The position numbers and the translations under genes are program-made. Of a DNA stretch of 64,000 nt, positions 1-64,000 are shown in pieces. The DNA is from Procambarus clarkii (Eukaryota > Arthropoda > Malacostraca > Decapoda > Cambaridae), in contig NC_091188.1 in NCBI RefSeq assembly GCF_040958095.1, forward strand, positions 39,156,612 through 39,220,611, read 5' to 3'. Position 1 is the first letter of the stretch; each line of letters opens with the position of its first letter. The notes below the pieces were generated by a model that did not search any database, was not told where the DNA came from, and worked only from the letters and a program-made list of their open reading frames with translations.

Positions 1-42
1 CACACCAATTACCTTTTACTCATATTATTCTCTTTATATCAG

Positions 43-502
43 ATTAACAGTCAACACACTGGGTCGAGAGAGCAACTATAGTCATCCCCCGAGTTATCGG
101 TCTAGAGAAGGCTCTGTGTCACAAAACCCTGACGCCATGCCCTCATCTCATCCAGCAGGCGCCTCCATTGCACACTCAAGGGATCCCTCGTGCTTATCAT
201 TCCTCTCCCACGACTCTATATATTCTACTGCGGCACCACCTTCACAACAAGGTTCACTACGTGCTGCGCAGCTACTACAGAGAGAAAAGCTAGCCGTCAT
301 GGAGGAGCATTCCTCAATACCACCGGCCAAGAAAGAGTGTCGTAAAGACGACAATACCGTTACCATTGTACAGACTACAGATTCATCACAAGTCATTGGT
401 TCCGATGCTGTTGTTGTCACAGTATCAGGTTCAAATTACATTACAACACCATCTCAACCCACCTCCAGTGATGCTGAAATATCCGTCCTAGCTCACCTTT
501 GA
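43..502 (+). CDS. Last coding exon of an unidentified host gene
   Basis: An open frame runs from a pyrimidine-rich splice acceptor (AG at 41-42, with a second possible AG at 49-50) to the TGA at 500-502. No in-frame ATG is needed upstream: the frame is open from the acceptor through the tract NYSHPPSYRSREGS into a region rich in Ser, Thr, Pro and Gln. The tail contains a Lys/Arg cluster (PPAKKECRK) and ends in EISVLAHL. Composition is like a disordered cytoplasmic or nuclear tail; I see no membrane segment or known domain. The exon is more GC-balanced than the AT-rich sequence that follows, which fits coding DNA followed by a 3' UTR. I do not recognise the family. The upstream exons lie outside the window. 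That this is coding is likely; its identity is open. Confidence 0.6.
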
Positions 503-3134
503 CCTCAGTTATTGCCTCTTCAATCCAAACTCTAAGACAAATATTTACAAAACTAACTAATGTTTTCACCAATACCAAATATATATGTATTTTCATATGT
601 CATTAAACATACAGGCTTCTTACTAGCAGCCATATTTTTTTAAACTTTACCCTATCAACCTGATTATGACAATGTATATTATATGTACAAGCTCATTTAC
701 TATTTAACAACACATTTCTACTGTAAGTCATATGTATCACATTCTACTACAGTACATTTATACATCAAATATGTGTGTTACCTACTTGTAAATAGACCAG
801 CTTTGACATATATTTATCATATGATACAACACATGTCAATTAGTTTTGTGATATAATCTGTAGTCCTTCATGCTAAACTCGTGTCACCTTAAGACATCTT
901 CATCATCGAGGTTATGTCTAAAAACAATTCCTCAGTGCTACTGTTCACATTGTACGCTCATACAATCTGTTGAAACAAATTACATTTATTAAAAAAAGAA
1001 CAAACCTACTAATGTTGCTTCCCTAGCCTTAACTATATGATATTTCTTAGAAGGCTGACGACTATATATAACAGATTCGCCCGTTTGAAACAAGTGTCTT
1101 ATTGTGCAAGATATTCATCAGCTACACAACTCAAAACAATCTTTTACTTACACACTTCAGCCATTTAAACAGCCTATTACTAAGAGGCCTGAGATTCACA
1201 ATTTCTTGCCACTTACAGTTGCATAACAAAAAAAAAAAAGAGGGGCCCACACGAGTAACTACCGTTATCTTTTTTATTCACTATTCTTTCTGGCTCTCTT
1301 CGGCAACATATCAATCATTAGTATTCAATACAAACAACATTCTGACCTTATTTTAAACTCCCTTGCATACAACTTTTCTTAAAACCAATCATGTCTAATT
1401 CATTCTATTACTCATCACAATTTATACTACAATGCTTTGCCATTCTAAACACCCATTTTCTGCCACTACATTACACATAATCGTCTATAACTGACTGCAT
1501 TCTTTTCTCCCAACATCTAACTGTTTACATTTCTTTTTAACAAAAGATATATATGAAATTTTTCTGTACATCAAGCTTCTAAGCCTTTCATAAACATCAA
1601 TTCTAAAGGCGTTGCCATAGTCAAACGAGGACCATGTATGTATATAAATACTACATTTCTTTACACAACCTCACTTGTATCTTTAGTCATTACATGTATA
1701 TAAATGACAAAAGTACATCAAAAATGTCCATTCTAATCCACAAGTCGCAATCAATCTTTACACACTACATTTCCTGTGCTATACTAGTGGGGACAAATTT
1801 CATAATCTATACCTCATTCATCATACTATATCAACAACTTTCTACATTGAGAAAACATGTATTGGCCCTCACTCATGTGTCTTGTTGGGTGCTGTTCAAC
1901 ATACACACACAATCCCATGTGCTAGCCCCAGCTTTCATTATTAAAACATGATACTGTGATACTGTTCTACACATTTCACAAATTAGCTTTTCATCAATCT
2001 AAAACATTACACACCTCCCATGTCAATTACTTCTGGGTTGCCCTTCAGTGTCTGAAAATAATTTATACACTATATATAAACATATAGCAAGTAACAATAT
2101 GCATGTACTTTCAAGCCCTGCACTATTTCTTTCATATTGCTGGGGAAGGGACAAGCTCAATTTATTAACCACAGCTGTAATACTTCGTATCAAGTCATTT
2201 CCCTACTGATACGCAATACCATTCACTTAAGATCTAAAAAAACAACTTGTCAACATTATGTGTCATTTACACACATGCCTAAGCAACATTCTCCTGCTTG
2301 TGTGTAAAATTTGCCCTACTGATTTACTTTATCTTTCACATAATAACACACTTCTCTCTCCCTCAAAATCAACTTATAGCCAATACACATAACGTTACTT
2401 TCTCCCATACACAGTATCAATCAAATACCCGCGGAACCACAGCTAAAACACACAATTCCATTCACTCATATCCTACTTGACATTAATGCCACCAATTTAT
2501 ATATTCACAACTCCTTCTATTTATAACAATTAGATAAGCTTTAATGTATTAAAGCACCTAACAATATATTTACTACCCATGTATATCTACCTAAAAGGCC
2601 AACCTCAACTATGCTATTACACTTGTGCTCTCTATTAAAAGTAACTCATTATCAACATATGTTGAACAGTTTATACACATTCTACCTTATCTCAATTTAT
2701 ACACAATGATGTCTTCACTTAAACACTCATACCTGGCAACAAAATGTACATAGAGGTCTTGCCCTTCCCAGAATTTATTTCATTTCCTGAATATCCTATC
2801 AATTTCTGCCCATAGTTGTAATAAAAGTCCTGTATATATTTTGTACAATTAAATAACAAACAATCTTTATATCCATAGTTTTTTTTTTATTTATGCATCC
2901 TTTCAGGTTTCTCCAAAGCAATGTGAACATGACATTTACAATTATAGTACAAACAGCTACTCTTCACAGAAGCATCTGCCACATACTCTTTTTCCATTTA
3001 ATCCTGCTTGGATACAGCACTTCATCACAATACCCTTTTTATATAAATACTTATTCTACCCAACATAACCTCTACTTTCCTTACGTCATAATTATCTCCT
3101 TTGATATCCCTCTACAATCAGATATTACACATTC
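503..3134. other. AT-rich 3' flank, no gene recognised
   Basis: This stretch follows the stop codon of the first exon and is AT-rich with frequent stops in all frames. It probably holds the 3' UTR of that gene and then intergenic or intronic DNA. Short open frames here have no family motif and are taken as chance. Short A and T runs occur (for example near 1229 and 2880), but I see no repeat family. Confidence 0.5.
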
Positions 3135-3139
3135 CTTCT

Positions 3140-3225
3140 CAACGGGGTGAGAATAGCTTGAGCTACCTCATCCCTTTGTGTGTATTTTACCTCAATAAAC
3201 TTATTTCAATTCAATTTCATTCCTT
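3140..3225 (+). repeat. LINE/SINE-type 3' tail fragment
   Basis: A short block with the sense GAGAATAGCTTGAGCTACC, then CTCAATAAACTT and an imperfect TTCAAT repeat, looks like the 3' end of a retroposed element: a poly(A)-signal-like AATAAA followed by a short tandem tail. No coding part is attached, so the parent family cannot be assigned. Confidence 0.4.
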
Positions 3226-3356
3226 CTCTAGAAGCAACAGCACCCATAAGTATTTATTAAGTTAAAATATCATCACAATGCCAATATAATTTTGCATTAC
3301 CTCACCTATATCAATGCATTCACATTCTATTGACGGACAAATCACTATCATCTTGA

Positions 3357-3490
3357 TGATTTCAGGCCTTAGTGTCCCAATGACAAACTCCCAGGTAACA
3401 GGGGCATCAGGGTGAAAGAAACTATGCCCATTGTTTCTCGCCGGTACCCAGGATCACATGTTCTGTCTGCTCAGCCACCAGCTCCCTGAT
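3357..3490 (-). repeat. tRNA-derived SINE I, minus-strand copy
   Basis: Read on the minus strand, the element opens with a tRNA-like head: an A-box-like TGGTGGCTGAGCAG, then a B-box-like GTGATCCTGGG, followed by GGCGAGAAACAATGGGCA and TTTCTTTCACCCTGATGCCC. A second partial copy of the same body lies at 23,500-23,700 in plus orientation. From memory, this head-plus-body arrangement is widespread in decapod genomes. The copy is diverged and its 3' tail is incomplete. It is not a functional tRNA gene. Confidence 0.6.
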
Positions 3491-3499
3491 AATCATATA

Positions 3500-6400
3500 T
3501 TAAATTTAATAAGCTCACCATTCAATCAAATACTTAAACATCTATGGCAAATACATAACCAGTTATAATGGTACGCACGTCTAATGACATAACCCTGCCA
3601 ACAGCCATGATTGATTTCACACTTACAAGGCTATCTTCCTGCGTCAACACACACTTTTATACAAACATGATGGCCACCCAACTTGCTCCAATAAATTGGT
3701 TGGTTTTCAACTACTACATGATAATTAACATTAAATGATTCTAAACTAATTAGGGTACTATCACAATTGCCATATAACATCATATAGTACACTTCAGCCT
3801 TGTACATGCTGCTGCTACCCTACACAGGTCAACAACACACTTAGACCCCCCCCCCATCTGTCCAACTGATAAAACAACTACAAGCCTCCTTTACCACGTT
3901 CAGGTCACTTACATAACTAAACAGGTGCCACAAGTATGCTAAGACACACACAAACCAAAAGGGAGCCTTCTAATTCTAATACAAATATGTACGTTATCAA
4001 ACGTAAGTGACAATCTTACACTATACCAAGTCAGCTATTTAACCCAACAATACAGTCACACCTCAACTTACAAATGCCCTTCTTTACAAACTTTTTCCAT
4101 TACAGCCCCTATTTCTTCATATCATTCAATTCACAGTACAAAATTTCTTCGTATGCATTTGGCTGTCATGTTACGGACACCACCACCGACAATCGTCCCT
4201 CATTTTTTGTAAAGATATTCACTATTTTAATTCATGTAACAGTTATTATATATCTTGCCAACGGTAAGATTCTAAACAAATATGGTAAAGCCATTAAACT
4301 ACCTAGGCAGTACAACAATTCTGTCTCCAATATGCACTGTAATCACTAATAACAAAGACATTATGAGTGAGAAAAAGATCAACAACACTATGTTCCTATT
4401 TTGTTATTAATTCACCCACACCAACTTTGAGTATGCCGTTGTGTTAACCTTTTAATGACAACGTAATGTATCACAACGTATGAAAAAACAAGTGTCACAA
4501 GACACGTTTTTAAATGAGAAAAACAACAAGCCAGGTACTAGTGGTATGCAGGCAAACCATGCCCCTAACCCCCCCCCCCCAAGAGGTCATCACTGCCTCA
4601 TGTTATAATGGAAGTGGACTCCCCTTACGAACACTAACACCTCACCAACAAAAGTCATCAAGAAAGATAAGCAATAACTAATAAATACTTGCATGAATTA
4701 GGTATAACATTTACTTTCATGTTATTTTGCCCAAGTGTCAAACCCATTATTTATTATGGTTTTTTTCACTTCAGTTTACAAATTCTTGCCTTACGAACCA
4801 TCTCTGGGAACCAATTAAATTCAGAAGCTCTGATACCACTGCAAATCTCAAACAAATATTCTACTTTAGACATTACAAATACACAAGGTGTGTATCAAAC
4901 CCGTCCTCTTACAAATTACATCTCAATTTAGCCATGTGCCCCAAAACTTACGTCATTTGCAAATTAAACAATACTTTAAATATATTGAAGAGTTTTTCTT
5001 CTAAACAGTTCATTAAGGATCCCCCTGCTACATTATAAGGGCAAGATATTCTTGTTTAAAATCATTATTTTAAAGTGTCTACTAAGCTCGACAACCAAAA
5101 CAGAAAGGACACCATTTTCATTTCAAATCAAGTCTTTTTGCCCATAGTGTGCATACAAGGGAAAAGCAACGTTATTTTCAGAGGATGGCTTTGTGTATCG
5201 CCAGCACACAACTCTGAGCAATTTAAGGCCCTTTCAGTATTTAACTCAAACATTTTACAACTTTCTTCATACAAAAGGGAAAATAAATACCAGCCTACCG
5301 AAAAATCATTGCCAACTCTTCAGTGTATACAACATCAAGCCATAATTGGTGCCACAACAACACCATTTTCCAGTTGCCCCCGTCATTACAGGATACAAAA
5401 AACTATCCCTCAAACATTTCCCTTCCAATTGGGCGGAATTAGTAAGAGAAACAGCCACATACTCTTCATAACATCAACATCTTTTTTTTTCTTCCATGGA
5501 CTCGCACCATGTCCTATTGTTCCATCCTGTTCTGAACCAGTGTTGCCTATGTTATGCACACACTTTCAATTAATGTTTTTCCTCATCTTACTTCTTTCCA
5601 CTATAATACTCTTTCAAAGAGTCCTATGTTACAGCTATTTGTCTACAACTTTCTGCATCATCTTTACTACCTCCTTTCTCAAGTGATGCCATTTAAACTA
5701 TGTCAGGGATATCACAACTTTCTAGCCTCCATCTCCATAACTGTTTAGAAACCGATATTCTTTATTGGCAATACTTCATATTTCCATGCTGTCTATGCCC
5801 ACTTCAATGTCAAGTCGCGTTACGGTAACATTCAATCATTGATCTCCAATTCATTAAGTCATTCACTGAATATAGCATGATGATGATCCATCATCCTGGC
5901 ACAGTGTACTACTTGACCCAATTTTGACATACAATATTTTATATTCCACTGACAAATTCTATACGAGTCATAATGACGTGATCCAACCTAATCCACTAGC
6001 CACAGGCTCTAAACAAGTGTCAAAATGATTCCAACATGGGGGTAGTACTCGACTCACAGTGCAATAGATTGTGTGTAAAACTTGTTCAGGTTCCATGGAA
6101 GCTTTGCTAATTCTACAGGGGGCAGTAGTATTCAAGATTAAATTCATTTTCACTGTCGTTATCTATTTCCCTACAAGTGCCCAGCAAATTTGGGTTCCAA
6201 CCTAACGAACACCTTCTATCCAATCAACTCATTCTCTCAAGCACTCTTACTAAACTTCCAAAAATATCATGACCTGTTATTTAGCCTTTTACTACATTAA
6301 ATTCATCAGTTGCTACCGTACTTTCATCACTGTGTATCAAATTTGCAAATTGTGCCAATTCACTTACATCTGTACTGTCATCAATTTCATTATATTTACC

Positions 6401-6585
6401 ATCAGGGTGTGGAACACCATCGAAATGTTAGAGGACCCGATGTTAGAAAGATTACTCCAAGATTAGACGCCCCGCTCCCACAGCTGGTGGCCCAAGAGCC
6501 TCGATTCACTAGATGATAACCCAACCCCACAGTATATAATTCCCAGATGATATACTAACCAGATATCCTTCCCCCATAATTGAAA
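3500..6585. other. AT-rich sequence without recognised genes
   Basis: Only AT-rich DNA with two homopolymer C runs (about 3847 and 4570) is seen. The longest open frame (203 codons, 5075-5686) has low-complexity content, no motif and no convincing splice signals, so I do not call it. Host introns or UTRs could lie here but cannot be supported. Confidence 0.4.
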
Positions 6586-6589
6586 AATT

Positions 6590-6708
6590 GAGTATGTATG
6601 TGTGTATGTATGTGTATAGTTATGTATATGCATATGTATAGGGGTACATGTACGTGTGTGTGTATATATATGTATATGTGTGAGTATGTGTGTGTGTATG
6701 AGCAACTC
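6590..6708. repeat. GT/ATGT-rich microsatellite
   Basis: Alternating TGTATGTG-type units with interruptions run for about 120 bp. A minus-strand frame of 134 codons across it translates as His/Thr-rich low complexity and is rejected as a gene. Confidence 0.8.
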
Positions 6709-6709
6709 G

Positions 6710-8085
6710 ATAAATAATAATAAAATAAAGAGCCTTAAACAGAACAACATGTGTGGAAGCATCAGGGAGTGTGTATATATGAATGCTACACAGTATTCAT
6801 CTATAGACATCCATATGTGGTGAAACACATGTGAAGAACCTCTCGCACACTCACAGCTCCCTGACAAGAGGGAGCCAGCTTAGCTTAGCTGCCAACACCC
6901 ACACATCGTGTCAGCAAGGCGGACAGCCCGCCTGCTTTCATACCTCTCACTGTATTTCCCACTTCTATACTTCCCTTCACCTATGCCTCTCCTTCCTCTT
7001 TACTTAAAAAAAAAAATATATATATATTTACTCAACTAAACTTTCTCTGATTTGACACTTATTCACTCATCCCTTCACCCAACAATATTTGAGAGGCTTA
7101 TGATGGCAAAATTTTGCCATTTCTCACAAAAATTTACTTCTGAACCCATCATTTCTTTTTAAACATGCTTTCCTACCAACAAAGGCTTTCAAGACAGCTA
7201 TTTCTGAGCAATTCTGTATCTTTCCTTAATGCAGCCTCACTCGCTTTTTCAATGACCCCCACTAACTCCTTAACTTTTTCCTCATGTAATCAGCCCAACA
7301 GCTATCTGTTGCTTCAATCAAACATTTTCCTATTATGTCAACAAGCTCTTCCACTTTTCCTATACAATCTGACAATCTTCCTTTCTTTCCTAACATGATT
7401 ATTGATGGGATCATAAAATGTCTCAACCAGTTCTTTCCTGCTCCACTTATTACTTCATTTCATCGTGATAATGAAGTTAGATGTATGCACACTGTCAACC
7501 TGATTCTCAAGGAGGCTAGCCTCCCAAAGTTAAACGACAACATTAAACCACATACTGAAACGCCAATGGCCAACACAAATATCTACAATAGCAACAGGGC
7601 AAGCAATGACCACATACAGGCTACCTAGTGTAGCAGCAAGAGCCAGTAGGTGCCCTGCACCCCAACGATCTTGTACCCACTTTGCTTCTACCCTTGGTGT
7701 GACTCAGGCCTAACATGATCCTCCTCTCCTTGGGTCTTGGTATTCCCTGTTCTTCACCCTTCTGTTCCCCCCTTCCTCTCTAGCTTCTGTGTTTCATTCA
7801 TTATACCACTAGCCATACCCATATAATTTACATTCTCAAGGACACGAAAGCTATACTGTACTTTCACTCATCAACATCCCCCAAAATCAACTACTGACCT
7901 TACCCAGGATGCAAACTACAACACTTCTGGATGAACGTGAGGGGGGAAGCTATCAGGTGACATGAAATGTTTCTGTTCTGCCCAAGCTTCAATCCTATTC
8001 CCATCAATTAAAAGTAAATCATGTACAAGAAAATACAGGGTGGAAATATTGAGGACTAAATTTCATTCTTTTCTAAAACAACTGC
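6710..8085. other. No recognised feature
   Basis: Mixed AT-rich sequence with a short TA run near 7015. Frames at 7165-7628 are open for 77-97 codons but lack motifs, codon bias or splice context, so no gene is called. Confidence 0.4.
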
Positions 8086-8089
8086 AGGA

Positions 8090-8195
8090 CCAACCAGGCT
8101 GTCATGGGTATGTGGCCCTGCAGCCCACTCCAAGCAACAGCTGCCTACTGTACCAACTTCTCAAATCAAGCCTAGCCTGGCCTTGGGCAGTAGAA
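8090..8195 (+). repeat. Fragment of a GC-richer interspersed repeat (CAGGCTG family)
   Basis: The block with ACCAACCAGGCTGTCATGGG, GTGGCCCTGCAGCC and CAAGCAACAG, then TCAAGCCTAGCCTGGCC, resembles the better preserved pair at 10,810-11,013 and a weaker piece at 32,330-32,450. It is GC-richer than its surroundings. No coding potential is seen, and the parent element is not identified. Confidence 0.45.
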
Positions 8196-8199
8196 CAGC

Positions 8200-9640
8200 A
8201 CGTACTGGTTACCACTGTAAAAGCTACTTTATATTCAATCACCTTCTGTGCTCAATAGCCTAATACTTAAATGTGCAACAATTATTTTCATTTGCAATTG
8301 GACAGCCACTTCTGTGATAAACAAATGAGCTACTCAGTATTATATAAAAGGGAACTTCTCTAATGCTACAGTACTCAAAGAAGCACTTACTTTTCCTACT
8401 GACTGCAGAGATCTGCGATGAACACCAAGGCACAGGCACGTTCATACAGCAGGTGAAGAATCCCCAGCCCGCAGGCGACTCATGTCTGGTTTCTCACTCT
8501 CTGGGTACAACATCGTTCTCCAATAACTGCACTTCAACTTGGGACATATTGCCATTTTCCTTTTCTGTTCTGCCATGGTTCAGTGGACACTGCAGAATAT
8601 ATAACTGAAATTACTTTTCAGTAGTGCCTATTTTTGTCTCACCACCAGAAAACATCCAAAACAATTGGCTAACAATAACTAACTATTATAACAAGTTGTT
8701 TCTATATTAACTTGTACTATTATAACTTCTTTAGATTTCACTAGATGCTTTTCAAATATGACTAGTAAGCTCTGCTCACAATTGATTATCTATCAGAAAC
8801 AAAATAAAATCAAACAGTGCAATAACAAAAATTTACCATTGACGACATCAAGGAGATTGCAGACAACAGCTTTTTGAAGCCTACCAACTGGTCACCACAT
8901 TCTGATGTACATGACAAATGCAAATTATATGGTAGTCACTATGCACTAGAGTGCAAAATGCTTCATCACTATAGAAATTAAGTTGTGTACCACATCAAAC
9001 TCGACTGAATGTGTGATATAGGTTTTGTACAAGATCATTTTTATATACGAGCTTCAAACAATTTGCACTAAAAATCACTTTTTAATACTTCATTTATGAA
9101 CTATGCAATAACTCATGGAAAACTAATTATGCCAAATCTTATAATTTGTGAACATATCCATTCCAGAACAGATCAAGTACCTTACCTTACCTTGAGGTTA
9201 AGTAAAATCATTATTCACCATATGATCCTGAAACTTCATGAACATATATATACGACTCATCAATTTTCTTACCAAGATCTGGGGGGGGGGTGAAGGGAGG
9301 GGATTCTCATTGACCCCCCCCCCCCCCGATATTTATTACAAAGTTCATAACCGACTTTTTAAATTCCTGAAAAATATACAGTACTAAATTAATAGTACTT
9401 CATACTTTCACTACCATTTTTACTAAATTTGAGGCTATTGGCTAAAATGTGTGGAGGGGGAGACAGCACAGCAACCACCTCAGTTAAAGATACATGAAAT
9501 TATTTCATTATTATTTGAAGTATGCTGTACATTAAATTAAGCTTCGTTTATTTATTTTACAAGTACAGTACAGTATTTCATGATTTTAAATTTATATTTA
9601 TTCTCTGCTTTTTTCAGCATGTATCTATAAACCTATTTCT
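8200..9640. other. AT-rich sequence with a G-run/C-run pair
   Basis: No gene is recognised. A run of 10 G's at about 9283-9291 is followed about 25 bp later by a run of 14 or so C's at about 9315-9328; the two could pair as a short hairpin. The rest is plain AT-rich DNA. Confidence 0.45.
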
Positions 9641-9654
9641 TCTTCTTAATACTG

Positions 9655-9767
9655 TAAAGTTAGACAATTAAAGTCTGCCCGAAACGCTGCGCGTGCTAGT
9701 GGCTTTACAAGACTGTAATTACCATATTTGTATCCTCACATTCCTTATGTACATTCTTGTATATGCA

Positions 9768-9798
<31 letters not shown>

Positions 9799-9800
9799 AT
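9655..9800 (+). repeat. LINE/SINE 3' tail plus (AAAT)n
   Basis: The block CCCGAAACGCTGCGCG-TGCTAGTGGCTTTACAAGACTGTAA is a 3'-tail motif that recurs throughout the window (11,660; 12,240-12,640 minus; 18,735; 22,045; 33,320). Here it ends in about eight AAAT units at 9770-9800, as expected for a 5'-truncated retroposed copy. Confidence 0.6.
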
Positions 9801-10813
9801 TTCTACTAATTTATAGCTTGGAAATAAAGCAAATTGTAAACATTGTAATGTAATAAGTTCACAAACGGCAAATAACATTTGATATACTGTATAGCTACGG
9901 TACACTTAGAATGTCAATTGCTTACCCACAACACTGATGGGGTTGGTAAAACTTTCACTATACAGTATATTACTTATAATTCATTCCATTAATTGGTACC
10001 CAGGTAACATCATTGTTGTCTGCTGGGAAAACAGTATTCTTGTACTTTGCTCTATATTGAGGTACAGTACTAATTTATTTTTTAAATCGGTCTGTTTTCC
10101 GATATTTGCATCAAAGTACTGTACACTTCATATTCACGCAAGACATTGTACAATACTCAAAGTTTAATACAAAAAAAATTATTTTTCAACTTTTACATAA
10201 ATATTATTTAGCCAGTCATATTTTAACAATTATTAAATAGCAATTAGACACTAATCAAAGATACTTTTGCATTACCTTCATGGTTTTATTAAACAAAACC
10301 TTTGTTGAATGTGTCCCTTTCTATATTAATTTCACTAATATATTCTATTGTCTTATTCAATTCACAATTGCAACAACAATCTTATAATTGCATTTAAAAT
10401 TTTGCACTTTTTTCCCCCCCATGTTATTACAGCATGCATATTAATACTGTAGTTACATTAAAAATTATAACTTTATACAACATTAACGGACATAACATTT
10501 CATTCACCTTGGCCACTAGGTGCCTCTGCCTTGAATAATCGCAACCCACATGAACAACAGTTTATATGACTTACGCCACGGTATTCCTTGTACTCGAGTG
10601 GTAGCCACGGAGATTGCCAACAGTTGCCTGCCTTGTATTCTTCCGGTCTTTAAGGACAATCCATAATACACTTGGTAGAGCATGCACCTCAAGTCAGAGG
10701 ACGGCTGATTGGGGCACCTGTTGCACAACCTGAATTAAATTATAAAAGTGATAACGTGTTCACAAATCACTAAAACCAATTAAAGATATTTTCTATAATT
10801 TAATACTAAAAGA

Positions 10814-11013
10814 TGTACCGGGCTGTGGGCCGTAACAGCCTGGTGGACCAAACTCAAGTCAAGCCTGGCCTCAGGGAGTAGAACAACTCCCAGAACCCCA
10901 TCAAGCAGGTATATGCAGACTGCAACAGCCTGGTCGACCAAGCTTTCCCAAGTCAAGGCTGGGCTTTGAGTGGAACAACTCCCAGAACCCCAGGTACCAG
11001 TATCTATTAAAGA
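10814..11013 (+). repeat. Two adjacent copies of the CAGGCTG-family repeat
   Basis: Two diverged units follow each other. Each has AACAGCCTGGTGGACCAA (or GTCGACCAA), then AAGTCAAGCCTGGCC, then AACAACTCCCAGAACCCC with CAGGTA-like ends. The spacing is about 100 bp. This is a tandem duplication of an interspersed repeat, also seen in part at 8090-8195. Open frames on the minus strand here follow the repeat and are not genes. Confidence 0.6.
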
Positions 11014-11450
11014 CAGATTTGATATAAATGAAACGTAAAACATGGAAATACAATTGTTGGAACCAAATATACATCAATATACAAGCTGTACGTGACACTT
11101 TAAATGATAATTCAATATTTATGTAGTGTGGGGTGGGTTCCTATACCCCAAAACATTTTTATTTGTCAACCTCCCCCTCACAATGACCAACAACTCCCAG
11201 TTTCTTTAAATTCAAACACGGTCTGCTGGAAGCCATTATGTGATCTGTCCTGTAATGCCCCGGCCCCTTCATTGAACATCCACCTCTAATAGAGGTCAGT
11301 ACAAATAACAAACTTTATCATTTAATATTGAATGAACATTATCATCTCAATAAACTTAAAGTTCACCACAACACATTCTATCTATAAACGAAATGTTCTG
11401 GAACGCAATTCAGCTGGAACCGGATAAAACCATCCCGACACATTGTCATA
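11014..11450. other. No recognised feature
   Basis: AT-rich DNA. Nothing in it could be assigned to a gene or a repeat family. Confidence 0.4.
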
Positions 11451-11454
11451 CCAG

Positions 11455-11745
11455 TCTCCGTGGTATAGTGGTCAAGACACTCGCCTGGCGTTTCACGAGC
11501 GCTTTGTCATGGGTTCAAATCCTGGCCGGGGAGGATTTACTGGGCATAAATCCTTTATTATAGCCTCTGTTAAACTTAACAGTAAAATGTGTATTTTGTT
11601 GTAAAAACTATCCTTCATGGGGGTCGTATTCCAAGGAACATAGGATTAAGAACTTGCCTGAAACGCTACACATACTAGTGCCTGTACAAGACTGTAACAA
11701 CTCTTGTATCTAAAAAAAAATTAAAATAAATAAATACAAAAACAA
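11455..11745 (+). repeat. tRNA-derived SINE II, plus-strand copy
   Basis: The head GTCTCCGTGGTATAGTGGTC gives a good A box and GGGTTCAAATCC a good B box, so RNA polymerase III type transcription of the source is implied. The body continues through GGCCGGGGAGGATTTACTGG and an AACAGTAAAATGTGTA stretch. The 3' end GAAACGCTACACATACTAG-TGCCTGTACAAGACTGTAAC matches LINE tails in this window. It ends in an A-rich tract with TAAATAAATA. A second, longer copy lies inverted at 12,243-12,512. Confidence 0.75.
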
Positions 11746-11845
11746 AAATTAGTTGAAAGTCAAGAGGTGGGACTCAAGAGCCAAAGCTCAATCCGCCTAG
11801 TACAGTAACCCAACAAGATATTTAAGCCCAATGGGAGGAAAGAGG

Positions 11846-11937
11846 GGGGGGGGGACTTCAACAAGCCGCCGGCTCCCTGTCCTCGTCGAAGCCACTACTG
11901 TTGGTGCCTCTCGGTTCAACTCACCACATAGCCCTAG

Positions 11938-11971
<34 letters not shown>
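11846..11971 (+). repeat. CR1-C 3'-end fragment followed by (TA)n
   Basis: ACAAGCCGCCGGCTCCCTGT and CTCGTCGAAGCCACTA are the same as the 3' end of the CR1-C copies at 21,840-21,900 and, inverted, at 22,735-22,790. It runs into about 15 TA units at 11,941-11,971, the same arrangement as at 21,927. Only the extreme 3' end of the element is present. Confidence 0.55.
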
Positions 11972-11973
<2 letters not shown>

Positions 11974-12242
11974 TTTACCTCCCGACACGCCCCACTATAT
12001 CAAAGCCTCACCTTGCCTATCGCCAATACACATAGCGACCGATAAAATCAGTCACTGTCGTGTTGCAAGTGAAGAATTTCAGGAGAGAGTGTCAGCACTC
12101 TCGCCACCACCACTCAAACACAAACACTAACCTGAGACAGGTTCGTGAAGACGAGCTAACAATCCGGATCTTGTGGCGGGTCGTTCTCGACAAACCATGA
12201 CGTCACGATCCTTGATTTATTGATTTTTTTTTTTTTTTTTTT

Positions 12243-12512
12243 TTGAGATATATACAAGAGTTGTTACATTCTTGTAGAGCCACTAGTACGCGTAGCGTTT
12301 CGGGCAAGTCCTTAATCCTATGGTGCCTGGAATACGATCCCCTGCCGCGAAGAATCGTTTTTTCATCCAAGTACACATTTTACTGTTGCGTTAAACAGAG
12401 GCTACAGTTAAGGAATTGCGCCCAGTAAATCCTCCCCGGCCAGGATACGAACCCATGACATAGCGCTCGCGGAACGCCAGGCGAGTGTCTTACCACTACA
12501 CCACGGAGACTG
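12243..12512 (-). repeat. tRNA-derived SINE II, near full-length minus copy
   Basis: Reverse-complement reading gives the SINE II head (GTCTCCGTGGTGTAGTGGTA for the A box, GGGTTCGTATCC for the B box), the body with AAATGTGTACTTGGATG and CGATTCTTCGCGGC, and the tail CGAAACGCTACGCGTACTAG then TGTACAAGAATGTAACAAC. A T run at 12,225-12,244 on the plus strand is its poly(A) tail. It is the best preserved SINE copy in the window. Confidence 0.8.
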
Positions 12513-12524
12513 TGAACGGAGATT

Positions 12525-12645
12525 TATTTATTTATTTATATATATACAAGAAAATACATTGGGTTAGAGAGAATACATAGCATAGTATTTACAATCTTGT
12601 AAAGCCACTAGTACGCGCAGCGTTTCGGGCAGAGATTGACACCAC
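12525..12645 (-). repeat. LINE 3' tail, minus strand
   Basis: Next to the SINE lies another minus-strand tail: CTGCCCGAAACGCTGCGCGT, then CTAGTGGCTTTACAAGATTG, and a TAAATAAATA-type end (seen as TATTTATTTA at 12,530-12,540). It resembles the LINE tail at 9655-9800 more than the SINE tail. Confidence 0.55.
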
Positions 12646-12821
12646 TAATGCTGCTATTTTTTTCTTCTATCCTTTTTTGTAATTATATCTAAGCTGTAGA
12701 GATATATACCAAAACATTATTATAAAATAATTTCACTGCCGTCCGATTAAAGATCTATTATATAAACTATCACTTGACATTTCAATAATTAAGGCGCACA
12801 TTTATTGCATATTATTTAAAT

Positions 12822-13285
12822 ACTAGCTGTACCCGGCCACGCGTTGCTGTGGCTCAGCACGGCCACAGCAACATTTCCCCCTGTCTCTTAGTCCTCCCCA
12901 CCATTCCTTCTCGTCCTCCTAACCATTCCCTACTCCCTCGTCCTTTTGTTCTCCCAACCATTCCCCACTCTCCCGTCCCCTCGTCCTCCCCACCATTTCC
13001 TCAATCCCCCATCCCTGTGTCCTCCCCACCGTCCCCTCGTTCTCCTAACCATTCCCCACTCCACCGTCCCCTTGTCGTCTCCATTTCCCACTCCCCCATC
13101 CCCTCGTCCTCCCTATCATTCTCCCACTCTCCTGTCCCCTTGTCCTTTCCACCATTCTCCATTCCCCCGTCCCCTCGTTTTCCCCACCATTACCCCGTCC
13201 CCTGTCCCGTTGTCCTCAGTACTATCCCCCACACCCGCCCCCCTCGTCCTCCCCACTATTCCCAACTTCCTCGTCTGATGTATTC
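12822..13285 (+). repeat. Interspersed-repeat leader plus CCCTCGTCCTCC minisatellite
   Basis: The opening CTAGCTGTACCCGGCCACGC-GTTGCTGTGG is a phrase I associate with repeats in many arthropod genomes. It is followed by about 400 bp of imperfect tandem CCCCTCGTCCTCCCCACCATT units, about 25-35 bp each. Open frames of 110-149 codons on the plus strand and 83 on the minus strand are Pro/Ser- or Gly-rich products of the repeat and are not genes. Confidence 0.6.
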
Positions 13286-13289
13286 CCAT

Positions 13290-14140
13290 ATGATCTGATG
13301 TTCCCATCAGAAAATTTGGAACATCAAATGATCTGATGTTCCCATCACTAAAATATAAGAAAAACAATTAAAAAATGCAATGAAAAATTAAAAAATAAAC
13401 TACACATGAAATGAAAGGTATGGTAAACAACATAGCACAGTTTCAATGCAATGTCACACAAAATAATTAAATCAAAATGAAAATAAATCGAAATGTATGA
13501 AAATTTAATTTGTCAATGCAATCAAAGACATTGAAAAGGAATCGTAACATATTTAGGATAGTGTGTGTGGCTCTTACGTGCAACAGATGGCGCTATTTCT
13601 TAAAGAACAAAAAAAAAAAAAAAAAAAAAATTACCTGTCACAGGTGTGGCATTTATACTTGTACTAATGAAATGAACGGTATGGAAATCCACACAGCTCA
13701 ATTCCAACACAATGCCACATAAAATAATTCAATACAAATTAAAATCAATCGAAATCTATGAAAATTAAATTTATCAATGCAATCGGAAACATTGAAATGG
13801 AATTTGTAACATATTTAGTATTGTAAGTGTCTTGCTATTACATGCAACAGATGGCACTGTTTAAAAAAAAAAAAGTTTTATCTGTCACAGATGTGCGTGG
13901 CATCTATATAGTAGGTATATAAAAACATGTGCATAATTGAATGGAACGGTGTGTCAGAATTTCAAAACAATCGCTGAAGAACTTTTGGAGATTACAGCGT
14001 GTGTTGCTCTTACGTCCAACAGATGGCGTTGTTTTTCAAAAATAGCATGTTTTTTCCTGTCATAGGTGAGGCATGTATATAGTAGGTATATAAAAATATG
14101 CACCTATTCGAATGCAACGTTGTGTCAAAATTTCAAAGCA
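13290..14140 (+). repeat. Three degenerate tandem units with CAACAGATGGCGC core
   Basis: The core CAACAGATGGCGCT (or a close variant) occurs at about 13,581, 13,843 and 14,018. Each is followed by an A run or A/T run, then CCTGTCACAGGTG-like text, GTAGGTATATAAAA, and CAAAATTTCAAA-CAAT. Spacing is about 260 and 175 bp, so the units have unequal deletions. This may be the repetitive 3' part of the element whose leader is at 12,822. Confidence 0.55.
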
Positions 14141-14149
14141 ATTGGTAAA

Positions 14150-17030
14150 GGTAAGGTAATTATCAAAGAAGGCACCAAACTGGGAAGGCTATGTAGCACC
14201 ATCAAAGTGCGAAATAATCAGAGGGCGCTAAATATCACCAAGAATGCCAATACGAGAACAAAAACGCATAAGGCGAACAATATCAAAAGTATCCGGTTCA
14301 CCTAGAATTCTATCGAGGGACAGGTGACTGCGAGGGACGGCCGGAAAGCAAGACACACTCGTCCTGGAAGTCAGGATATTCAACAAGGATATGCACAACT
14401 GTAAGAGGGGCAACGCAATTCGGACAATAAGGAGCAGGGCGGCGCTCCATTAAGTGACCGTGGGTTAAGCGAGTATACGGCCAACCCGCAGCCGTGCCAA
14501 AGCAGTTTCCCACCGCCGGTTATGGTGGTAGGAGAAAGGCCACGGGGACACACTACGTTTGAGAGTACGCAGCTTGTTACTAACCACAGAGGACCAACAA
14601 CCCTGCAAACGGGCAAGGATGGAGGAATGAATAACAGGATAAAAGTCGGAATAAGGAATACCTTTACGGGAGATGGGACCAGAACGGATAGCTTCCTTAG
14701 CGGCAGCATCTGCACGCTCATTGAAAAGAAACACCAACTTGGCTGGGAACCCAGCAAAACTCCTGATTTAAATTTACTAGAAATAAGAAACAACCAATGT
14801 TGAATCTCGATGACCACCGGATGGACAGGCTTAAAGGACCCTAGAGCCATGAGGGCACTACAAGAGTCAACTACAACCACAAAGGAGGAATGAGAATGAG
14901 AAAGCAAGAGACGGAGAGCATAGAGAATAGAATAAAGTTCTGCTGTAAAGACGCTAGCCTCCGAAGGGAGGCGACACATATAAGTACGGTCAGGAAAAAC
15001 AACAGCAGCCCACACCGTCCGCAGACTTAGACCCATCGGTGAAGATGGAAATAGAGTGGGAGTGCAAAGAAAAGTGCTCAAGGAAGAGGCTTTTCAGAAT
15101 TGTAGGAAGGGCAAAGGCTTTAGGAATACAAGTCAAGGACGTACAAAACTTGGGAAGGGGGACTCTCCACGGAGGCAAGGAAGGAACAATATGGGGAGAA
15201 ACATTAGAAATATGAACAGAAAGAGAATCCTGTAAGCGAGATAACCGGACAGAAAGTGGGAGACGATGAAGAGGAACAGGAGCCACAGGAGGAGGAAAAG
15301 TCAAAGCACGACAGAGGCGAGAGGAAGGATGTTGTAAGGACTGCACAAGATAGCGAACACGGTAGCGATCACGGCGGTCCTGAAGAGAGAAAGCCAGTGT
15401 CAACATACAAATTGAGGGCGGGAGTTGAACGAAAGGCACCAGAGTCGAGACGCAACCCAGTATGGTGCAAAGCATCAAGACGGCGAAGAGTAGAAGGAGA
15501 AGCAGAAGAGTATGCAGGGCAACCATAATCGAGTTTAGACAGGACGAGAGAGGAGTGCAAATAGAGGAACGTGCGCCTATCCGCTCCCCAAGAAGTATGG
15601 GACAAAACCTTAAGTAGGTTAAGGACCTTAGAGCATTCAACTCGGAGGTAAGAGATATGGGCTGACCAAGACAAACGAGTGTCAAAGACAAACCCCAAAA
15701 GCTTAGCGGAATCCCTGTACACAAGGGGATGACCATAAAGCGACAAAGAGGGACGAAGAACGACATGCTTCCGAGTAAAAGTCATGGCACAAGTCTTAGG
15801 ACGCAGAGAACTTGAAGCCATGATCGGTGGGCCAAGACGACACAGCATCAATCGCAAGTTGAAGCCGGCGTTGAAGGAGAGGCGAATCATCACCCCGACA
15901 GCAAAGGGTAAGATCATCAACATAGAGAGCAGAGAAGACGCCAGAAGGAAGAGGGGAGAGAAAGACCGTTGAGGGCAACTAGAAAAAGAGTAGTGCTCAG
16001 AACACTACCCTGGGGTACACCCTCATACTGCTGAAAAGGGGCAGAGAGAGCAGTACCAAGCCGCACACGAAAGGAACGACGAGAGAGGAAGCTCTGGAGG
16101 AAGAGAGGGAGGTTCCCACGAAGGCCAAAAGAATGAAGTTGAGATAGAATATGATACCGCCAGATAGTGTCGTAAGCCTTTTCCAGGTCAAAAAGGACGG
16201 CAACAACGGAGGTCTTCGCAGCAAAACCAGTACGGATATAGACCTCCAAGTTCACCAGGACATCCGTTGTGCTGCGGCACTTGCGAAAACCAAATTGAGA
16301 AGGGGAGAGGTGGTGATAGTGTTCCAGGAACCACATCAAACGAACGTTAACCATAGGTTCAAAGAGCTTGCAGACACAACTCGTGAGGGCAATAGGGCGG
16401 AAGTCCTTGGGGGATGACCCGAGAGACTCTGGTTTCCGAACAGGGAGGACAACAGCATCGAGCCAGTCTTCAGGGACTGACGACGGCTCCCAGACCCGAT
16501 TGTACAGACTCAGTAAATACTGAGACGTGCTTGGAGGTAGATGGCGAAGCATTTCATAATGAATGCCATCGGAGCTCGATGTCGGAGAACCGCAAAGGGC
16601 TAGGGCAGACTAAAGCTCAGGGAGAGAAGGGATCATTATAGGGAAGGTGAAGATAAGTACAGAAATTTAAAGGATGAGATTCAAGAAGAGGCTTACGAAA
16701 AAGGAAGGATTGGGGGAGATGAGAACCAGAACTAACAGAGGAGAAATGGGAACCCAGTTCGGTCACAACCTGCAACGGGTCCGCCACAAGAGCACCATGG
16801 AGGCAAAGGACCTGTGAGACATCGGGAACAAACTTACCTGCAATCTTGCGGATACGCTACCAGACCAGTGGGAGAGGAGTTTCGGACGTAACGGCGGAGA
16901 CATAAGACGCCCAGCAAGCACGCTTAGCCGCACGGATGGTCCTACGGGCCACCGCACTTGCCTTCCGAAACAAAAGAAAAGACTCAATCGTCTGCCGGCG
17001 GCGATGTGCCGGCGGCGACGACCTAAAGCC
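14150..17030 (-). pseudogene. I/Nimb-like LINE ORF2 (RT + RNase H), degenerate
   Basis: Minus-strand frames, broken by several frameshifts, read in order: endonuclease-RT linker (near 16,850), RT fingers (FRPIALTSCVCKLFE, about 16,390), palm (VAVLFDLEKAYDTIW, about 16,170), EGVPQGSVLS, the catalytic YVDD at 15,913-15,924, thumb (TCAMTFTRKHVVLRPSL, about 15,780), RNase H start FTDGSKSADGVG (about 15,045), the mid-RNase H segment AELYSILYALRL (about 14,950) and FNERADAAAKEAI (about 14,720), and a Cys/His tail (GHLMERRPAPYCPNC, about 14,440), ending near 14,228. RT followed by RNase H is typical of the I superfamily. The 5' end is cut where the plus-strand L2-like element begins (about 17,030). 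It cannot encode an intact protein. Confidence 0.8.
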
Positions 17031-18870
17031 TACTAGTTCCACTGATGTCAATGAAATAATCCTTTCCCTTAAAACCAAGTCTAGTGCCCTCGAGGAGATA
17101 CCAACTTTAATTTACAAAAAAGCCTCCAGATCTCTAGCCCCTGCTATTGCATTGCTCTTCAACAAGTCACTTGAACTCCAAACCTTTCCTGACATTCTAA
17201 AAAAAGCAAGAGTAACCCCTGTCCACAAATGTGGTGATCTCACAGATGTTAACAACTACAGACCTATATCAATCCTGCCTAACTTGTCAAAAATATTCGA
17301 AAAACTAATCTACAAGCAGCTTTACTCTTTTCTAGCCAAACACAATATACTTAGCTCTTGTCAATATGGCTTCAGACCCAAAAAAAGCACTAACGATGCA
17401 CTTATTAGTATGATTAACTTAATTCACGCAGCTCTTGATAAAAAGGAGTTTCCTGTTGGGTTATTTGTGGACCTGCGGAAGGCTTTTGACACTGTCAATC
17501 ACCAAAACCTTCTTCTTAAATTACATCATTATGGAGTCAGAGGACACTCCCTGCAATACCTCAAATCTTACCTTACTGACAGGCTCCAGTATGTTTCTGT
17601 GAATAATTCAATTTCTCCCACCCTACCCATCAACATCGGTGTTCCTCAGGGCAGCATACTTGGCCCTCTCCTCTTTCTCATCTACATTAATGACCTTCCA
17701 AATGCCTCCCAACACCTCAAACCAATTCTATTTGCTGACGACATAACCTTCATTTACTCCAGTCCTGACCCCCTTGCTCTAAATGTCACAGTAAATACTG
17801 AGCTAAATAAAGTCCATCTTTGGCTAACTGCCAACAAACTCACCCTTAACATTGACAAAACTTTCTATATTCTGTTTGGCAATAAATCCTCTAATCAAAT
17901 AAATCTCATAATTAACAATACCCAAATTTGTAACAAATTAGATGGCAAATTCCTTGGCGTTCTCATTGACCACAAGCTGAATTTCCAAGGACACATTCTA
18001 AATATATAAAAAAAAGTTTCAAAAACTGTTGGCATTCTTTTTAAGATCAGATATTATGTACCCCGCCATGCCTTGGTGACGCTCTATTACTCCCTTATCT
18101 ATCCATATCTCAACTATGGTATTTGTGCTTGGGGTTCTACTACCCAAAATCATTTACGTCCTCTAATTACTCAACACAAAGCTGCTATTAGGACAATATC
18201 CAACTCTGGCCCCAGACATCACTCGGTACCCCTACTCAAATCTCTGAATATGTTAGATATTAAGTCACTGCACATTCTCTCATGTGTATTATACATATAT
18301 AAAACGCTGAACTGTAATGCCAATCATGACCTCAAAAGCTTCATTGAAGGTTGTAACAGATCCCATGAGCACCACACCAGAAATAAATTCAGTTTTGATA
18401 TTCCAAGAGTACGACTTAATCAAACTAGAAATGCTCTACAAATCAAGGGACCCAGAATGTGGAATGACCTTCCCAACCATGTTAAAGACTGTACCTCTCT
18501 CAACCAGTTTAAGATGAAAACGAAGCACTACCTAATAAATTCCCTGTAACCTACCTTACCCCCCTATTGTCAACCCATGTCTGTTTTCTTAAACAACGCT
18601 GTTTGTCGACCTAATTGTATTTGTGCTGCTTTTTCAGCCATGTTTCCCCCTTTTTATCTTTATTTTTATTTGTTCTCAACACATTTTATTCTTTATACTC
18701 ATTTAGTATTAAGTATTAGTCATTAAAGTTTTCCTGCCCGAAGCGCTTTGCGTAATAGTGGCTTTAGGCATTGTATGTACTAGCTCTATCTATAAATCTA
18801 TCAATTTATGTAAAATCTCTTGTATGTATGTACCTTACCTAAATAAACATTTTATTTTATTTTATTTATT
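17027..18870 (+). mobile_element. 5'-truncated L2/CR1-group LINE with almost open ORF2
   Basis: The frame from about 17,027 to 18,549 encodes RT: YRPISILPNLSKIFEKL, FVDLRKAFDTVNH, NIGVPQGSILGPLLF and the catalytic FADD at 17,731-17,742, then a thumb and a C-terminal region ending near LNQFKMKTKHYLINSL. The only break is TAA at 18,007-18,009; the frame continues directly after it. The 33 codons before 17,027 are antisense of the neighbouring I/Nimb element and not part of the protein. The 3' UTR carries GCCCGAAGCGCTTTGCGTAA, TAGTGGCTTTAGGCATT, CTTGTATGTATGTACC and ends in AATAAACATTTTATTTTATT repeats at about 18,840-18,870. The endonuclease is missing by 5' truncation. Confidence 0.85.
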
Positions 18871-18884
18871 TATTTTTATAAGAG

Positions 18885-19128
18885 ATATGGGGAGACTAAG
18901 ACAAACGAGTGTCAAGGAATAACTCCAAAAGCTTCGCAGAATCTTTGTACTCAAGGGGATGACCATAAAGTGACAAAGAGGGACGAAGAACGACCCGTTT
19001 CCGAGTAAAAGTCATGGCACAAGTCTTAGTAGTTGAGAACTTGAAGCCATGATCGGTGGCCCAAGACGACACGGCATCAATCGCAAGTTGAAGCTGGCGT
19101 TGAAGGAGAGGCGAATCATCACCCTGGT
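18885..19128 (-). pseudogene. I/Nimb-like ORF2 fragment
   Basis: The minus strand encodes GDDSPLLQRQLQLAIDAVSS and CAMTFTRKRVVLRPSLSLYG, the same RT thumb as at 15,780-15,910 in the longer copy. About 240 bp remain. Upstream on the minus strand it is joined directly to LIEFYDQ, a piece of CR1-A (about 19,120-19,140), so the boundary is chimeric. Confidence 0.75.
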
Positions 19129-19169
19129 CGTAGAATTCTATTAAGCCCTTGTCCCCTGGGGACAAGGGT

Positions 19170-19245
19170 CCCTTGTGGGACCTTTTGACAAGCCACCGCC
19201 TTCCCGTCCCCGTCCAAGCCACTAGAGATGGCGGCCCTTCGCCTA
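19170..19245 (+). repeat. CR1-C 3'-end fragment
   Basis: GACAAGCCACCGCCTTCCCG-TCCCCGTCCAAGCCACTAGA is a diverged copy of the CR1-C terminus (compare 21,850-21,895). It is squeezed between the I/Nimb fragment and the start of CR1-A. Confidence 0.45.
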
Positions 19246-19261
19246 ACACGCCTAACACTTG

Positions 19262-20895
19262 ACCACCTCTCGAAATTACGAGAGAGGAGGTCAAGAGACA
19301 CCTGCTGGATCTGGATGTTAGAAAGGTTGTTGGTCCAGACGGGATCTCACCATGGGTACTGAAAGTGTGTGCAGAGGCACTTTGCTTGCCACTCTCCATA
19401 GTGTATAGTAGGTCACGGGAGACCTACCAGAAATATGGAAGACGGCGAATGTGGTCCCAGTATACAAAAAGGGCGACAGGCAAGAGGCACTGAACTACAG
19501 GCCAGTGTCCTTGACTTGTATACCATGCAAGGTGATGGAAAAGATCGTGAGAAAAAACCTGGTAGCACATCGGGAGAGAAGGGACTTCGTGACAAATCGC
19601 CAACATGGGTTCAGGGAGGGTAAATCTTGCCTGACTGGCTTAATAGAATTCTACGATCAGGTGACAAAGATTAAGCAAGACAGAGAGGGCTGGGCAGACT
19701 GCATTTTCTTGGATTGTCGGAAAGCCTTTGACACAGTACCGCATAAGAGGCTGGTACATAAGCTGGAGAGACAGGCAGGTGTAGCTGGTAAGGTGCTCCA
19801 GTGGATAAGGGAGTACCTAAGCAATAGGAAGCAGAGAGTTACGGTGAGGGGTGAGACCTCCGATTGGCGTGAAGTCACCAGTGGAGTCCCACAGGGCTCT
19901 GTACTCGGTCCTACCTTGTTTCTGATGTATGTAAATGATCTCCTGGAGGGTATAGATTCATTTCTCTCAATGTTTGCGGACGATGCCAAAATTATGATAA
20001 GGATTAAGACAGAAGAGGACTGTTTGAGCATTCAAGAAGACCTAGACAAGCTGAAGGAATGGTCGAACAAATGGTTGTTAGAATTTAACCCAACCAAATG
20101 TTATGTAATGAAGATAGGTGTAGGGAGCAGGAGGCCAGATACAAGGTATATAGGTGTAGGGAGCAGGAGGCCAGATACAAGGTATCATCTGGGAGAGGAA
20201 ATTCTTCAGGAGTCAGAGAAAGAAAAAGACTTGGGGGTTGATATCACGCCAGACCTGTCTCCTGCAGCCCATATCAAGAGGATAATATCAGCGGCATATG
20301 CCAAGCTGGCCAACATACGAACGGCATTCAGAAACTTGTGTAAAGAATCATTCAGAACTTTGTATACCACATATGTCAGGCCAATCCTGGAGTATGCAGC
20401 CCCAGCATGGAGTCCATATCTAGTCAAGGATAAGACTAAACTGGAAAAGGTTCAAAGGTTTGCCACCAGACTAGTACCCTAGCTGAGAGGTATGAGCTAC
20501 GAGGAGAGACTACGGGAATTAAACCTCACTTCGCTGGAAGACAAGAGAGTTAGGGGGGACATGATCACCACATTCAAGATTCTGAAGGGAATCGACAGGG
20601 TTGATAAAGACAGGCTATTTAACACAAGGGGCACACGCACAAGGGAACACAGGTGGAAACTGAGCACCCAAATGAGCCACAGAGATATTAGAAAGAACTT
20701 TTTTAGTGTCAGAGTGGTTGACAAATGGAATGCACTAGGAAGTGATGTGGTGGAGGCTGACTCCATATACACAGTTTCAAATGTAGATATGATAGAGCCC
20801 GATAGGCTCAGGAATCTGTACACCTGTTGATTGACGGTTGAGAGGCGGGACCAAAGAGCCAGAGCTCAACCCCCGCAAACACAACTAGGTGAGTA
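19262..20895 (+). mobile_element. CR1-A: CR1-like LINE ORF2 with 3' UTR, 5' truncated
   Basis: The translation starts in the RT-upstream region (VGPDGISPWVLK, about 19,330), has a frameshift or deletion near 19,410-19,450, then is open through NYRPVSLTCIPCKVMEKI, FLDCRKAFDTVPHKRL, SGVPQGSVLGPTLF and the catalytic FADD at 19,973-19,984 to a TAG at 20,480-20,482. The frame continues in phase after that stop (SYEERLRELNLTSLEDKR) to TGA at 20,828-20,830. The 3' UTR, GTTGAGAGGCGGGACCAAAG then CACAACTAGGTGAGTACA, marks the family end and recurs at 38,870-38,955, 39,428 (minus) and 47,405-47,470. RT motifs and a short conserved 3' UTR fit the CR1 group. One copy-specific oddity is a 36-bp in-frame duplication at 20,114-20,185. 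Confidence 0.85.
20114..20185 (+). repeat. 36-bp in-frame tandem duplication inside CR1-A RT
   Basis: Two perfect 36-bp units encode the twelve residues IGVGSRRPDTRY twice, just after the palm domain. The other CR1-like copy that covers this point (45,736-47,400) has no such duplication, so it is probably private to this copy. Confidence 0.9.
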
Positions 20896-21364
20896 CAAAC
20901 ATATTTTTGCCTAAATACCTAACATACGAACAATAAAACGACGAATAACATCGTATTAACGTCACTTGGGAGCAGCACTACATAAATTTGATTCCCTAAA
21001 CCATTATGAATTGTAACATCGATTAATTCTACTCACCGTCTTAAGTCAAGCACCTCCTTCTTGACCACTGTCTCGTCTTCAAATGACCGCCTTATTTTCA
21101 AGCTGGGGTGCGGCCGGACACCCCACTCACCCTTAGTTGACCATAATGTCAAAACTGGCACACTATAATACTGTTAGGCTTCTCACCACCAGAAGGCGCT
21201 AATGTCCCCCCTACCCCCCCCCCCCCCAGTTATTACGCGCTCCATATAATGATTGTTATCATTGTTATTGCAACAGTTAATAACATTTATGTTTAGACTT
21301 GATTATGGTCCAGGACGAAAAAAATTATCGCTTAACACTAGGAATAATTAAACAAGTGTACCTT
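20896..21364. other. No recognised feature
   Basis: Mixed sequence with a C run at about 21,210-21,228 and the phrase TTGATTATGGTCCAGGACGA (about 21,300), which is half of the foldback repeat seen complete at 36,238-36,362. No gene is seen. Confidence 0.4.
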
Positions 21365-21960
21365 TGACTTTAAGGAACTGAAGGTAGTGGTTCACTTGTA
21401 TGAATATCTGGTGCGCCCCCATTAGGATTACTGTATCCAAGCATGGAGATCTCATCTTCAGAAAGACATACCTGCTCTGCTGAAAGTGCAACACCGGGCA
21501 ACAAAAATCATTCCTGTGCTTAGTCACCTCACGTATCAGGAACGGTTGAGGGCCACAGGGCTAACAACATTGTAAACCAGGCATGACAGAGCGGATCTCA
21601 TTGACACTTTTAAAATAATGAACAATTTAGAGGATGTCCATCCGGACAATTGTTCAAAAGGTCAGATGTAATGCTGAAAAGGAGTAACGGTTTCAAGCTC
21701 GACAAGCCACAATATAGGACTGAGAACAGGAAATGCTTTTTCATCCACAGGGTTATAAACCCATGGAACCGCCTACCCGCCGAATCCGTAAATGCCAAGA
21801 CTGTTGAATTTCAAAATCCAACAGGAAAAAAATTATCAAGGCAAATGCGGGGACCTTCGACAAGCCGCCGGCTTCCTGTCCTCGTCGAAGCTACTAATGT
21901 CAGTATCCCTCTGGTAAATTCAGGTATATATATATATACACAGGCTGCCTGTCCTCCAAC
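21365..21960 (+). pseudogene. CR1-C: 3' part of a third CR1-like LINE
   Basis: Degenerate plus-strand frames encode the C-terminal region of a CR1-like ORF2. YLVRPH-type text about 21,405, QHRATKIIPVLSHLTYQERL about 21,490, then an open 105-codon tail with FKRSDVMLKRSNGFKLD and CFFIHRVINPWNRLPAE. WNxLP is the usual C-terminal signature of CR1/Jockey-group ORF2. The end, CGACAAGCCGCCGGCTTCCT, is followed by a TA run. Inverted and partial copies lie at 22,735-23,060, 40,550-40,712, 11,846 and 19,170. Confidence 0.7.
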
Positions 21961-22034
21961 ACAATGATTTATTATTATAATTATGTGGCATTCTTCCAGC
22001 AACACGGGGCTGGTAATGAATCCCTTCAGTGTGT

Positions 22035-22180
22035 ATATAAACTACATCGAAACGCATTGCGTAATAGTGGCTTCAGGCATTGTATGTACTAGCTCTATCT
22101 ATATATCAATCCATTAATGTAACATCACTTGTATGTATGTACCTTACCTGAATAAACATATTTATTTATTTATTTATTTA
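22035..22180 (+). repeat. 3' UTR fragment of the L2/CR1-group LINE
   Basis: GCGTAATAGTGGCTTCAGGC, ATTGTATGTACTAGCTCTAT and CTTGTATGTATGTACCTTAC repeat the 3' UTR of the LINE at 17,027-18,870 nearly word for word. It ends in AATAAACA and TTTA repeats. Only about 140 bp was inserted. Confidence 0.8.
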
Positions 22181-22194
22181 CATTGGCTGCTACA

Positions 22195-22592
22195 CTGCTA
22201 CACTGGCGTAGTAAACTGTAGTAACTTACTACACTGTAGTAAGTAACTGTAGTAACTTACTACACTGTAGTAAGTAACTGTAGTAACTTACTACACTGTA
22301 GTAAGTAACTATAGTAAACTTACTACACTGTAGTAAGTAACTGTAGTAACTTACTACACTGTAGTAAGTAACTGTAGTAACTTACTACACTGTAGTAAGT
22401 AACTGTAGTAACTTACTACACTGTAGTAAGTAACTGTAGTAACTTACTACACTGTAGTAAGTAACTGTAGTAACTTACTACACTGTAGTAAGTAACTGTA
22501 GTAAACTTACTACACTGTAGTAAGTAACTGTAGTAAACTTACTACACTGTAGTAAGTAACTGTAGTAACTTACTACACTGTAGTAAATGCTT
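22195..22592 (+). repeat. 31-bp stem-loop minisatellite, about 12-13 units
   Basis: The unit TGTAGTAACTTACTACACTG-TAGTAAGTAAC is repeated head to tail with single-base variants (an extra A in a few units). Each unit junction contains TGTAGTAAGT and its reverse complement ACTTACTACA separated by about 10 bp, so single strands could form a row of hairpins. There are stops in most frames and no coding role. Confidence 0.9.
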
Positions 22593-22734
22593 CACTGGCT
22601 ACATTGGCTGCCTATACCCGGACACAATGAATTTTTATTAAGGAGCCTTAGACGTAAACTACATTATTTACATGCTCGTCTCTGCACACAAACACTACAT
22701 ATTTACCCGAGGGCCACTAACATTAGTGGTCTTG

Positions 22735-23060
22735 ATGAGGACAAGAAGCCGGCGGCTTGTAACAGGTTCCCCCATTTGTCCTGATGACTTTTTTCAAGCT
22801 GAATTTTAATGTTCATCAGTTTTTTCGCCTTTACGGTTTCGGCGGGTAGGCGGTTCCATGGGTTTATAACCCTGTGGGTGAAAAAGCATCTCCTGTTTTC
22901 AGTCCTACATTGTGGCTTGTTGAGCTTGAAATCGTTACTCCTTGTTTGTGTCACATCTGACCTTTTGAACAAGTTGTATGGATAAACATCCTTCAAAATA
23001 GCAGGATTTTGAACGTTTCAATGAGATCAATCCTATCATGTTTGGATTGCAGTGTTTTTA
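22735..23060 (-). pseudogene. CR1-C fragment, minus strand
   Basis: The minus strand encodes NLFKRSDVTQTRSNDFKLN, RRCFFTHRVINPWNRLPAE and ends at the CR1-C terminus near 22,735. It is the inverted counterpart of 21,640-21,900, so the two CR1-C fragments flank the 31-bp minisatellite in opposite orientations. The upstream boundary (about 23,060) is a 5' truncation. Confidence 0.75.
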
Positions 23061-23184
23061 ACCCTCAACCTGTCCTGGCATGCGGGTTGACTTACTTTTT
23101 AAATTATTTTTGCTGCCTGGTGTTGAACTTTCTCCAATGAAGCAATGTCTTTCTGAAGATGAGGTCTCCATTCCTAGACGTAAT

Positions 23185-23412
23185 AATCCAGGTGGGGGCG
23201 CACCAGAAAGGAAAGAAACTTTCAGGGAGGGGGTAAATTGCCAAGCCATTATGACTACATAGCACTTGGAAGGGGTCAAGATAAGGACTTGGGATGGGAT
23301 GGGAGAAAGGAATGGTGCCCAACCACTTGGACGGTCGGGGATTGAACGGCGACGTGCGTGAAGCGAGACCTTCACTCTACAGTCAGTCCAAGTGGTTGAA
23401 GGGCGCACCAGA
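23185..23412 (-). repeat. tRNA-derived SINE III, minus strand
   Basis: On the minus strand the head CAACCACTTGGACTGACTGT-AGAGTGAAGG gives an A box and CGTTCAATCCCCGACCG a B box. The body reads GTGGTTGGGCACCATTCC, CCCATCCCATCCCAAGTCC and ATAATGGCTTGGC. The tRNA-like head with an unrelated body defines a SINE distinct from families I and II. Confidence 0.7.
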
Positions 23413-23457
23413 CACTTATACAATTGAATGACTACCTTCTTTTCTCTAAAGTTAAAA

Positions 23458-23710
23458 GGACTGGACTGGACTGGACTGGACTTGATTATTCATAGAATTT
23501 GGTTAGGAAGCAGAAACAAATGGGTGGATTTTCTTTCACCCTGATGCCCTGTTCACCTAGCAGTAAATAGGTACCCTGGAGTTAGACAGCTGCTATGGGC
23601 TTCTTCCTAGGAGGGGGGGGGTGTAACAAAAAGGAGGCCTGGTCAAGGATGCCAAGCCCTGAAATCATCTCTAGATAACCCCAAGATAGCTTATTTTACT
23701 GCCGCTCCCA
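23458..23710 (+). repeat. (GGACT)5 and a partial SINE I body
   Basis: Five GGACT units at 23,459-23,483 are followed by TTTCTTTCACCCTGATGCCC, CTAGCAGTAAATAGGTACCC, GTTAGACAGCTGC and CCTGAAATCATCTCTAGATAA. This is the body of SINE I (head lost); the minus copy is at 3357-3490. Confidence 0.6.
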
Positions 23711-23834
23711 CTTGTTGTGTAACTTTCAGTGAATGATGGATTCTGACGCCAAGGTCCTTTGCTTCATCAATCTGCTGTTAATTTGTTAGTTGTCATGTGA
23801 ATGTCACTTATGACATATTGCGTCTGCTTCCTTT

Positions 23835-24825
23835 AGTACCAGGGAATCTCCTGCTTGAGCTGTATAATATGAGCTATGTTACTGGGGAACTTCCTAACTC
23901 TTGGACCAACAGTATAATCATTCCAATTCCCAAGCCAAATCAAGAGAATGCTTTCCGCCCAATTTTCCCTTACTAGCTGCATTTGCAAAACATTCGAGAG
24001 AATGGTCCTAAACCGTCTCCTCCATAGAATAAGAATCATGCTATCCCCCCAGATATATGGCTTTATGTATGGAAGGAGTGTGCATCATTGCATCACCACC
24101 TTTCTTACCCTGAACACTGAAAAGTCATACACCACCTTCCTAGATCTTAAGTCTGCCTTTGATATTGCAAATAGACATGTTATCTTGAGTGAGCTTGCAA
24201 GAATGAATATTGGTGGTCGGCTTCTTTCTTGGATCAGGTGTTACTTATCTAACAGGAAGTCATCTGTATTTTTCCAGGGACATAGGAGTGTAACAAGAGA
24301 CTTTAAACTAGGTACCCCGCAGGGTGGTGTCCTCAGTCCTACCTTATTTAATATCTTAATAAACACGCTGTTAAACTCTATACCGAGCAAACCCAACGTC
24401 CACATCATTAGCTATGCTGATGATATAATGATACACACCACTGGGTATGCTAACACGCAGAACACTCTTAACTCTGTATTACTCATGTCAGGACCTAGGT
24501 TTAATTATCTCAGCAGAGAAAACAAAGATACACAATCGGCGCCCACCCAGGCAGGGAGGAGCTGTTCGCAAGATGCAACTGTCTGATGGCTCCCAGCTTG
24601 ACTATGTAAACAGATTCAAATACCTTGACCTTGAGGTGCCACTGTATGGTGCTGTTGTATTCAGACTGTCGTCAGTATAAAGAGAGGCTCCGAGCTCTCA
24701 AGGCTGTTGCAGGTTATCACTATGGTGTACACTATGGTGTACAGCGATAACTGTAGGTAGTAACTAAGTGATTGTAACCTATCCACCGCTGCCCACTGGA
24801 TGGGGGGCGGTGTGCAGGACAAACA
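23835..24825 (+). pseudogene. LINE-D: RT of a fourth non-LTR element, interrupted
   Basis: Plus-strand frames encode NSWTNSIIIPIPKPNQ (about 23,890), SCICKTFERMVLNRLLHRI, TTFLDLKSAFDIANRHVI, LGTPQGGVLSPTLFN and the catalytic YADD at 24,413-24,424; after a frameshift near 24,500 the frame continues to QYKERLRALKAVAGYHYG (about 24,670-24,720). PQGGVLSP with YADD is unlike CR1 and suggests the I/R1/Loa side of non-LTR elements. The coding part is cut at about 24,730. A 3'-UTR-like end (CCACCGCTGCCCACTGGATG) stops at 24,825, exactly where element A1 begins, and related text resumes at 31,108. Confidence 0.7.
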
Positions 24826-24998
24826 TGGCCCACTGCCTTTTGACGAAAGGCGGTGGAGTTTCTGACGGGGGAAGGAAGAGACAATTGCGCATCGCGTCCC
24901 GCAGGCGTGGTGCGGCCAGCCTGGGTGGCATAAAAGGCGCGGGAAGTCAGGTCCCGCTCTCACTCCCTCTCCCGACCAGGTCCAAGATTCACGAAGCG
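24826..24998 (+). repeat. Terminal block A1
   Basis: 173 bp beginning TGGCCCACTGCC and ending TTCACGAAGCG, matching A2 at 30,318-30,490 base for base as read. It contains the TATA-like box. After the block the two copies diverge at once. Confidence 0.9.
24929..24937 (+). promoter_or_regulatory. TATA-like box in block A1
   Basis: CATAAAAGG lies in GC-rich DNA followed about 25-35 bp downstream by a pyrimidine-rich CTCTCACTCCCTCTCCC tract, a reasonable place for transcription start. An identical copy sits in A2 at about 30,421-30,429. The activity is inferred from position only. Confidence 0.5.
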
Positions 24999-25114
24999 GC
25001 TCCACGCTCAGCACCACGCCTCATCGACACGTGGGCCAGTACCCTTACCACTTCTACGTTTTGTTTACTGTGTACACGGGATTTCTCAAGCAATCGGACT
25101 CCCTCTCCGCTACT

Positions 25115-25209
25115 ATGGTCCCACAACTGATATTCTCCGATCCTTTGGGGCCTTCCACATCCCAGGCCGGTACCGCAGGGGCCCCCTGCCCTACCCAGCA
25201 AACCCTAAG
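25115..25209 (+). CDS. Putative first coding exon of the split-repeat element
   Basis: ATG at 25,115 opens a 31-codon frame (MVPQLIFSDPLGPSTSQAG..., Pro/Ser/Thr-rich) that ends at a near-consensus donor, AAG|GTAAGA, with GT at 25,210-25,211. Read unspliced, the frame stops immediately at TAA 25,211-25,213. Splicing in phase 2 to the acceptor at 29,258-29,259 would continue the frame as ...TL-S-GEKPDHAA. It is probably the N terminus of a gag-like protein; there is no recognised domain, and splicing is inferred from the sites. Confidence 0.45.
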
Positions 25210-25213
25210 GTAA

Positions 25214-26175
25214 GAGAGTTTCCTGTACAAGTTAGTCAGGACTACCCCCAGTGCTGGCGTGTGTTTGCGCCGTCCCTCGCGGCCCGTTCGTTCCGCTTAG
25301 CTAGTTCCCTAGGGCCTTCCGCCTGCTTGCCTCCCTGGGGTTGCTGGCGTTCCTCCGGGTCGGGACTGGTGCGCTGGTTATCTGCGGCGACTTCATGTGG
25401 CCTGGTTTCGGTGGTCCTGTGCCCTGGGGCCCGGCCCTATTGCGTGCTCGGTGGACCATTCGTCCCAGGTGTGCCCTCCCCGGTTTGCTGTGCCCCTAGG
25501 CTTGCCCTAGGGGCCATGTTTCGCCCGCGCCTGGCCGTGCGTGCGCGGCCAGGCTCCTTCTGTGGTCTGGCATCGCCCTCTGTGGCGACGCCACGCGGCG
25601 GTTTCCGGGGTTCTGAGCCCTGGGGCCCAAGCCCGGTAGGCGGCGCCCACGTGGCTTTGAGCTCGGTGAAGCACTCGCCCCAAGGATGCCCTTCGTTTCC
25701 TTCCCCGTCCCAGGCGTTTTCCCCGGAACCTGGTTTGTTGCGCCCTCTTGGCTTGGCCCTAGGGGCCAGGGTTCGTGATGCACTTGGACGTGCGTGACCG
25801 GCCAGGTTCCCTGCGAGCGTCCTGGCGTCACCCTGGTGGCGACGCCTCCTGGCCGGGTTTTTAGTTGTCTTTGTCCCTAGGGCCCGACCCTAGGGGCCCA
25901 TGCCAAGGACGGCATCACCCACGTGGCATGGAGCTCCAGGAGCGCTTGCCTTGGGCTGTGTTCGCTTCCTTCCTGTCCTTCTCCCTTTTCGCCCTCGGGC
26001 AGGAGACGCCCTTGTGGCGGCGGTGCCCCGGTGGGTAGGCCCAACACTTTCTTGTTATTGGCTGACTTGCGTCAGCCGGTGTCGTCCGGCATGTTCTTCT
26101 GATGTTTGTCTGGACGGTGATGCCCTGCTTGTTCGTCCCAGTTGTTTGTCCGTCCGGTGTTGCTCGTTTTGTCCG
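25214..26175 (+). other. GC-rich intron-like sequence
   Basis: GC-rich DNA with many CCCTAGGGCC and GGCGACGCC phrases. Two repeated passages (for example near 25,570-25,650 and 25,815-25,910) suggest an older duplication of about 250 bp. Long open frames on both strands come from the base composition. It lies between the proposed donor at 25,210 and acceptor at 29,259. Confidence 0.45.
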
Positions 26176-26179
26176 TATC

Positions 26180-27590
26180 TAGGCGTTTTGCCTGGCTGGG
26201 GTAGATCAGCCTGTTCGTTCCTAGACGTTAGTCTGGCTGGTGTAGCACAGCCTGTTTGTCCCTGTAGTTTGTCTGGCTGGTGTAACCCAGCCTGTTCGCC
26301 CTAGACGTTCGTCTGGCTGGTGTAGCCCAGCCTGTTCGTCCTAGACGTTTGTCTGGCTGGTGTAGCCCAGCCTGTTTGTCCTAGAAGTTTGTCTGGCTGG
26401 TGTAGCCCAGCCTGTTTGTCCTAGAAGTTTGTCTGGCTGGTGTTGCCCAGCGTATTCGTCCCTAGACGTTTGTCTGGCTGGTGTAGCCCAGCTTGTTCGT
26501 ACTAGACGTCTGTCTGGCTGGTGTAGCCCAGCCTGTTCGTCCCTAGACGTTTGGCCGCTTGGTGTAGCCCAGCTTGTTCGTCCCAGTTGTTGTCTGGCCG
26601 GAGTAGGCCAGCTTGTTCGCCCCAGACGTTTGTCTGGCTGGTGTAGCCCAGCCCGTTTGCCCAGACGTTTGTCTGGCTGGTGTAGCCCAGCTCGTTCGCC
26701 CAGACGTTTGTCTGGCTGGTGTAGCCCAGCTCGATTCGCCCCAGACGTTTGTCTGGCTGGTGTAGCCCAGCTCGATTCGCCCCAGACGTTTGTCTGGCTG
26801 GTGTAGCCCAGCTCGTTCGTCCCAGACGTTTGTCTGGCTGGTGTAGCCCAGCTCGTTCGCCCCAGACGTTTGTCTGGCTGGTGTAGCCCAGCTCGTTCGC
26901 CCAGACGTTTGTCTGGCTGGTGTAGCCCAGCTCGTTCGCCCAGACGTTTGTCTGGCTCGTGTAGCCCAGCTCGTTCGTCCCAGACGTTTGTCTGGCTGGT
27001 GTAGCCCAGCTCGTTCGCCCCAGACGTTTGTCTGGCGGGTGTAGCCCAGTTCGTTCGTCCCAGACGTTTGTCTGGCTGGTTTAGCCTGCTTGTTCGTCCC
27101 AGTCGTTCGTCTGGCTGTTGAAGCCAGTCTGTTCGTCCCAGTTGTTTGCCTGGCTGGTGTAACCCAGCTTGTTCTTCCCAGTCGTTTGTCTGGCTGTTGA
27201 AGCCCAGCGTGTTCGTCCCAGTTGTTTGTCCGGTCGGTGTAGCTCAGCTTGTTTGTCCCAGTCGTTTGCCTGGCTGGTGTAGCCCAGCTTGTTCGTCTCA
27301 GCTGTTTGTCTGGCTGGCGCAGCCCTGCTTGCTCGTCACAGACGTTTTGTCTGGCCGGTGGAGCCCGGCTTGTTCGTACACGGATGTTCAGTCTCATCCG
27401 GTGATGGTGTAGCCCGGTGTAGCCCGATCTGTTCGTACCCAGTCGTCTGGGATGGCCGGTGTATCCCGGCTTGTTCGTACCCAGTCGTTTGGGCAGGCCG
27501 GTGTATCCCGGTTTGTTCGTCCCCAGGTGTTTGCTGGCCCCGGTGTCCCACGTTATGTTCGCCCCAGCCGTTTGGCCTGGTCGGGGTAGA
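26180..27590 (+). repeat. 40-bp minisatellite, about 33 units
   Basis: The unit is GTTTGTCTGGCTGGTGTAGC-CCAGCYYGTTCGYCCYAGAC, close to 40 bp, with indels of 1-3 bp and base changes that increase towards the right end. It fills 1.4 kb. Because stops are absent from the unit, the minus strand stays open for 384 codons and the plus strand for over 100; both translations are periodic (WATPARQTSGR-type on minus, LSGWCSPA-type on plus) and jump frame with the unit length, so they are not called genes. Confidence 0.9.
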
Positions 27591-27654
27591 CCGGTCCGTT
27601 TGTACCTTGACGTCTCGTCCACTCGGTAGCCGCCTGTTGTTCCTGCACGTACAC

Positions 27655-29090
27655 GTTCCCTCCTGTTTCCCTGTCCTGTCCTCCAGCGCAGGCGCATGCC
27701 GTCGGGCGGTCTGTCCGCTTGGGTGGGCTATGTTATGTTATTATCTTTTATTTAAGTTTCTAAATTAATTATTGCATTGTTCAGCTTAGTTATGCCTTGT
27801 ATTTACTTACTATTCCTCTAGCAGCGTTAATGCAGTGTCCATTGCTGTGGGATACTCAACTAATTTTGTTTCACTTTTGAGAATATTATTGCTAGGCTAG
27901 CCATTCTCCCTTGATTAATACTGTTTTAATAACCATTCCATCCCTTGAACATTACAGTTTTACGCTATCCAAACCATACCATGCACATTACTGCTTAACC
28001 TACCATCCTATCCCTTGATTAATCCCGCTTTAAGCTACCAAATCTTCCCATGATTACCACTGTTTCTTTTATTTGTTCAGCTTATATGCAAGTACATTAT
28101 ATTACGGTCTTATTCTATTATTAGAATATATTATTCCCCTCCCGTTCTCACTGTTCTGTTCTACTCCTCCAGGGTAGGCGCATGCCGTAGAGCGGTCTGT
28201 CGGTTTGGGTGAGCTACGCCATGTTATCATTTATTTAAGTTCCCTAAATTATTTTATTACTTTGTTCAGCTTTCAGTTATGCCTTGTATTTACTTACTAT
28301 TCCTGTTGCAGCGTTAAGGCAGTGTCCATTACCGTGGGATATGCAAATAATTTTGTTTTCACTTTTGAGACTATTATTGGTTTACTCTAGACCATCTATT
28401 CCATGAATAAGTACTGTTTAATTATCCAATCTATCCCATGAACTTTACAATTTTAAGCTATCCAAACTATACCATGCATATATTACTGTTCAACCTAACC
28501 ATCCTATACCTTGTATAGTCCTGCTTTAATCTACCCAAATTATCCATGATTATCACTGTTTACTCTTTTATTTGTTCAGCTTAAATACAAGTATATTATA
28601 CCTTTTATTTGTTCAGCTTAAATACAAGTATATTATAATACGGTCTTAAGCTATTTACTTGTTCAGTTTCAGTTTGTCTTGTATTTACTCCGCTATTTAT
28701 TCTCTGTTTCTAGCACTGCTTACGCCTCATGCCTTTCTTACTGTTTTGGCCTCGCTATGTTATTTATATTATTTAAGTTTCTAAGATTAATTTGTTACAT
28801 AGTCCAGCTCCAGTTATGCCCGGTATTTACTTAATAACACTGTTGCAGTGTTAAAGCAGTGTACATTTCTGTGGGATACTCAAATAATTTTGTTTTTACT
28901 TTTGAGATTATTATTGTTTGAATTCTTCTATACTATCCCACGATTAATACTGTCTTAATATAAACAAACTATACAATGAGTAATACGGTCTTATTATAAC
29001 CAAACTATACCATGAATATTACTGTTCAATCTATACATGAATATTACTCTCTTAATCTATTTTAACTGCTCAGAGTTTATTACATTGGTT
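27655..29090 (+). repeat. About 0.5-kb sequence in three tandem units
   Basis: The phrase CCATTGCTGTGGGATACTCA followed by ATTTTGTTT-ACTTTTGAGA-TATTATTG appears at about 27,838, 28,327 and 28,862, and each unit also carries GCCTTGTATTTACTTACTAT, a series of CCATGA/AATACTG phrases and TTTATTTGTTCAGCTTA. Two units share AGG-GGCGCATGCCGT-GGCGGTCTGT at 27,685 and 28,172. Periods of about 490 and 535 bp show unequal indels. AT-rich, non-coding, within the proposed intron. Confidence 0.8.
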
Positions 29091-29259
29091 TTATTACGAT
29101 AGCATTGGCTATGTCCGGTATTCTCAATCACTATGGACACTTAACTTTACCTTGCTTTTGTCTACTTGTGTATGTGACGGTTGCCGGTGCGGCAGCTGGG
29201 CCTCCCTGCCTGTTTTCCCCCGTTAGACCTGTCGATGCTTACTTTTTCATTTTCCGCAG

Positions 29260-29658
29260 TGGCGAGAAGCCGGATCACGCAGCAACTGCAACACGGAAGA
29301 GGGCTCGGGCGACGTCGCGTGAGGACAACAGCGCAGTGGGGTGAGGACGCAGCCGGCCTTCGCTTCGCCTCCCCCCCTCGGGGGCCTCCTCGGGCGGCTC
29401 TGATGTGCACGGCGACCACACTTCCCAGAGGCCACTGCCGGCAAAGCGGCGGGTGGCACAGCGTCGCAGCCTCCACCTTTTTCGGCCGACGATTGGACGA
29501 CGCTGCAGGCGCCCATCGCGCAGGCTCGGGGGCCCTCTCATGTCACAAGCCTTCAGGGCATGGGAACCACCGAGGCAGACCCTGCCGCGGCTGCTACAGC
29601 CGCCCCTGCCCCCCACCTTCACCGACCGTCGCCCACGGGCCAAGGCCAGGGGGCATAA
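29260..29658 (+). pseudogene. Second gag-like exon of the split-repeat element, damaged
   Basis: After a strong acceptor (TTTTTCATTTTCCGCAG, AG at 29,258-29,259) a frame reads SGEKPDHAATATRKRARATS, meets TGA at 29,342-29,344, and continues in the same frame through PPSGASSGGSDVHGDHTSQR and PAKRR. Around 29,455 the natural reading shifts by one base to QPPPFSADDWTTLQAPIAQ and ends at TAA 29,656-29,658. Low-complexity, basic then Pro/Ala-rich sequence with a bipartite basic cluster fits a gag-like or disordered nuclear protein; no zinc knuckle is visible. One stop and one shift make it a relic unless another intron exists. Confidence 0.45.
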
Positions 29659-29802
29659 GTCGAGGCGATGTGCGAGCTCCTCCAGCTTGTCCTCCTTCCT
29701 TCCTAGTTTTGTAGCGTAGTTGCTCTGCCTCCCTGAGGTTTCCCTCGCGGCCAGCGGGCACTCGCCCTTCGGGGGGGGGTCCGGCCTGCTGGCCTGCGGG
29801 GT

Positions 29803-30317
29803 GGGGGTGCAGCGCCCGTCCCCAAGTGTTCCGCTGTCCGCAGCTACTACTTTGACTTTACAGACATTCTACTAGTAAGCCCTACCTTGTCAGGTAATTC
29901 CTTCCTTGGCGGCTCGGCCTCTGGCCTGGGGTTATTTTCTTCTCCAAATACATATCAGGCTTCCCCAGTCACTATGTTTTCTGCCGCCTGATTATTCTCC
30001 AGCTAGGGTTTCCCTTATGTTATGTTGTTCACTTTGGTGTCCTGTTATACTTAGTATTAGATTTGTTACATTCGCCTCACTGCTAATTCTAGACATTAGG
30101 ACATTAGGTTTCTGCAGAGTTTGTTACTAGGCTATAAGATTACGTTTTACTACGGGTGTACAATTTAAGATATTTCGTGTACTTTGCGTTAGCCACGGCT
30201 ATGTTATACATTTGTTAAGTCCTATTTAAAAGCCTGTTTTACTTCTGCAGAATTATTTATCATGTCAATAAAATTACGCCCCCAAGGCTTGGTGTCTTCC
30301 TTCCCCTGATCAGAAAA
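29803..30317 (+). repeat. Block B1
   Basis: 515 bp starting GGGGGTGCAGCGCCCG and ending TTCCCCTGATCAGAAAA, matched by B2 at 30,593-31,107 at a constant offset of 790 bp; the 75-codon chance ORF inside both copies translates identically, which supports near-perfect identity. It holds a further acceptor-like CCGCTGTCCGCAG at 29,829-29,841. Confidence 0.9.
30267..30272 (+). terminator. Poly(A) signal in B1
   Basis: AATAAA stands 45 bp before the end of block B1, with a T- and C-rich stretch (TGTCTTCCTTCCCC) downstream, as in a polymerase II 3' end. Confidence 0.5.
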
Positions 30318-30490
30318 TGGCCCACTGCCTTTTGACGAAAGGCGGTGGAGTTTCTGACGGGGGAAGGAAGAGACAATTGCGCATCGCGTCCCGCAGGCGT
30401 GGTGCGGCCAGCCTGGGTGGCATAAAAGGCGCGGGAAGTCAGGTCCCGCTCTCACTCCCTCTCCCGACCAGGTCCAAGATTCACGAAGCG
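30318..30490 (+). repeat. Block A2
   Basis: Copy of A1 that begins directly after the last base of B1, including the TATA-like CATAAAAGG. The next 102 bp (30,491-30,592) have no counterpart after A1. Confidence 0.9.
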
Positions 30491-30592
30491 CCCACCCTCC
30501 TCCCCCTTTCTGCTGGCTGCCAGTTCTCACGGTTCTGACTACGTCAGTCGTTGTTCCTCACGTTTTCCTCCCGTTTCACTGGGGATGGGTGG

Positions 30593-31107
30593 GGGGGTGC
30601 AGCGCCCGTCCCCAAGTGTTCCGCTGTCCGCAGCTACTACTTTGACTTTACAGACATTCTACTAGTAAGCCCTACCTTGTCAGGTAATTCCTTCCTTGGC
30701 GGCTCGGCCTCTGGCCTGGGGTTATTTTCTTCTCCAAATACATATCAGGCTTCCCCAGTCACTATGTTTTCTGCCGCCTGATTATTCTCCAGCTAGGGTT
30801 TCCCTTATGTTATGTTGTTCACTTTGGTGTCCTGTTATACTTAGTATTAGATTTGTTACATTCGCCTCACTGCTAATTCTAGACATTAGGACATTAGGTT
30901 TCTGCAGAGTTTGTTACTAGGCTATAAGATTACGTTTTACTACGGGTGTACAATTTAAGATATTTCGTGTACTTTGCGTTAGCCACGGCTATGTTATACA
31001 TTTGTTAAGTCCTATTTAAAAGCCTGTTTTACTTCTGCAGAATTATTTATCATGTCAATAAAATTACGCCCCCAAGGCTTGGTGTCTTCCTTCCCCTGAT
31101 CAGAAAA
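30593..31107 (+). repeat. Block B2
   Basis: Second copy of B; its AATAAA is at 31,057-31,062. It ends at CAGAAAA before TATAAATTTTGACACTAG, which is the resumed flank. Confidence 0.9.
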
Positions 31108-31350
31108 TATAAATTTTGACACTAGCTCTCCACATATGTCAGTTGCTTAATTTAGAACCTGTACTTGAGGTCGATCTCGAACCCATTGTTGATGTGACGA
31201 CTTATATTGAATTTTGTAACTAGCTCATCAAGATTGTAACTTGCTTAGCTAAATGAATTGTGGGGTTCAGTCCCTGAGCCCATTATGTGCCTCTGTAACC
31301 CTTTCCACTACCGCCCACAAGATGGGTATGGGGTGCATAATAAATGAACT
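31108..31350 (+). repeat. LINE-D-like 3' UTR, right of the split-repeat element
   Basis: The segment ends with CCACTACCGCCCACAAGATG, GGTATGGGGTGCATAATAAA and a short tail. The same kind of text (CCACCGCTGCCCACTGGATG, GGCGGTGTGCAGGACAAACA) ends the left flank at 24,825. The simplest reading is that the split-repeat element sits in the 3' UTR of LINE-D. Confidence 0.5.
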
Positions 31351-31699
31351 AAACTAACTTATAGTAACAATGAGGAGCATAGTACATATAGTGACAAACA
31401 TTCTACACAACTAGGTGAGTACAACAAAATTACCAATTACAAATCTGTACTCTTCAATTTGTCCAGAACGGAAAAGGTTTTGTATTTATGTTGCAAAGAC
31501 AAACTAACCTTCCTAGGCCTAATGCACATTATCTGAGGCCTAATACAGTACATGTGTGTGCTATACTAGCCCTATGAATATGTGATTTTGTTTTTTAGCT
31601 AAATTTTTTCACACTCTATATATAAAGTGAATACTGTAGTACCAATTTCTACTAATTGCTTACTACGTCAATGTTTGTACTATGGTGTACATAGTTACA

Positions 31700-31892
31700 C
31701 AAACTACTATCTAAACAGGAGGATGGGTTGACTTTTAACAAACCCATCGTGCGTTGATTTTACAAGACTATAAATTGCCATCCACACTTCCGAAGAAATA
31801 AACATTCCATTCACCTGGGCTGAATGGGGTCTCGAACTCTGGACCCCACGCATGTAAGGCCGTAGCTCTATCGACTGGGTTAAGAGCAGTCT
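31700..31892 (-). repeat. tRNA-derived SINE IV, minus strand
   Basis: Minus-strand text CAGTCGATAGAGCTACGG (A box) and CCAGAGTTCGAGACCCC (B box) forms a tRNA-like head. It is followed by CAGGTGAATGGAATGTTTAT, TTATAGTCTTGTAAAATCAA and a copy of AAAAGTCAAC on each side. It differs from SINE I to III. Confidence 0.6.
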
Positions 31893-31984
31893 TAAAAGTC
31901 AACTTTTCAGTATCCTGCAGCCAAACTGGATTTTTCGACTTTCCCTGACTACTACTCTAGCCCAAAGGAATTACTGACCCATGT

Positions 31985-32200
31985 CAACATCATATTCAGT
32001 CCAGGTGAATGGAGTTTACAAGACTGTTTTCTGTGAGATGGAGAATGATTTTCTCCCTTAGGATTCCCTCCATGAGCTTGCAGATGTGTAATGTCAACCT
32101 GATCAGACTGTAGTTTTCTGCTGAGCTCTTTTTGCCCTTTTGAAAAATGGGGTGACATTTGCATATTTCTAATCTAGGGGAACTATCCCTAGGTCCCAAG
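31985..32200 (-). pseudogene. LINE RT fragment
   Basis: The minus strand encodes EICKCHPIFQKGKKSSAENY, LTLHICKLMEGILREKI and HLTENSLVNS. This matches the RT region from the 'WK-ANVxPxFKKG' motif to the 'S.HG' motif of CR1/Rex-type LINEs. About 200 bp survive, and the palm is absent. Confidence 0.65.
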
Positions 32201-32329
32201 TATGCTGAGAGAGAACTTGATCAACATCAAAACCCCAAGACTTCTCTACACAACTGGCCGACTTCTCACAGTGTTCAAAAGAGAACGTAACAAACATCTT
32301 CAAAGGATATCTGATCAACCACGCTGACT

Positions 32330-32450
32330 CATATGTCAGGCTGTGAGGAGCAGCATCAAACAGATTGATTGACCAGACCACCAACCAGCAGGCGTGGTCA
32401 GAGGCCGGGCTGCTGGGGCATGGATCCTCTGATTCATCGGCAGATATACA
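32330..32450 (+). repeat. CAGGCTG-family repeat, diverged
   Basis: CAGGCTGTGAGGAGCAGCAT, GACCAGACCACCAACCAGCA and GGTCAGAGGCCGGGCTGCTG resemble the 5' part of the repeats at 8090 and 10,814. Low similarity; no coding role. Confidence 0.4.
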
Positions 32451-32539
32451 ACAGGTACGGGATTGTGCATCAAGGATACAAGTCAAGTAGCGAGAAGAAT
32501 ATATGTGAAAACAATAAGGTGGTGGTACAGTGAGATCTC

Positions 32540-33110
32540 ATCAGCAAGGTCCTGGAAAATGGTTCCAGAGCTGAGGACCAGACGGGAAGTCAGTCTGAGT
32601 GTCTTGACAAGAAGATGGCTTAACTGGTGCAATGACTTTGAGAAGGGAACAATTTATAATGAGCACAGGACTGAAGAATGCAGCGTGGGGTACCACTACA
32701 ATTAATGCAGCAAACCTGTAAGCTCTTGCAAACATTATTAACTTGACTGCAATTCCCACAAATGGTGCAAAAGAACATTTCACTTCGACATGTCGGAGCA
32801 CCATGGCCAAACTTCCAAGTGTGGCACTCGTGCTTGGAGGGGGCATTCTCATAGACAGAGGATTTGACACAAGAACAACTACAATTGGGAAGGTGCGATT
32901 GTCAAAAATATTCTTTGCAATATGAAGAGGCCTAATATGCATACCATGATGGGGAGTGTTAACATATCTGCCTGCATATTAGAGTTCCCGTGGAACGCTC
33001 ATCTTGATGTTGCCATGGCAATCTCAAATACCCCTGCCTCCAACACTGAGATGGGACAGCAGAATAATACTGTGGTCTCAGTGCTATCATTCATCCTTAC
33101 ATTTTTGTGA
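32540..33110 (-). pseudogene. Second gag (ORF1) relic with zinc-knuckle remains
   Basis: On the minus strand one frame near 32,750-32,860 reads CHTWKFGHGAPTC and then FFCTICGNCSQ, corresponding to the first two CCHC knuckles of the better preserved gag at 33,360-34,496 (CWKFGHGVLKC, CPMCGDDSHS). Frames are broken throughout. It probably comes from a related I/Nimb-type element. Confidence 0.5.
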
Positions 33111-33309
33111 CTAGCTAGAACCTCACCAACATGCAGGAGTGCAGCTAGCCTGTCGCATTGTTCTTCAGAGTAGACCTTAACAATATGTGTGCTAGATTGC
33201 TGGGAACAAAAGGCAACGTTTGAGCCAATGCACTGGAACAGGCAGAGACACAGCAGGAGATCATAAACTTAACACTTCAGAATTTTCTACAAATTACCTA
33301 TTTAAAATT

Positions 33310-33370
33310 ATCCGTTAGATTAAGGACCTGCCTGAAGCACTATGTGTGTGTTAGTGGCTTTACAAGAAGG
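33310..33370 (+). repeat. LINE 3'-tail fragment
   Basis: TTAAGGACCTGCCTGAAGCA and GTTAGTGGCTTTACAAGAAGGTAA are the tail motif seen at 9655 and 11,660. It is joined directly to the C-terminal end of the minus-strand gag ORF, whose stop codon lies in this tail. Confidence 0.55.
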
Positions 33371-34496
33371 TAAAAACGCGAGCGTAGGATATGCCCGCAA
33401 AAGGGGTGAGACGATGAGCTTGGCGTCTCGCTTCAGGAAAAGACAGACGATCACGGTGCTTCAAGTTGAGGACGGCTTCTTCGAGTTTGCAGTGTACACA
33501 CGAGCGTGAGAAAGTAGGGTGGGCCTCACCGCAATTGAGGCAGTGAGCCTGGGGAGAAGTGCACTCGGACTTAGAATGACTATCATCCCCACACATGGGG
33601 CACAGATACATAGTACTGGTGCATTTGAGGACACCGTGCCCGAACTTCCAACACTTATTGCAAAGTCTAGGGGAGAGAATGTACTCCTGAACGGAGCATC
33701 TGGCACCAGCAAGAATAGAGGGCGGAAGGGTCCTACTATTAAAGGTGATTTTTACAACTCGAAGGAGCTGTCGGCAACGACCACGAGGGGGTCGAGTAAA
33801 CGTGTCCACCTGGAGGACAGAATGGCCTTGGGCTTCAAGGATATGTTTACTATCCTCATGGCAATCTTTGAGGTCCTGAACACCAGTTGCAACATGGTGT
33901 GGGAGGAGAACAATGCCAACACTGGCATTTAACCGAGCGTTTTTGGAGACCCGAACAGGGGTCTCTCCAATGCAGGACAAAGCAGCTAAGCGAGTAGCTG
34001 CATCCTGAGGAGCAGCAGCGATGACACGCGTACCGTAACTGGTGGAGTTAAAAGTAACAGAGGCATCTACTGAATCAACAAGGTGTTTATGGAGGGAGAA
34101 ATCGTCAGGAGGAGTAGAATCCAGATGGTGGAGATCAAAGTATTTAGCCCACGTAGCAGGACCAAACAAGGCGTTGTAAGTAGTATTACGGGAAGGGATC
34201 GTGCGAGTGCGGCCGTGGCGGGAACGGCGTTGAGAACCCCCAGAGAGAGAGGGGATACGAGGCATAGTAGTCACAATGAGAGACGAAGCCGTGCCAGGGG
34301 ATGAAGTGGTCACCACTGGGGGCTGGGGACTCGACCCTACCGCAGAGGAGGGAGGGGAGCTGAGGGGAGTATCCAGGTCGTCGGGGCCCAATGCAGCAGG
34401 GGCTACAGGGCCTGGTCTTCCAACACAGTCCGACTCGGGGGCTTGGTCACCCACCCCACGAGCCTGAGAAAGTACAAGGGAAACATTATCAGCCAT
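33360..34496 (-). CDS. ORF1/gag of an I/Nimb-like LINE, intact 378 codons
   Basis: ATG at 34,494-34,496 begins MADNVSLVLSQ; the frame is uninterrupted to a stop at 33,360. A Ser/Pro-rich N-terminal third with an Arg-rich patch (RRSRHGRTR, about residue 92) is followed by a folded middle region and three cysteine-histidine knuckles at about residues 285-335: CNKCWKFGHGVLKC, CPMCGDDSHSKSEC, and CLNCGEAHPTFSRSC, then CVHC. This matches nucleic-acid-binding ORF1 proteins of the I superfamily, which coat the element RNA. The last residues (about ARVFTFL) come from the abutting LINE tail, so the native C terminus is missing. No ORF2 follows; the matching RT-RNase H relic lies 17 kb away. Confidence 0.85.
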   Translation of the reverse strand: MADNVSLVLSQARGVGDQAPESDCVGRPGPVAPAALGPDDLDTPLSSPPSSAVGSSPQPPVVTTSSPGTASSLIVTTMPRIPSLSGGSQRRSRHGRTRTIPSRNTTYNALFGPATWAKYFDLHHLDSTPPDDFSLHKHLVDSVDASVTFNSTSYGTRVIAAAPQDAATRLAALSCIGETPVRVSKNARLNASVGIVLLPHHVATGVQDLKDCHEDSKHILEAQGHSVLQVDTFTRPPRGRCRQLLRVVKITFNSRTLPPSILAGARCSVQEYILSPRLCNKCWKFGHGVLKCTSTMYLCPMCGDDSHSKSECTSPQAHCLNCGEAHPTFSRSCVHCKLEEAVLNLKHRDRLSFPEARRQAHRLTPFAGISYARVFTFL

Positions 34497-35035
34497 GAAA
34501 ACGAGGGAAAACTTTCATTCACGAATGTGCCCCCACACCCACCATGGAGCCACAATTAGAGGCAGGACACCCAACAAGAAGCTATCACCGATCTTGCCGG
34601 GGGCCCCCCAGGGGTGCGTCGTGAGTATACGCCCCATAAACGCCACCTTAAGAACCGTGAGTCCATCGAGAGCGGGTTCAGTGACGAAAGGAGGATTGAC
34701 AATAAAAGGGTCCCCTCGCTCGAGACGTTGGGTACTACAGTTCTACGGGTGCAAGAGTATGCCTCCTCAAACACCCGGGCGTCAAAACAAAAGAAGGTCG
34801 AAAGAATAATCAAAACAGTCAAAAAGTCGGCAGGAAATGACAATTTGATAGGAGAAGAGGGGGAAGAAAAATGAAACAAGAGGAAAAGGAAAAGGGGTCT
34901 GGCAAAATTGGTAAAGGCAGCAGCAGGAGCATAAGGCTGCAAAAGGACAGAGGACTGACCCAAGGAGCATCACACTCCGGCAGCTGCCCACTAAGCCACC
35001 TCACGGCGACAACGGGCCAGACAGTGAGGGGGTAT
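34497..35035 (-). other. 5' UTR of the I/Nimb-like element
   Basis: Minus-strand sequence upstream of the gag ATG. It is GC-richer than the AT-rich DNA beyond 35,040 and has short open frames without motifs. The change in composition near 35,035 is taken as the 5' end of the element; no target-site duplication can be checked because the 3' end is replaced. Confidence 0.45.
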
Positions 35036-35039
35036 TTCT

Positions 35040-36235
35040 GAGAGCAAAGGAAGCTGTGTAGAGCTTCACAGGAAAAAATACTTGCCTTAGAAGGAAGGCA
35101 GGCAACAATGAAGTGTAGTGTAATATAAAACTGTATTTAGTAAAAGAACACAGCACAGTGGCACAGCTGATACAAACTGTGCAAAGATATTTAAATACTT
35201 AAAGGGATGAATTGTAACTAAAGAAAACAACATTTACATTCATAATTTTTAATTCATGCTGCCCTGTAATGTTTCAGTACTTTAAGCTGGACAAGAAATG
35301 TTATTGTATCTCAACCAAGACCAGCCGAGTAATGCATAGGTTAAAACACACACGATCACACTTGACAGTATTGACACATGCAGTTATCACACACACAATA
35401 TATCAATGATTTGTGTGTTAAATTAATGATTTTTTGTCTTTTTTGAATATTACCATCTTCAGTAATATGACCATGAATTTATCATACTTGAGCATACTGA
35501 ATTTCAACGGTGATTTTTACACTCGTACTACAATGAGCTTGGATTAATTTCTCGGGTGATTAATGTGACTAATATACGTTTGTCAAGAACTATTACAAAT
35601 ATGAGATCAGATATAACAAGACACCACTTCTAACACACCTCAGGTCACACTCCTTAGTGAATATTCTCTACAAATCTTACTTTGATAGGACAAATGGGAT
35701 TCAAGCCACAAACTTCAGTAAATTTTGAAACTGATAACCAATCATCTACTTTTGTTTCCTCCAAAGGAGTGTAATAGCCTAAGGAAGTTCCATTAAAATG
35801 TATATATGTAGACCAATCTGTTTCAAATAAGAAATTGAGAACATTTTACTGCAAGATCTTGTATAACAGTCCTGTTTCTTCCTTCCTTTAAGCCGTTCTA
35901 CAAAAATTAAGGAATAAACAACCTGTCAAACATGATGCGTTTTAAACTGCTTTATGCACTACACAGATATGCCACAAAAGTGGCCGTAAGGAATACTACA
36001 AATGCACATCTCGACTCAACAAGCTAACATTACCTACACCAAGAGACAAAACTGAATTTTACAGTAATATGTCCTATACTCTTGAACACTCTCTTGGCTA
36101 GAATTTAAAAGAATAATGATACAGCAATAACATTACATTTGCCCTAGAGGAGAGCAGTGTAAAAAACTGAAGGCTGGAAACTCAATGCATGGCACTGATT
36201 CTAATTACAATGACCAAATTACACACACCAGAAGA
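35040..36235. other. AT-rich host sequence
   Basis: No gene is recognised. If the minus-strand host gene below has a long 3' UTR, part of this may belong to it. Confidence 0.35.
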
Positions 36236-36237
36236 TG

Positions 36238-36362
36238 AAGAAACTATGACGTTTCGGTACCTCCTGGACCATTATCAAGTCGATTGTGACTTGATAATGA
36301 CAATCAAGACACACGACTTGATAATGGTCCAGGACAGACCAAAATGTCATCGTTTCTTCATC
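36238..36362. repeat. Foldback repeat (about 46-bp arms)
   Basis: The left arm GAAGAAACTATGACGTTTCG-GTACCTCCTGGACCATTATCAAGTCG and a right arm CGACTTGATAATGGTCCAGG-ACAGACCAAAATGTCATCGTTTCTTC are imperfect inverted repeats around a loop of about 30 bp. The loop contains yet another ACTTGATAATG. Single arms occur at about 21,300 and 40,728-40,775, so it is a mobile or palindromic family. Confidence 0.8.
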
Positions 36363-37086
36363 TCCTGGAGTGTGGTTTGGTCATCGTATCTTCAGCTGCG
36401 TTATTGTATCTCGTCATCTGATTCTAATTACTGTAACTTAACATCAATTTTTAAAATTTATTTCAATAAAATAACCAGATTCTACAGTATTACTGTTAAA
36501 ACAGCCCGATGTCTCCAGGAACAGCCTAGCAAACCACAGGACATCACAGGTTTGACTCGGTATATGAAGGTTTCATACATCAAATGAATGATTATTCTAG
36601 ATTTTGATGATACACAATTTAAAGTGAAATGAAAATGATATGCATTTAACTTACATGATGCAAACAGTCATTTAGATCTCTCTACTAACATATAGAAAAA
36701 TCAAAATATGGTGGCTCATACAAAACAAGTTATTACAAATGTATGTACAAATAAATTGTTGTGCCTTCTCAAATATGTACAAATAAATCACAAAAGCAGT
36801 ATACATGAAACTGCAGTAGTACCAATAAAAAAAATTACACCTGATCTGCCTAACAGATTATACAACGGCTTGAGATCAGCTGACGTCATATTTTATTACA
36901 AGAGTATACAGTAGTCAATACTCCCCCCCCCCCTTCCCCAGACTCTCAAGTCACTACATTAATGTCATGCACCATATCTATTGCATTTTGAAAAACCAGA
37001 CTTTTACTAAAGCCTAATCATAAGTAAGTTCAGGTAACAAAATCAGTTCCATTGCGGCACTTGTCACAAAAATGTTAATTGTCAGT

Positions 37087-37089
<3 letters not shown>

Positions 37090-37120
<31 letters not shown>
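37090..37120. repeat. (TA)n microsatellite
   Basis: About 15 TA units, in the presumed 3' UTR or flank of the minus-strand host gene. Confidence 0.9.
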
Positions 37121-37121
<1 letters not shown>

Positions 37122-37287
37122 CTCTGCGAGGAGGAATTTTTAAGTTGTAGATCAAATTTTAAAAAATTTATTTAACATCTGAGGTTAAATTGGAGAGAAA
37201 CATCAGTGAAAAACGTGAACACATTATGAGACCTATTGGTCATTCTCTTTAGTATACCTCCTCTTGTGCCAATAGCAAGTACATATG

Positions 37288-37495
37288 TTACACACATCCA
37301 TACTCATACCAAACAGAATTATCAACAATGTCCTTTCCAGTTTTCAAAGGAGTGTCATCTGTAGGTGGTGGCCGTGGTGGAGGTTTGGGAGGTTTAGGAT
37401 CAGGAATGTCGGCGGGTGACGAGTGACTAGAAACGAGGGAATCGGGTTGGATAATGTTGGACCCACGACGAGATCTAGGAGGAACCTGCGGTGCA
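37288..37495 (-). CDS. Last coding exon of a proline-rich host protein
   Basis: On the minus strand a good acceptor (CTCTCTCCTTTTGCAG, AG at 37,497-37,496) opens a frame that runs to TAA at 37,288-37,290. The 208 bp give one base to complete a codon plus 68 codons and the stop. The translation begins APQVPPRSRRGSNIIQPDSL and contains PKPPKPPPRPPPTDD and a tail VDNSVWYEYGCV. PQVPPRSRR is an SH3-ligand-like PxxPxR motif. Phase 2 entry matches the phase 2 exit of the exon at 38,605-38,775. The style resembles the tail of Son-of-sevenless or other SH3-binding signalling proteins, but this is a guess from motif type and no symbol is given. Confidence 0.7.
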
Positions 37496-37659
37496 CTGCA
37501 AAAGGAGAGAGAGCATTAGGCTAAAGAATAAATCTGGTAACAATTGATTTTCCCAAAAATTCACCGATGCCTAAAATTACTGGCAACTTTTAATGTATAT
37601 TTTAATAATTATAAACCAATGGTAAATGTAATGAAAATATGTCTTTCTTGTGGGTCACT

Positions 37660-37743
37660 CGGTATTTTCTAGAGCTACGCACAAGAGACTTAGATAATCT
37701 AGGGGTGGTTCTAGATACAAAACTGTCATCTGAGGATCATATG
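37660..37743 (+). repeat. Short CR1-B fragment
   Basis: AGATAATCTAGGGGTGGTTC and TAGATACAAAACTGTCATCT-GAGGATCATAT correspond to CR1-B at about 46,755-46,805. The fragment is joined directly to the left end of DIRS copy 1 at about 37,744. Confidence 0.65.
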
Positions 37744-38490
37744 AAACCAGCATTGAATGTAATGAAACACAATTTTCTGGGTAGAGCCCCGGAGGTTCTC
37801 TGGAGCTATTGGACTGATATTAGCTAATATTAGTATGGGGGGGGGGGGTTTAGTCATATGGAGTTGTTATGCCTACAGGGGACCAATAGCCACAACATAG
37901 TCCCCTCAGAGAGATGCAGGGATCAATGGCCTATTAAACTCATGTATGAAAGTGCAGTATTCATGTCTGCCATCAACCGGGGTTGAGCACCCAGAAAGGT
38001 AGGCGCTCCAAAACAGATCTCTCCTGATAGAAAAAATTCCAACCTCAGGCCGAACAGAGGCTAGAAACTTCCCCAAGGAAAACAAGCTCACCACTCGTTC
38101 ATGCCGTCCCCCCAACCCCAGAGGGGGAAAGTGGGGGGGGGTCCCGGCCCACCGAGCTGGCAGCCGGACCGTCAGTTTGGAGGCTGAAAATGGAAACAAA
38201 AACTGGGGGGAGGGTGGGAGGGTGCCAAGAAGCCTCTGGTGCGCTACCCAGAAAATGGCATCTCATTACATTCAATTCTGGTTTTCTGTAGGAGAGCCCT
38301 GTTGACTTTCTAGAGCTAACTATCCAAAGAGCAGGAAAACAGGGACTTACCTGGGAGGCGGCTGCACCGCACCACTCATAACAAAGAGGAGACAACTGGC
38401 TGCAACCGCCGACCCAGAGGGGCCCAGCACATTAACAGCCAGGACCCTGTTCGATCTCCAAAACCCCAGTGCCCAAATGTCAGCCGAACA
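37744..38490 (-). mobile_element. DIRS copy 1: terminal part only
   Basis: The left end CCAGCATTGAATGTAATGAA, the ITR core (AGGGGACCAATAGCC, TGCCATCAACCGGGG, GCACCCAGAAAGGTAGGC), a GC palindrome near 38,115, and then the internal complementary region with CTACCCAGAAAATGGCATCT and CATTACATTCAATTCTGG in inverse orientation (38,245-38,285) match the 3' end of copies 2 and 3. It breaks off soon after, near 38,490. It lies in the intron between the two host exons and is the most diverged of the copies. Confidence 0.75.
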
Positions 38491-38604
38491 CCAGACCTCA
38501 GCCCACTAGCTAATGCTACCACAGCTCCTGACACAGTGACCTTCTACACTGCCCCCAAGCACTCACGCCATTCCTTTAACCGTGATACTAATTTCAATGC
38601 AAAC

Positions 38605-38775
38605 CTGGACGTGTGATCTGCGCGGGGTGGCAGTCGGGGAGTGGTTGGGATATCATCATCTATTGCTCGTTCTCTTCGAACACCAGACTTTGGCGTTGAT
38701 ACCAGTGGAGGTCCTCCTGGTGTAGGGGAGTGGGGTGTAGAAGGGGGAAGGCTGCTGTGAACACTGCTGTAACTC
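38605..38775 (-). CDS. Internal coding exon of the proline-rich host protein
   Basis: On the minus strand an acceptor AATCTTTTTTCTTAG (AG at 38,777-38,776) and a donor CCAG|GTTTGC (GT at 38,604-38,603) bound a 171-bp exon. Its translation is SYSSVHSSLPPSTPHSPTPG, then GPPLVSTPKSGVRRERAIDD, then IPTTPRLPPRADHTS. It enters with one base and leaves with two, which joins in frame to the exon at 37,288-37,495. TPRLPPR and VRRER again suggest a disordered, SH3-binding tail. Exons further upstream are not visible in 38,780-64,000 and may lie beyond the window or be short. Confidence 0.65.
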
Positions 38776-38849
38776 CTAAGAAAAAAGATTAACATTAGAT
38801 CTTAATAACACTTTATAGCAAATACTGTACAGCCCAAATAGGCTCAAAT

Positions 38850-38958
38850 TCGAGCCCAATAGGCTCAAGAATCTGTATATCAGTTGACTGACATTTGAAA
38901 GGCGGAACCAAAGAGCCCAAGCTCAAGCCCCGCAAGCACAACTAGGTGAGTACAGTTC
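38850..38958 (+). repeat. CR1-A 3' end
   Basis: CCCAATAGGCTCAAGAATCT, TTGAAAGGCGGAACCAAAGA and GCAAGCACAACTAGGTGAGT-ACA match the CR1-A terminus (20,795-20,895). Only about 110 bp are present. Confidence 0.8.
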
Positions 38959-39427
38959 TTTATAAGAATACAAGGCACAAAAAACCACACACACACACAA
39001 TAGCTAAAGCACTTAAACCATGTATAAGAATGCATAGTACTGCTAACAAAATAATGTCAAACATGTGATTTAAAACAGATCATGTGATTGGTTTGGACGT
39101 CATGCCAGACAACTGTGGCCACATCAATAGGAAAATGTACAACCATTTCTCACCCTGATGTTTCACTACTGAGTTGCTGAATACCTAGAGGAAAGTCCTG
39201 GGATATCTTTTACTCACACAATTGAACTAATCCAGCTTTACTTACTACCAGAGCTTTCAACTTTTTCCAGTGTTTCTGTAAGTGTCTTGGAAAATAAGAC
39301 AAATTTTTAACGAGTAACTAGGCTTCGCAGCCTACTTTAGCTCGATTGGCCTTATATATAAAATGCATTCCCTGATTATAGGAAAAAAATTAAATGTAAC
39401 TTACTTTGGCAGTGAAGCATTTAAATC

Positions 39428-39975
39428 GTGTACTCACCTAGTTGTGCTTGCAGGGGTTGAGCAGTTGAGCTTTGGCTCTTTGGTCCTGCCTCTCAAATGT
39501 CAGTCAACTGGTGTACAGATTATGGAGCCTAATGGGCTCTATCAAATCTATATTTGAAGCTGTGTATGGAGCCTCCACCACATCACTGCCTAATGCATTT
39601 AATTTGTTAACTACTCTGACAGTGATGAAATTCTTTCTAATGTCTCTGTGGCTTATTTGGGTACTCAGTTTCCACCTGTGTCCCCTTGTTCGTGTTCCAC
39701 CTGTGTTAAATACTTTGTCTTTGCCCACAGTCAATTCCCCTGAGAATTTTGTAGGTGGTAATCATGTCCCCTTACTCTTCTGTCTTCCAGGGACAAGAGG
39801 TTTAGCTCCTGTAGTCTTTCCTCATAGCTCATACCTCTCAGTTCTGGGACTAGTCTAGTGGCATACCTCTGATTCTTCTCTAACTTTGCCTTGTGTTTAT
39901 GAAGGTATGAACTCCAGACTGGAGCTGCACAGTGGTATACAAGGTCCTGAATGAATCCTTACACAAGTTTCTAAA
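39428..39975 (-). pseudogene. CR1-A copy, 5'-truncated, minus strand
   Basis: On the minus strand the C-terminal RT region (YTTVQLQSGVHTF-like, then SYEERLQELNLLSLEDR), TFKILRGID-type text with GTRTRGHRWKLSTQISHRDI and WNALGSDVVEA-like text run to the CR1-A 3' UTR, ending TGTACTCACCTAGTTGTGCT (plus) at 39,428. It is about 545 bp long with a few frameshifts. Confidence 0.85.
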
Positions 39976-40319
39976 ATTTGCGATTGTCACAATTCACAAT
40001 GGGTGACAGAACAATCGCCCGTTGGGAGGGAGTTGCCGCGAAGAAATTTTTAGATATTTATTTCAGTCTGATTTTTTCTCTATTTTCTCTACAAATATTA
40101 TTCAATAGTGTGTTATTTGAGAAATTTATATAATAAAATGAGAGGAACATTGGAATCTTCAACTATTATATAAATGACAAATATTATTAATGTCACTAAT
40201 ATGTGTACAAAATTATATTCTTAGGACAATAAAACATATCATTTTTGCTGTTATTACACTGTATATACATACATATGTTATATAAAACTACATTTCATGC
40301 ACCATTACGAACCACTAAG

Positions 40320-40515
40320 CAGTTCTGGTACATGTAATAACCTCTCCACCATGCAGTCGTCTGTTTTGATTTGCCTATCTTTCTGGGTGCCTTCCCTTGG
40401 TGGTGGCAAAGATGACAATGAAAACCTTAACATGTAAAGTGATCACAGGCCATCGCTCCCTGAGGGAATGGGGGCCAGGTTCTGGCTCGTGGTACCCGGT
40501 ACCTGATTCATTTAC
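40320..40515. repeat. Solo DIRS terminal-repeat relic
   Basis: TTGCCTATCTTTCTGGGTGC, then CAGGCCATCGCTCCCTGAGG and GGGCCAGGTTCTGGCTCGTGG repeat the ITR of the DIRS copies (compare 49,755-49,880). No coding part is attached. Confidence 0.65.
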
Positions 40516-40549
40516 CTGTAACTGCATACATTGAATACAGTAATTAACC

Positions 40550-40712
40550 TGACACTAGTGGCCTCAACGAAGACAGGAAGCCAGCAGTTTGTCGAAGGTC
40601 CCCCCCCCCCCTCCCATTTGACTTGATATTCTTTTCCAGTTGGATTTTGAAATTTGTCAGTCTTGGTATTTACGGCTCTGGCAGGTGGCCAGTTCTATGC
40701 GTTTGATGACCT
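40550..40712 (-). repeat. CR1-C 3' fragment, minus strand
   Basis: AGTGGCCTCAACGAAGACAG-GAAGCCAGCAGTTTGTCGAAGG is the inverted CR1-C end; the rest (GGCAGGTGGCCAGTTCTATG) covers the WNRLPAE region in degenerate form. Confidence 0.6.
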
Positions 40713-40727
40713 AGCAACACATCATAA

Positions 40728-40775
40728 TATGAAGAAACAATGATATTTCAGTCCATCCTGGACCATTATTAAGTC
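40728..40775. repeat. Single arm of the foldback repeat
   Basis: GAAGAAACAATGATATTTCA-GTCCATCCTGGACCATTATTAAGTC corresponds to one arm of 36,238-36,362. Confidence 0.7.
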
Positions 40776-40859
40776 ATGTGACAGAAGAGAGGAATAATGT
40801 TGTTGTTTTAGATTCAACTACTCAGAACAAAAAAGTTCAAAGTAGCAGCTATCGTGAGC

Positions 40860-41060
40860 CCGTAAGTGGAGGCTCTTTGGAGCCATTATCTGTATCAGTA
40901 ACTGATACTAGAGATCCGGGGGATGGGGTTCATGGACGCACCAATGCAATCCAAGAGCAGGACTAAGCGGAGGCTCTTTCGAACCATTACCAGTACCAAA
41001 AGCTGATACTAGAGATCTGTGGATGGTTGGGGTATTCATGGTGGATTTCAGCCTCAGAGG
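40860..41060 (+). repeat. About 105-bp tandem pair
   Basis: GGAGGCTCTTTGGAGCCATT-A and GGAGGCTCTTTCGAACCATT-A head two units, each followed by CTGATACTAGAGATC and GGTTCATGG or GTATTCATGG. No coding role is seen. Confidence 0.65.
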
Positions 41061-41214
41061 GCTGGCTGTACCAGTTATAGAGCTGGTGGGTTAGTGTAGA
41101 CCTGTAGATCTTCCATTTTTTTCTTTGGCCAAGACTTTGGGTGAGCCGTGCCATCGTTGGAGTTTGGTGAGGTGGCAGAAGAGAGGAAGGTACAGCCAAA
41201 TACATAAGGTAACA

Positions 41215-41365
41215 GAGTAAGATGAGAGGTGAGGAGTAGGTAAGAGAGTGAGGTGAGGAGAAGGTAAGGATAGGATGAATGTAAGAATAAAGTAAGAATA
41301 GGATGAAAGTAAGAATAGGAAGAGGGATATGAATAAGGTAAGAAAAGGATGACTGTAAGAATAAT
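41215..41365. repeat. Purine-rich short tandem tract
   Basis: Units of the type AAGAATAGGATGAAAGTAAG and GGTGAGGAGTAGGTAAGAG repeat irregularly. The minus-strand open frames of 93-140 codons here are products of the repeat. Confidence 0.7.
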
Positions 41366-42270
41366 ACCTCACCCTTTGAGAGAGGGTGAGAGTTTTCTTG
41401 GTTGCTCACTTATGCATTACTTGGAGTGTATTCAAATTTAAAACCTTTCCCCAAAGTACCACTTTGGTTGTAAGACAACTTGACCAAATTTCGATTGTGC
41501 CTTTAACCTCTTATTATTTTAAGACACTTAAAATTGTTTAAAAAGATTTTGAAGGGAGGCAAACCCACCTGCCTCAAAGTTGAGGAATTCTCAGAAAAAA
41601 TGCCACAAAACGACACATAATTAAAAGAATGGGAGACGATAGTGTTATTAGGTTGATTATGAATGAGCGAGTCTATCTCGACTGATTCCACACCTGTGCT
41701 GCTGTGTGATGGGGTGCTGTTTGGGATCTTGTCTGTCTGAAAATATTTAAAAGTAGATGTACAGATTTGGGTGAAATTTGGTGAGAATGTTGGAGGCTCA
41801 ATAAATATACCATTCAAACTTAAAAAGTTACAAAGTTACCAACATTTTTTATATTTTGCTACAGAAATCTACAAAATAAGTGATACGTTTGGTATAGTTT
41901 TTCATGTACTGTAGAAACAAGCAGCAGAGGAAATAAAAGATGGCGAAGGGGGAAATATAGAGGATAAGGGCATGACCACTCTGGGTTTATACATGGTTTC
42001 TGTTTTGATTTAACATTTTCAGCATACAAGTGTGGTTAGTAATGATACATCATAAATTTCCAGGTGTAGGTCCAGGAATACCCTATGGATGTTCCTGGGC
42101 AGGTACAGTATTGCCGTCCTTGTTACTTTCTTTTCTAAGTTGTGGATTTTTGTAAATCCTTCATGCGGATTTCTCTTCTAAATCCTTCATGCGGATTAAG
42201 TATTTCTATGTTTCTCGTCAGTTGGTTTGTTCACCAGATGTAGGAGGAGTCTAGGAAAGTTTCAGTCTAT
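41366..42270. other. No recognised gene
   Basis: AT-rich DNA with a duplicated phrase AAATCCTTCATGCGGATT at about 42,154 and 42,179. It ends in an A run (42,271-42,280) that abuts DIRS copy 2. Confidence 0.4.
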
Positions 42271-42280
42271 AAAAAAAAAA

Positions 42281-42720
42281 CCAGCGTTGAATGTAATGAA
42301 ACGCCATTTTCTGGGTGAGCCCCGGAGGCTCCCTGGAGCTTATCGGGCTAATGTATGTTATATTAGACCGGGACAAGGAGTTCAGACCTACCAGGGGCCA
42401 GCGCCAGAACCTGGCCCCTTCAGAGAGGTTTCAGGGAGCAATGGCCCTGGAAAACCCCTTGTGGTTGGGGTTTTCCTTATCTGCCATCGACCGGGGTTAC
42501 GCACCCAGAAAGGTAGGCATAACAAAACAAACCCCACATGGTAAAAACTAAAACAAAAACTGAACATAGAGGTAGAAACTCCCTACAATCACAAGGAAAC
42601 AAGCAAACATCACACTTTACTGCCGCGCCAATCGTCCGCGCAGCCCTCCCCGCCCCGGGAGGGGGAGGGGGGAGCCCCGGACCTACCGCGCCGGCTGCCA
42701 ACCTCCAGTTCGGAAGCTAA
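42281..42720 (-). repeat. DIRS copy 2, 3' inverted terminal repeat
   Basis: It starts CCAGCGTTGAATGTAATGAA and ACGCCATTTTCTGGGTGAGC, then GAGCTTATCGGGCTAATGTA and ends in the GC palindrome CCGCGCAGCCCTCCCCGCCC-CGGGAGGGGG with CCGGCTGCC. From GAGCTTATCGGG inward it is inverted against 49,553-49,945. Confidence 0.85.
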
Positions 42721-42764
42721 GCTTCAACCAACGCGAAAAAACCGCCGACCGGTGGGAGGGAGGA

Positions 42765-42870
42765 TTGCCAGGGAGCCTCCGGGGCTCACCCAGAAAATGG
42801 CGTTTCATTACATTCAACGCTGGTTTTCTGTGGGGAGCCCCTACGGCTCCCTGGAGCTTCATACCCAAAG
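42765..42870 (-). repeat. DIRS copy 2, internal complementary region
   Basis: AGCCTCCGGGGCTCACCCAG, AAAATGGCGTTTCATTACAT and TCAACGCTGGTTTT are the inverted form of the element's left edge. TTCTGTGGGGAGCCC and GCTCCCTGGAGCT directly after are the inverted form of its right edge (49,945-49,965). This is what a copy of the joined ends of a circular intermediate would look like. Confidence 0.85.
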
Positions 42871-42879
42871 AGAAGGAAA

Positions 42880-43600
42880 AGAAAGGGCTAACCCGGGAGG
42901 CGGCCGCCACAAACTCTGCAACACAAAGCCAAGACAACCGGTTGCAAACCTGGGACCCAAGGCAACAAGAACGCCCAAGAGCAGACGCGCATAAGGATGG
43001 GCGGCCAAGAACCTGTGCGACCCACAAATCCCTGCGCCCGAAATGAGCCCGAGACGTCACCAACACAGCAGCAAAAGCTGCAAACGTCTGAACAGCATGG
43101 GCGCAAAGACAAACCGCAGGCTGGAAGAATGAAAACACTGCGGACGACCTGGGAGACCCGAGCCCTGAAAACAGGGAACGAAGGAACCGGATCAACCACA
43201 GCGCATCCCCACACACGGTACACCGGCAACAGCAAAAAGCACAACCGGACAACACAGGACGCACCCCCCCGGCCAAACCAATCAAGTACCAATACCCCAA
43301 GAACCCCTCCGGAAAGCAGCCGTCTCGACCGTCGCCAGGACAGAGAAAGGCTGCACACCTATAAAGCTACCACCAGTACCAAAGAGCAGGAAACTGAACC
43401 GAAGGGGCTACCACAAACTGAGGGGAAGATTAAGAAGGCACCCTGAACAAGGACCAGGATGGCTCAGGCGACGCATGAGCAGGCCGGAGGGGAAACAAAA
43501 CACGAGAAAACGTATGAAACGTCATACTGTCGCCAAGGCGAAGCTCGCAGGTGGTACACCGTCAACAAAGCCACCAGAACACTATAGAGATGGTGATACC
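42880..43600 (-). pseudogene. DIRS copy 2 tyrosine recombinase, degenerate
   Basis: Minus-strand frames contain a C-terminal stretch reading CAHAVQTFAAFAAVL (about 43,100), which stands where the catalytic HxxR segment of the family is expected (here H-A-V-Q), then DLWVAQVLG and a tail ending next to the ICR. The N-terminal part is better seen in copy 3. Frameshifts prevent a full reading and the catalytic Arg/Tyr residues are not all visible. Confidence 0.5.
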
Positions 43601-43689
43601 CGCGTCAAAATACCAGACGCGAAGAGCCAAGGAGAAGGCCGAACCAGTCACGGACAGGACCGATTCGGCCTGCTGAAAGAGGCGGAGCC

Positions 43690-45390
43690 TCAGGAAAAAC
43701 GCCCCGGGTACGGACACCTATCAAGCAGCGTCTTAAAAGAAGGCCGGGCCGGCCACCATGGAACCATAAGGACTGTTCTCGTGGGAATGGGCTGCAACCG
43801 AGCCAGAATCCGAAGCAACAGCTGGACCGGGAGAAGAGGAACAGGTAACCCCCACCTCGACCAGTCCTGCCGAAAGCATCCACCGTGAAGTCCTCGCAGG
43901 TGGGAAAGGGCGCCACAAAATGGGCGACGCCTAGACCACGCTGACCCGAAGACGTCCATGGCCAGGAGTCCATACGCCCGACAGAGCCAACAAAACGAAT
44001 CGGCGACGACTGGCCAACCCACGAAGAGGAATGAACCGAGACAGCTGTCGGCCAGGACGCAGGACACACCCCGGACACGAACCTCATGGTTAGCCAAACC
44101 CCTGTGGTTCCAGCAAGAACCACCAGAGAACAGTCCAAACAGAGCTGAATGGTAGAGTACCTAGTGACCCAAACCCTCCGAAGCGCAAACCAGACAGCCA
44201 TGAACACCCGAACCGTGCTGTGAGCCCGACGGACAGACAGACTCCATCAACCTCGGCCGACCTGGTGAGCACTGGTCACAAAGCCCCAGCCGAGAGACGA
44301 CCCGTCTGTGAACACATCGAGCGAAGGCTCGAGGAGGTGCCAAGGCACGGAACCCCGAAAACCCCAAAGAGGAAGCTGGTGACGCAGCACCAACAGAAGA
44401 TCCCCGGAGGAACCCAATGAATGCAAGAGGCGGAAGGGGAGTCTCCACAGGAACCAACAGACGCCGTAGCCAAACCCGACTCCGCGGGCAGACAAGCACG
44501 CCGAAGTGCAGACTCCCGCACAACCGCTCAAGCAACCGCTGAGCAACCCGGGACCCCCCCTCCTGAACAGCCGAAGGTGGGACCACAGCTGCAGTAACAC
44601 TTCTGGAGGGAAGACAATGAGGGGCCCAAGAGCCTGAAACAAGGCCCAGGTCCGAACCCGGGACGGAAACAGATGGAAAAACCTCCAGATCACCAGGAAA
44701 CCAAACCCGGCGATCTGGAAAGAACCATCCCCTGGCGAGCAGACAAGCGGACTGACTGGGAGCCCACACCAGCCAGTCGTCGAGGTAGGCCAGACACCGA
44801 ATCTCAGACTTGGACAGGGCACTAAGATCCGGTAAAGATGCAAAAAGTATACGAAGTGCTCATTACAAAATAGGGAAGGCAATAAAAACAGCAAACCCGA
44901 AGCCCCACCAACAACCGTGCTAGTCCCAGAAAAAACTGGAGAGGAACGTGCCAAGAAGTGACCTGGATGTCCAGGGCCACCATCCATGCACCCGGCCCCA
45001 ACAGAATCCGAACAGGAGACAACAGTCCTCCGAGGAGGGCATAGAATCCAGGGCGCAGACTGAAGAAGTCCAGAAGAACTGCAGACGGGAAAAGCTCATG
45101 ACTGCAAAGAGCAGACGGGAACCCCAGAAGGATGGGGCGGATCGACTACGCCCCACGCACCCACGAAGAGGAAATGACGAAGCGCAGGGGAAGAAGCCCA
45201 CCCCGCCAGCTCTGAACCCCCCCCAAGGGGGAGAAGCCGTCCTCCGATGCCAGCAGAGGCCGGAAGACAACCCAAAGCGCCCACCAACAGCGGGACCATG
45301 CGAGAGGCAACAGAGCAAGCTGCTCCCCCAGCGCCCAGTCAACAGAGAAGGGAACAGAACCCCTTCCGAAAGAAAAAGTACACTAACTAA
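43690..45390 (-). pseudogene. DIRS copy 2 RT and RNase H, degenerate
   Basis: The minus strand shows the DIRS RT palm (MVALDIQVTSWHVPLQ, about 44,970), the catalytic CLAYLDDWLVWAPSQ with YLDD at 44,776-44,787, a thumb region (VCPRSRVWLRRLLVPVETPL, about 44,480) and an RNase H start SLDVFTDGSSLGWGFVTS at about 44,270-44,325. Further on MDVFGSAWSRRRPF and QDWSRWG, then LMVPWWPARP (about 43,760), match the conserved region after RNase H in DIRS. Several frameshifts break it. The upstream part is cut by CR1-A at about 45,390. Confidence 0.75.
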
Positions 45391-45580
45391 GTCATGAGGA
45401 GAGACTACTGGAATTAAACCACACTTCGCTGGAAGACGAAGAGTGAGGGGAGACCTGATCACCACATTCAAGATACCCAAGGGAATCGACAGGGTTGATA
45501 AGGACAGGCTATGTAACACAAGGGGCACACGCACTAGGGGACACAGGTGGAAACTGAGTACCCAAAAGAGCCACAGAGAT

Positions 45581-45611
<31 letters not shown>

Positions 45612-45735
45612 AGTGTCAGAATGATAACGGGAAAGCACTAGGAAGTAATGTGGCGACTCCACACACACATAACAAGGCTGACCCCCATACAAAGTCACAT
45701 GTAGACATGATAGAACCCAATAGGCACAGGAACCT
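45390..45735 (+). pseudogene. CR1-A relic, left part
   Basis: The plus strand carries GAGGAGAGACTACTGGAATT, the SLEDEE-type region, IPKGIDRVDKDRLCNT and GTRTRGHRWKLSTQ, then a T run of about 30 at 45,586-45,611 in place of the normal LEKNFF-type text, and then GSNVATP... to VDMIEPNRHRNL. It is cut at 45,735 by CR1-B. AAAAGTAC occurs just before its start (about 45,379) and just after its end (about 47,480), a plausible target duplication. Confidence 0.8.
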
Positions 45736-47359
45736 AACATTAAATGAAAAGTTCCAAAGTGTGTTTGTACAAAATGAAATCTTCAGAGAACCAGACACAA
45801 TAAGAATTCCAGAGAACAACATAGAGCGGATAGAGGTGTCTAGAGATGAAGTGGAAAATATGCTAAAGGAGCTCGGGAAGAACAAAGCAGCTGGCCCAGA
45901 TGGCGTTTCACCATGGGTTCTGAGAGAATGTGCATCTGAGCTCAGCATTCCACTTCACCTGATCTTTCAGGCATCCCTGTGTACAGGAATCGTAGCAGAC
46001 GTGTGGAAACAAGCTAACATAGTTCCAATCTACAAAAGTGGCAGCAGGGAAGACCCCCTCAATTATAGACCTGTATCATTGACAAGTGTAATAGTGAAAG
46101 TATTGGAAAAGCTAATCAAAACGAAATGGGTAGAACACCTGGAGAGAAATGATATAATATCAGACAGACAGTATGGTTTTCGATCTGGAAGATCCTGTGT
46201 ATCGAATTTACTCAGTTTCTATGATCGAGCCACAGAGATATTACAGGAAAGAGATGGTTGGGTTGACTGCATCTATCTGGACCTAAAAAAGGCTTTTGAC
46301 AGAGTTCCACATAAGAGGTTGTTCTGGAAACTGGAAAATATTGGAGGGGTGACAGGTAAGCTTCTATCATGGATGAAAAATTTTCTGACTGATAGAAAAA
46401 TGAGGGCAGTAATCAGAGGCAATGTATCAGAATGGAGAAATGTCACAAGTGGAGTACCACAGGGTTCAGTTCTTGCACCAGTGATGTTTATTGTCTACAT
46501 AAATGATCTACCAGTTGGTATACAGAATTATATGAACATGTTTGCTGATGATGCTAAGATAATAGGAAGGATAAGAAATTTAGATGATTGTCATGCCCTT
46601 CAAGAAGACCTGGACAAAATAAGTAGATGGAGCACCACCTGGCAAATGGAATTTAATGTTAATAAATGTCATGTTATGGAATGTGGAATAGGAGAACATA
46701 GACCCCATACAACCTATATATTATGTGAGAAATCATTAAAGAATTCTGATAAAGAAAGAGATCTAGGGGTGGTTCTAGATAGAAAACTATCACATGAGGA
46801 CCACATAAAGAATATTGTGCAAGGAGCCTATGCGATGCTTTCTAACTTCAGAATTGCATTTAAATACATGGATGGCGATATACTAAAGAAATTGTTCATG
46901 ACTTTTGTTAGGCCAAAGCTAGAATATGCAGCTGTTGTGTGGTGCCCATATCTTAAGAAGCACATCAACAAACTGGAAAAGGTGCAAAGACATGCTACGA
47001 AGTGGCTCCCAGAACTGAAGGGCAAGAGCTACGAGGAGAGGTTGGAAGCATTAAACATGCCAAAACTAGAAGACAGAAGAAAAAGAGGTGATATGATCAC
47101 TACATACAAAATAGCAACAGGAATTGATAAAATCGACAGGGAAGATTTCCTGAGACCTGGAACTTCAAGAACAAGAGGTCATAGATTTAAACTAGCTAAA
47201 CACAGATGCCGAAGAAATATAAGAAAATTCACCTTCGCAAACAGAGTGGTAGACGGTTGGAACAAGTTAGGTGAGAAGGTGGTGGAGGCCAAGACCGTCA
47301 GTAGTTTCAAAGCTTTATATGACAAAGAGTGCTGGGAAGACGGGACACCACGAGCGTAG
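45650..47359 (+). CDS. CR1-B ORF2, longest intact RT ORF of the window (chimeric start)
   Basis: An open frame of 569 codons. Residues 1-28 (to RHRNL) belong to the CR1-A relic; CR1-B itself starts near 45,736. It encodes the RT-upstream segment (AAGPDGVSPWVLRECASEL), ANIVPIYKSGSREDPLNYRP, YLDLKKAFDRVPHKRLFWKL, TSGVPQGSVLAPVMF, catalytic FADD at 46,541-46,552, and a complete C-terminal domain (YEERLEALNMPKLEDRRKRG, FANRVVDGWNKLGEKVVEA) to the stop after GTPRA. No endonuclease is present because of 5' truncation, so the copy should not mobilise itself. Codon integrity suggests a young insertion. Confidence 0.9.
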   Translation: MATPHTHNKADPHTKSHVDMIEPNRHRNLTLNEKFQSVFVQNEIFREPDTIRIPENNIERIEVSRDEVENMLKELGKNKAAGPDGVSPWVLRECASELSIPLHLIFQASLCTGIVADVWKQANIVPIYKSGSREDPLNYRPVSLTSVIVKVLEKLIKTKWVEHLERNDIISDRQYGFRSGRSCVSNLLSFYDRATEILQERDGWVDCIYLDLKKAFDRVPHKRLFWKLENIGGVTGKLLSWMKNFLTDRKMRAVIRGNVSEWRNVTSGVPQGSVLAPVMFIVYINDLPVGIQNYMNMFADDAKIIGRIRNLDDCHALQEDLDKISRWSTTWQMEFNVNKCHVMECGIGEHRPHTTYILCEKSLKNSDKERDLGVVLDRKLSHEDHIKNIVQGAYAMLSNFRIAFKYMDGDILKKLFMTFVRPKLEYAAVVWCPYLKKHINKLEKVQRHATKWLPELKGKSYEERLEALNMPKLEDRRKRGDMITTYKIATGIDKIDREDFLRPGTSRTRGHRFKLAKHRCRRNIRKFTFANRVVDGWNKLGEKVVEAKTVSSFKALYDKECWEDGTPRA

Positions 47360-47400
47360 CTCTCATCCTGTAACTACACTTAGGTAATTACACTTAGGTA
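47360..47400 (+). repeat. CR1-B 3' UTR with 14-bp repeat tail
   Basis: The short 3' UTR TCTCATCCTGTAACTACACT is followed by ACTTAGGTAATTAC twice, in tandem. The same end appears at 50,185-50,222 and, inverted, at 56,918-56,955. Short tandem repeats at the 3' end instead of poly(A) are characteristic of CR1-group elements. Confidence 0.85.
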
Positions 47401-47478
47401 ATTACCTGTTGATAGACGGTTGAGAGGCGGGCATAAAGAGCCAGAGCTCCAAGCACAACTAGGTGAGGACATATACTG
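47401..47478 (+). repeat. CR1-A relic, right part (3' UTR)
   Basis: CTGTTGATAGACGGTTGAGA-GGCGGGCATAAAGAGCC and AAGCACAACTAGGTGAG continue the CR1-A relic that was interrupted at 45,735. Together they show that CR1-B landed between the stop region and the 3' UTR of CR1-A. Confidence 0.85.
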
Positions 47479-47479
47479 T

Positions 47480-48295
47480 AAAAGTACAAGTCGCCGACTA
47501 GTGGGCAGAGAGCACCACGCCGGCCAGGCAAAGAAGGCACAAAACTGCATCAAAAGGCCCACCTCGACAGCAAAACCGCAAAGTCCCAGCACAACCACAA
47601 CATGTGCCAAGACCCAAAAAGATCAGTCTGCAAGCCAGGAAGACCCCGGAACCCCAGAAGGCAGAACCGGGTCACACGAGGAAACAAAGTCCCCTGAACC
47701 CACAAAAGGGGGCCCAAGAGGAAGAAACCTCCAAAACGAAACCAAGGAACCCAAAGGAACCCAGAATCGAACCAGGGGGAGCCCAAACCACCACATTTGC
47801 CGGCGGAGAACACCACTGAAAGGCAAAGCACAGCCCCCAGCAGAATCCCCTGGGAAAACGGTCCCAACAGACCGAAAACCGAGGGACAAGGTGTGGGAGC
47901 AAGCATACCAGCCAGGGGCACTGAGCCTAAACCCAAAGGCTCAGACCCAAAACAGAAAAATAGGAAAAACCCGTTGTAAAATCAACACCCAAACGTTCCC
48001 AGAGGAACAGGCAACGGCAAGAAAACACCAGAAAAACAAAGAAACGACAACAGGAGAACAAAAACCCTGAAAAAAATTTGAAAACTCACCCGAGACGCTC
48101 GCTCACACACCCAGACGCATGTAAACAAACCGCAACGCCGCCCTGGTGGCCACTCCGTGAAACCGGCAGACGAAAATGGCCGCCAGCAGGGGCTGTGACT
48201 GACGCTAAATACACAAAAACACGCCAGCAAATGTGGGAAGCTAGCAGACTGGATGGGCGAAAAACGTCGCCCAACACCAGAAAAACCCCGGCAGG
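47480..48295 (-). other. DIRS copy 2: gag-RT spacer, decayed
   Basis: Minus-strand translation is hydrophobic low complexity with no motif in any frame. By position it should hold the end of gag and the RT N terminus. Either it is too decayed to read or it contains foreign sequence. Confidence 0.4.
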
Positions 48296-48299
48296 GGCA

Positions 48300-48970
48300 A
48301 AACCGCCCCAGAACTGCTAGCAGGCATCCCCCACAGCCCCGGGAACCAACAACAGAGGCCCCGGGGCAGAGCCGTCCTCCAAGCCCTCCGCCCTTAAAGA
48401 AAAGCAAGAGTCCATGGGAAAGGCAACAAGAAAGGGCCGCTGGTAAGACCCAGAAGCCTTGGCAGGAGGCACAGGCTCAAACCTCCGTCCCCTAACCCGA
48501 ACAGGGCAGCCCCTGAAAACCGCCCGAGTCTCTGCCGCAACTAAACCCCGCCCCGACCCCGAAACCCGCAGACGGTCCGGAGCCGGGAACATGGAGGGAA
48601 AGGGGCGAACAGCACCTAACCAAACGGGGCGGCCACGGGGCATTCGAGTGGGAAACCAACCTAGCATGTTGCAGCAACCTAACCAAGCTTGCAACACAGA
48701 TGCCGCCTGTACTCTGAACAGTAATAACATCAGGAGAGTACTGGAGAACAAGCAGAGAATCACTCGCAAGACTCCGGGTCAAGGTGTCAGTGACCCAACA
48801 GGCAGCATGACGGAGGTAAAAATGGCGACTGTCACCCGGAGACAAGGGAACAGCAACCAACGATCCCGTACAAGATGGGTTGGAACCCGGAAGACACATT
48901 CAATGGTTCCCCGAGCCCAGACAGGGGTTTCCAGGGCCCGTAGGGTAACAACTATGGGAAGCCCGGGCAA
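48300..48970 (-). pseudogene. DIRS copy 2 gag-like ORF, degenerate
   Basis: Minus-strand frames read LSPGDSRHFYLRHAACWVTD, then ASVLQAWLGCCNMLGWFPTR and, after shifts, FEPVPPAKASGSYQRPFL and VEGLEDGSAPG-like text. They match, in order, the gag of copy 4 at 62,382-63,070. The Cys/His cluster (C..C, then LRHAAC) may be a zinc-binding site. At least two frameshifts. Confidence 0.65.
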
Positions 48971-48974
48971 GGTG

Positions 48975-49552
48975 TTGCTAACCGGTTAAGAAACCCAAAC
49001 ATAACAAGAGGGTAGATTATAGCACTGAAAACCCCTGAGACGTGTACAATCATGGGGGCCTAGCAGAGGGCCGCCAAACACTACCAGTGGAACTATAACC
49101 ACCTTAGGCAGACCCCCACCAGGCATGAAAAATTAAAAACAAAAGAAAAACCCCGCAAAAGTACACCGTCTCCAGAGGCAACAGAAACCGGCCGCTGCTT
49201 AGGTGGCAGGCTGTGCAACACCTTGACGCCCTAACCAGCACAATACCAATCCCTACCCAGGGCCAAACAAGGGTCCCAAGCCCCAGCTGGCCCCAAGGGC
49301 AAGGCAAATGCTGAGCAGGAAGAACCTCTACGGGAATGGTTCCCGAACGCCCCAGGGAAGATAACCCTGTTACGCAAGGGCAGTACTCACAGGGCGCTTA
49401 GGGAAGTCAGCCACTAAGCACATGCAGCCCCGGCACTGATGAAGTACTCCTGGCCACCGCGCAACACAACACACGGCAGTGAACGCCACACAAGGCAAAC
49501 ACCGCCTAGGAAACTGAGGCCAGAGAAGCGTCAATCCTGGTTGACATTAGCG
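48975..49552 (-). other. DIRS copy 2 5' leader
   Basis: Sequence between the 5' ITR and gag on the minus strand. It is colinear with copy 4 at 61,730-62,380 (for example GCCAGCTGGGGCTTGGG and TTGTGCTGGTTAGGGCGTCA) and has no long ORF. It is a conserved non-coding leader of about 0.6 kb; a TAG|-type acceptor-like site precedes gag in both copies. Confidence 0.6.
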
Positions 49553-49965
49553 AACGAACTGGAGCTTGGCAGCCGGCGCGGTAGGTCCAGGGCTCCCCCC
49601 TCCCGGGGCAGGGAGGGCTGCGCGGACGATCGGCGCGGCAGTAAAGTGTGATGTTTGCTTGTTTGCTTGTTTCCTTGTGATTGTAGGGAGTTTCTACCTC
49701 TATGTTCGGTTTTTGTTTTAGTTTTTACCATGTGGGGTTTGTTTTGTTATGCCTACCTTTCTGGGTGCCTAACCCATGTCGATGGCAGATAAGGAAAACC
49801 CCAACCACAAGGGGTTTTCAGGGCCATTGCTCCCTGAAACCTCTCTGAAGGGGCCAGGTTCTGGCGCTGGTCCCTGGTAGGTCTGAACTCCTTAGCTAAT
49901 GTCCCGGTCTAATATAACATACATTAGCCCGATAAGCTCCAGGGAGCAGGGCTCCCCACAGAAAA
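49553..49965 (-). repeat. DIRS copy 2, 5' inverted terminal repeat
   Basis: Inverse of the left ITR, from GGCAGCCGGCGCGGTAGGTC through the GC palindrome, CTTTCTGGGTGCC, AACCACAAGGGGTTTTC, GGGGCCAGGTTCTGGCG and AGCCCGATAAGCTCCAGGGA, with its private edge GCAGGGCTCCCCACAGAAAA. Confidence 0.85.
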
Positions 49966-50079
49966 GCCACATATATGGCCACATTTGTAACTATGACTAC
50001 TGTATCTAAACTCAACCAACCAAAGAAAACAACAACAATGCAACAGCAACATAATCTGTTGGTGAGAACTGTAACTTTT

Positions 50080-50225
50080 CACAGTTAGGTGAAAAGGTGG
50101 TGGAGGCAAAAAACGTCACTATTTTCAAAGCGTTATATGACCAAAGAGTAATGGGAGGACGGGACACCACGAGCGTAGCTCTTGTCCTGTAACTACACTT
50201 AGGTAATTACACTTGGGTAATTATA
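50080..50225 (+). repeat. CR1-B 3' end, heavily 5'-truncated
   Basis: GTTAGGTGAAAAGGTGGTGG, GCGTTATATGACC-AAAGAG and CACCACGAGCGTAGCTCTTG correspond to CR1-B at 47,262-47,365, followed by the 14-bp repeat tail. About 145 bp were inserted in the 0.5-kb gap between DIRS copies 2 and 3. Confidence 0.85.
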
Positions 50226-50480
50226 TGTAATCATCTGGTGCCATCAGAACATCCATCAAAGAAAAATAAACTGAATTTATGTAGGTCAGAGTAAGAGTTT
50301 GGCTAGTTAACTTCTACAATAATATGTGCAAGTGAAAGCTATGCTCTGGATGAACAAGAGAGTAAATGATTCAGGCAGATAACAACATTAAATAAGTGCT
50401 TGTTCTTATTTTGATGTAAAGATGAGGATCACTAGTGTGGTTTGAGCATAAAACAGCTGGGCACTAGAGATAGATAAAGT
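50226..50480. other. Spacer between DIRS copies 2 and 3
   Basis: AT-rich sequence without recognised features. Confidence 0.4.
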
Positions 50481-50481
50481 A

Positions 50482-50945
50482 AAAACAACCCAGCGTTGAA
50501 TATAATGAAACGCCATTTTCTGGGTGAGACACGGAGGCTCCCTGGAGCTTATCCAGGCTGATATGCTAATGTCAGACTTTGGCTTCAGTCATGTATATGG
50601 AGTTCTATGGGCCTACCGGGGACCACAAGCCAGAACCTGGCCCCCTCAGAGAAGCAAGGGGAGCAATGGCCTATAAAAACCCCCGTGTGGTTGGAAGCAT
50701 TCTATGTCTCCCATCGACTGGGTCAGGCACCCAGAAAGGTAAGCGTCTCAAAACAAACCACTATTCTGGTGAAAATTGCTACCACAAGCCGAACAGGTGG
50801 ATAGAACTCCCCTAAATGAAAGAAGCAAACGATCATGACGTCACACGTCGCTGCCCCGCTGTCTGCGCAGCTACCCCACTCCCTGGAAGGGGGAAGGAGG
50901 AGCCCCAGACCTACCTCGCCGGCTATCCACCATCAGTTCTGAGGC
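50482..50945 (-). repeat. DIRS copy 3, 3' inverted terminal repeat
   Basis: It starts CAGCGTTGAATATAATGAAA and CGCCATTTTCTGGGTGAGAC, then ITR text ending at the GC palindrome ACTCCCTGGAAGGGGGAAGG and GCCGGCTATCCACCATCAGTT. It is inverted against 55,575-55,975. Confidence 0.85.
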
Positions 50946-50989
50946 TGGATGTCAAAAATGCGTAAAACCGCCGACCGGAGGGAGGGAGG

Positions 50990-51085
50990 GATGCTGGGGA
51001 GCCTCCGGGTCTCACCCAGAAAATGGTGGTTAATTACATTCAACGCTGGTTTTTCTGGGGGGAGTCCCGTCGGCTCCCCGGAGCT
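50990..51085 (-). repeat. DIRS copy 3, internal complementary region
   Basis: GAGCCTCCGGGTCTCACCCA and GAAAATGGTGGTTAATTACA-TTCAACGCTGG are the inverse of the left edge. TTTTTCTGGGGGGAGTCCCG-TCGGCTCCCCGGAGCT is the inverse of the right edge (55,965-56,007). Confidence 0.85.
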
Positions 51086-51089
51086 AACT

Positions 51090-51995
51090 ACCCACAGAGG
51101 AAAAAAGAGGGATGTACCCGGGAGGTGGTCGCCACACACTCCCAACTCAAAATCAAGACAACTGGCTGCAACCGCCAACCCAAGGCGACACAGGCCCGAA
51201 TGGGCCCGGGAACGACACGAGACATCGAGTCACCAGGCCCCTGTACAACCCCCAAAAGCCCCGTGCTCAAAAGTCAGCTAGGACATGCCACCAAGACGGC
51301 AGTAAGAGCAGCGAATCCACAAACGCCACGGGCATAGGGAAGGAACACAGGCTGGCTAGCCGCAATAACATGGCGGACGACACAGGAGACCTACACCTGC
51401 CAACAGGGAAGAATGGAACCGGATCAACCCAAAGCGCATCCCGGACACAGAAGCCGTGGCACGCAAATAACAGTGGAGGGCCGCAACCGAACACAAAACA
51501 CGATGCACCCTCGGCCCGACCAACCAAGCACCAACAAACCAAGGAACCCTCTGGAAAGCAGCAGCCACATCCCGTGCCAGAAAAAGAGGGAGACGGCTGC
51601 AACCGAACTAACCAAGCGCCACGACCGAAGGAGCAGAAACCCCTGCACCGGAGAAGAGCAAGAAGCTCAGCGACTCAACCCCAAGAGGCAAATGCCAACA
51701 GGAAAAGAGCCTTCGAGAAACAAACCCAAACCGAAGGAGTCACAACCAATCAAGGAGAAGAAAGAGCACACTGTCCAGAGACTAGGACAGCTCAAGGGGC
51801 GCATGAGTAGGCCGGAGGTGAAACAACGCACGAAACAGCTTACGAATGGCGCAGATGTAACACCAAGACTGAAAGCAAGCTGAAGCGGCTCTGCCAGCAC
51901 CGCACGAAATGAGGCGACAGTGTGTGGCAAGATGACGGCCCCGAAACCCCCACCAGAAAAGCCAAGCCGACGCCAACAACGCAGCCACCTAAGAA
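51090..51995 (-). pseudogene. DIRS copy 3 tyrosine recombinase, degenerate
   Basis: On the minus strand a 138-codon frame reads VASFRAVLAEPLQLAFSLGV and FVSCFVRCFTSGLLMRP, which is the N-terminal SAM-like domain typical of DIRS-type recombinases. The C-terminal part towards 51,100 is shifted. The catalytic tyrosine is not identified with certainty. Confidence 0.6.
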
Positions 51996-51999
51996 GGGA

Positions 52000-52500
52000 C
52001 AGAAGGAAAAGGAAGGATCGCCAAAATACCCCATATTGCCGCCAAGAAGAAGCACGCAGGTGGGACACCAACAACAAGGCCACTTGACCACCAACCGAAA
52101 GTGAGAGACGCGAGGCAGAACCTAACCGGTCCCGTCAAGGTACATCCGAGCCTAGGAAGAGGCGGAGTCGCGGGAAGATCTCGGGTGCGACCACCGAGGA
52201 AGCAGAGCCGGAAACCCAAGCCGGCAAGGAAGGAGATGGAACGTCTGCCGAACAGAAAAAACACCCCAACATGAGCAAGCCCGCCAGGAGATCGGAAACT
52301 ATAGGCCCGACGCGAGGCTCCAGAGAAGGAACACTGCGAGACCCTGAAAATGCCAACAGGGAAGGCAAGCCAGGAAAACAGGAACCCAAACCTGGCAACA
52401 GGATGGCCAAAAGGCACAAACAAAATACACAACTTGTAGGTAAAAAGGAAGCAAAGGAACGAAGAAGGTAGGCAGCAAACGGGAACGAAGGGACAGGACC
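52000..52500 (-). pseudogene. DIRS copy 3 region between RNase H and recombinase
   Basis: Minus-strand frames (SPSLPAWVSGSASSVVAPEI, then FPRLRLFLGSDVP) can be placed against the segment after the PWWPARP motif in copy 2. Low complexity and stops prevent a firm reading. Confidence 0.4.
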
Positions 52501-53110
52501 AACACCAAAAGCCACTGAACATGTCCCAACACGTCATTGGGAGACTGAAGATCCAAAGGGGACATGACCACTGCAAGCAAAATCCTCAGAGGAAGCAACA
52601 GGGTAGAGAAGTAAAAGGCAAGGAACACATGGGTCACACGTAACAATGGAAACATGTGGAACTAAATGCCCAAATGAGCCGAAGAAAAGATAGAAGAACC
52701 CAAACAAGATAGGCCCCAGGAAAAAGCACGGAAGGGCCGAACAAAACACCACAACCATATCCCAACACGCAACCGCAGTATGAAAACCGCAGCAAAAACA
52801 TCACCACAGAACACCCCCAACACAGGATTATGGACCACACATCAGGTACCTCCACCTTTGCACCTTGGAACATGGTGGAGGTGGGGCCCGGAAATTCAAG
52901 CATGGGTGGACATGTTTAGGAGAGGGACTGGAAGGGCATGGTCAGGAGCCGCCTCGTAAGGCCAAGAGGCCTCCTGCAGTCACCTGTGTTCTGACGTTCG
53001 AATCGGCTAGTTAGAAACAAGAGCTGCCACGTACTGGCCAATAGGCCTGCTGCTGGCACCTCTGTTTGTAGGTCCTATGTTCTCAAGTAAGTATGTATTC
53101 CCATTCATAC
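52500..53110 (+). repeat. Diverged CR1-like insertion inside DIRS copy 3
   Basis: The plus strand shows GGAGACTGAAGATCCAAAGG-GGACATGACCACT, matching the 'LEDxRxRGDMIT' region of CR1-A, then AACTAAATGCCCAAATGAGC (the 'STQMSHRD' region). Near 52,970-53,090 are GGCCTCCTGCAGTCACCTGT, GGCCAATAGGCCTGCTGCTG and CCTATGTTCTCAAGTAAGTA, a 3'-tail type different from CR1-A. It is an old insertion that displaces the RT. Confidence 0.5.
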
Positions 53111-54435
53111 CCTCAAAAAAGGAACCAGCGCCAGGACAAAGGAGACGCCAGACCGCATAAACTCACCTGCTGAACACAGGCACAGAAGGGTCAAGACAAT
53201 TCTACTAGATTGGTGCCTCTGGAGGCGGCTAGGGTATCGTGCACATGTAACTGAGAAAATCGAGAGCACCACCTGCAGAAGCACACCAGAGCCGCTCATG
53301 CAGGAGAAGAGGAGGGCAGAGGCGAAGGAGGTGCCCATACCCTAAACGCAGGAAAACCCGGCGTCCTCCCCATAGCGGCAGTCCAGAACACCCCCAGGAG
53401 CAACAGGGCACGGACTGGAGAATGAGAAGAGTGAAAGGCAAATCACTCGAGAGAAAATGGACAGAGAACACCAGCACTTGTGCACACCGTCCGAACCAAA
53501 ACAAACTCCCACGGTGCATGTACAGGACACAAGAAAAGTAGCCCAACAGTTTGTATCCCGAGTGATTTGCTTAAGAGAAGAAACAGCCCAACACACAGGA
53601 AAAGAAGCCAAAAAAGGAGTAAGCAACGACACACATAGCTGGCTCATTTAATGAAAACAATGAACGGAATTGGAACCCAACTGGGCTACAAAGAGCCCAA
53701 TCGGGCCACAAGCAGCCCAACCTGGCATCCCGGACCAGGGGTATGGAAGGAAAACGAGCAGTGCCGAGACACAGCACAGAGAGATGATACATGAACAAAA
53801 GAACGAGACAGGGCCGAAAACCAAGAAGAAGCACAGAAGAGGACCAACAAGCCCCAGAAAGGACCGGAGGGAAGCCGCACCAAATGACGACAGACGTTCC
53901 AACAATACGGGAAGGAGCAAAAACCATCCTGAACCTTCGAAAACACACAGAAGCAAGCATAAATGACGAAGGCACAGAAAGACCCAGTCGCACCCGAAAC
54001 CAAAAGTCATGCTGAACCCCAAGAAGAGGGGAACATGACGGAGATGTCCCATCCCAAGAAAAACAGGCTGAAAAACGGAGAAGAGCACCCACCGACAGGA
54101 CGGAACCAACGGGCATAAGGGACAAGGAACCGAGTCCAGGGAGGGGCCAACGCCCAATAACTCGTGTGGAGAGTGGGGAAGGAAAAACCCCACACTGCGT
54201 AACCGCAAGCCACGCCCAGAGAATAAAAAAAACCCCGGTGGGGTCCATCGGGGCCTGAGGCCCCCCAAGTCAGCCCCACCCCAGCCCCGGGAACCCACAC
54301 AGCAGGCCCCGGGGCCGAGCCGTTTCTCCAAAGCCCCAGCCTCACAAGAAAAAACCGGGGCAGCCATGAAGAGCACAAAGGAAGGGATCCCACTGGCCGA
54401 CTCATACAACATGGCTGGAGGAACAGGCTCGAATG
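53110..54435 (-). other. DIRS copy 3: gag C-terminal and RT N-terminal region, unreadable
   Basis: Only hydrophobic low-complexity frames on the minus strand; no RT motif was found. By position it belongs between gag and RT. Confidence 0.4.
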
Positions 54436-54439
54436 CCCC

Positions 54440-54875
54440 CCTCGCTACCCTGGAAGGGGAATTCCCCGAGACCGAGTCTCAAAACCATGGAAGCCCTGCC
54501 CCGACCCTGACCCACAGACGGTAAGGACCCTGATGCAGGGAGGAAGGTGGGGGGGACCCGACAAGACCAGCAACCAAAATGGGGCAGCCTCGGGGCTTCC
54601 GGGGAGCAAACAACCTAGCGCATTGCCACTGAAACTCAACGTGCAATGCCCTGCTGCCTGCACCCACATAATCAGCATAAGACTGAGTAACCGAGTCACA
54701 AACAAGCAACAAAACTCGCAGGACTCTGGGCCGATGGTGTCACCGACCCCACAGGCAGCAGACGGAGGCAAAACAGTGGGAGTCACCCTGAGACAAGGGA
54801 ACAGAGCAACCCTCGAACTCGCACAAAGCGAGGGGGAACTCCGGGGCCACATCCATCGGGCCCACGCTCCCCCTA
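54440..54875 (-). pseudogene. DIRS copy 3 gag N terminus, degenerate
   Basis: The minus strand encodes MDVAPEFPLALCEFEGCSVP then LSQGDSH, followed after a frameshift by ASVCCLWG-type text; this matches MDASPEFQPAMCGFEGCSVP of copy 4. The methionine at about 54,867 is the likely start. Confidence 0.65.
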
Positions 54876-55574
54876 GGGGTTTCCCAGGGTCCTGAGCGTT
54901 TACTATATGAGGACTCGCACACAGGTAATCCCAGGCAGGGTACTACTAACCGGTACCCAAGTCTACCAAACAACCTTCTAAGAACTGAACCCCCAGGATG
55001 TGTACATTCACGGGGACCTAGCTGGGGGAACCACCGGAAGAAGAAAAAGAACTCAGTACAAAGGGAGAAAGAACCAAAGGCAGACCCCCCCCCCCCCACC
55101 AGGTAGACAAACAAAAAGAAAAAGAAAACCCCGCAAGAGGACAGCGTACCCAGGCGGAACAGAGCCGGCCACTATGATTGGTGAAAACAAGCTGCGCAGT
55201 ACCCTGCACCCCTACCACTGCAAACTGCCCCTTACCCTAAGGGTAACAAGGGAAACAGAACCCCCTTCCACACAAAAGGTGGCCGAAAACCAAACAGTAA
55301 ACAGCCTAGCAGAAGCAGGACCCAAGGACCTTGTGGAAGGTAACCCCAAGCCCCAAGGGCAGTACTTACAGGGCACCTAGGGAAGGTAACCCTAGGCGCA
55401 TGCAACCCGAGTACTTGAGACTCACTCCTGGCTCGCATGCAGTCCGAGTACTGGAGACTCCCTCCCGGCTCACGCACCACCTAGAAGACAGACACCACAC
55501 TCTAGGTACAGTGCTGAAACAACCACTGGAGCCAGAGCACACAACCGGTGCATCAACTGGTGTTCTTTAGCATC

Positions 55575-56007
55575 AGCTGAAGAACTGATGGTGGATAGCC
55601 GGCACGGTAGGTCTGGGGCTCCCCCTTCCCCCCTCCAGGGGAGGGGGGAGCTGCGCAGACAGCGGCGCGGCAACGTGTGACGTCATGATCGTTTGCTCGT
55701 TTCTTTCAGGGGAGTTCTATCCACCTGTTTGGCTTGTGGTAGCAATTTTCACCAGAATAGGTGTTTGTTTTGGGACGCTTACCTTTCTGGGTGCCTGACC
55801 CGGTCGATGGCAGACATAGAATGATTCCAACCACATGGGGGTTTCTATAGGCCATTGCTTCCCTTGCTTCTCTGAGGGGGCCAGGTTCTGGCTTGTGGTC
55901 CCCGGTAGGGCCATAGAACTCCATACACATGACTGAAGCCAAAGTCTGACATTAGCATATCAGCCTGGATAAGCTACGGGAAGCCGACGGGGCTTCCCCC
56001 AGAAAAA
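55575..56007 (-). repeat. DIRS copy 3, 5' inverted terminal repeat
   Basis: From GATGGTGGATAGCCGGCACG through the GC palindrome, TGACGTCATGATCGTTTGCT, CTTACCTTTCTGGGTGCC and AGCCTGGATAAGCT to its private edge CGGGGCTTCCCCCAGAAAAA. Confidence 0.85.
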
Positions 56008-56152
56008 GAGTGGTGTTTGAATACAGTTCAGGAGTTGTGCCACCGTTGCACAACTGAACTGGCAATGGGGACACTGATTCCTGAAATTGTCAGCATGAAG
56101 TCCCAGTTTCCAGCCAGTACCCAGACACTGGGACACTATACCAGTAAAGTAC

Positions 56153-56383
56153 AGTGGAACCTCGAATAACGAATTTAATCCGTTCCGGCGCCGTGATCGT
56201 CATGTGAAACGGACGTCATACAAAACGCATGTCCCCATTGACAATAATGGAAATCAAATTAATCCGTTCTACCCCACCAAAAACATCAATATGATATTCG
56301 ATGTTTTAAATAATGAAGCAGCCTACCTTACATACTCTGAACAAACCTTTCAGACATTTTTCTTTCTTCAAATTTATTCAATA
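56153..56383. mobile_element. Outer Tigger-type fragment
   Basis: Next to TA at 56,151-56,152 lies CAGTGGAACCTCGAATAACG-AATTTAATCCGTTCC, a pogo/Tigger-type terminal repeat, followed by about 190 bp of subterminal AT-rich DNA with a second AATCCGTTCTACCCC. The inner Tigger (from 56,384) interrupts it. Its right part may be 60,544-60,606, but no second terminal repeat is left. Confidence 0.65.
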
Positions 56384-56664
56384 GAGTGGCACCTCTATTA
56401 ACGAGTTTAATCCGTTCTGGCACCAAGCTCGCTATGTGGAAAACTTGTCTATAGAAACAAATTTCCCCATTTAAAATAAAGGAAATAAATTTAATCCATT
56501 CCACTCCCAAAAACATCCATACTTGTATGACATTTTATAATGTAAATATAATACTGCACATGTAATTATAAATGTTTTGTTGTATTGTTTTCATATTTAC
56601 TTTACCTTATGAAGTCGTTGCTGGCTTGAGGGAGACGATGGGGAGGTGGGAAGGAGGAGAGGGG

Positions 56665-56917
56665 TTATGGTGTGGAAGGAGAATCCACCTCTGAGTCAGG
56701 CGGTCTCTCTCTTCTTGGGAATTTCACCCCACTGGGACTGGGTTGTGGTTCACTATCACTGGCTCCTCTTTTCTCTATTTTTGCAAAGAACGTATCTATT
56801 GACAATTGCTTTTGTCTTTCTTTTAGGATGTTCCTAAAACGAGACAGCAAATTGTCATTAAACATGTTCACACACCGGGTTGTTACTGCTTTATCAGGGG
56901 GATGCTTTTCCAAGAAT
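56665..56917 (-). pseudogene. Tigger transposase C terminus
   Basis: The minus strand reads LEKHPPDKAVTTRCVNMFND, LLSRFRNILKERQKQLSIDT and FFAKIEKRGASDSEP to a stop at 56,665. The RQKQxSxDxFF motif is the C-terminal signature of Tigger-type transposases. It is separated from the N-terminal part by CR1-B. Confidence 0.75.
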
Positions 56918-58120
56918 GTAATTACCTAAGTGTAATTACCTAAGTGTAGTTACAGGATGAGAGCTACGCTCGTGGTGTCCCGTCTTCCCAGCACTCTTTG
57001 TCATATAACGCTTTGAAACTACTGACGGTCTTGGCCTCCACCACCTTCTCACTTAACTTGTTCCAACCGTCTACCACTCTATTTGCGAAGGTGAATTTTC
57101 TTATATTTCTTCGGCATATGTGTTTAGCTAGTTTAAATCTATGACCTCTTGTTCTTGAAGTGCCAGGTCTCAGGAAATCTTCCCTGTCGATTTTATCAAT
57201 TCCTGTTACTATTTTGTATGTAGTGATCATATCACCTCTTTTTCTTCTGTCTTCTAGTTTTGGCATGTTTAATGCTTCTAACCTCTCCTCGTAGCTCTTA
57301 CCCTTCAGTTCTGGGAGCCACTTAGTAGCATGTCTTTGCACCTTTTCCAGTTTGTTGATGTGCTTCTTAAGATATGGGCACCACACAACAGCTGCATATT
57401 CTAGCTTTGGCCTAACAAAAGTCATGAACAATTTTTTTAGTATATCGCCATCCATGTATTTAAATGCAATTCTGAAGTTAGAAAGCATAGCATAGGCTCC
57501 TTGCACAATATTCTTTATGTGGTCCTCAGGTGATAGTTTTCTATCTAGAACCACCCCTAGATCTCTTTCTTTATCAGAATTCTTTAAAGATTTCTCACAT
57601 AATATATAGGTTGTGTGGGGTCTATGTTCTCCTATTCCACATTCCATAACATGACATTTATTAACATTAAATTCCATTTGCCAAGTGGTGCTCCATCTAC
57701 TTATTTTGTCCAGGTCTTCTTGAAGGGCATGACAATCATCTAAATTTCTTATCCTTCCTATTATCTTAGCATCATCAGCAAACATGTTCATATAATTCTG
57801 TATACCAACTGGTAGATCATTTATGTACACAATAAACATCACTGGTGCAAGAACTGAACCCTGTGGTACTCCACTTGTGACATTTCTCCATTCCGATACA
57901 TTGCCTCTGATTACTGCCCTCATTTTTCTATCAGTCAGAAAATTTTTCATCCATGATAGAAGCTTACCTGTCACCCCTCCAATATTTTCCAGTTTCCAGA
58001 ACAACCTCTTATGTGGAACTCTGTCAAAAGCCTTTTTTAGGTCCAGATAGATGCAGTCAACCCAACCATCTCTTTCCTGTAATATCTCTGTGGCTCGATC
58101 ATAGAAACTGAGTAAATTCC
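56918..58120 (-). mobile_element. CR1-B copy, minus strand, open RT frame
   Basis: The minus strand is an almost exact copy of CR1-B 46,207-47,400. It starts inside RT at NLLSFYDRATE-like text (about 58,118), keeps an open frame (346 codons are counted from 58,004, with the frame open further upstream), catalytic FADD at 57,771-57,782, and ends in GTPRA followed by the two 14-bp tail repeats at 56,918-56,955. Comparison with 45,736-47,400 shows only scattered substitutions (H to P in LSHEDH, G to S in NKLGEK), so both copies are young and closely related. Confidence 0.9.
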
Positions 58121-58134
58121 ATGAGTAAATGTAG

Positions 58135-58381
58135 TCACCTTTTCAAACAATCCCAACACTTCCCTGATCTCACTGGAAGAGGCACCATCCTCCCTTACCT
58201 TTTCTCCCCCCTTACTAATGGTGCAAATTGTTGATGAGGACCTGCCATACTCCCTTGTGAGATCAGTCACACAGAAACCACGCTCATGCTTTGCTATAAT
58301 TTCCTTCTTCGAATCCAGAGTAATTGTCTCTTTTTTCCTCTTGACAACACTATCTTTAGCAAGCAGCTTCTTTGGCGACAT
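58135..58381 (-). pseudogene. Tigger transposase N terminus (CENP-B-like HTH)
   Basis: The minus strand starts MSPKKLLAKDSVVKRKKETI and has the helix-turn-helix text CVTDLTREYGRSSSTICTIS of the CENP-B/pogo N-terminal DNA-binding domain. At about residue 57 it jumps to ASSSEIREVLGLFEKVTTF, which belongs near the C terminus of the family; the whole DDE catalytic domain is deleted. From residue 93 on (HGIYS...) the frame is CR1-B sequence. Confidence 0.75.
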
Positions 58382-58549
58382 CGCACGTTACAAATTGTAG
58401 TCACAAAACCACAAAAACCCAAAGAAAAGCACAAATAAATGCAGAGGGATGCTTGTCGTGTGCGATACAACAACAACACTGACGTCGGAGGCGTCCGAGA
58501 ATTTGTGAGAACCCGCGAGACGCTAGGAAGCACCATGTGGTTTTGCTCA

Positions 58550-60440
58550 TTAACCCTTAAATTGCGCATCGCATCATATGATGCTTTGGAGTACTACACA
58601 AGATTTAAACGGCCCGCGGATACACGGGGGTTCACCACACCTTTATCAGGGCTCTTGTAAACAGACGCCATTTTTTTTTTAAATTGTGGGCCAAATTCCC
58701 GGGTGTTAGGGGCCTCAGTATTGAGTGAGCTACCAAGCCTGCCACACGCAGCATGAGCTCACAGCACTGCTGTTCAGCTTGTGACCACAGCATTGCCTAA
58801 AAATGCCATAATATACTTGTTCATGCTATTATGTAGCGATGATATTATTACAGAAGACCCCTGACTGTGATAAAACTGACCAGGGTTCTGATAATATCAG
58901 GATTGGGGTGATATTTAGCGCTGTGCTCCATGGAGGGAGGAGTAATACTGTGGGAGGAAGGGTGGTGGCGTTGTCTTCTGACTGTGTGTGGCCACCTTTT
59001 ATTGCCTGCACTCACCATACCAACTTAGTGGTTCGCTATGGTGAACACAAATGTAGATACTTATATATAGCGTGTGTATAGAGGGTATAAACAGCAATAG
59101 GAGTAGGTTGGGAGCCGCCATTTTGGTGAGGAAGGTGGCGTCGTCTGCACGACTTATCATGTTGTTTACTGGTGACCACTATGGTCTTTGGGCACCAAAC
59201 CAGTTTACTTGTACAAGTATGGTGAATAAAACAGGTAGATACTTATATATAATGTGTGTATATAGCGTAATAACACCACAAACAGTATTGTTGGAGGAGA
59301 AATATTAGTGCATCTGGTCTTGAGGGCGGCCGCCACCAGCTGACTGTGAGTAGCTACGTCTTTGTGCCTTTACTCACCATAGAAGCTTAGATGTACAGTT
59401 ATAGTGAACAAAACATGTAAATACTTATATATAATGTCTGTATATAAAAGCAAAAACAGTATGGTGGGAGGAGAATGGTGGCAAGTCAGGTGAGGTGAGG
59501 GAGGGAGGGAGTGGCAGCCAGTGGCGGGCTGCCACTGGCTGCCATTGCCACTGCCACTCAGCATACCAACTTAGTGGTTCGTTATGGTGAACACGAATGT
59601 AGATACTTATATATAGCGTCTGTATATAGTGAATAAAAGCAAAAATAGTATTGTGGGAGGAGAATGTGGGTGAGTCAGGTGACTTGAGGGAGGGAGGAAG
59701 TAGCAGCCAGTGGCGGGCTGCCACTGCCACTGCCACTCAACATGCCAACTTAGTGGTTTGATATGGTGAACACGAATGTAGATACTTATATATAACGTCT
59801 GTATATAGTGAATAAAAGCAAAAAAATATGGTGGGAGGAAAATGTGGGCGAGTGAGGTGTTGAGGGAGTGAGTGGCTGGCTGGTGTGTGGCGGTCACTCC
59901 TCGTTACTTTTTGACTCATAATAGCAACTTAGTGGTTCATTATGGTGAACAAAACATGCAGATACTTATATATAACCTGTGTATATAGTGTAATAACCGA
60001 CAAAGTATTTGTTCACTGTTTGATGAACATAATTGAATCAACAATATGCACACCATATTTTTGAGTACAGCGATGATTCACTCATTTTATTATATAAATA
60101 TATCACACTATACACTATTGAATAATATTACAGCAAAAAAACTACGAAAAATCAATCAGACATTGAAATAATTAGATAATTATCTCTTTGTGGCAACTCC
60201 AGCCTGACAGCTGGCGAGCAACAGTCCGTCTGGGACGCACGCTGAGTCAGCACCTGTTTTTTGCCAGACTTCCCCACATATATAGCAGGCAATATATGCC
60301 ACTTACGATTTTTTTATTATTTTTCCCATGATCAGTGAACACAAATTAACAGGTTTAGAAGAAAAAATATATATTTTTTTTTTTTGGTATGCGCCTGTGA
60401 GTGACACATGCTAAATAGCCAGGCGCCATACAAGGGTTAA
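58550..60440. mobile_element. piggyBac-like non-autonomous element carrying satellite repeats
   Basis: TTAA at 58,550-58,553 followed by CCCTTAAATTGCGCATCGCA, and the reverse CCCTTGTATGGCGCCTGGCT ending at 60,436 before TTAA 60,437-60,440, give a TTAA duplication and CCCTT ends, as in piggyBac-type elements. No transposase is seen. The left third is unique, with a phrase repeated in the second copy (GGGCTCTTGTAAACAGAC; TGTTCAGCTTGTGACCACAG). The middle is an array of about 180-bp units. Confidence 0.65.
58990..60000 (+). repeat. About 180-bp satellite array, six units
   Basis: TATGGTGAACACGAATGTAG-ATACTTATATATA-CGTCTGTATATAG recurs at about 59,037, 59,216, 59,400, 59,582, 59,760 and 59,938. 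Units also share GTGGGAGGAGAATG-GGGTGAGTCAGGTGA. The middle ones are closest to each other. Similar units, more diverged, lie at 61,258 and 61,470 in the second copy. Confidence 0.85.
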
Positions 60441-60607
60441 TAGAGGTGAAGCTTGTCAATAGAGACAAATTTGCTGCAAGTGGCTTGCTCGTTACTCGAG
60501 ATGCTCGTAGATAGAGCCGCTCGTTAATCGAGGTGCCACTGTATTTTTCATTTGTCTTAGGGCAAAAGGTTTGTTCGGTGTTCGGCAGGTAGGCTGCTCC
60601 ATGTTTC

Positions 60608-61645
60608 TTAATCCTTTAACTGCGCAACGCGCCTGCAGGCCCAGGTTTCGGGTGCGCAACACACCTTCGGGTGTTTTTATTTTTCACGTTCCATTCAAAA
60701 CTCCCGCGGCTACATGGGGTTCACATCAGCTTCCTCAGGGCTCTTGTAAACAGACACCATCTTAAAAAAAAATCATGGTCCACATTGCCGGGTGTCAGAG
60801 CCTCAGTAGTGAGTGAGCAACCAAGGCTGGCGCTCGCAGCATGAGCGCCCAGCACTGCTGTTCAGCGTGTGACCACAGCATCGCCTAATATTGTTAAAAT
60901 ATATATATAATCTGTTTTATTTAGCCATAATAGTATTATAGAAGAGCCCGAGTGTGATAATGACTGGGTACAATGTTCAAATATCAGTGATTCAATGCTG
61001 TTCACGATGTTCACAGCGCTAGCCACAGCACCACAGCATTATTTCGTCCATCTAGGAATCTTCAAACGACTTTTTAGGTTCCTTTTCAAAATAAACGTGT
61101 GGTCAATTATTCATTTACAGGTATTAGTGACCAGGATTGTGGTTATAATGAGCGTTGTGCGTAGGAAGGAGGAATTTTGGTGAGGGAGGAAGGGAGAGAA
61201 TTGAGGTAGCCTCACTGTGGCAGTAACTCTTGTTTTGCTCACCGTACTAGCTTTGTGGTTCACTATGGGGAACACACATGTACATGGGTATATACAGTGT
61301 GTGTGAATAGTGTAATAACAGCACCAGGAGTATGTTGTGAGAAGCTATTTTGGTGAGGGAGGTGACGTCATAATCGTGGCGTCGTCTGCTGTCTGCTGTG
61401 TGATTTGTCATGCAGTGTATGGTGGCCACTGTACTGTTTGGACACATTACCAACTTACTTGCATAGTTCTGGTAAATAAAACATGTAGATAGGTATATAT
61501 AACATGTGTAAGTCGTGTAATAAATACAATAACAGTATGGTGGGAGGAGCAATGTTGGCGAGTAAGATGTTGGAGTGAGGGAGGGCTGGCTGGGTGTGGC
61601 TGTTCACACTCGCCGTGTTCTGAGCGTGTTGATGGTGAATGTATA
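60608..61645. mobile_element. piggyBac-like element, second copy, right end lost
   Basis: TTAA (60,608-60,611) then TCCTTTAACTGCGCAACGCG-CCTGCAGGC matches the left edge of the first copy. The body repeats CAGGGCTCTTGTAAACAGAC, GCCTCAGTAGTGAGTGAGCA, TGTTCAGCGTGTGACCACAG and two 180-bp-type units (GGTTCACTATGGGGAACACA; GTAAATAAAACATGTAGATA). It is cut at about 61,645 by DIRS copy 4. Confidence 0.6.
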
Positions 61646-62381
61646 TAGCCGGTCGTCCGCGCAGCCCGCCCCTCCCCGGGAAGGGGAGGGGGGGGGGCAC
61701 GGACCTCACCATGCCGGCTGCCTTCAGTTCGCAATCTAGTGTAAACTGGGATAGATGCTTCTCTGGCCTCAAATTCCTTGGCGGTGTTTGCCTCGTGTGG
61801 CGTTCTCTGCTGTTTTTGTGTGGTGTGCGGTGGCCAGGAGTACTTCACCAGTGCTGGGGCTGCATGCGCCTAGGGGTTTCCTTCCCTAGGCGCCCTGTGA
61901 GTACTGCCCTTGCGTGTCAGGGTTATCTTCTCTGGGGAGTTCGGGAACCGCTCCCGGAGAGGTTCTTGCTGCTCGGCATTTGCCTCGCCCTTGGGGCCAG
62001 CTGGGGCTTGGGGGCCCTTGTTTGGCATTGGGTAGGGAATGGTATTGTGCTGGTTAGGGCGTCAAGGTGTTGCGCGGCCTGCCACCTAAGCGGCGACTGG
62101 TTCCTGTTGCTCTGGGAACGATGTACTTTTGCAGGGTTTTTCTTTTGTTTTGTTTTTGTTTGCCTGGTGGAGGTTCTGCCTCGTGGGCCCATAGTTCCCC
62201 TGGTATTGTTTTGGTGGCCCTCTGCTAGGCCCCCGTGCTTGTACACGTCCCAGGGGTTTTCAGTATTATCATTTACCCTTGTTTTGTTTGGGTTTCTTAA
62301 CCGGTTTGCAACACCTTGCCCGGGCTTCCCGTAGTTGCTAACCTACGGGCCCTGGAAACCCCTGTCGGGGCTCGGGGACCC

Positions 62382-63383
62382 ATGGATGCATCTCCCGAGT
62401 TCCAGCCTGCCATGTGTGGGTTTGAAGGTTGCAGTGTGCCCTTGTCTCAGGGTGACAGTCACCTGTTTTGCCTCCGTCATGCTGCCTGTTGGGTCAATGA
62501 CACCTTTGACCCGGAGTCTTGCGAGTCATGTTCTCTGCTTGTGCTCCAGTTTTACTCTGAGGATGTTCCTATTAGGGTACAGGCAGCATGAGTGTTGCAT
62601 GTTAGGTTTAGGTTATTGCAACGCGCTAGGTTGGTTTCCCACCCGGATGCCCCGAGGCTGCCCCGTTTTGGCTTTAGGGACCCTGACCGGGGGGCGTTGG
62701 TCGCTATGGTTTTGGCTCCAGCCGCGCCCCCTGGTCCTTCCCCTGTGGTTCTTCCTGCACCTCCCCCCCTGTGTCCGGCTCCGAAACGTATGCGGGTTTC
62801 GGCCTTGGCACAGGGTTTAGTTGGTAGTGAGACTCGGGCTGCTTCGGGGGCTGCCCCATCCGGGTCGGGGACGGAGGCATTTGAGCCGGTTCCTCCTGCC
62901 GAGGCTTCTGGGTCCCACCAGCAGACCCCCTTCTTGTCTGCCTTTCCCTTGGACTCTACCTTTTCTTCAGGGGTAGAGGGTTTGGAGGACGGCTCTGCCC
63001 CCGGGTCCCGACGTAGGGGATCCTGGGGCTGGGGAGGAGTCGACCTGGGGGCCTTGGGCCCCCTGTGACCCCGCTTGGGTGCTTTTGCCTTTCCCGTGGG
63101 GTTTATTGTTGCAGGGGAGGGGTTTTCTTACCCCCCTTCCCGTTATGAGTATGATTTGGGTTCGGTTCCTCCCCGGGATCGGTTCCGGGCGCCTTTGGGT
63201 ACCTCGGCTCCGTCTTTCCAGGGGTTTGCTCCTTTCCGTATCTCCACGAAGGTGGCTCGGGAAGCTCTTGCTGCAAACCTCTTGCGAGACCCGGGTTATG
63301 CCTCCCCAATGGATCCGTCCTCGTTTGAGTTCGGTTCTTCTTCCCGTTTTTGGGTGCGTTTGGAGGTTCCGGAGTCTTCCTGA
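62382..63383 (+). pseudogene. DIRS copy 4 gag-like ORF with in-frame TGA codons
   Basis: From ATG 62,382 one frame reads MDASPEFQPAMCGFEGCSVP, then HLFCLRHAACWVND and a CESC pair, a possible zinc-binding Cys/His cluster. It is interrupted by TGA at 62,589-62,591, continues as Pro/Ala-rich text with PAPKRMRVSALAQGL, meets TGA at 63,066-63,068, continues with SYPPSRYEYDLGSVPPRDRF and STKVAREALAANLLRDPGY, and ends at TGA 63,381-63,383. All three segments are in the same frame. It probably codes for the structural protein that packages the element RNA. Confidence 0.65.
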
Positions 63384-63489
63384 CTAGCAGACTGCCCTTT
63401 CTTTTCATTGGGGGCATGGCATGGGTTCTGTCGAACCCGCACGCTTGATTGGCGGGAAACTGCTACTTTTATGCAGGTTTACCTGGGGA

Positions 63490-64000
63490 GGCGAGTTTGA
63501 GCACCTTAATGCGTGCTTATTCGCTCCCATGCTTTCTCAGGATGTTAGCCTTTTCCAGCTTCACGTGCAGGTTCCTCAGCTTTCGGCTTCATTGGTTGCG
63601 GAGGAGTTGCGCTCCCGTGGGCATTTGGCTTCGGTCTTGCGTTTCTTTTCCCTTCTTGAGCTCTCTTCTGCTTGGCTTGAGGAGGATGTGGAAGCATTGA
63701 GTGAAGGGCCTTCGTCCGGGGCACTGTCTTCAGCAGCTAGGGCGTCGGCTGCACTGTTGAAGCTATTTGCGCCCATCCTGAAGGAAGCGGTGTCTCTGTT
63801 TTTTGCTTCTCGCCTCGCGTGCTGTCAGGCTGTGCTCGTCCTCTCTTTGGAATCCGCTTGGGCCCTGGCTCTTAGGTTTTCGTCTCCGTTTTGTCCAATG
63901 CTGTTTGCAGAGACTGCGGTGTCTCAGTTTCTGCACGCGGCTTCGTCTAGTTGTCGTCCTATGGCGGACTTGTTGATTCTCCGGAGCGGTCGTTCTCGGC
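63490..64000 (+). pseudogene. DIRS copy 4 gag, continuation in another frame
   Basis: A frame shifted relative to the preceding part is open for 170 codons to the window edge: GEFEHLNACLFAPMLSQDVS, QVPQLSASLVAEELRSRGHL, SSAARASAALLKLFAPILK, ASRLACCQAVLVLSLESAW and MADLLILRSGRSR. It is helical and Leu/Ala-rich like a capsid domain. Between 63,384 and 63,490 the reading must shift by one base. Whether the ORF ends soon after is not visible. Confidence 0.6.

Follow-up and report, generated by a model that had tools for sequence, protein, structure and literature searches.

Two unlike sequence blocks, A and B, each occur twice in the window (the whole 64,000-nucleotide stretch of Procambarus clarkii DNA analysed here), and the question raised by this locus is which process arranges them in the order A1-internal-B1-A2-B2. 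The arrangement is, with high probability, that of a recently active non-autonomous split-direct-repeat retroelement of the order DIRS, in the style of PAT, Ngaro and VIPER, that depends in trans on a reverse transcriptase (RT) and a tyrosine recombinase (YR) encoded elsewhere. The assignment to DIRS is based on the layout, the ends and the seamless insertion; PAT, Ngaro and a new family are all candidates for a closer placement.

Layout of the element

The two repeated blocks of the original prediction stand, although each is one base longer than the 173 and 515 bp given there: A measures 174 bp and B 516 bp, and the members of each pair are identical over these lengths, as predicted. The outer limits, placed at 24826 and 31107, were each one base out; the element proper covers 24825-31106 (6282 bp), begins with ATGGCCC and finishes with CAGAAA. 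The claim that no spacer lies between B1 and A2 holds, because the two bases AT belong to both blocks, the end of B1 overlapping the start of A2 by 2 bp. The distance between A2 and B2 in this copy is 102 bp. The features, all on the + strand, are as follows.

24825..24998, +, A1, left terminal repeat, 174 bp (exact repeat extents)
24930-24936, +, TATA-like box ATAAAAG in A1 (sequence)
near 24960, +, initiator-like TCACTC in A1 (sequence)
24999..25209, +, leader or putative exon 1, with an ATG at 25115 (sequence)
25210..29259, +, putative retained intron, 4050 bp (sequence)
26104..27377, +, 40-bp minisatellite of about 32 units within the putative intron (TRF)
29260..29714, +, remains of the 5′ part of a Gag-like gene, with stops inside and the 3′ end deleted (DNA match to L033)
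29715..29802, +, short 3′ non-coding segment upstream of B1, common to gag-bearing copies (BLAST of L043 and L044)
29803..30318, +, B1, 516 bp including the shared AT (exact repeat extents)
30267-30272, +, poly(A) signal AATAAA in B1 (sequence)
30317..30490, +, A2, internal copy of A, 174 bp, with the 2-bp AT overlap with B1 (exact repeat extents)
30491..30592, +, spacer s, 102 bp, a constant component of the element (copy comparison)
30593..31108, +, B2, right terminal repeat, 516 bp (exact repeat extents)
31057-31062, +, poly(A) signal AATAAA in B2 (sequence)

Judged from these motifs, A1 probably acts as the promoter and contains the RNA start, and the B1/A2 border is presumed to be the template of a circle junction. 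The putative exon 1 ends in a splice-donor-like AAG/GTAAGAG, identical in all 11 aligned copies, and the putative intron ends in a pyrimidine-rich stretch with a CAG acceptor, the CAG likewise being present in 11 of 11; such signals suggest that the leader may be spliced to a downstream exon. The length of the minisatellite varies among copies, and the gap fraction of the internal region peaks there in the 11-copy alignment. No inverted repeat pairs of at least 40 bp (exact seed 14) were detected in 22000-34000, where shorter or more diverged arms may still lie. The Rfam scan returned no families and the tRNA scan no genes.

A dispersed family with modular forms

The junction is not confined to this locus, the outcome that the original prediction named as pointing to a segmental duplication. 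A 30-bp pattern spanning the B/A junction occurs at 39 places in the 4.03-Gb genome with up to 3 mismatches, 36 of them exact. A chance origin of the junction is excluded by these 36 exact matches, since the reversed pattern used as control gave 0, both exactly and at up to 3 mismatches. The family is thus dispersed, and many of its copies stop at identical bases, as had been proposed for a mobile element. Viral contigs contained no match to the junction, and no relatives of gag were present among 17 pattern stretches there.

Thirteen copies were read from A1 to B2 (the window copy and L009-L020). The predicted block order is seen in the window and in all 12 further fetched A-A pairs, each arranged A1-internal-B1-A2-s-B2, and the double A-spacer-B arrangement expected of LTRs is absent from all 12. 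Next to A2, the spacer s is 98-100% identical in every one of these pairs. The 102 bp between A2 and B2 had been counted against the split-repeat model; they are compatible with it, because the spacer occurs in 12 of 12 fetched pairs and VIPER/SIRE has an equivalent of about 30 bp.

Other arrangements of the same modules also exist. The L010 copy reads A-X-B-A-s-B-A-s-B, with one additional A-s-B unit, and extra units are also found at C112; A-s-B stands alone at L025, L026 and L031; and L017 has a deletion after A1 in place of the leader. Genome-wide, 86 A-s borders were counted at up to 3 mismatches, 51 of them without a junction directly upstream at the same threshold. The L010 form, the lone A-s-B and the single-B form of L044 are expected from recombination at B/A or within A or B.

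The 36 exact junctions comprise 31 of a gag-deleted type, read just upstream of B1, three of a gag type (C24, C13 and C41, typed by coordinates, C24 also partly read), the second junction of L010 and one truncated copy (L030). Among the three one-mismatch junctions, C76 is of the gag type by coordinates, and C55 and C66 are unread. At 11 of the junctions the 200 bp just upstream of B1 were probed for pol, and all 11 proved to be of the gag-deleted type.

Insertion sites and target preference

The element has a short target preference and inserts seamlessly, without target duplication. All 23 left ends in the end table begin with ATGGCCC beside differing flanks, except that the window copy and L009 lie in a host repeat common to both. 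At 17 right ends, CAGAAA is followed by a variable dinucleotide (AC, AT, TT, AA, CT or AG). The table takes A matches from base 1 and B matches reaching base 512 or beyond. No end is therefore entered for B in L025, for the copy on the minus strand in L029, for the old A in L033 or for short fragments within L015 and L021; A served as the search probe, which skews this sample to copies with a perfect A block. A target duplication of at least 3 bp occurs at 0 of the 15 loci with both ends read. Across the 23 left ends, A is found at position -4 in 18 and at -2 in 20, and G at -1 in none.

The window copy and L009 were inserted 2 bp apart in copies of one repeat, whose empty site was found by pattern search at 1204 places in the genome (control 0). 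Among the 100 empty-site matches listed, 48 show letters, 42 of them ACAAACATATAAATTTT and 6 ACAAACATAAATTTT. These two sequences are what remains when the flanks of the window copy and those of L009 are joined, one insertion each, with no base lost or gained; the comparison of empty sites proposed in the original prediction thus shows seamless insertion at two insertions. An earlier DNA search with the joined flanks had returned no candidates, probably because its words were too common.

Joint renewal of the repeats

Over the 13 copies, B1 and B2 differ by 5 substitutions in sum. Shuffled B partners differ by 24.7 on average, and in 0 of 20000 shuffles was the value as low as observed. A1 equals A2 in 13 of 13 copies, a count to be read with A having been the search probe. 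Both repeats are renewed at each transposition, since B1 and B2 of each copy have its variants in common.

Coding content and the gag-bearing tier

Fifteen stop-to-stop frames of at least 120 aa overlap the element, and the Pfam scan covered 10 of them. Eight were without a match at E<=1 and the remaining two gave sub-threshold matches to unrelated families only (E 0.036 and 0.061), so that in these 10 frames the predicted absence of an RT or recombinase is borne out. The frames scanned in the putative intron contain no recognised protein domain above threshold. The proposal of a non-autonomous form agrees with the copies read, in which no RT, RNase H or YR was found; no autonomous partner was located either, and gag-bearing copies reveal the part that was deleted.

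The window remnant matches an older copy, L033, at 86% of DNA positions. The frame of L033, which we call Gag-like from its resemblance to such proteins and a C/H-rich motif, is open from 8382 to a LINE insertion near 9510; a Pfam search with it gave no gag match. The motif (CFAYHSRGPGC...) is extended in L043 as CPRCRRRHPAYNPC and follows the pattern CX2CX3HX5C, its H lying one residue from the spacing CX2CX4HX4C of the zinc-finger motif that some VIPER Gag proteins have. In L043 and L044 the Gag-like gene is followed by B about 0.2 kb downstream; L044 is a gag-type copy whose single B runs directly into the flank and whose left end is unread. In 32 of the 40 gag hits scored, the gap between gag and the 3′ segment is too small for pol, and a B/A junction lies within 2 kb downstream in only 4 of the 40 (up to 3 mismatches). 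Two gag copies have long gaps before the 3′ segment, of about 4.4 kb at C14 and about 5.7 kb at C5:18162419. Among gag-bearing copies the split-repeat right end is therefore the exception. Deletion of gag from this tier gave rise to the tier of the window copy, and pol was found in neither.

Two candidates for a pol-bearing copy were rejected. The long copy C48, with 10.1 kb from A1 to the junction, owes its extra sequence to a presumed LINE insertion, because the first 1.76 kb, the part read, encodes an endonuclease frame that we assume from its motifs to be LINE-type. In the old copy L033, gag is interrupted by a LINE RT at about L033:9510.

There is a small chance that the family is gag-only, with a gag-deleted derivative and no pol member having the same ends, and that both tiers amplify with the RT and recombinase of a DIRS-order element that is unrelated or has other ends. 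If true, this two-tier system would be to YR elements what bipartite elements are elsewhere.

Alternative explanations

A derivative of an LTR retrotransposon, in which A-s-B (792 bp) would be the LTR and the 5′ LTR would have lost s and B, fits the solitary A-s-B copies (L025, L026, L031), which resemble solo LTRs, and the TATA-like box within A and poly(A) signal within B. It is contradicted by the context of A1, which is never followed by s in the window or the 12 pairs and is followed by the leader in 11 of the 12 (L017 is deleted there), by the 15 loci, none of which reaches 3 bp of target duplication, and by the seamless empty sites. Neither identical LTRs at both ends nor a 4-6 bp target duplication is present, and this reading is very unlikely. 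A Penelope-like element with a partial tandem pLTR is extremely unlikely: the pLTR there is a second head-to-tail copy (PMC8969392), whereas the second unit here has its own middle, s, and so is no truncation of the first; a target duplication (none of the 15 loci has 3 bp or more) and an RT domain in the frames scanned inside the element are also absent.

The block order equals two head-to-tail units with unlike middles, which is what a segmental or tandem duplication would give if A-X-B adjoined a deleted second copy A-s-B and was amplified at the DNA level. The additional units at L010 and C112 agree with this, and unequal exchange may be their source. As the sole explanation, duplication is refuted by identical end bases in unrelated flanks and by an empty site without any trace of the element, and two insertions 2 bp apart in copies of one repeat also oppose it, which makes it highly unlikely. 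Seamless insertion into a short target and B/A junctions match the circle integration of a recombinase, and a DNA-only, Crypton-like YR transposon, whose excised circles integrate with B/A as circle junction and without an RNA step, would also explain why the putative intron is retained. This reading is improbable: the promoter-like A and the poly(A)-bearing B are placed such that the bases missing from an RNA would be precisely those that B1/A2 keeps, B1 and B2 are renewed jointly, and a Gag-like gene suits a retroelement.

Proposed mechanism

No mobility genes were found in the copies read, so the element is probably moved by the enzymes of a relative. For the split-direct-repeat retroelement an RNA intermediate is inferred; all copies seen retain the putative intron. 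The RNA would start inside A1 and end after the AATAAA of B2, thereby lacking A's outer end and the final bases of B. The missing bases could be regained from the internal B1/A2 junction, after which the cDNA would close as a circle with a B/A junction, and the recombinase would exchange the CAGAAA/ATGGCC junction with a short target rich in A. Since copies keep the putative 4-kb intron, the RNA that transposes must be unspliced; the role of splicing would be limited to gag expression.

Knowledge of the split-direct-repeat replication cycle comes mainly from models. In this young animal family, near-identical copies are numerous, empty sites can be matched, targets show a preference, the modules occur in several forms and the repeats are renewed together, which allows the circle-junction model to be tested by copy comparison. 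The family also suggests that the sequences acting in cis (A, B, the B/A junction and spacer s) are sufficient for spread without a linked pol. The recurrence of a spacer between A2 and B2 in the distant VIPER/SIRE suggests that s has a function and did not arise by accident.

Comparison with known systems

Large families without pol, mobilised by an autonomous partner, are known from the Dasheng/RIRE2 type, which the crayfish family resembles in this respect; the difference is that LTRs, integrase and target duplications are found there. In DIRS1-like elements, too, the circular junction is a few bases long and recombines with a short target of the same sequence, and target duplication is absent (PMC3266345; for decapods, PMC2685390). 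They differ in having inverted terminal repeats and internal complementary regions in place of split direct repeats (PMC3266345, PMC2685390). Probable DIRS1-like elements are located elsewhere in the window, at 42-56 kb.

PAT-like forms include Panagrellus PAT and echinoderm elements, and Daphnia pulex elements with an inverted YR (PMC4157794). They resemble the crayfish element in their split direct repeats, the zinc finger of the Pat1 Gag and a crustacean report (Daphnia) (PMC4157794), whereas the RT, MT and YR carried by PAT were not found in the crayfish copies read. Ngaro elements, arranged A1-ORFs-B1A2B2 and encoding RT/RH and YR, are alike in layout and in their size of about 6 kb (PMC8547959, PMC9210276); a Xenopus element has repeat pairs that are 100% identical (PMC9210276), and in Cafeteria burkhardae AB repeats occur alone, much like solo LTRs (PMC8547959). 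Deletions described in Cafeteria take out ORF1 (PMC8547959), whereas in the crayfish copies pol is missing, with gag kept or cut.

The closest precedent in these sources is VIPER/SIRE of Trypanosoma cruzi (PMC6681497). VIPER opens with A1 at its 5′ end and closes with B1-A2-B2, as in the crayfish, with an A of 173 bp, and encodes Gag, YR and RT/RH (PMC6681497); neither YR nor RT/RH was found in the crayfish copies read. A further difference is that the crayfish element resides in an animal genome and contains a minisatellite within a putative intron of 4 kb. SIRE, the non-autonomous form of VIPER, consists of A2, an exclusive middle of about 30 bp and B2 (PMC6681497), and thus parallels the crayfish A2-s-B2 with its middle of 102 bp.

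Anatomy of the element

The element (24825-31106) contains two blocks, A and B, each present twice, and an internal part (X), in the order A1-X-B1-A2-s-B2. Both block pairs of the original prediction are real and identical, and its spacer-free junction of B1 and A2 is borne out, because the two blocks share the dinucleotide AT, common to the end of B1 and the start of A2. The gap noted between A2 and B2 is a 102-bp segment, s. The element begins with ATGGCCC at 24825 and ends with CAGAAA at 31106. Elsewhere in the window, a sensitive search with the element finds nothing beyond three short, weak matches (E 0.009 to 0.46).

Features of the element in the window
24825-24998: A1, 174 bp, identical to A2
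25115: leader ATG
25209/25210: donor-like AAG/GTAAGAG
4050 bp between the donor-like and acceptor-like sites: minisatellite and AT-rich repeats inside
26104-27377: 40-bp minisatellite
29259: acceptor-like CAG
29260-29714: gag remnant, 3′ of the acceptor-like CAG
29715-29802: 3′ segment, non-coding
29803-30318: B1, 516 bp, identical to B2
30317-30490: A2, 174 bp, identical to A1
30593-31108: B2, 516 bp, identical to B1

The donor and the acceptor are kept in all 11 aligned copies. Frames of 120 aa or more number 15, of which 10 were scanned against Pfam; these show no recognised enzyme between A1 and B1 (eight without a match at E≤1, two with sub-threshold hits, E 0.036 and 0.061), in agreement with the lack of a reverse transcriptase (RT) or recombinase noted in the original prediction.

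Neighbouring repeats

The tandem repeat at 22198-22586 (units of about 31 bp, stretches up to 96.6% alike) is unrelated to the element. On the minus strand lie inverted-repeat elements at 42272-49965 and 50481-56006, and another is found at 61648-63038; by their motifs, we take all three to be probably degenerate DIRS1-like elements. The inverted repeats of the first two are about 425-440 bp long with 90-91.5% identity (42307-42730/49538-49965 and 50516-50940/55581-56006), and an RT-like YLDDW motif is encoded by the first, at 44787 (minus strand). The frames scanned in these elements have no Pfam match. Inverted copies of a 1205-bp LINE RT-like region, 98.5% identical, are located at 46201-47405 and 56918-58122.

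A dispersed family with a constant order of blocks

The window belongs to contig C39 of the 4.03-Gb genome, in which the element forms a dispersed family. Judged by its repeats, the host is probably a decapod crustacean. The genome search with block A gives 382 first-look candidates, 40 of which were scored, yielding 41 matches, 40 of them at 100% identity. The 30-bp B-A junction, whose genome search the original prediction had proposed, occurs at 39 places with up to three mismatches (36 exact), while the reversed-pattern control gives 0. Loci were retrieved for 12 A pairs and 13 single A places, and the predicted block order, including s, recurs in all 12 pairs. L016 and L017 have large deletions in the internal part, L010 has one additional A-s-B unit, and A-s-B stands alone at L025 (without the final part of B), L026 and L031. 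The 11 copies without large deletions diverge by 0.64% on average (range 0.13-0.99%), in a sample biased towards perfect-A copies, which the probe favours.

Genome-wide, 86 A-s borders are present at up to three mismatches, with the B-A junction upstream in 35 and absent in 51. Among exact borders the split is 28 with against 9 without, and therefore the junction of older borders may merely have decayed. Joining and separation of A-X-B and A-s-B units, at the B-A junction or through exchange within A or B, would give the combinations observed. More than two units in tandem are found at C112:1664505-1667528, an array in which two B-A junctions, 1662 bp from each other, occur together with two A-s borders.

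Insertion sites

The common termini anticipated by the original prediction are found, with ATGGCCC at 23 left ends and CAGAAA at 17 right ends; the two variable bases that follow CAGAAA are AT (5), AC, AA and CT (3 each), TT (2) and AG (1). Target duplications of at least 3 bp are seen at 0 of 15 loci with both ends read. The target shows a preference for A at -4 (18/23 left ends) and at -2 (20/23), with G at -1 in 0/23; two of these 23 share one host repeat, so that this pair is not independent.

The host repeat into which the window copy and L009 have inserted, each in its own copy and at positions 2 bp apart, is very abundant: its intact, empty site is present at 1204 genome places (control 0). 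The proposed comparison with empty sites gives an exact match: among 48 places with visible letters, of 100 listed, 42 have one version and 6 the other. Joining the flanks of the window copy gives one of these versions and joining those of L009 gives the other, with zero bases lost or gained. Just upstream of the element lies an RT fragment (23918-24586; Pfam RVT_1, E 2.8e-29).

Joint renewal of the repeats

B1 and B2 of a copy are renewed as a pair. Over 13 copies, the two differ by a total of 5 substitutions, compared with a mean of 24.7 for shuffled partners (0 of 20000 shuffles reach 5); L015 and L016 additionally show two indel columns each. Where a variant is private to one copy (the window copy, L013 or L010), every B block of that copy has it. 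Such joint renewal is the usual behaviour of retroelement ends, and gene conversion after insertion could be a further contributor to the likeness.

Gag-bearing copies

The family has a gag-bearing tier in which no pol (the RT and tyrosine recombinase genes) follows gag; the window copy is a member of a younger, gag-deleted tier. This division follows from L033, from L043 and L044, and from the distances between gag and the 3′ segment. The older copy in L033 (A 93%, X2 86%) runs on beyond the point at which the young copies skip to the 3′ segment, into a long, Gag-like open frame that includes a C/H-rich motif and is interrupted by a LINE. The frame has no Pfam match; we liken it to the DIRS-order Gag. 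At L033:4919-5355, a young family copy faces an old one head to head, with 96 bp between them.

The DNA search with the gag part gives 247 candidates; the 40 scored are, L033 itself excepted, 93-99% identical over the gag portion. The 3′ segment follows 220-232 bp downstream in 32 of these 40, at 318 and 330 bp in two and at 667, 1432, 4437 and 5652 bp in four, with none listed in two. In L043 and L044 the gag end is followed by about 225 bp and then B, which in L044 runs into the flank, not A2. The second open frame of L043 (L043:1-270) overlaps the gag end, finishes ...EQYYRGRQVRE shortly before B1 and may be what remains of a gene further downstream that was lost.

A B-A junction lies within 2 kb of just 4 among the 40 scored gag matches; therefore, most gag-bearing copies are without the A2-s-B2 end, or its junction is lost. 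This scarcity counts against a simple picture. Just upstream of B1, the 36 exact junctions comprise 31 gag-deleted and 3 gag-type copies, one internal to L010 and one truncated, with no pol directly upstream where read (only 200 bp for 11).

Proposed mechanism

An RNA with ends within A1 and B2 is suggested by AATAAA in B and the TATA-like box at 24930. Such an RNA would start without the outer part of A and stop short of the tail of B, which stand intact and side by side only at the B1-A2 junction. Copying across this junction would make the ends whole again and yield a circle bearing a B-A junction, which a tyrosine recombinase would exchange with an A-rich target without duplication; the enzymes would have to be supplied in trans. 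The DIRS1 model with a circular junction (PMC3266345) is here carried over to direct repeats.

Comparison with known elements

PAT, Ngaro and VIPER elements are known to have split direct repeats (PMC4157794; PMC9210276; PMC8969392). In the open-licence literature consulted, no animal is reported to have a large family of split-direct-repeat elements without pol. Superfamily placement needs pol, which was not found in the copies read. The original prediction held the gap between A2 and B2 against the model. The closest precedent, VIPER/SIRE of T. cruzi, answers this concern, since SIRE consists of A2, a comparable middle of ~30 bp (102 bp here) and B2 (PMC6681497). The solo AB repeats reported for Cafeteria Ngaro (PMC8547959) resemble the three lone A-s-B units of the present family.
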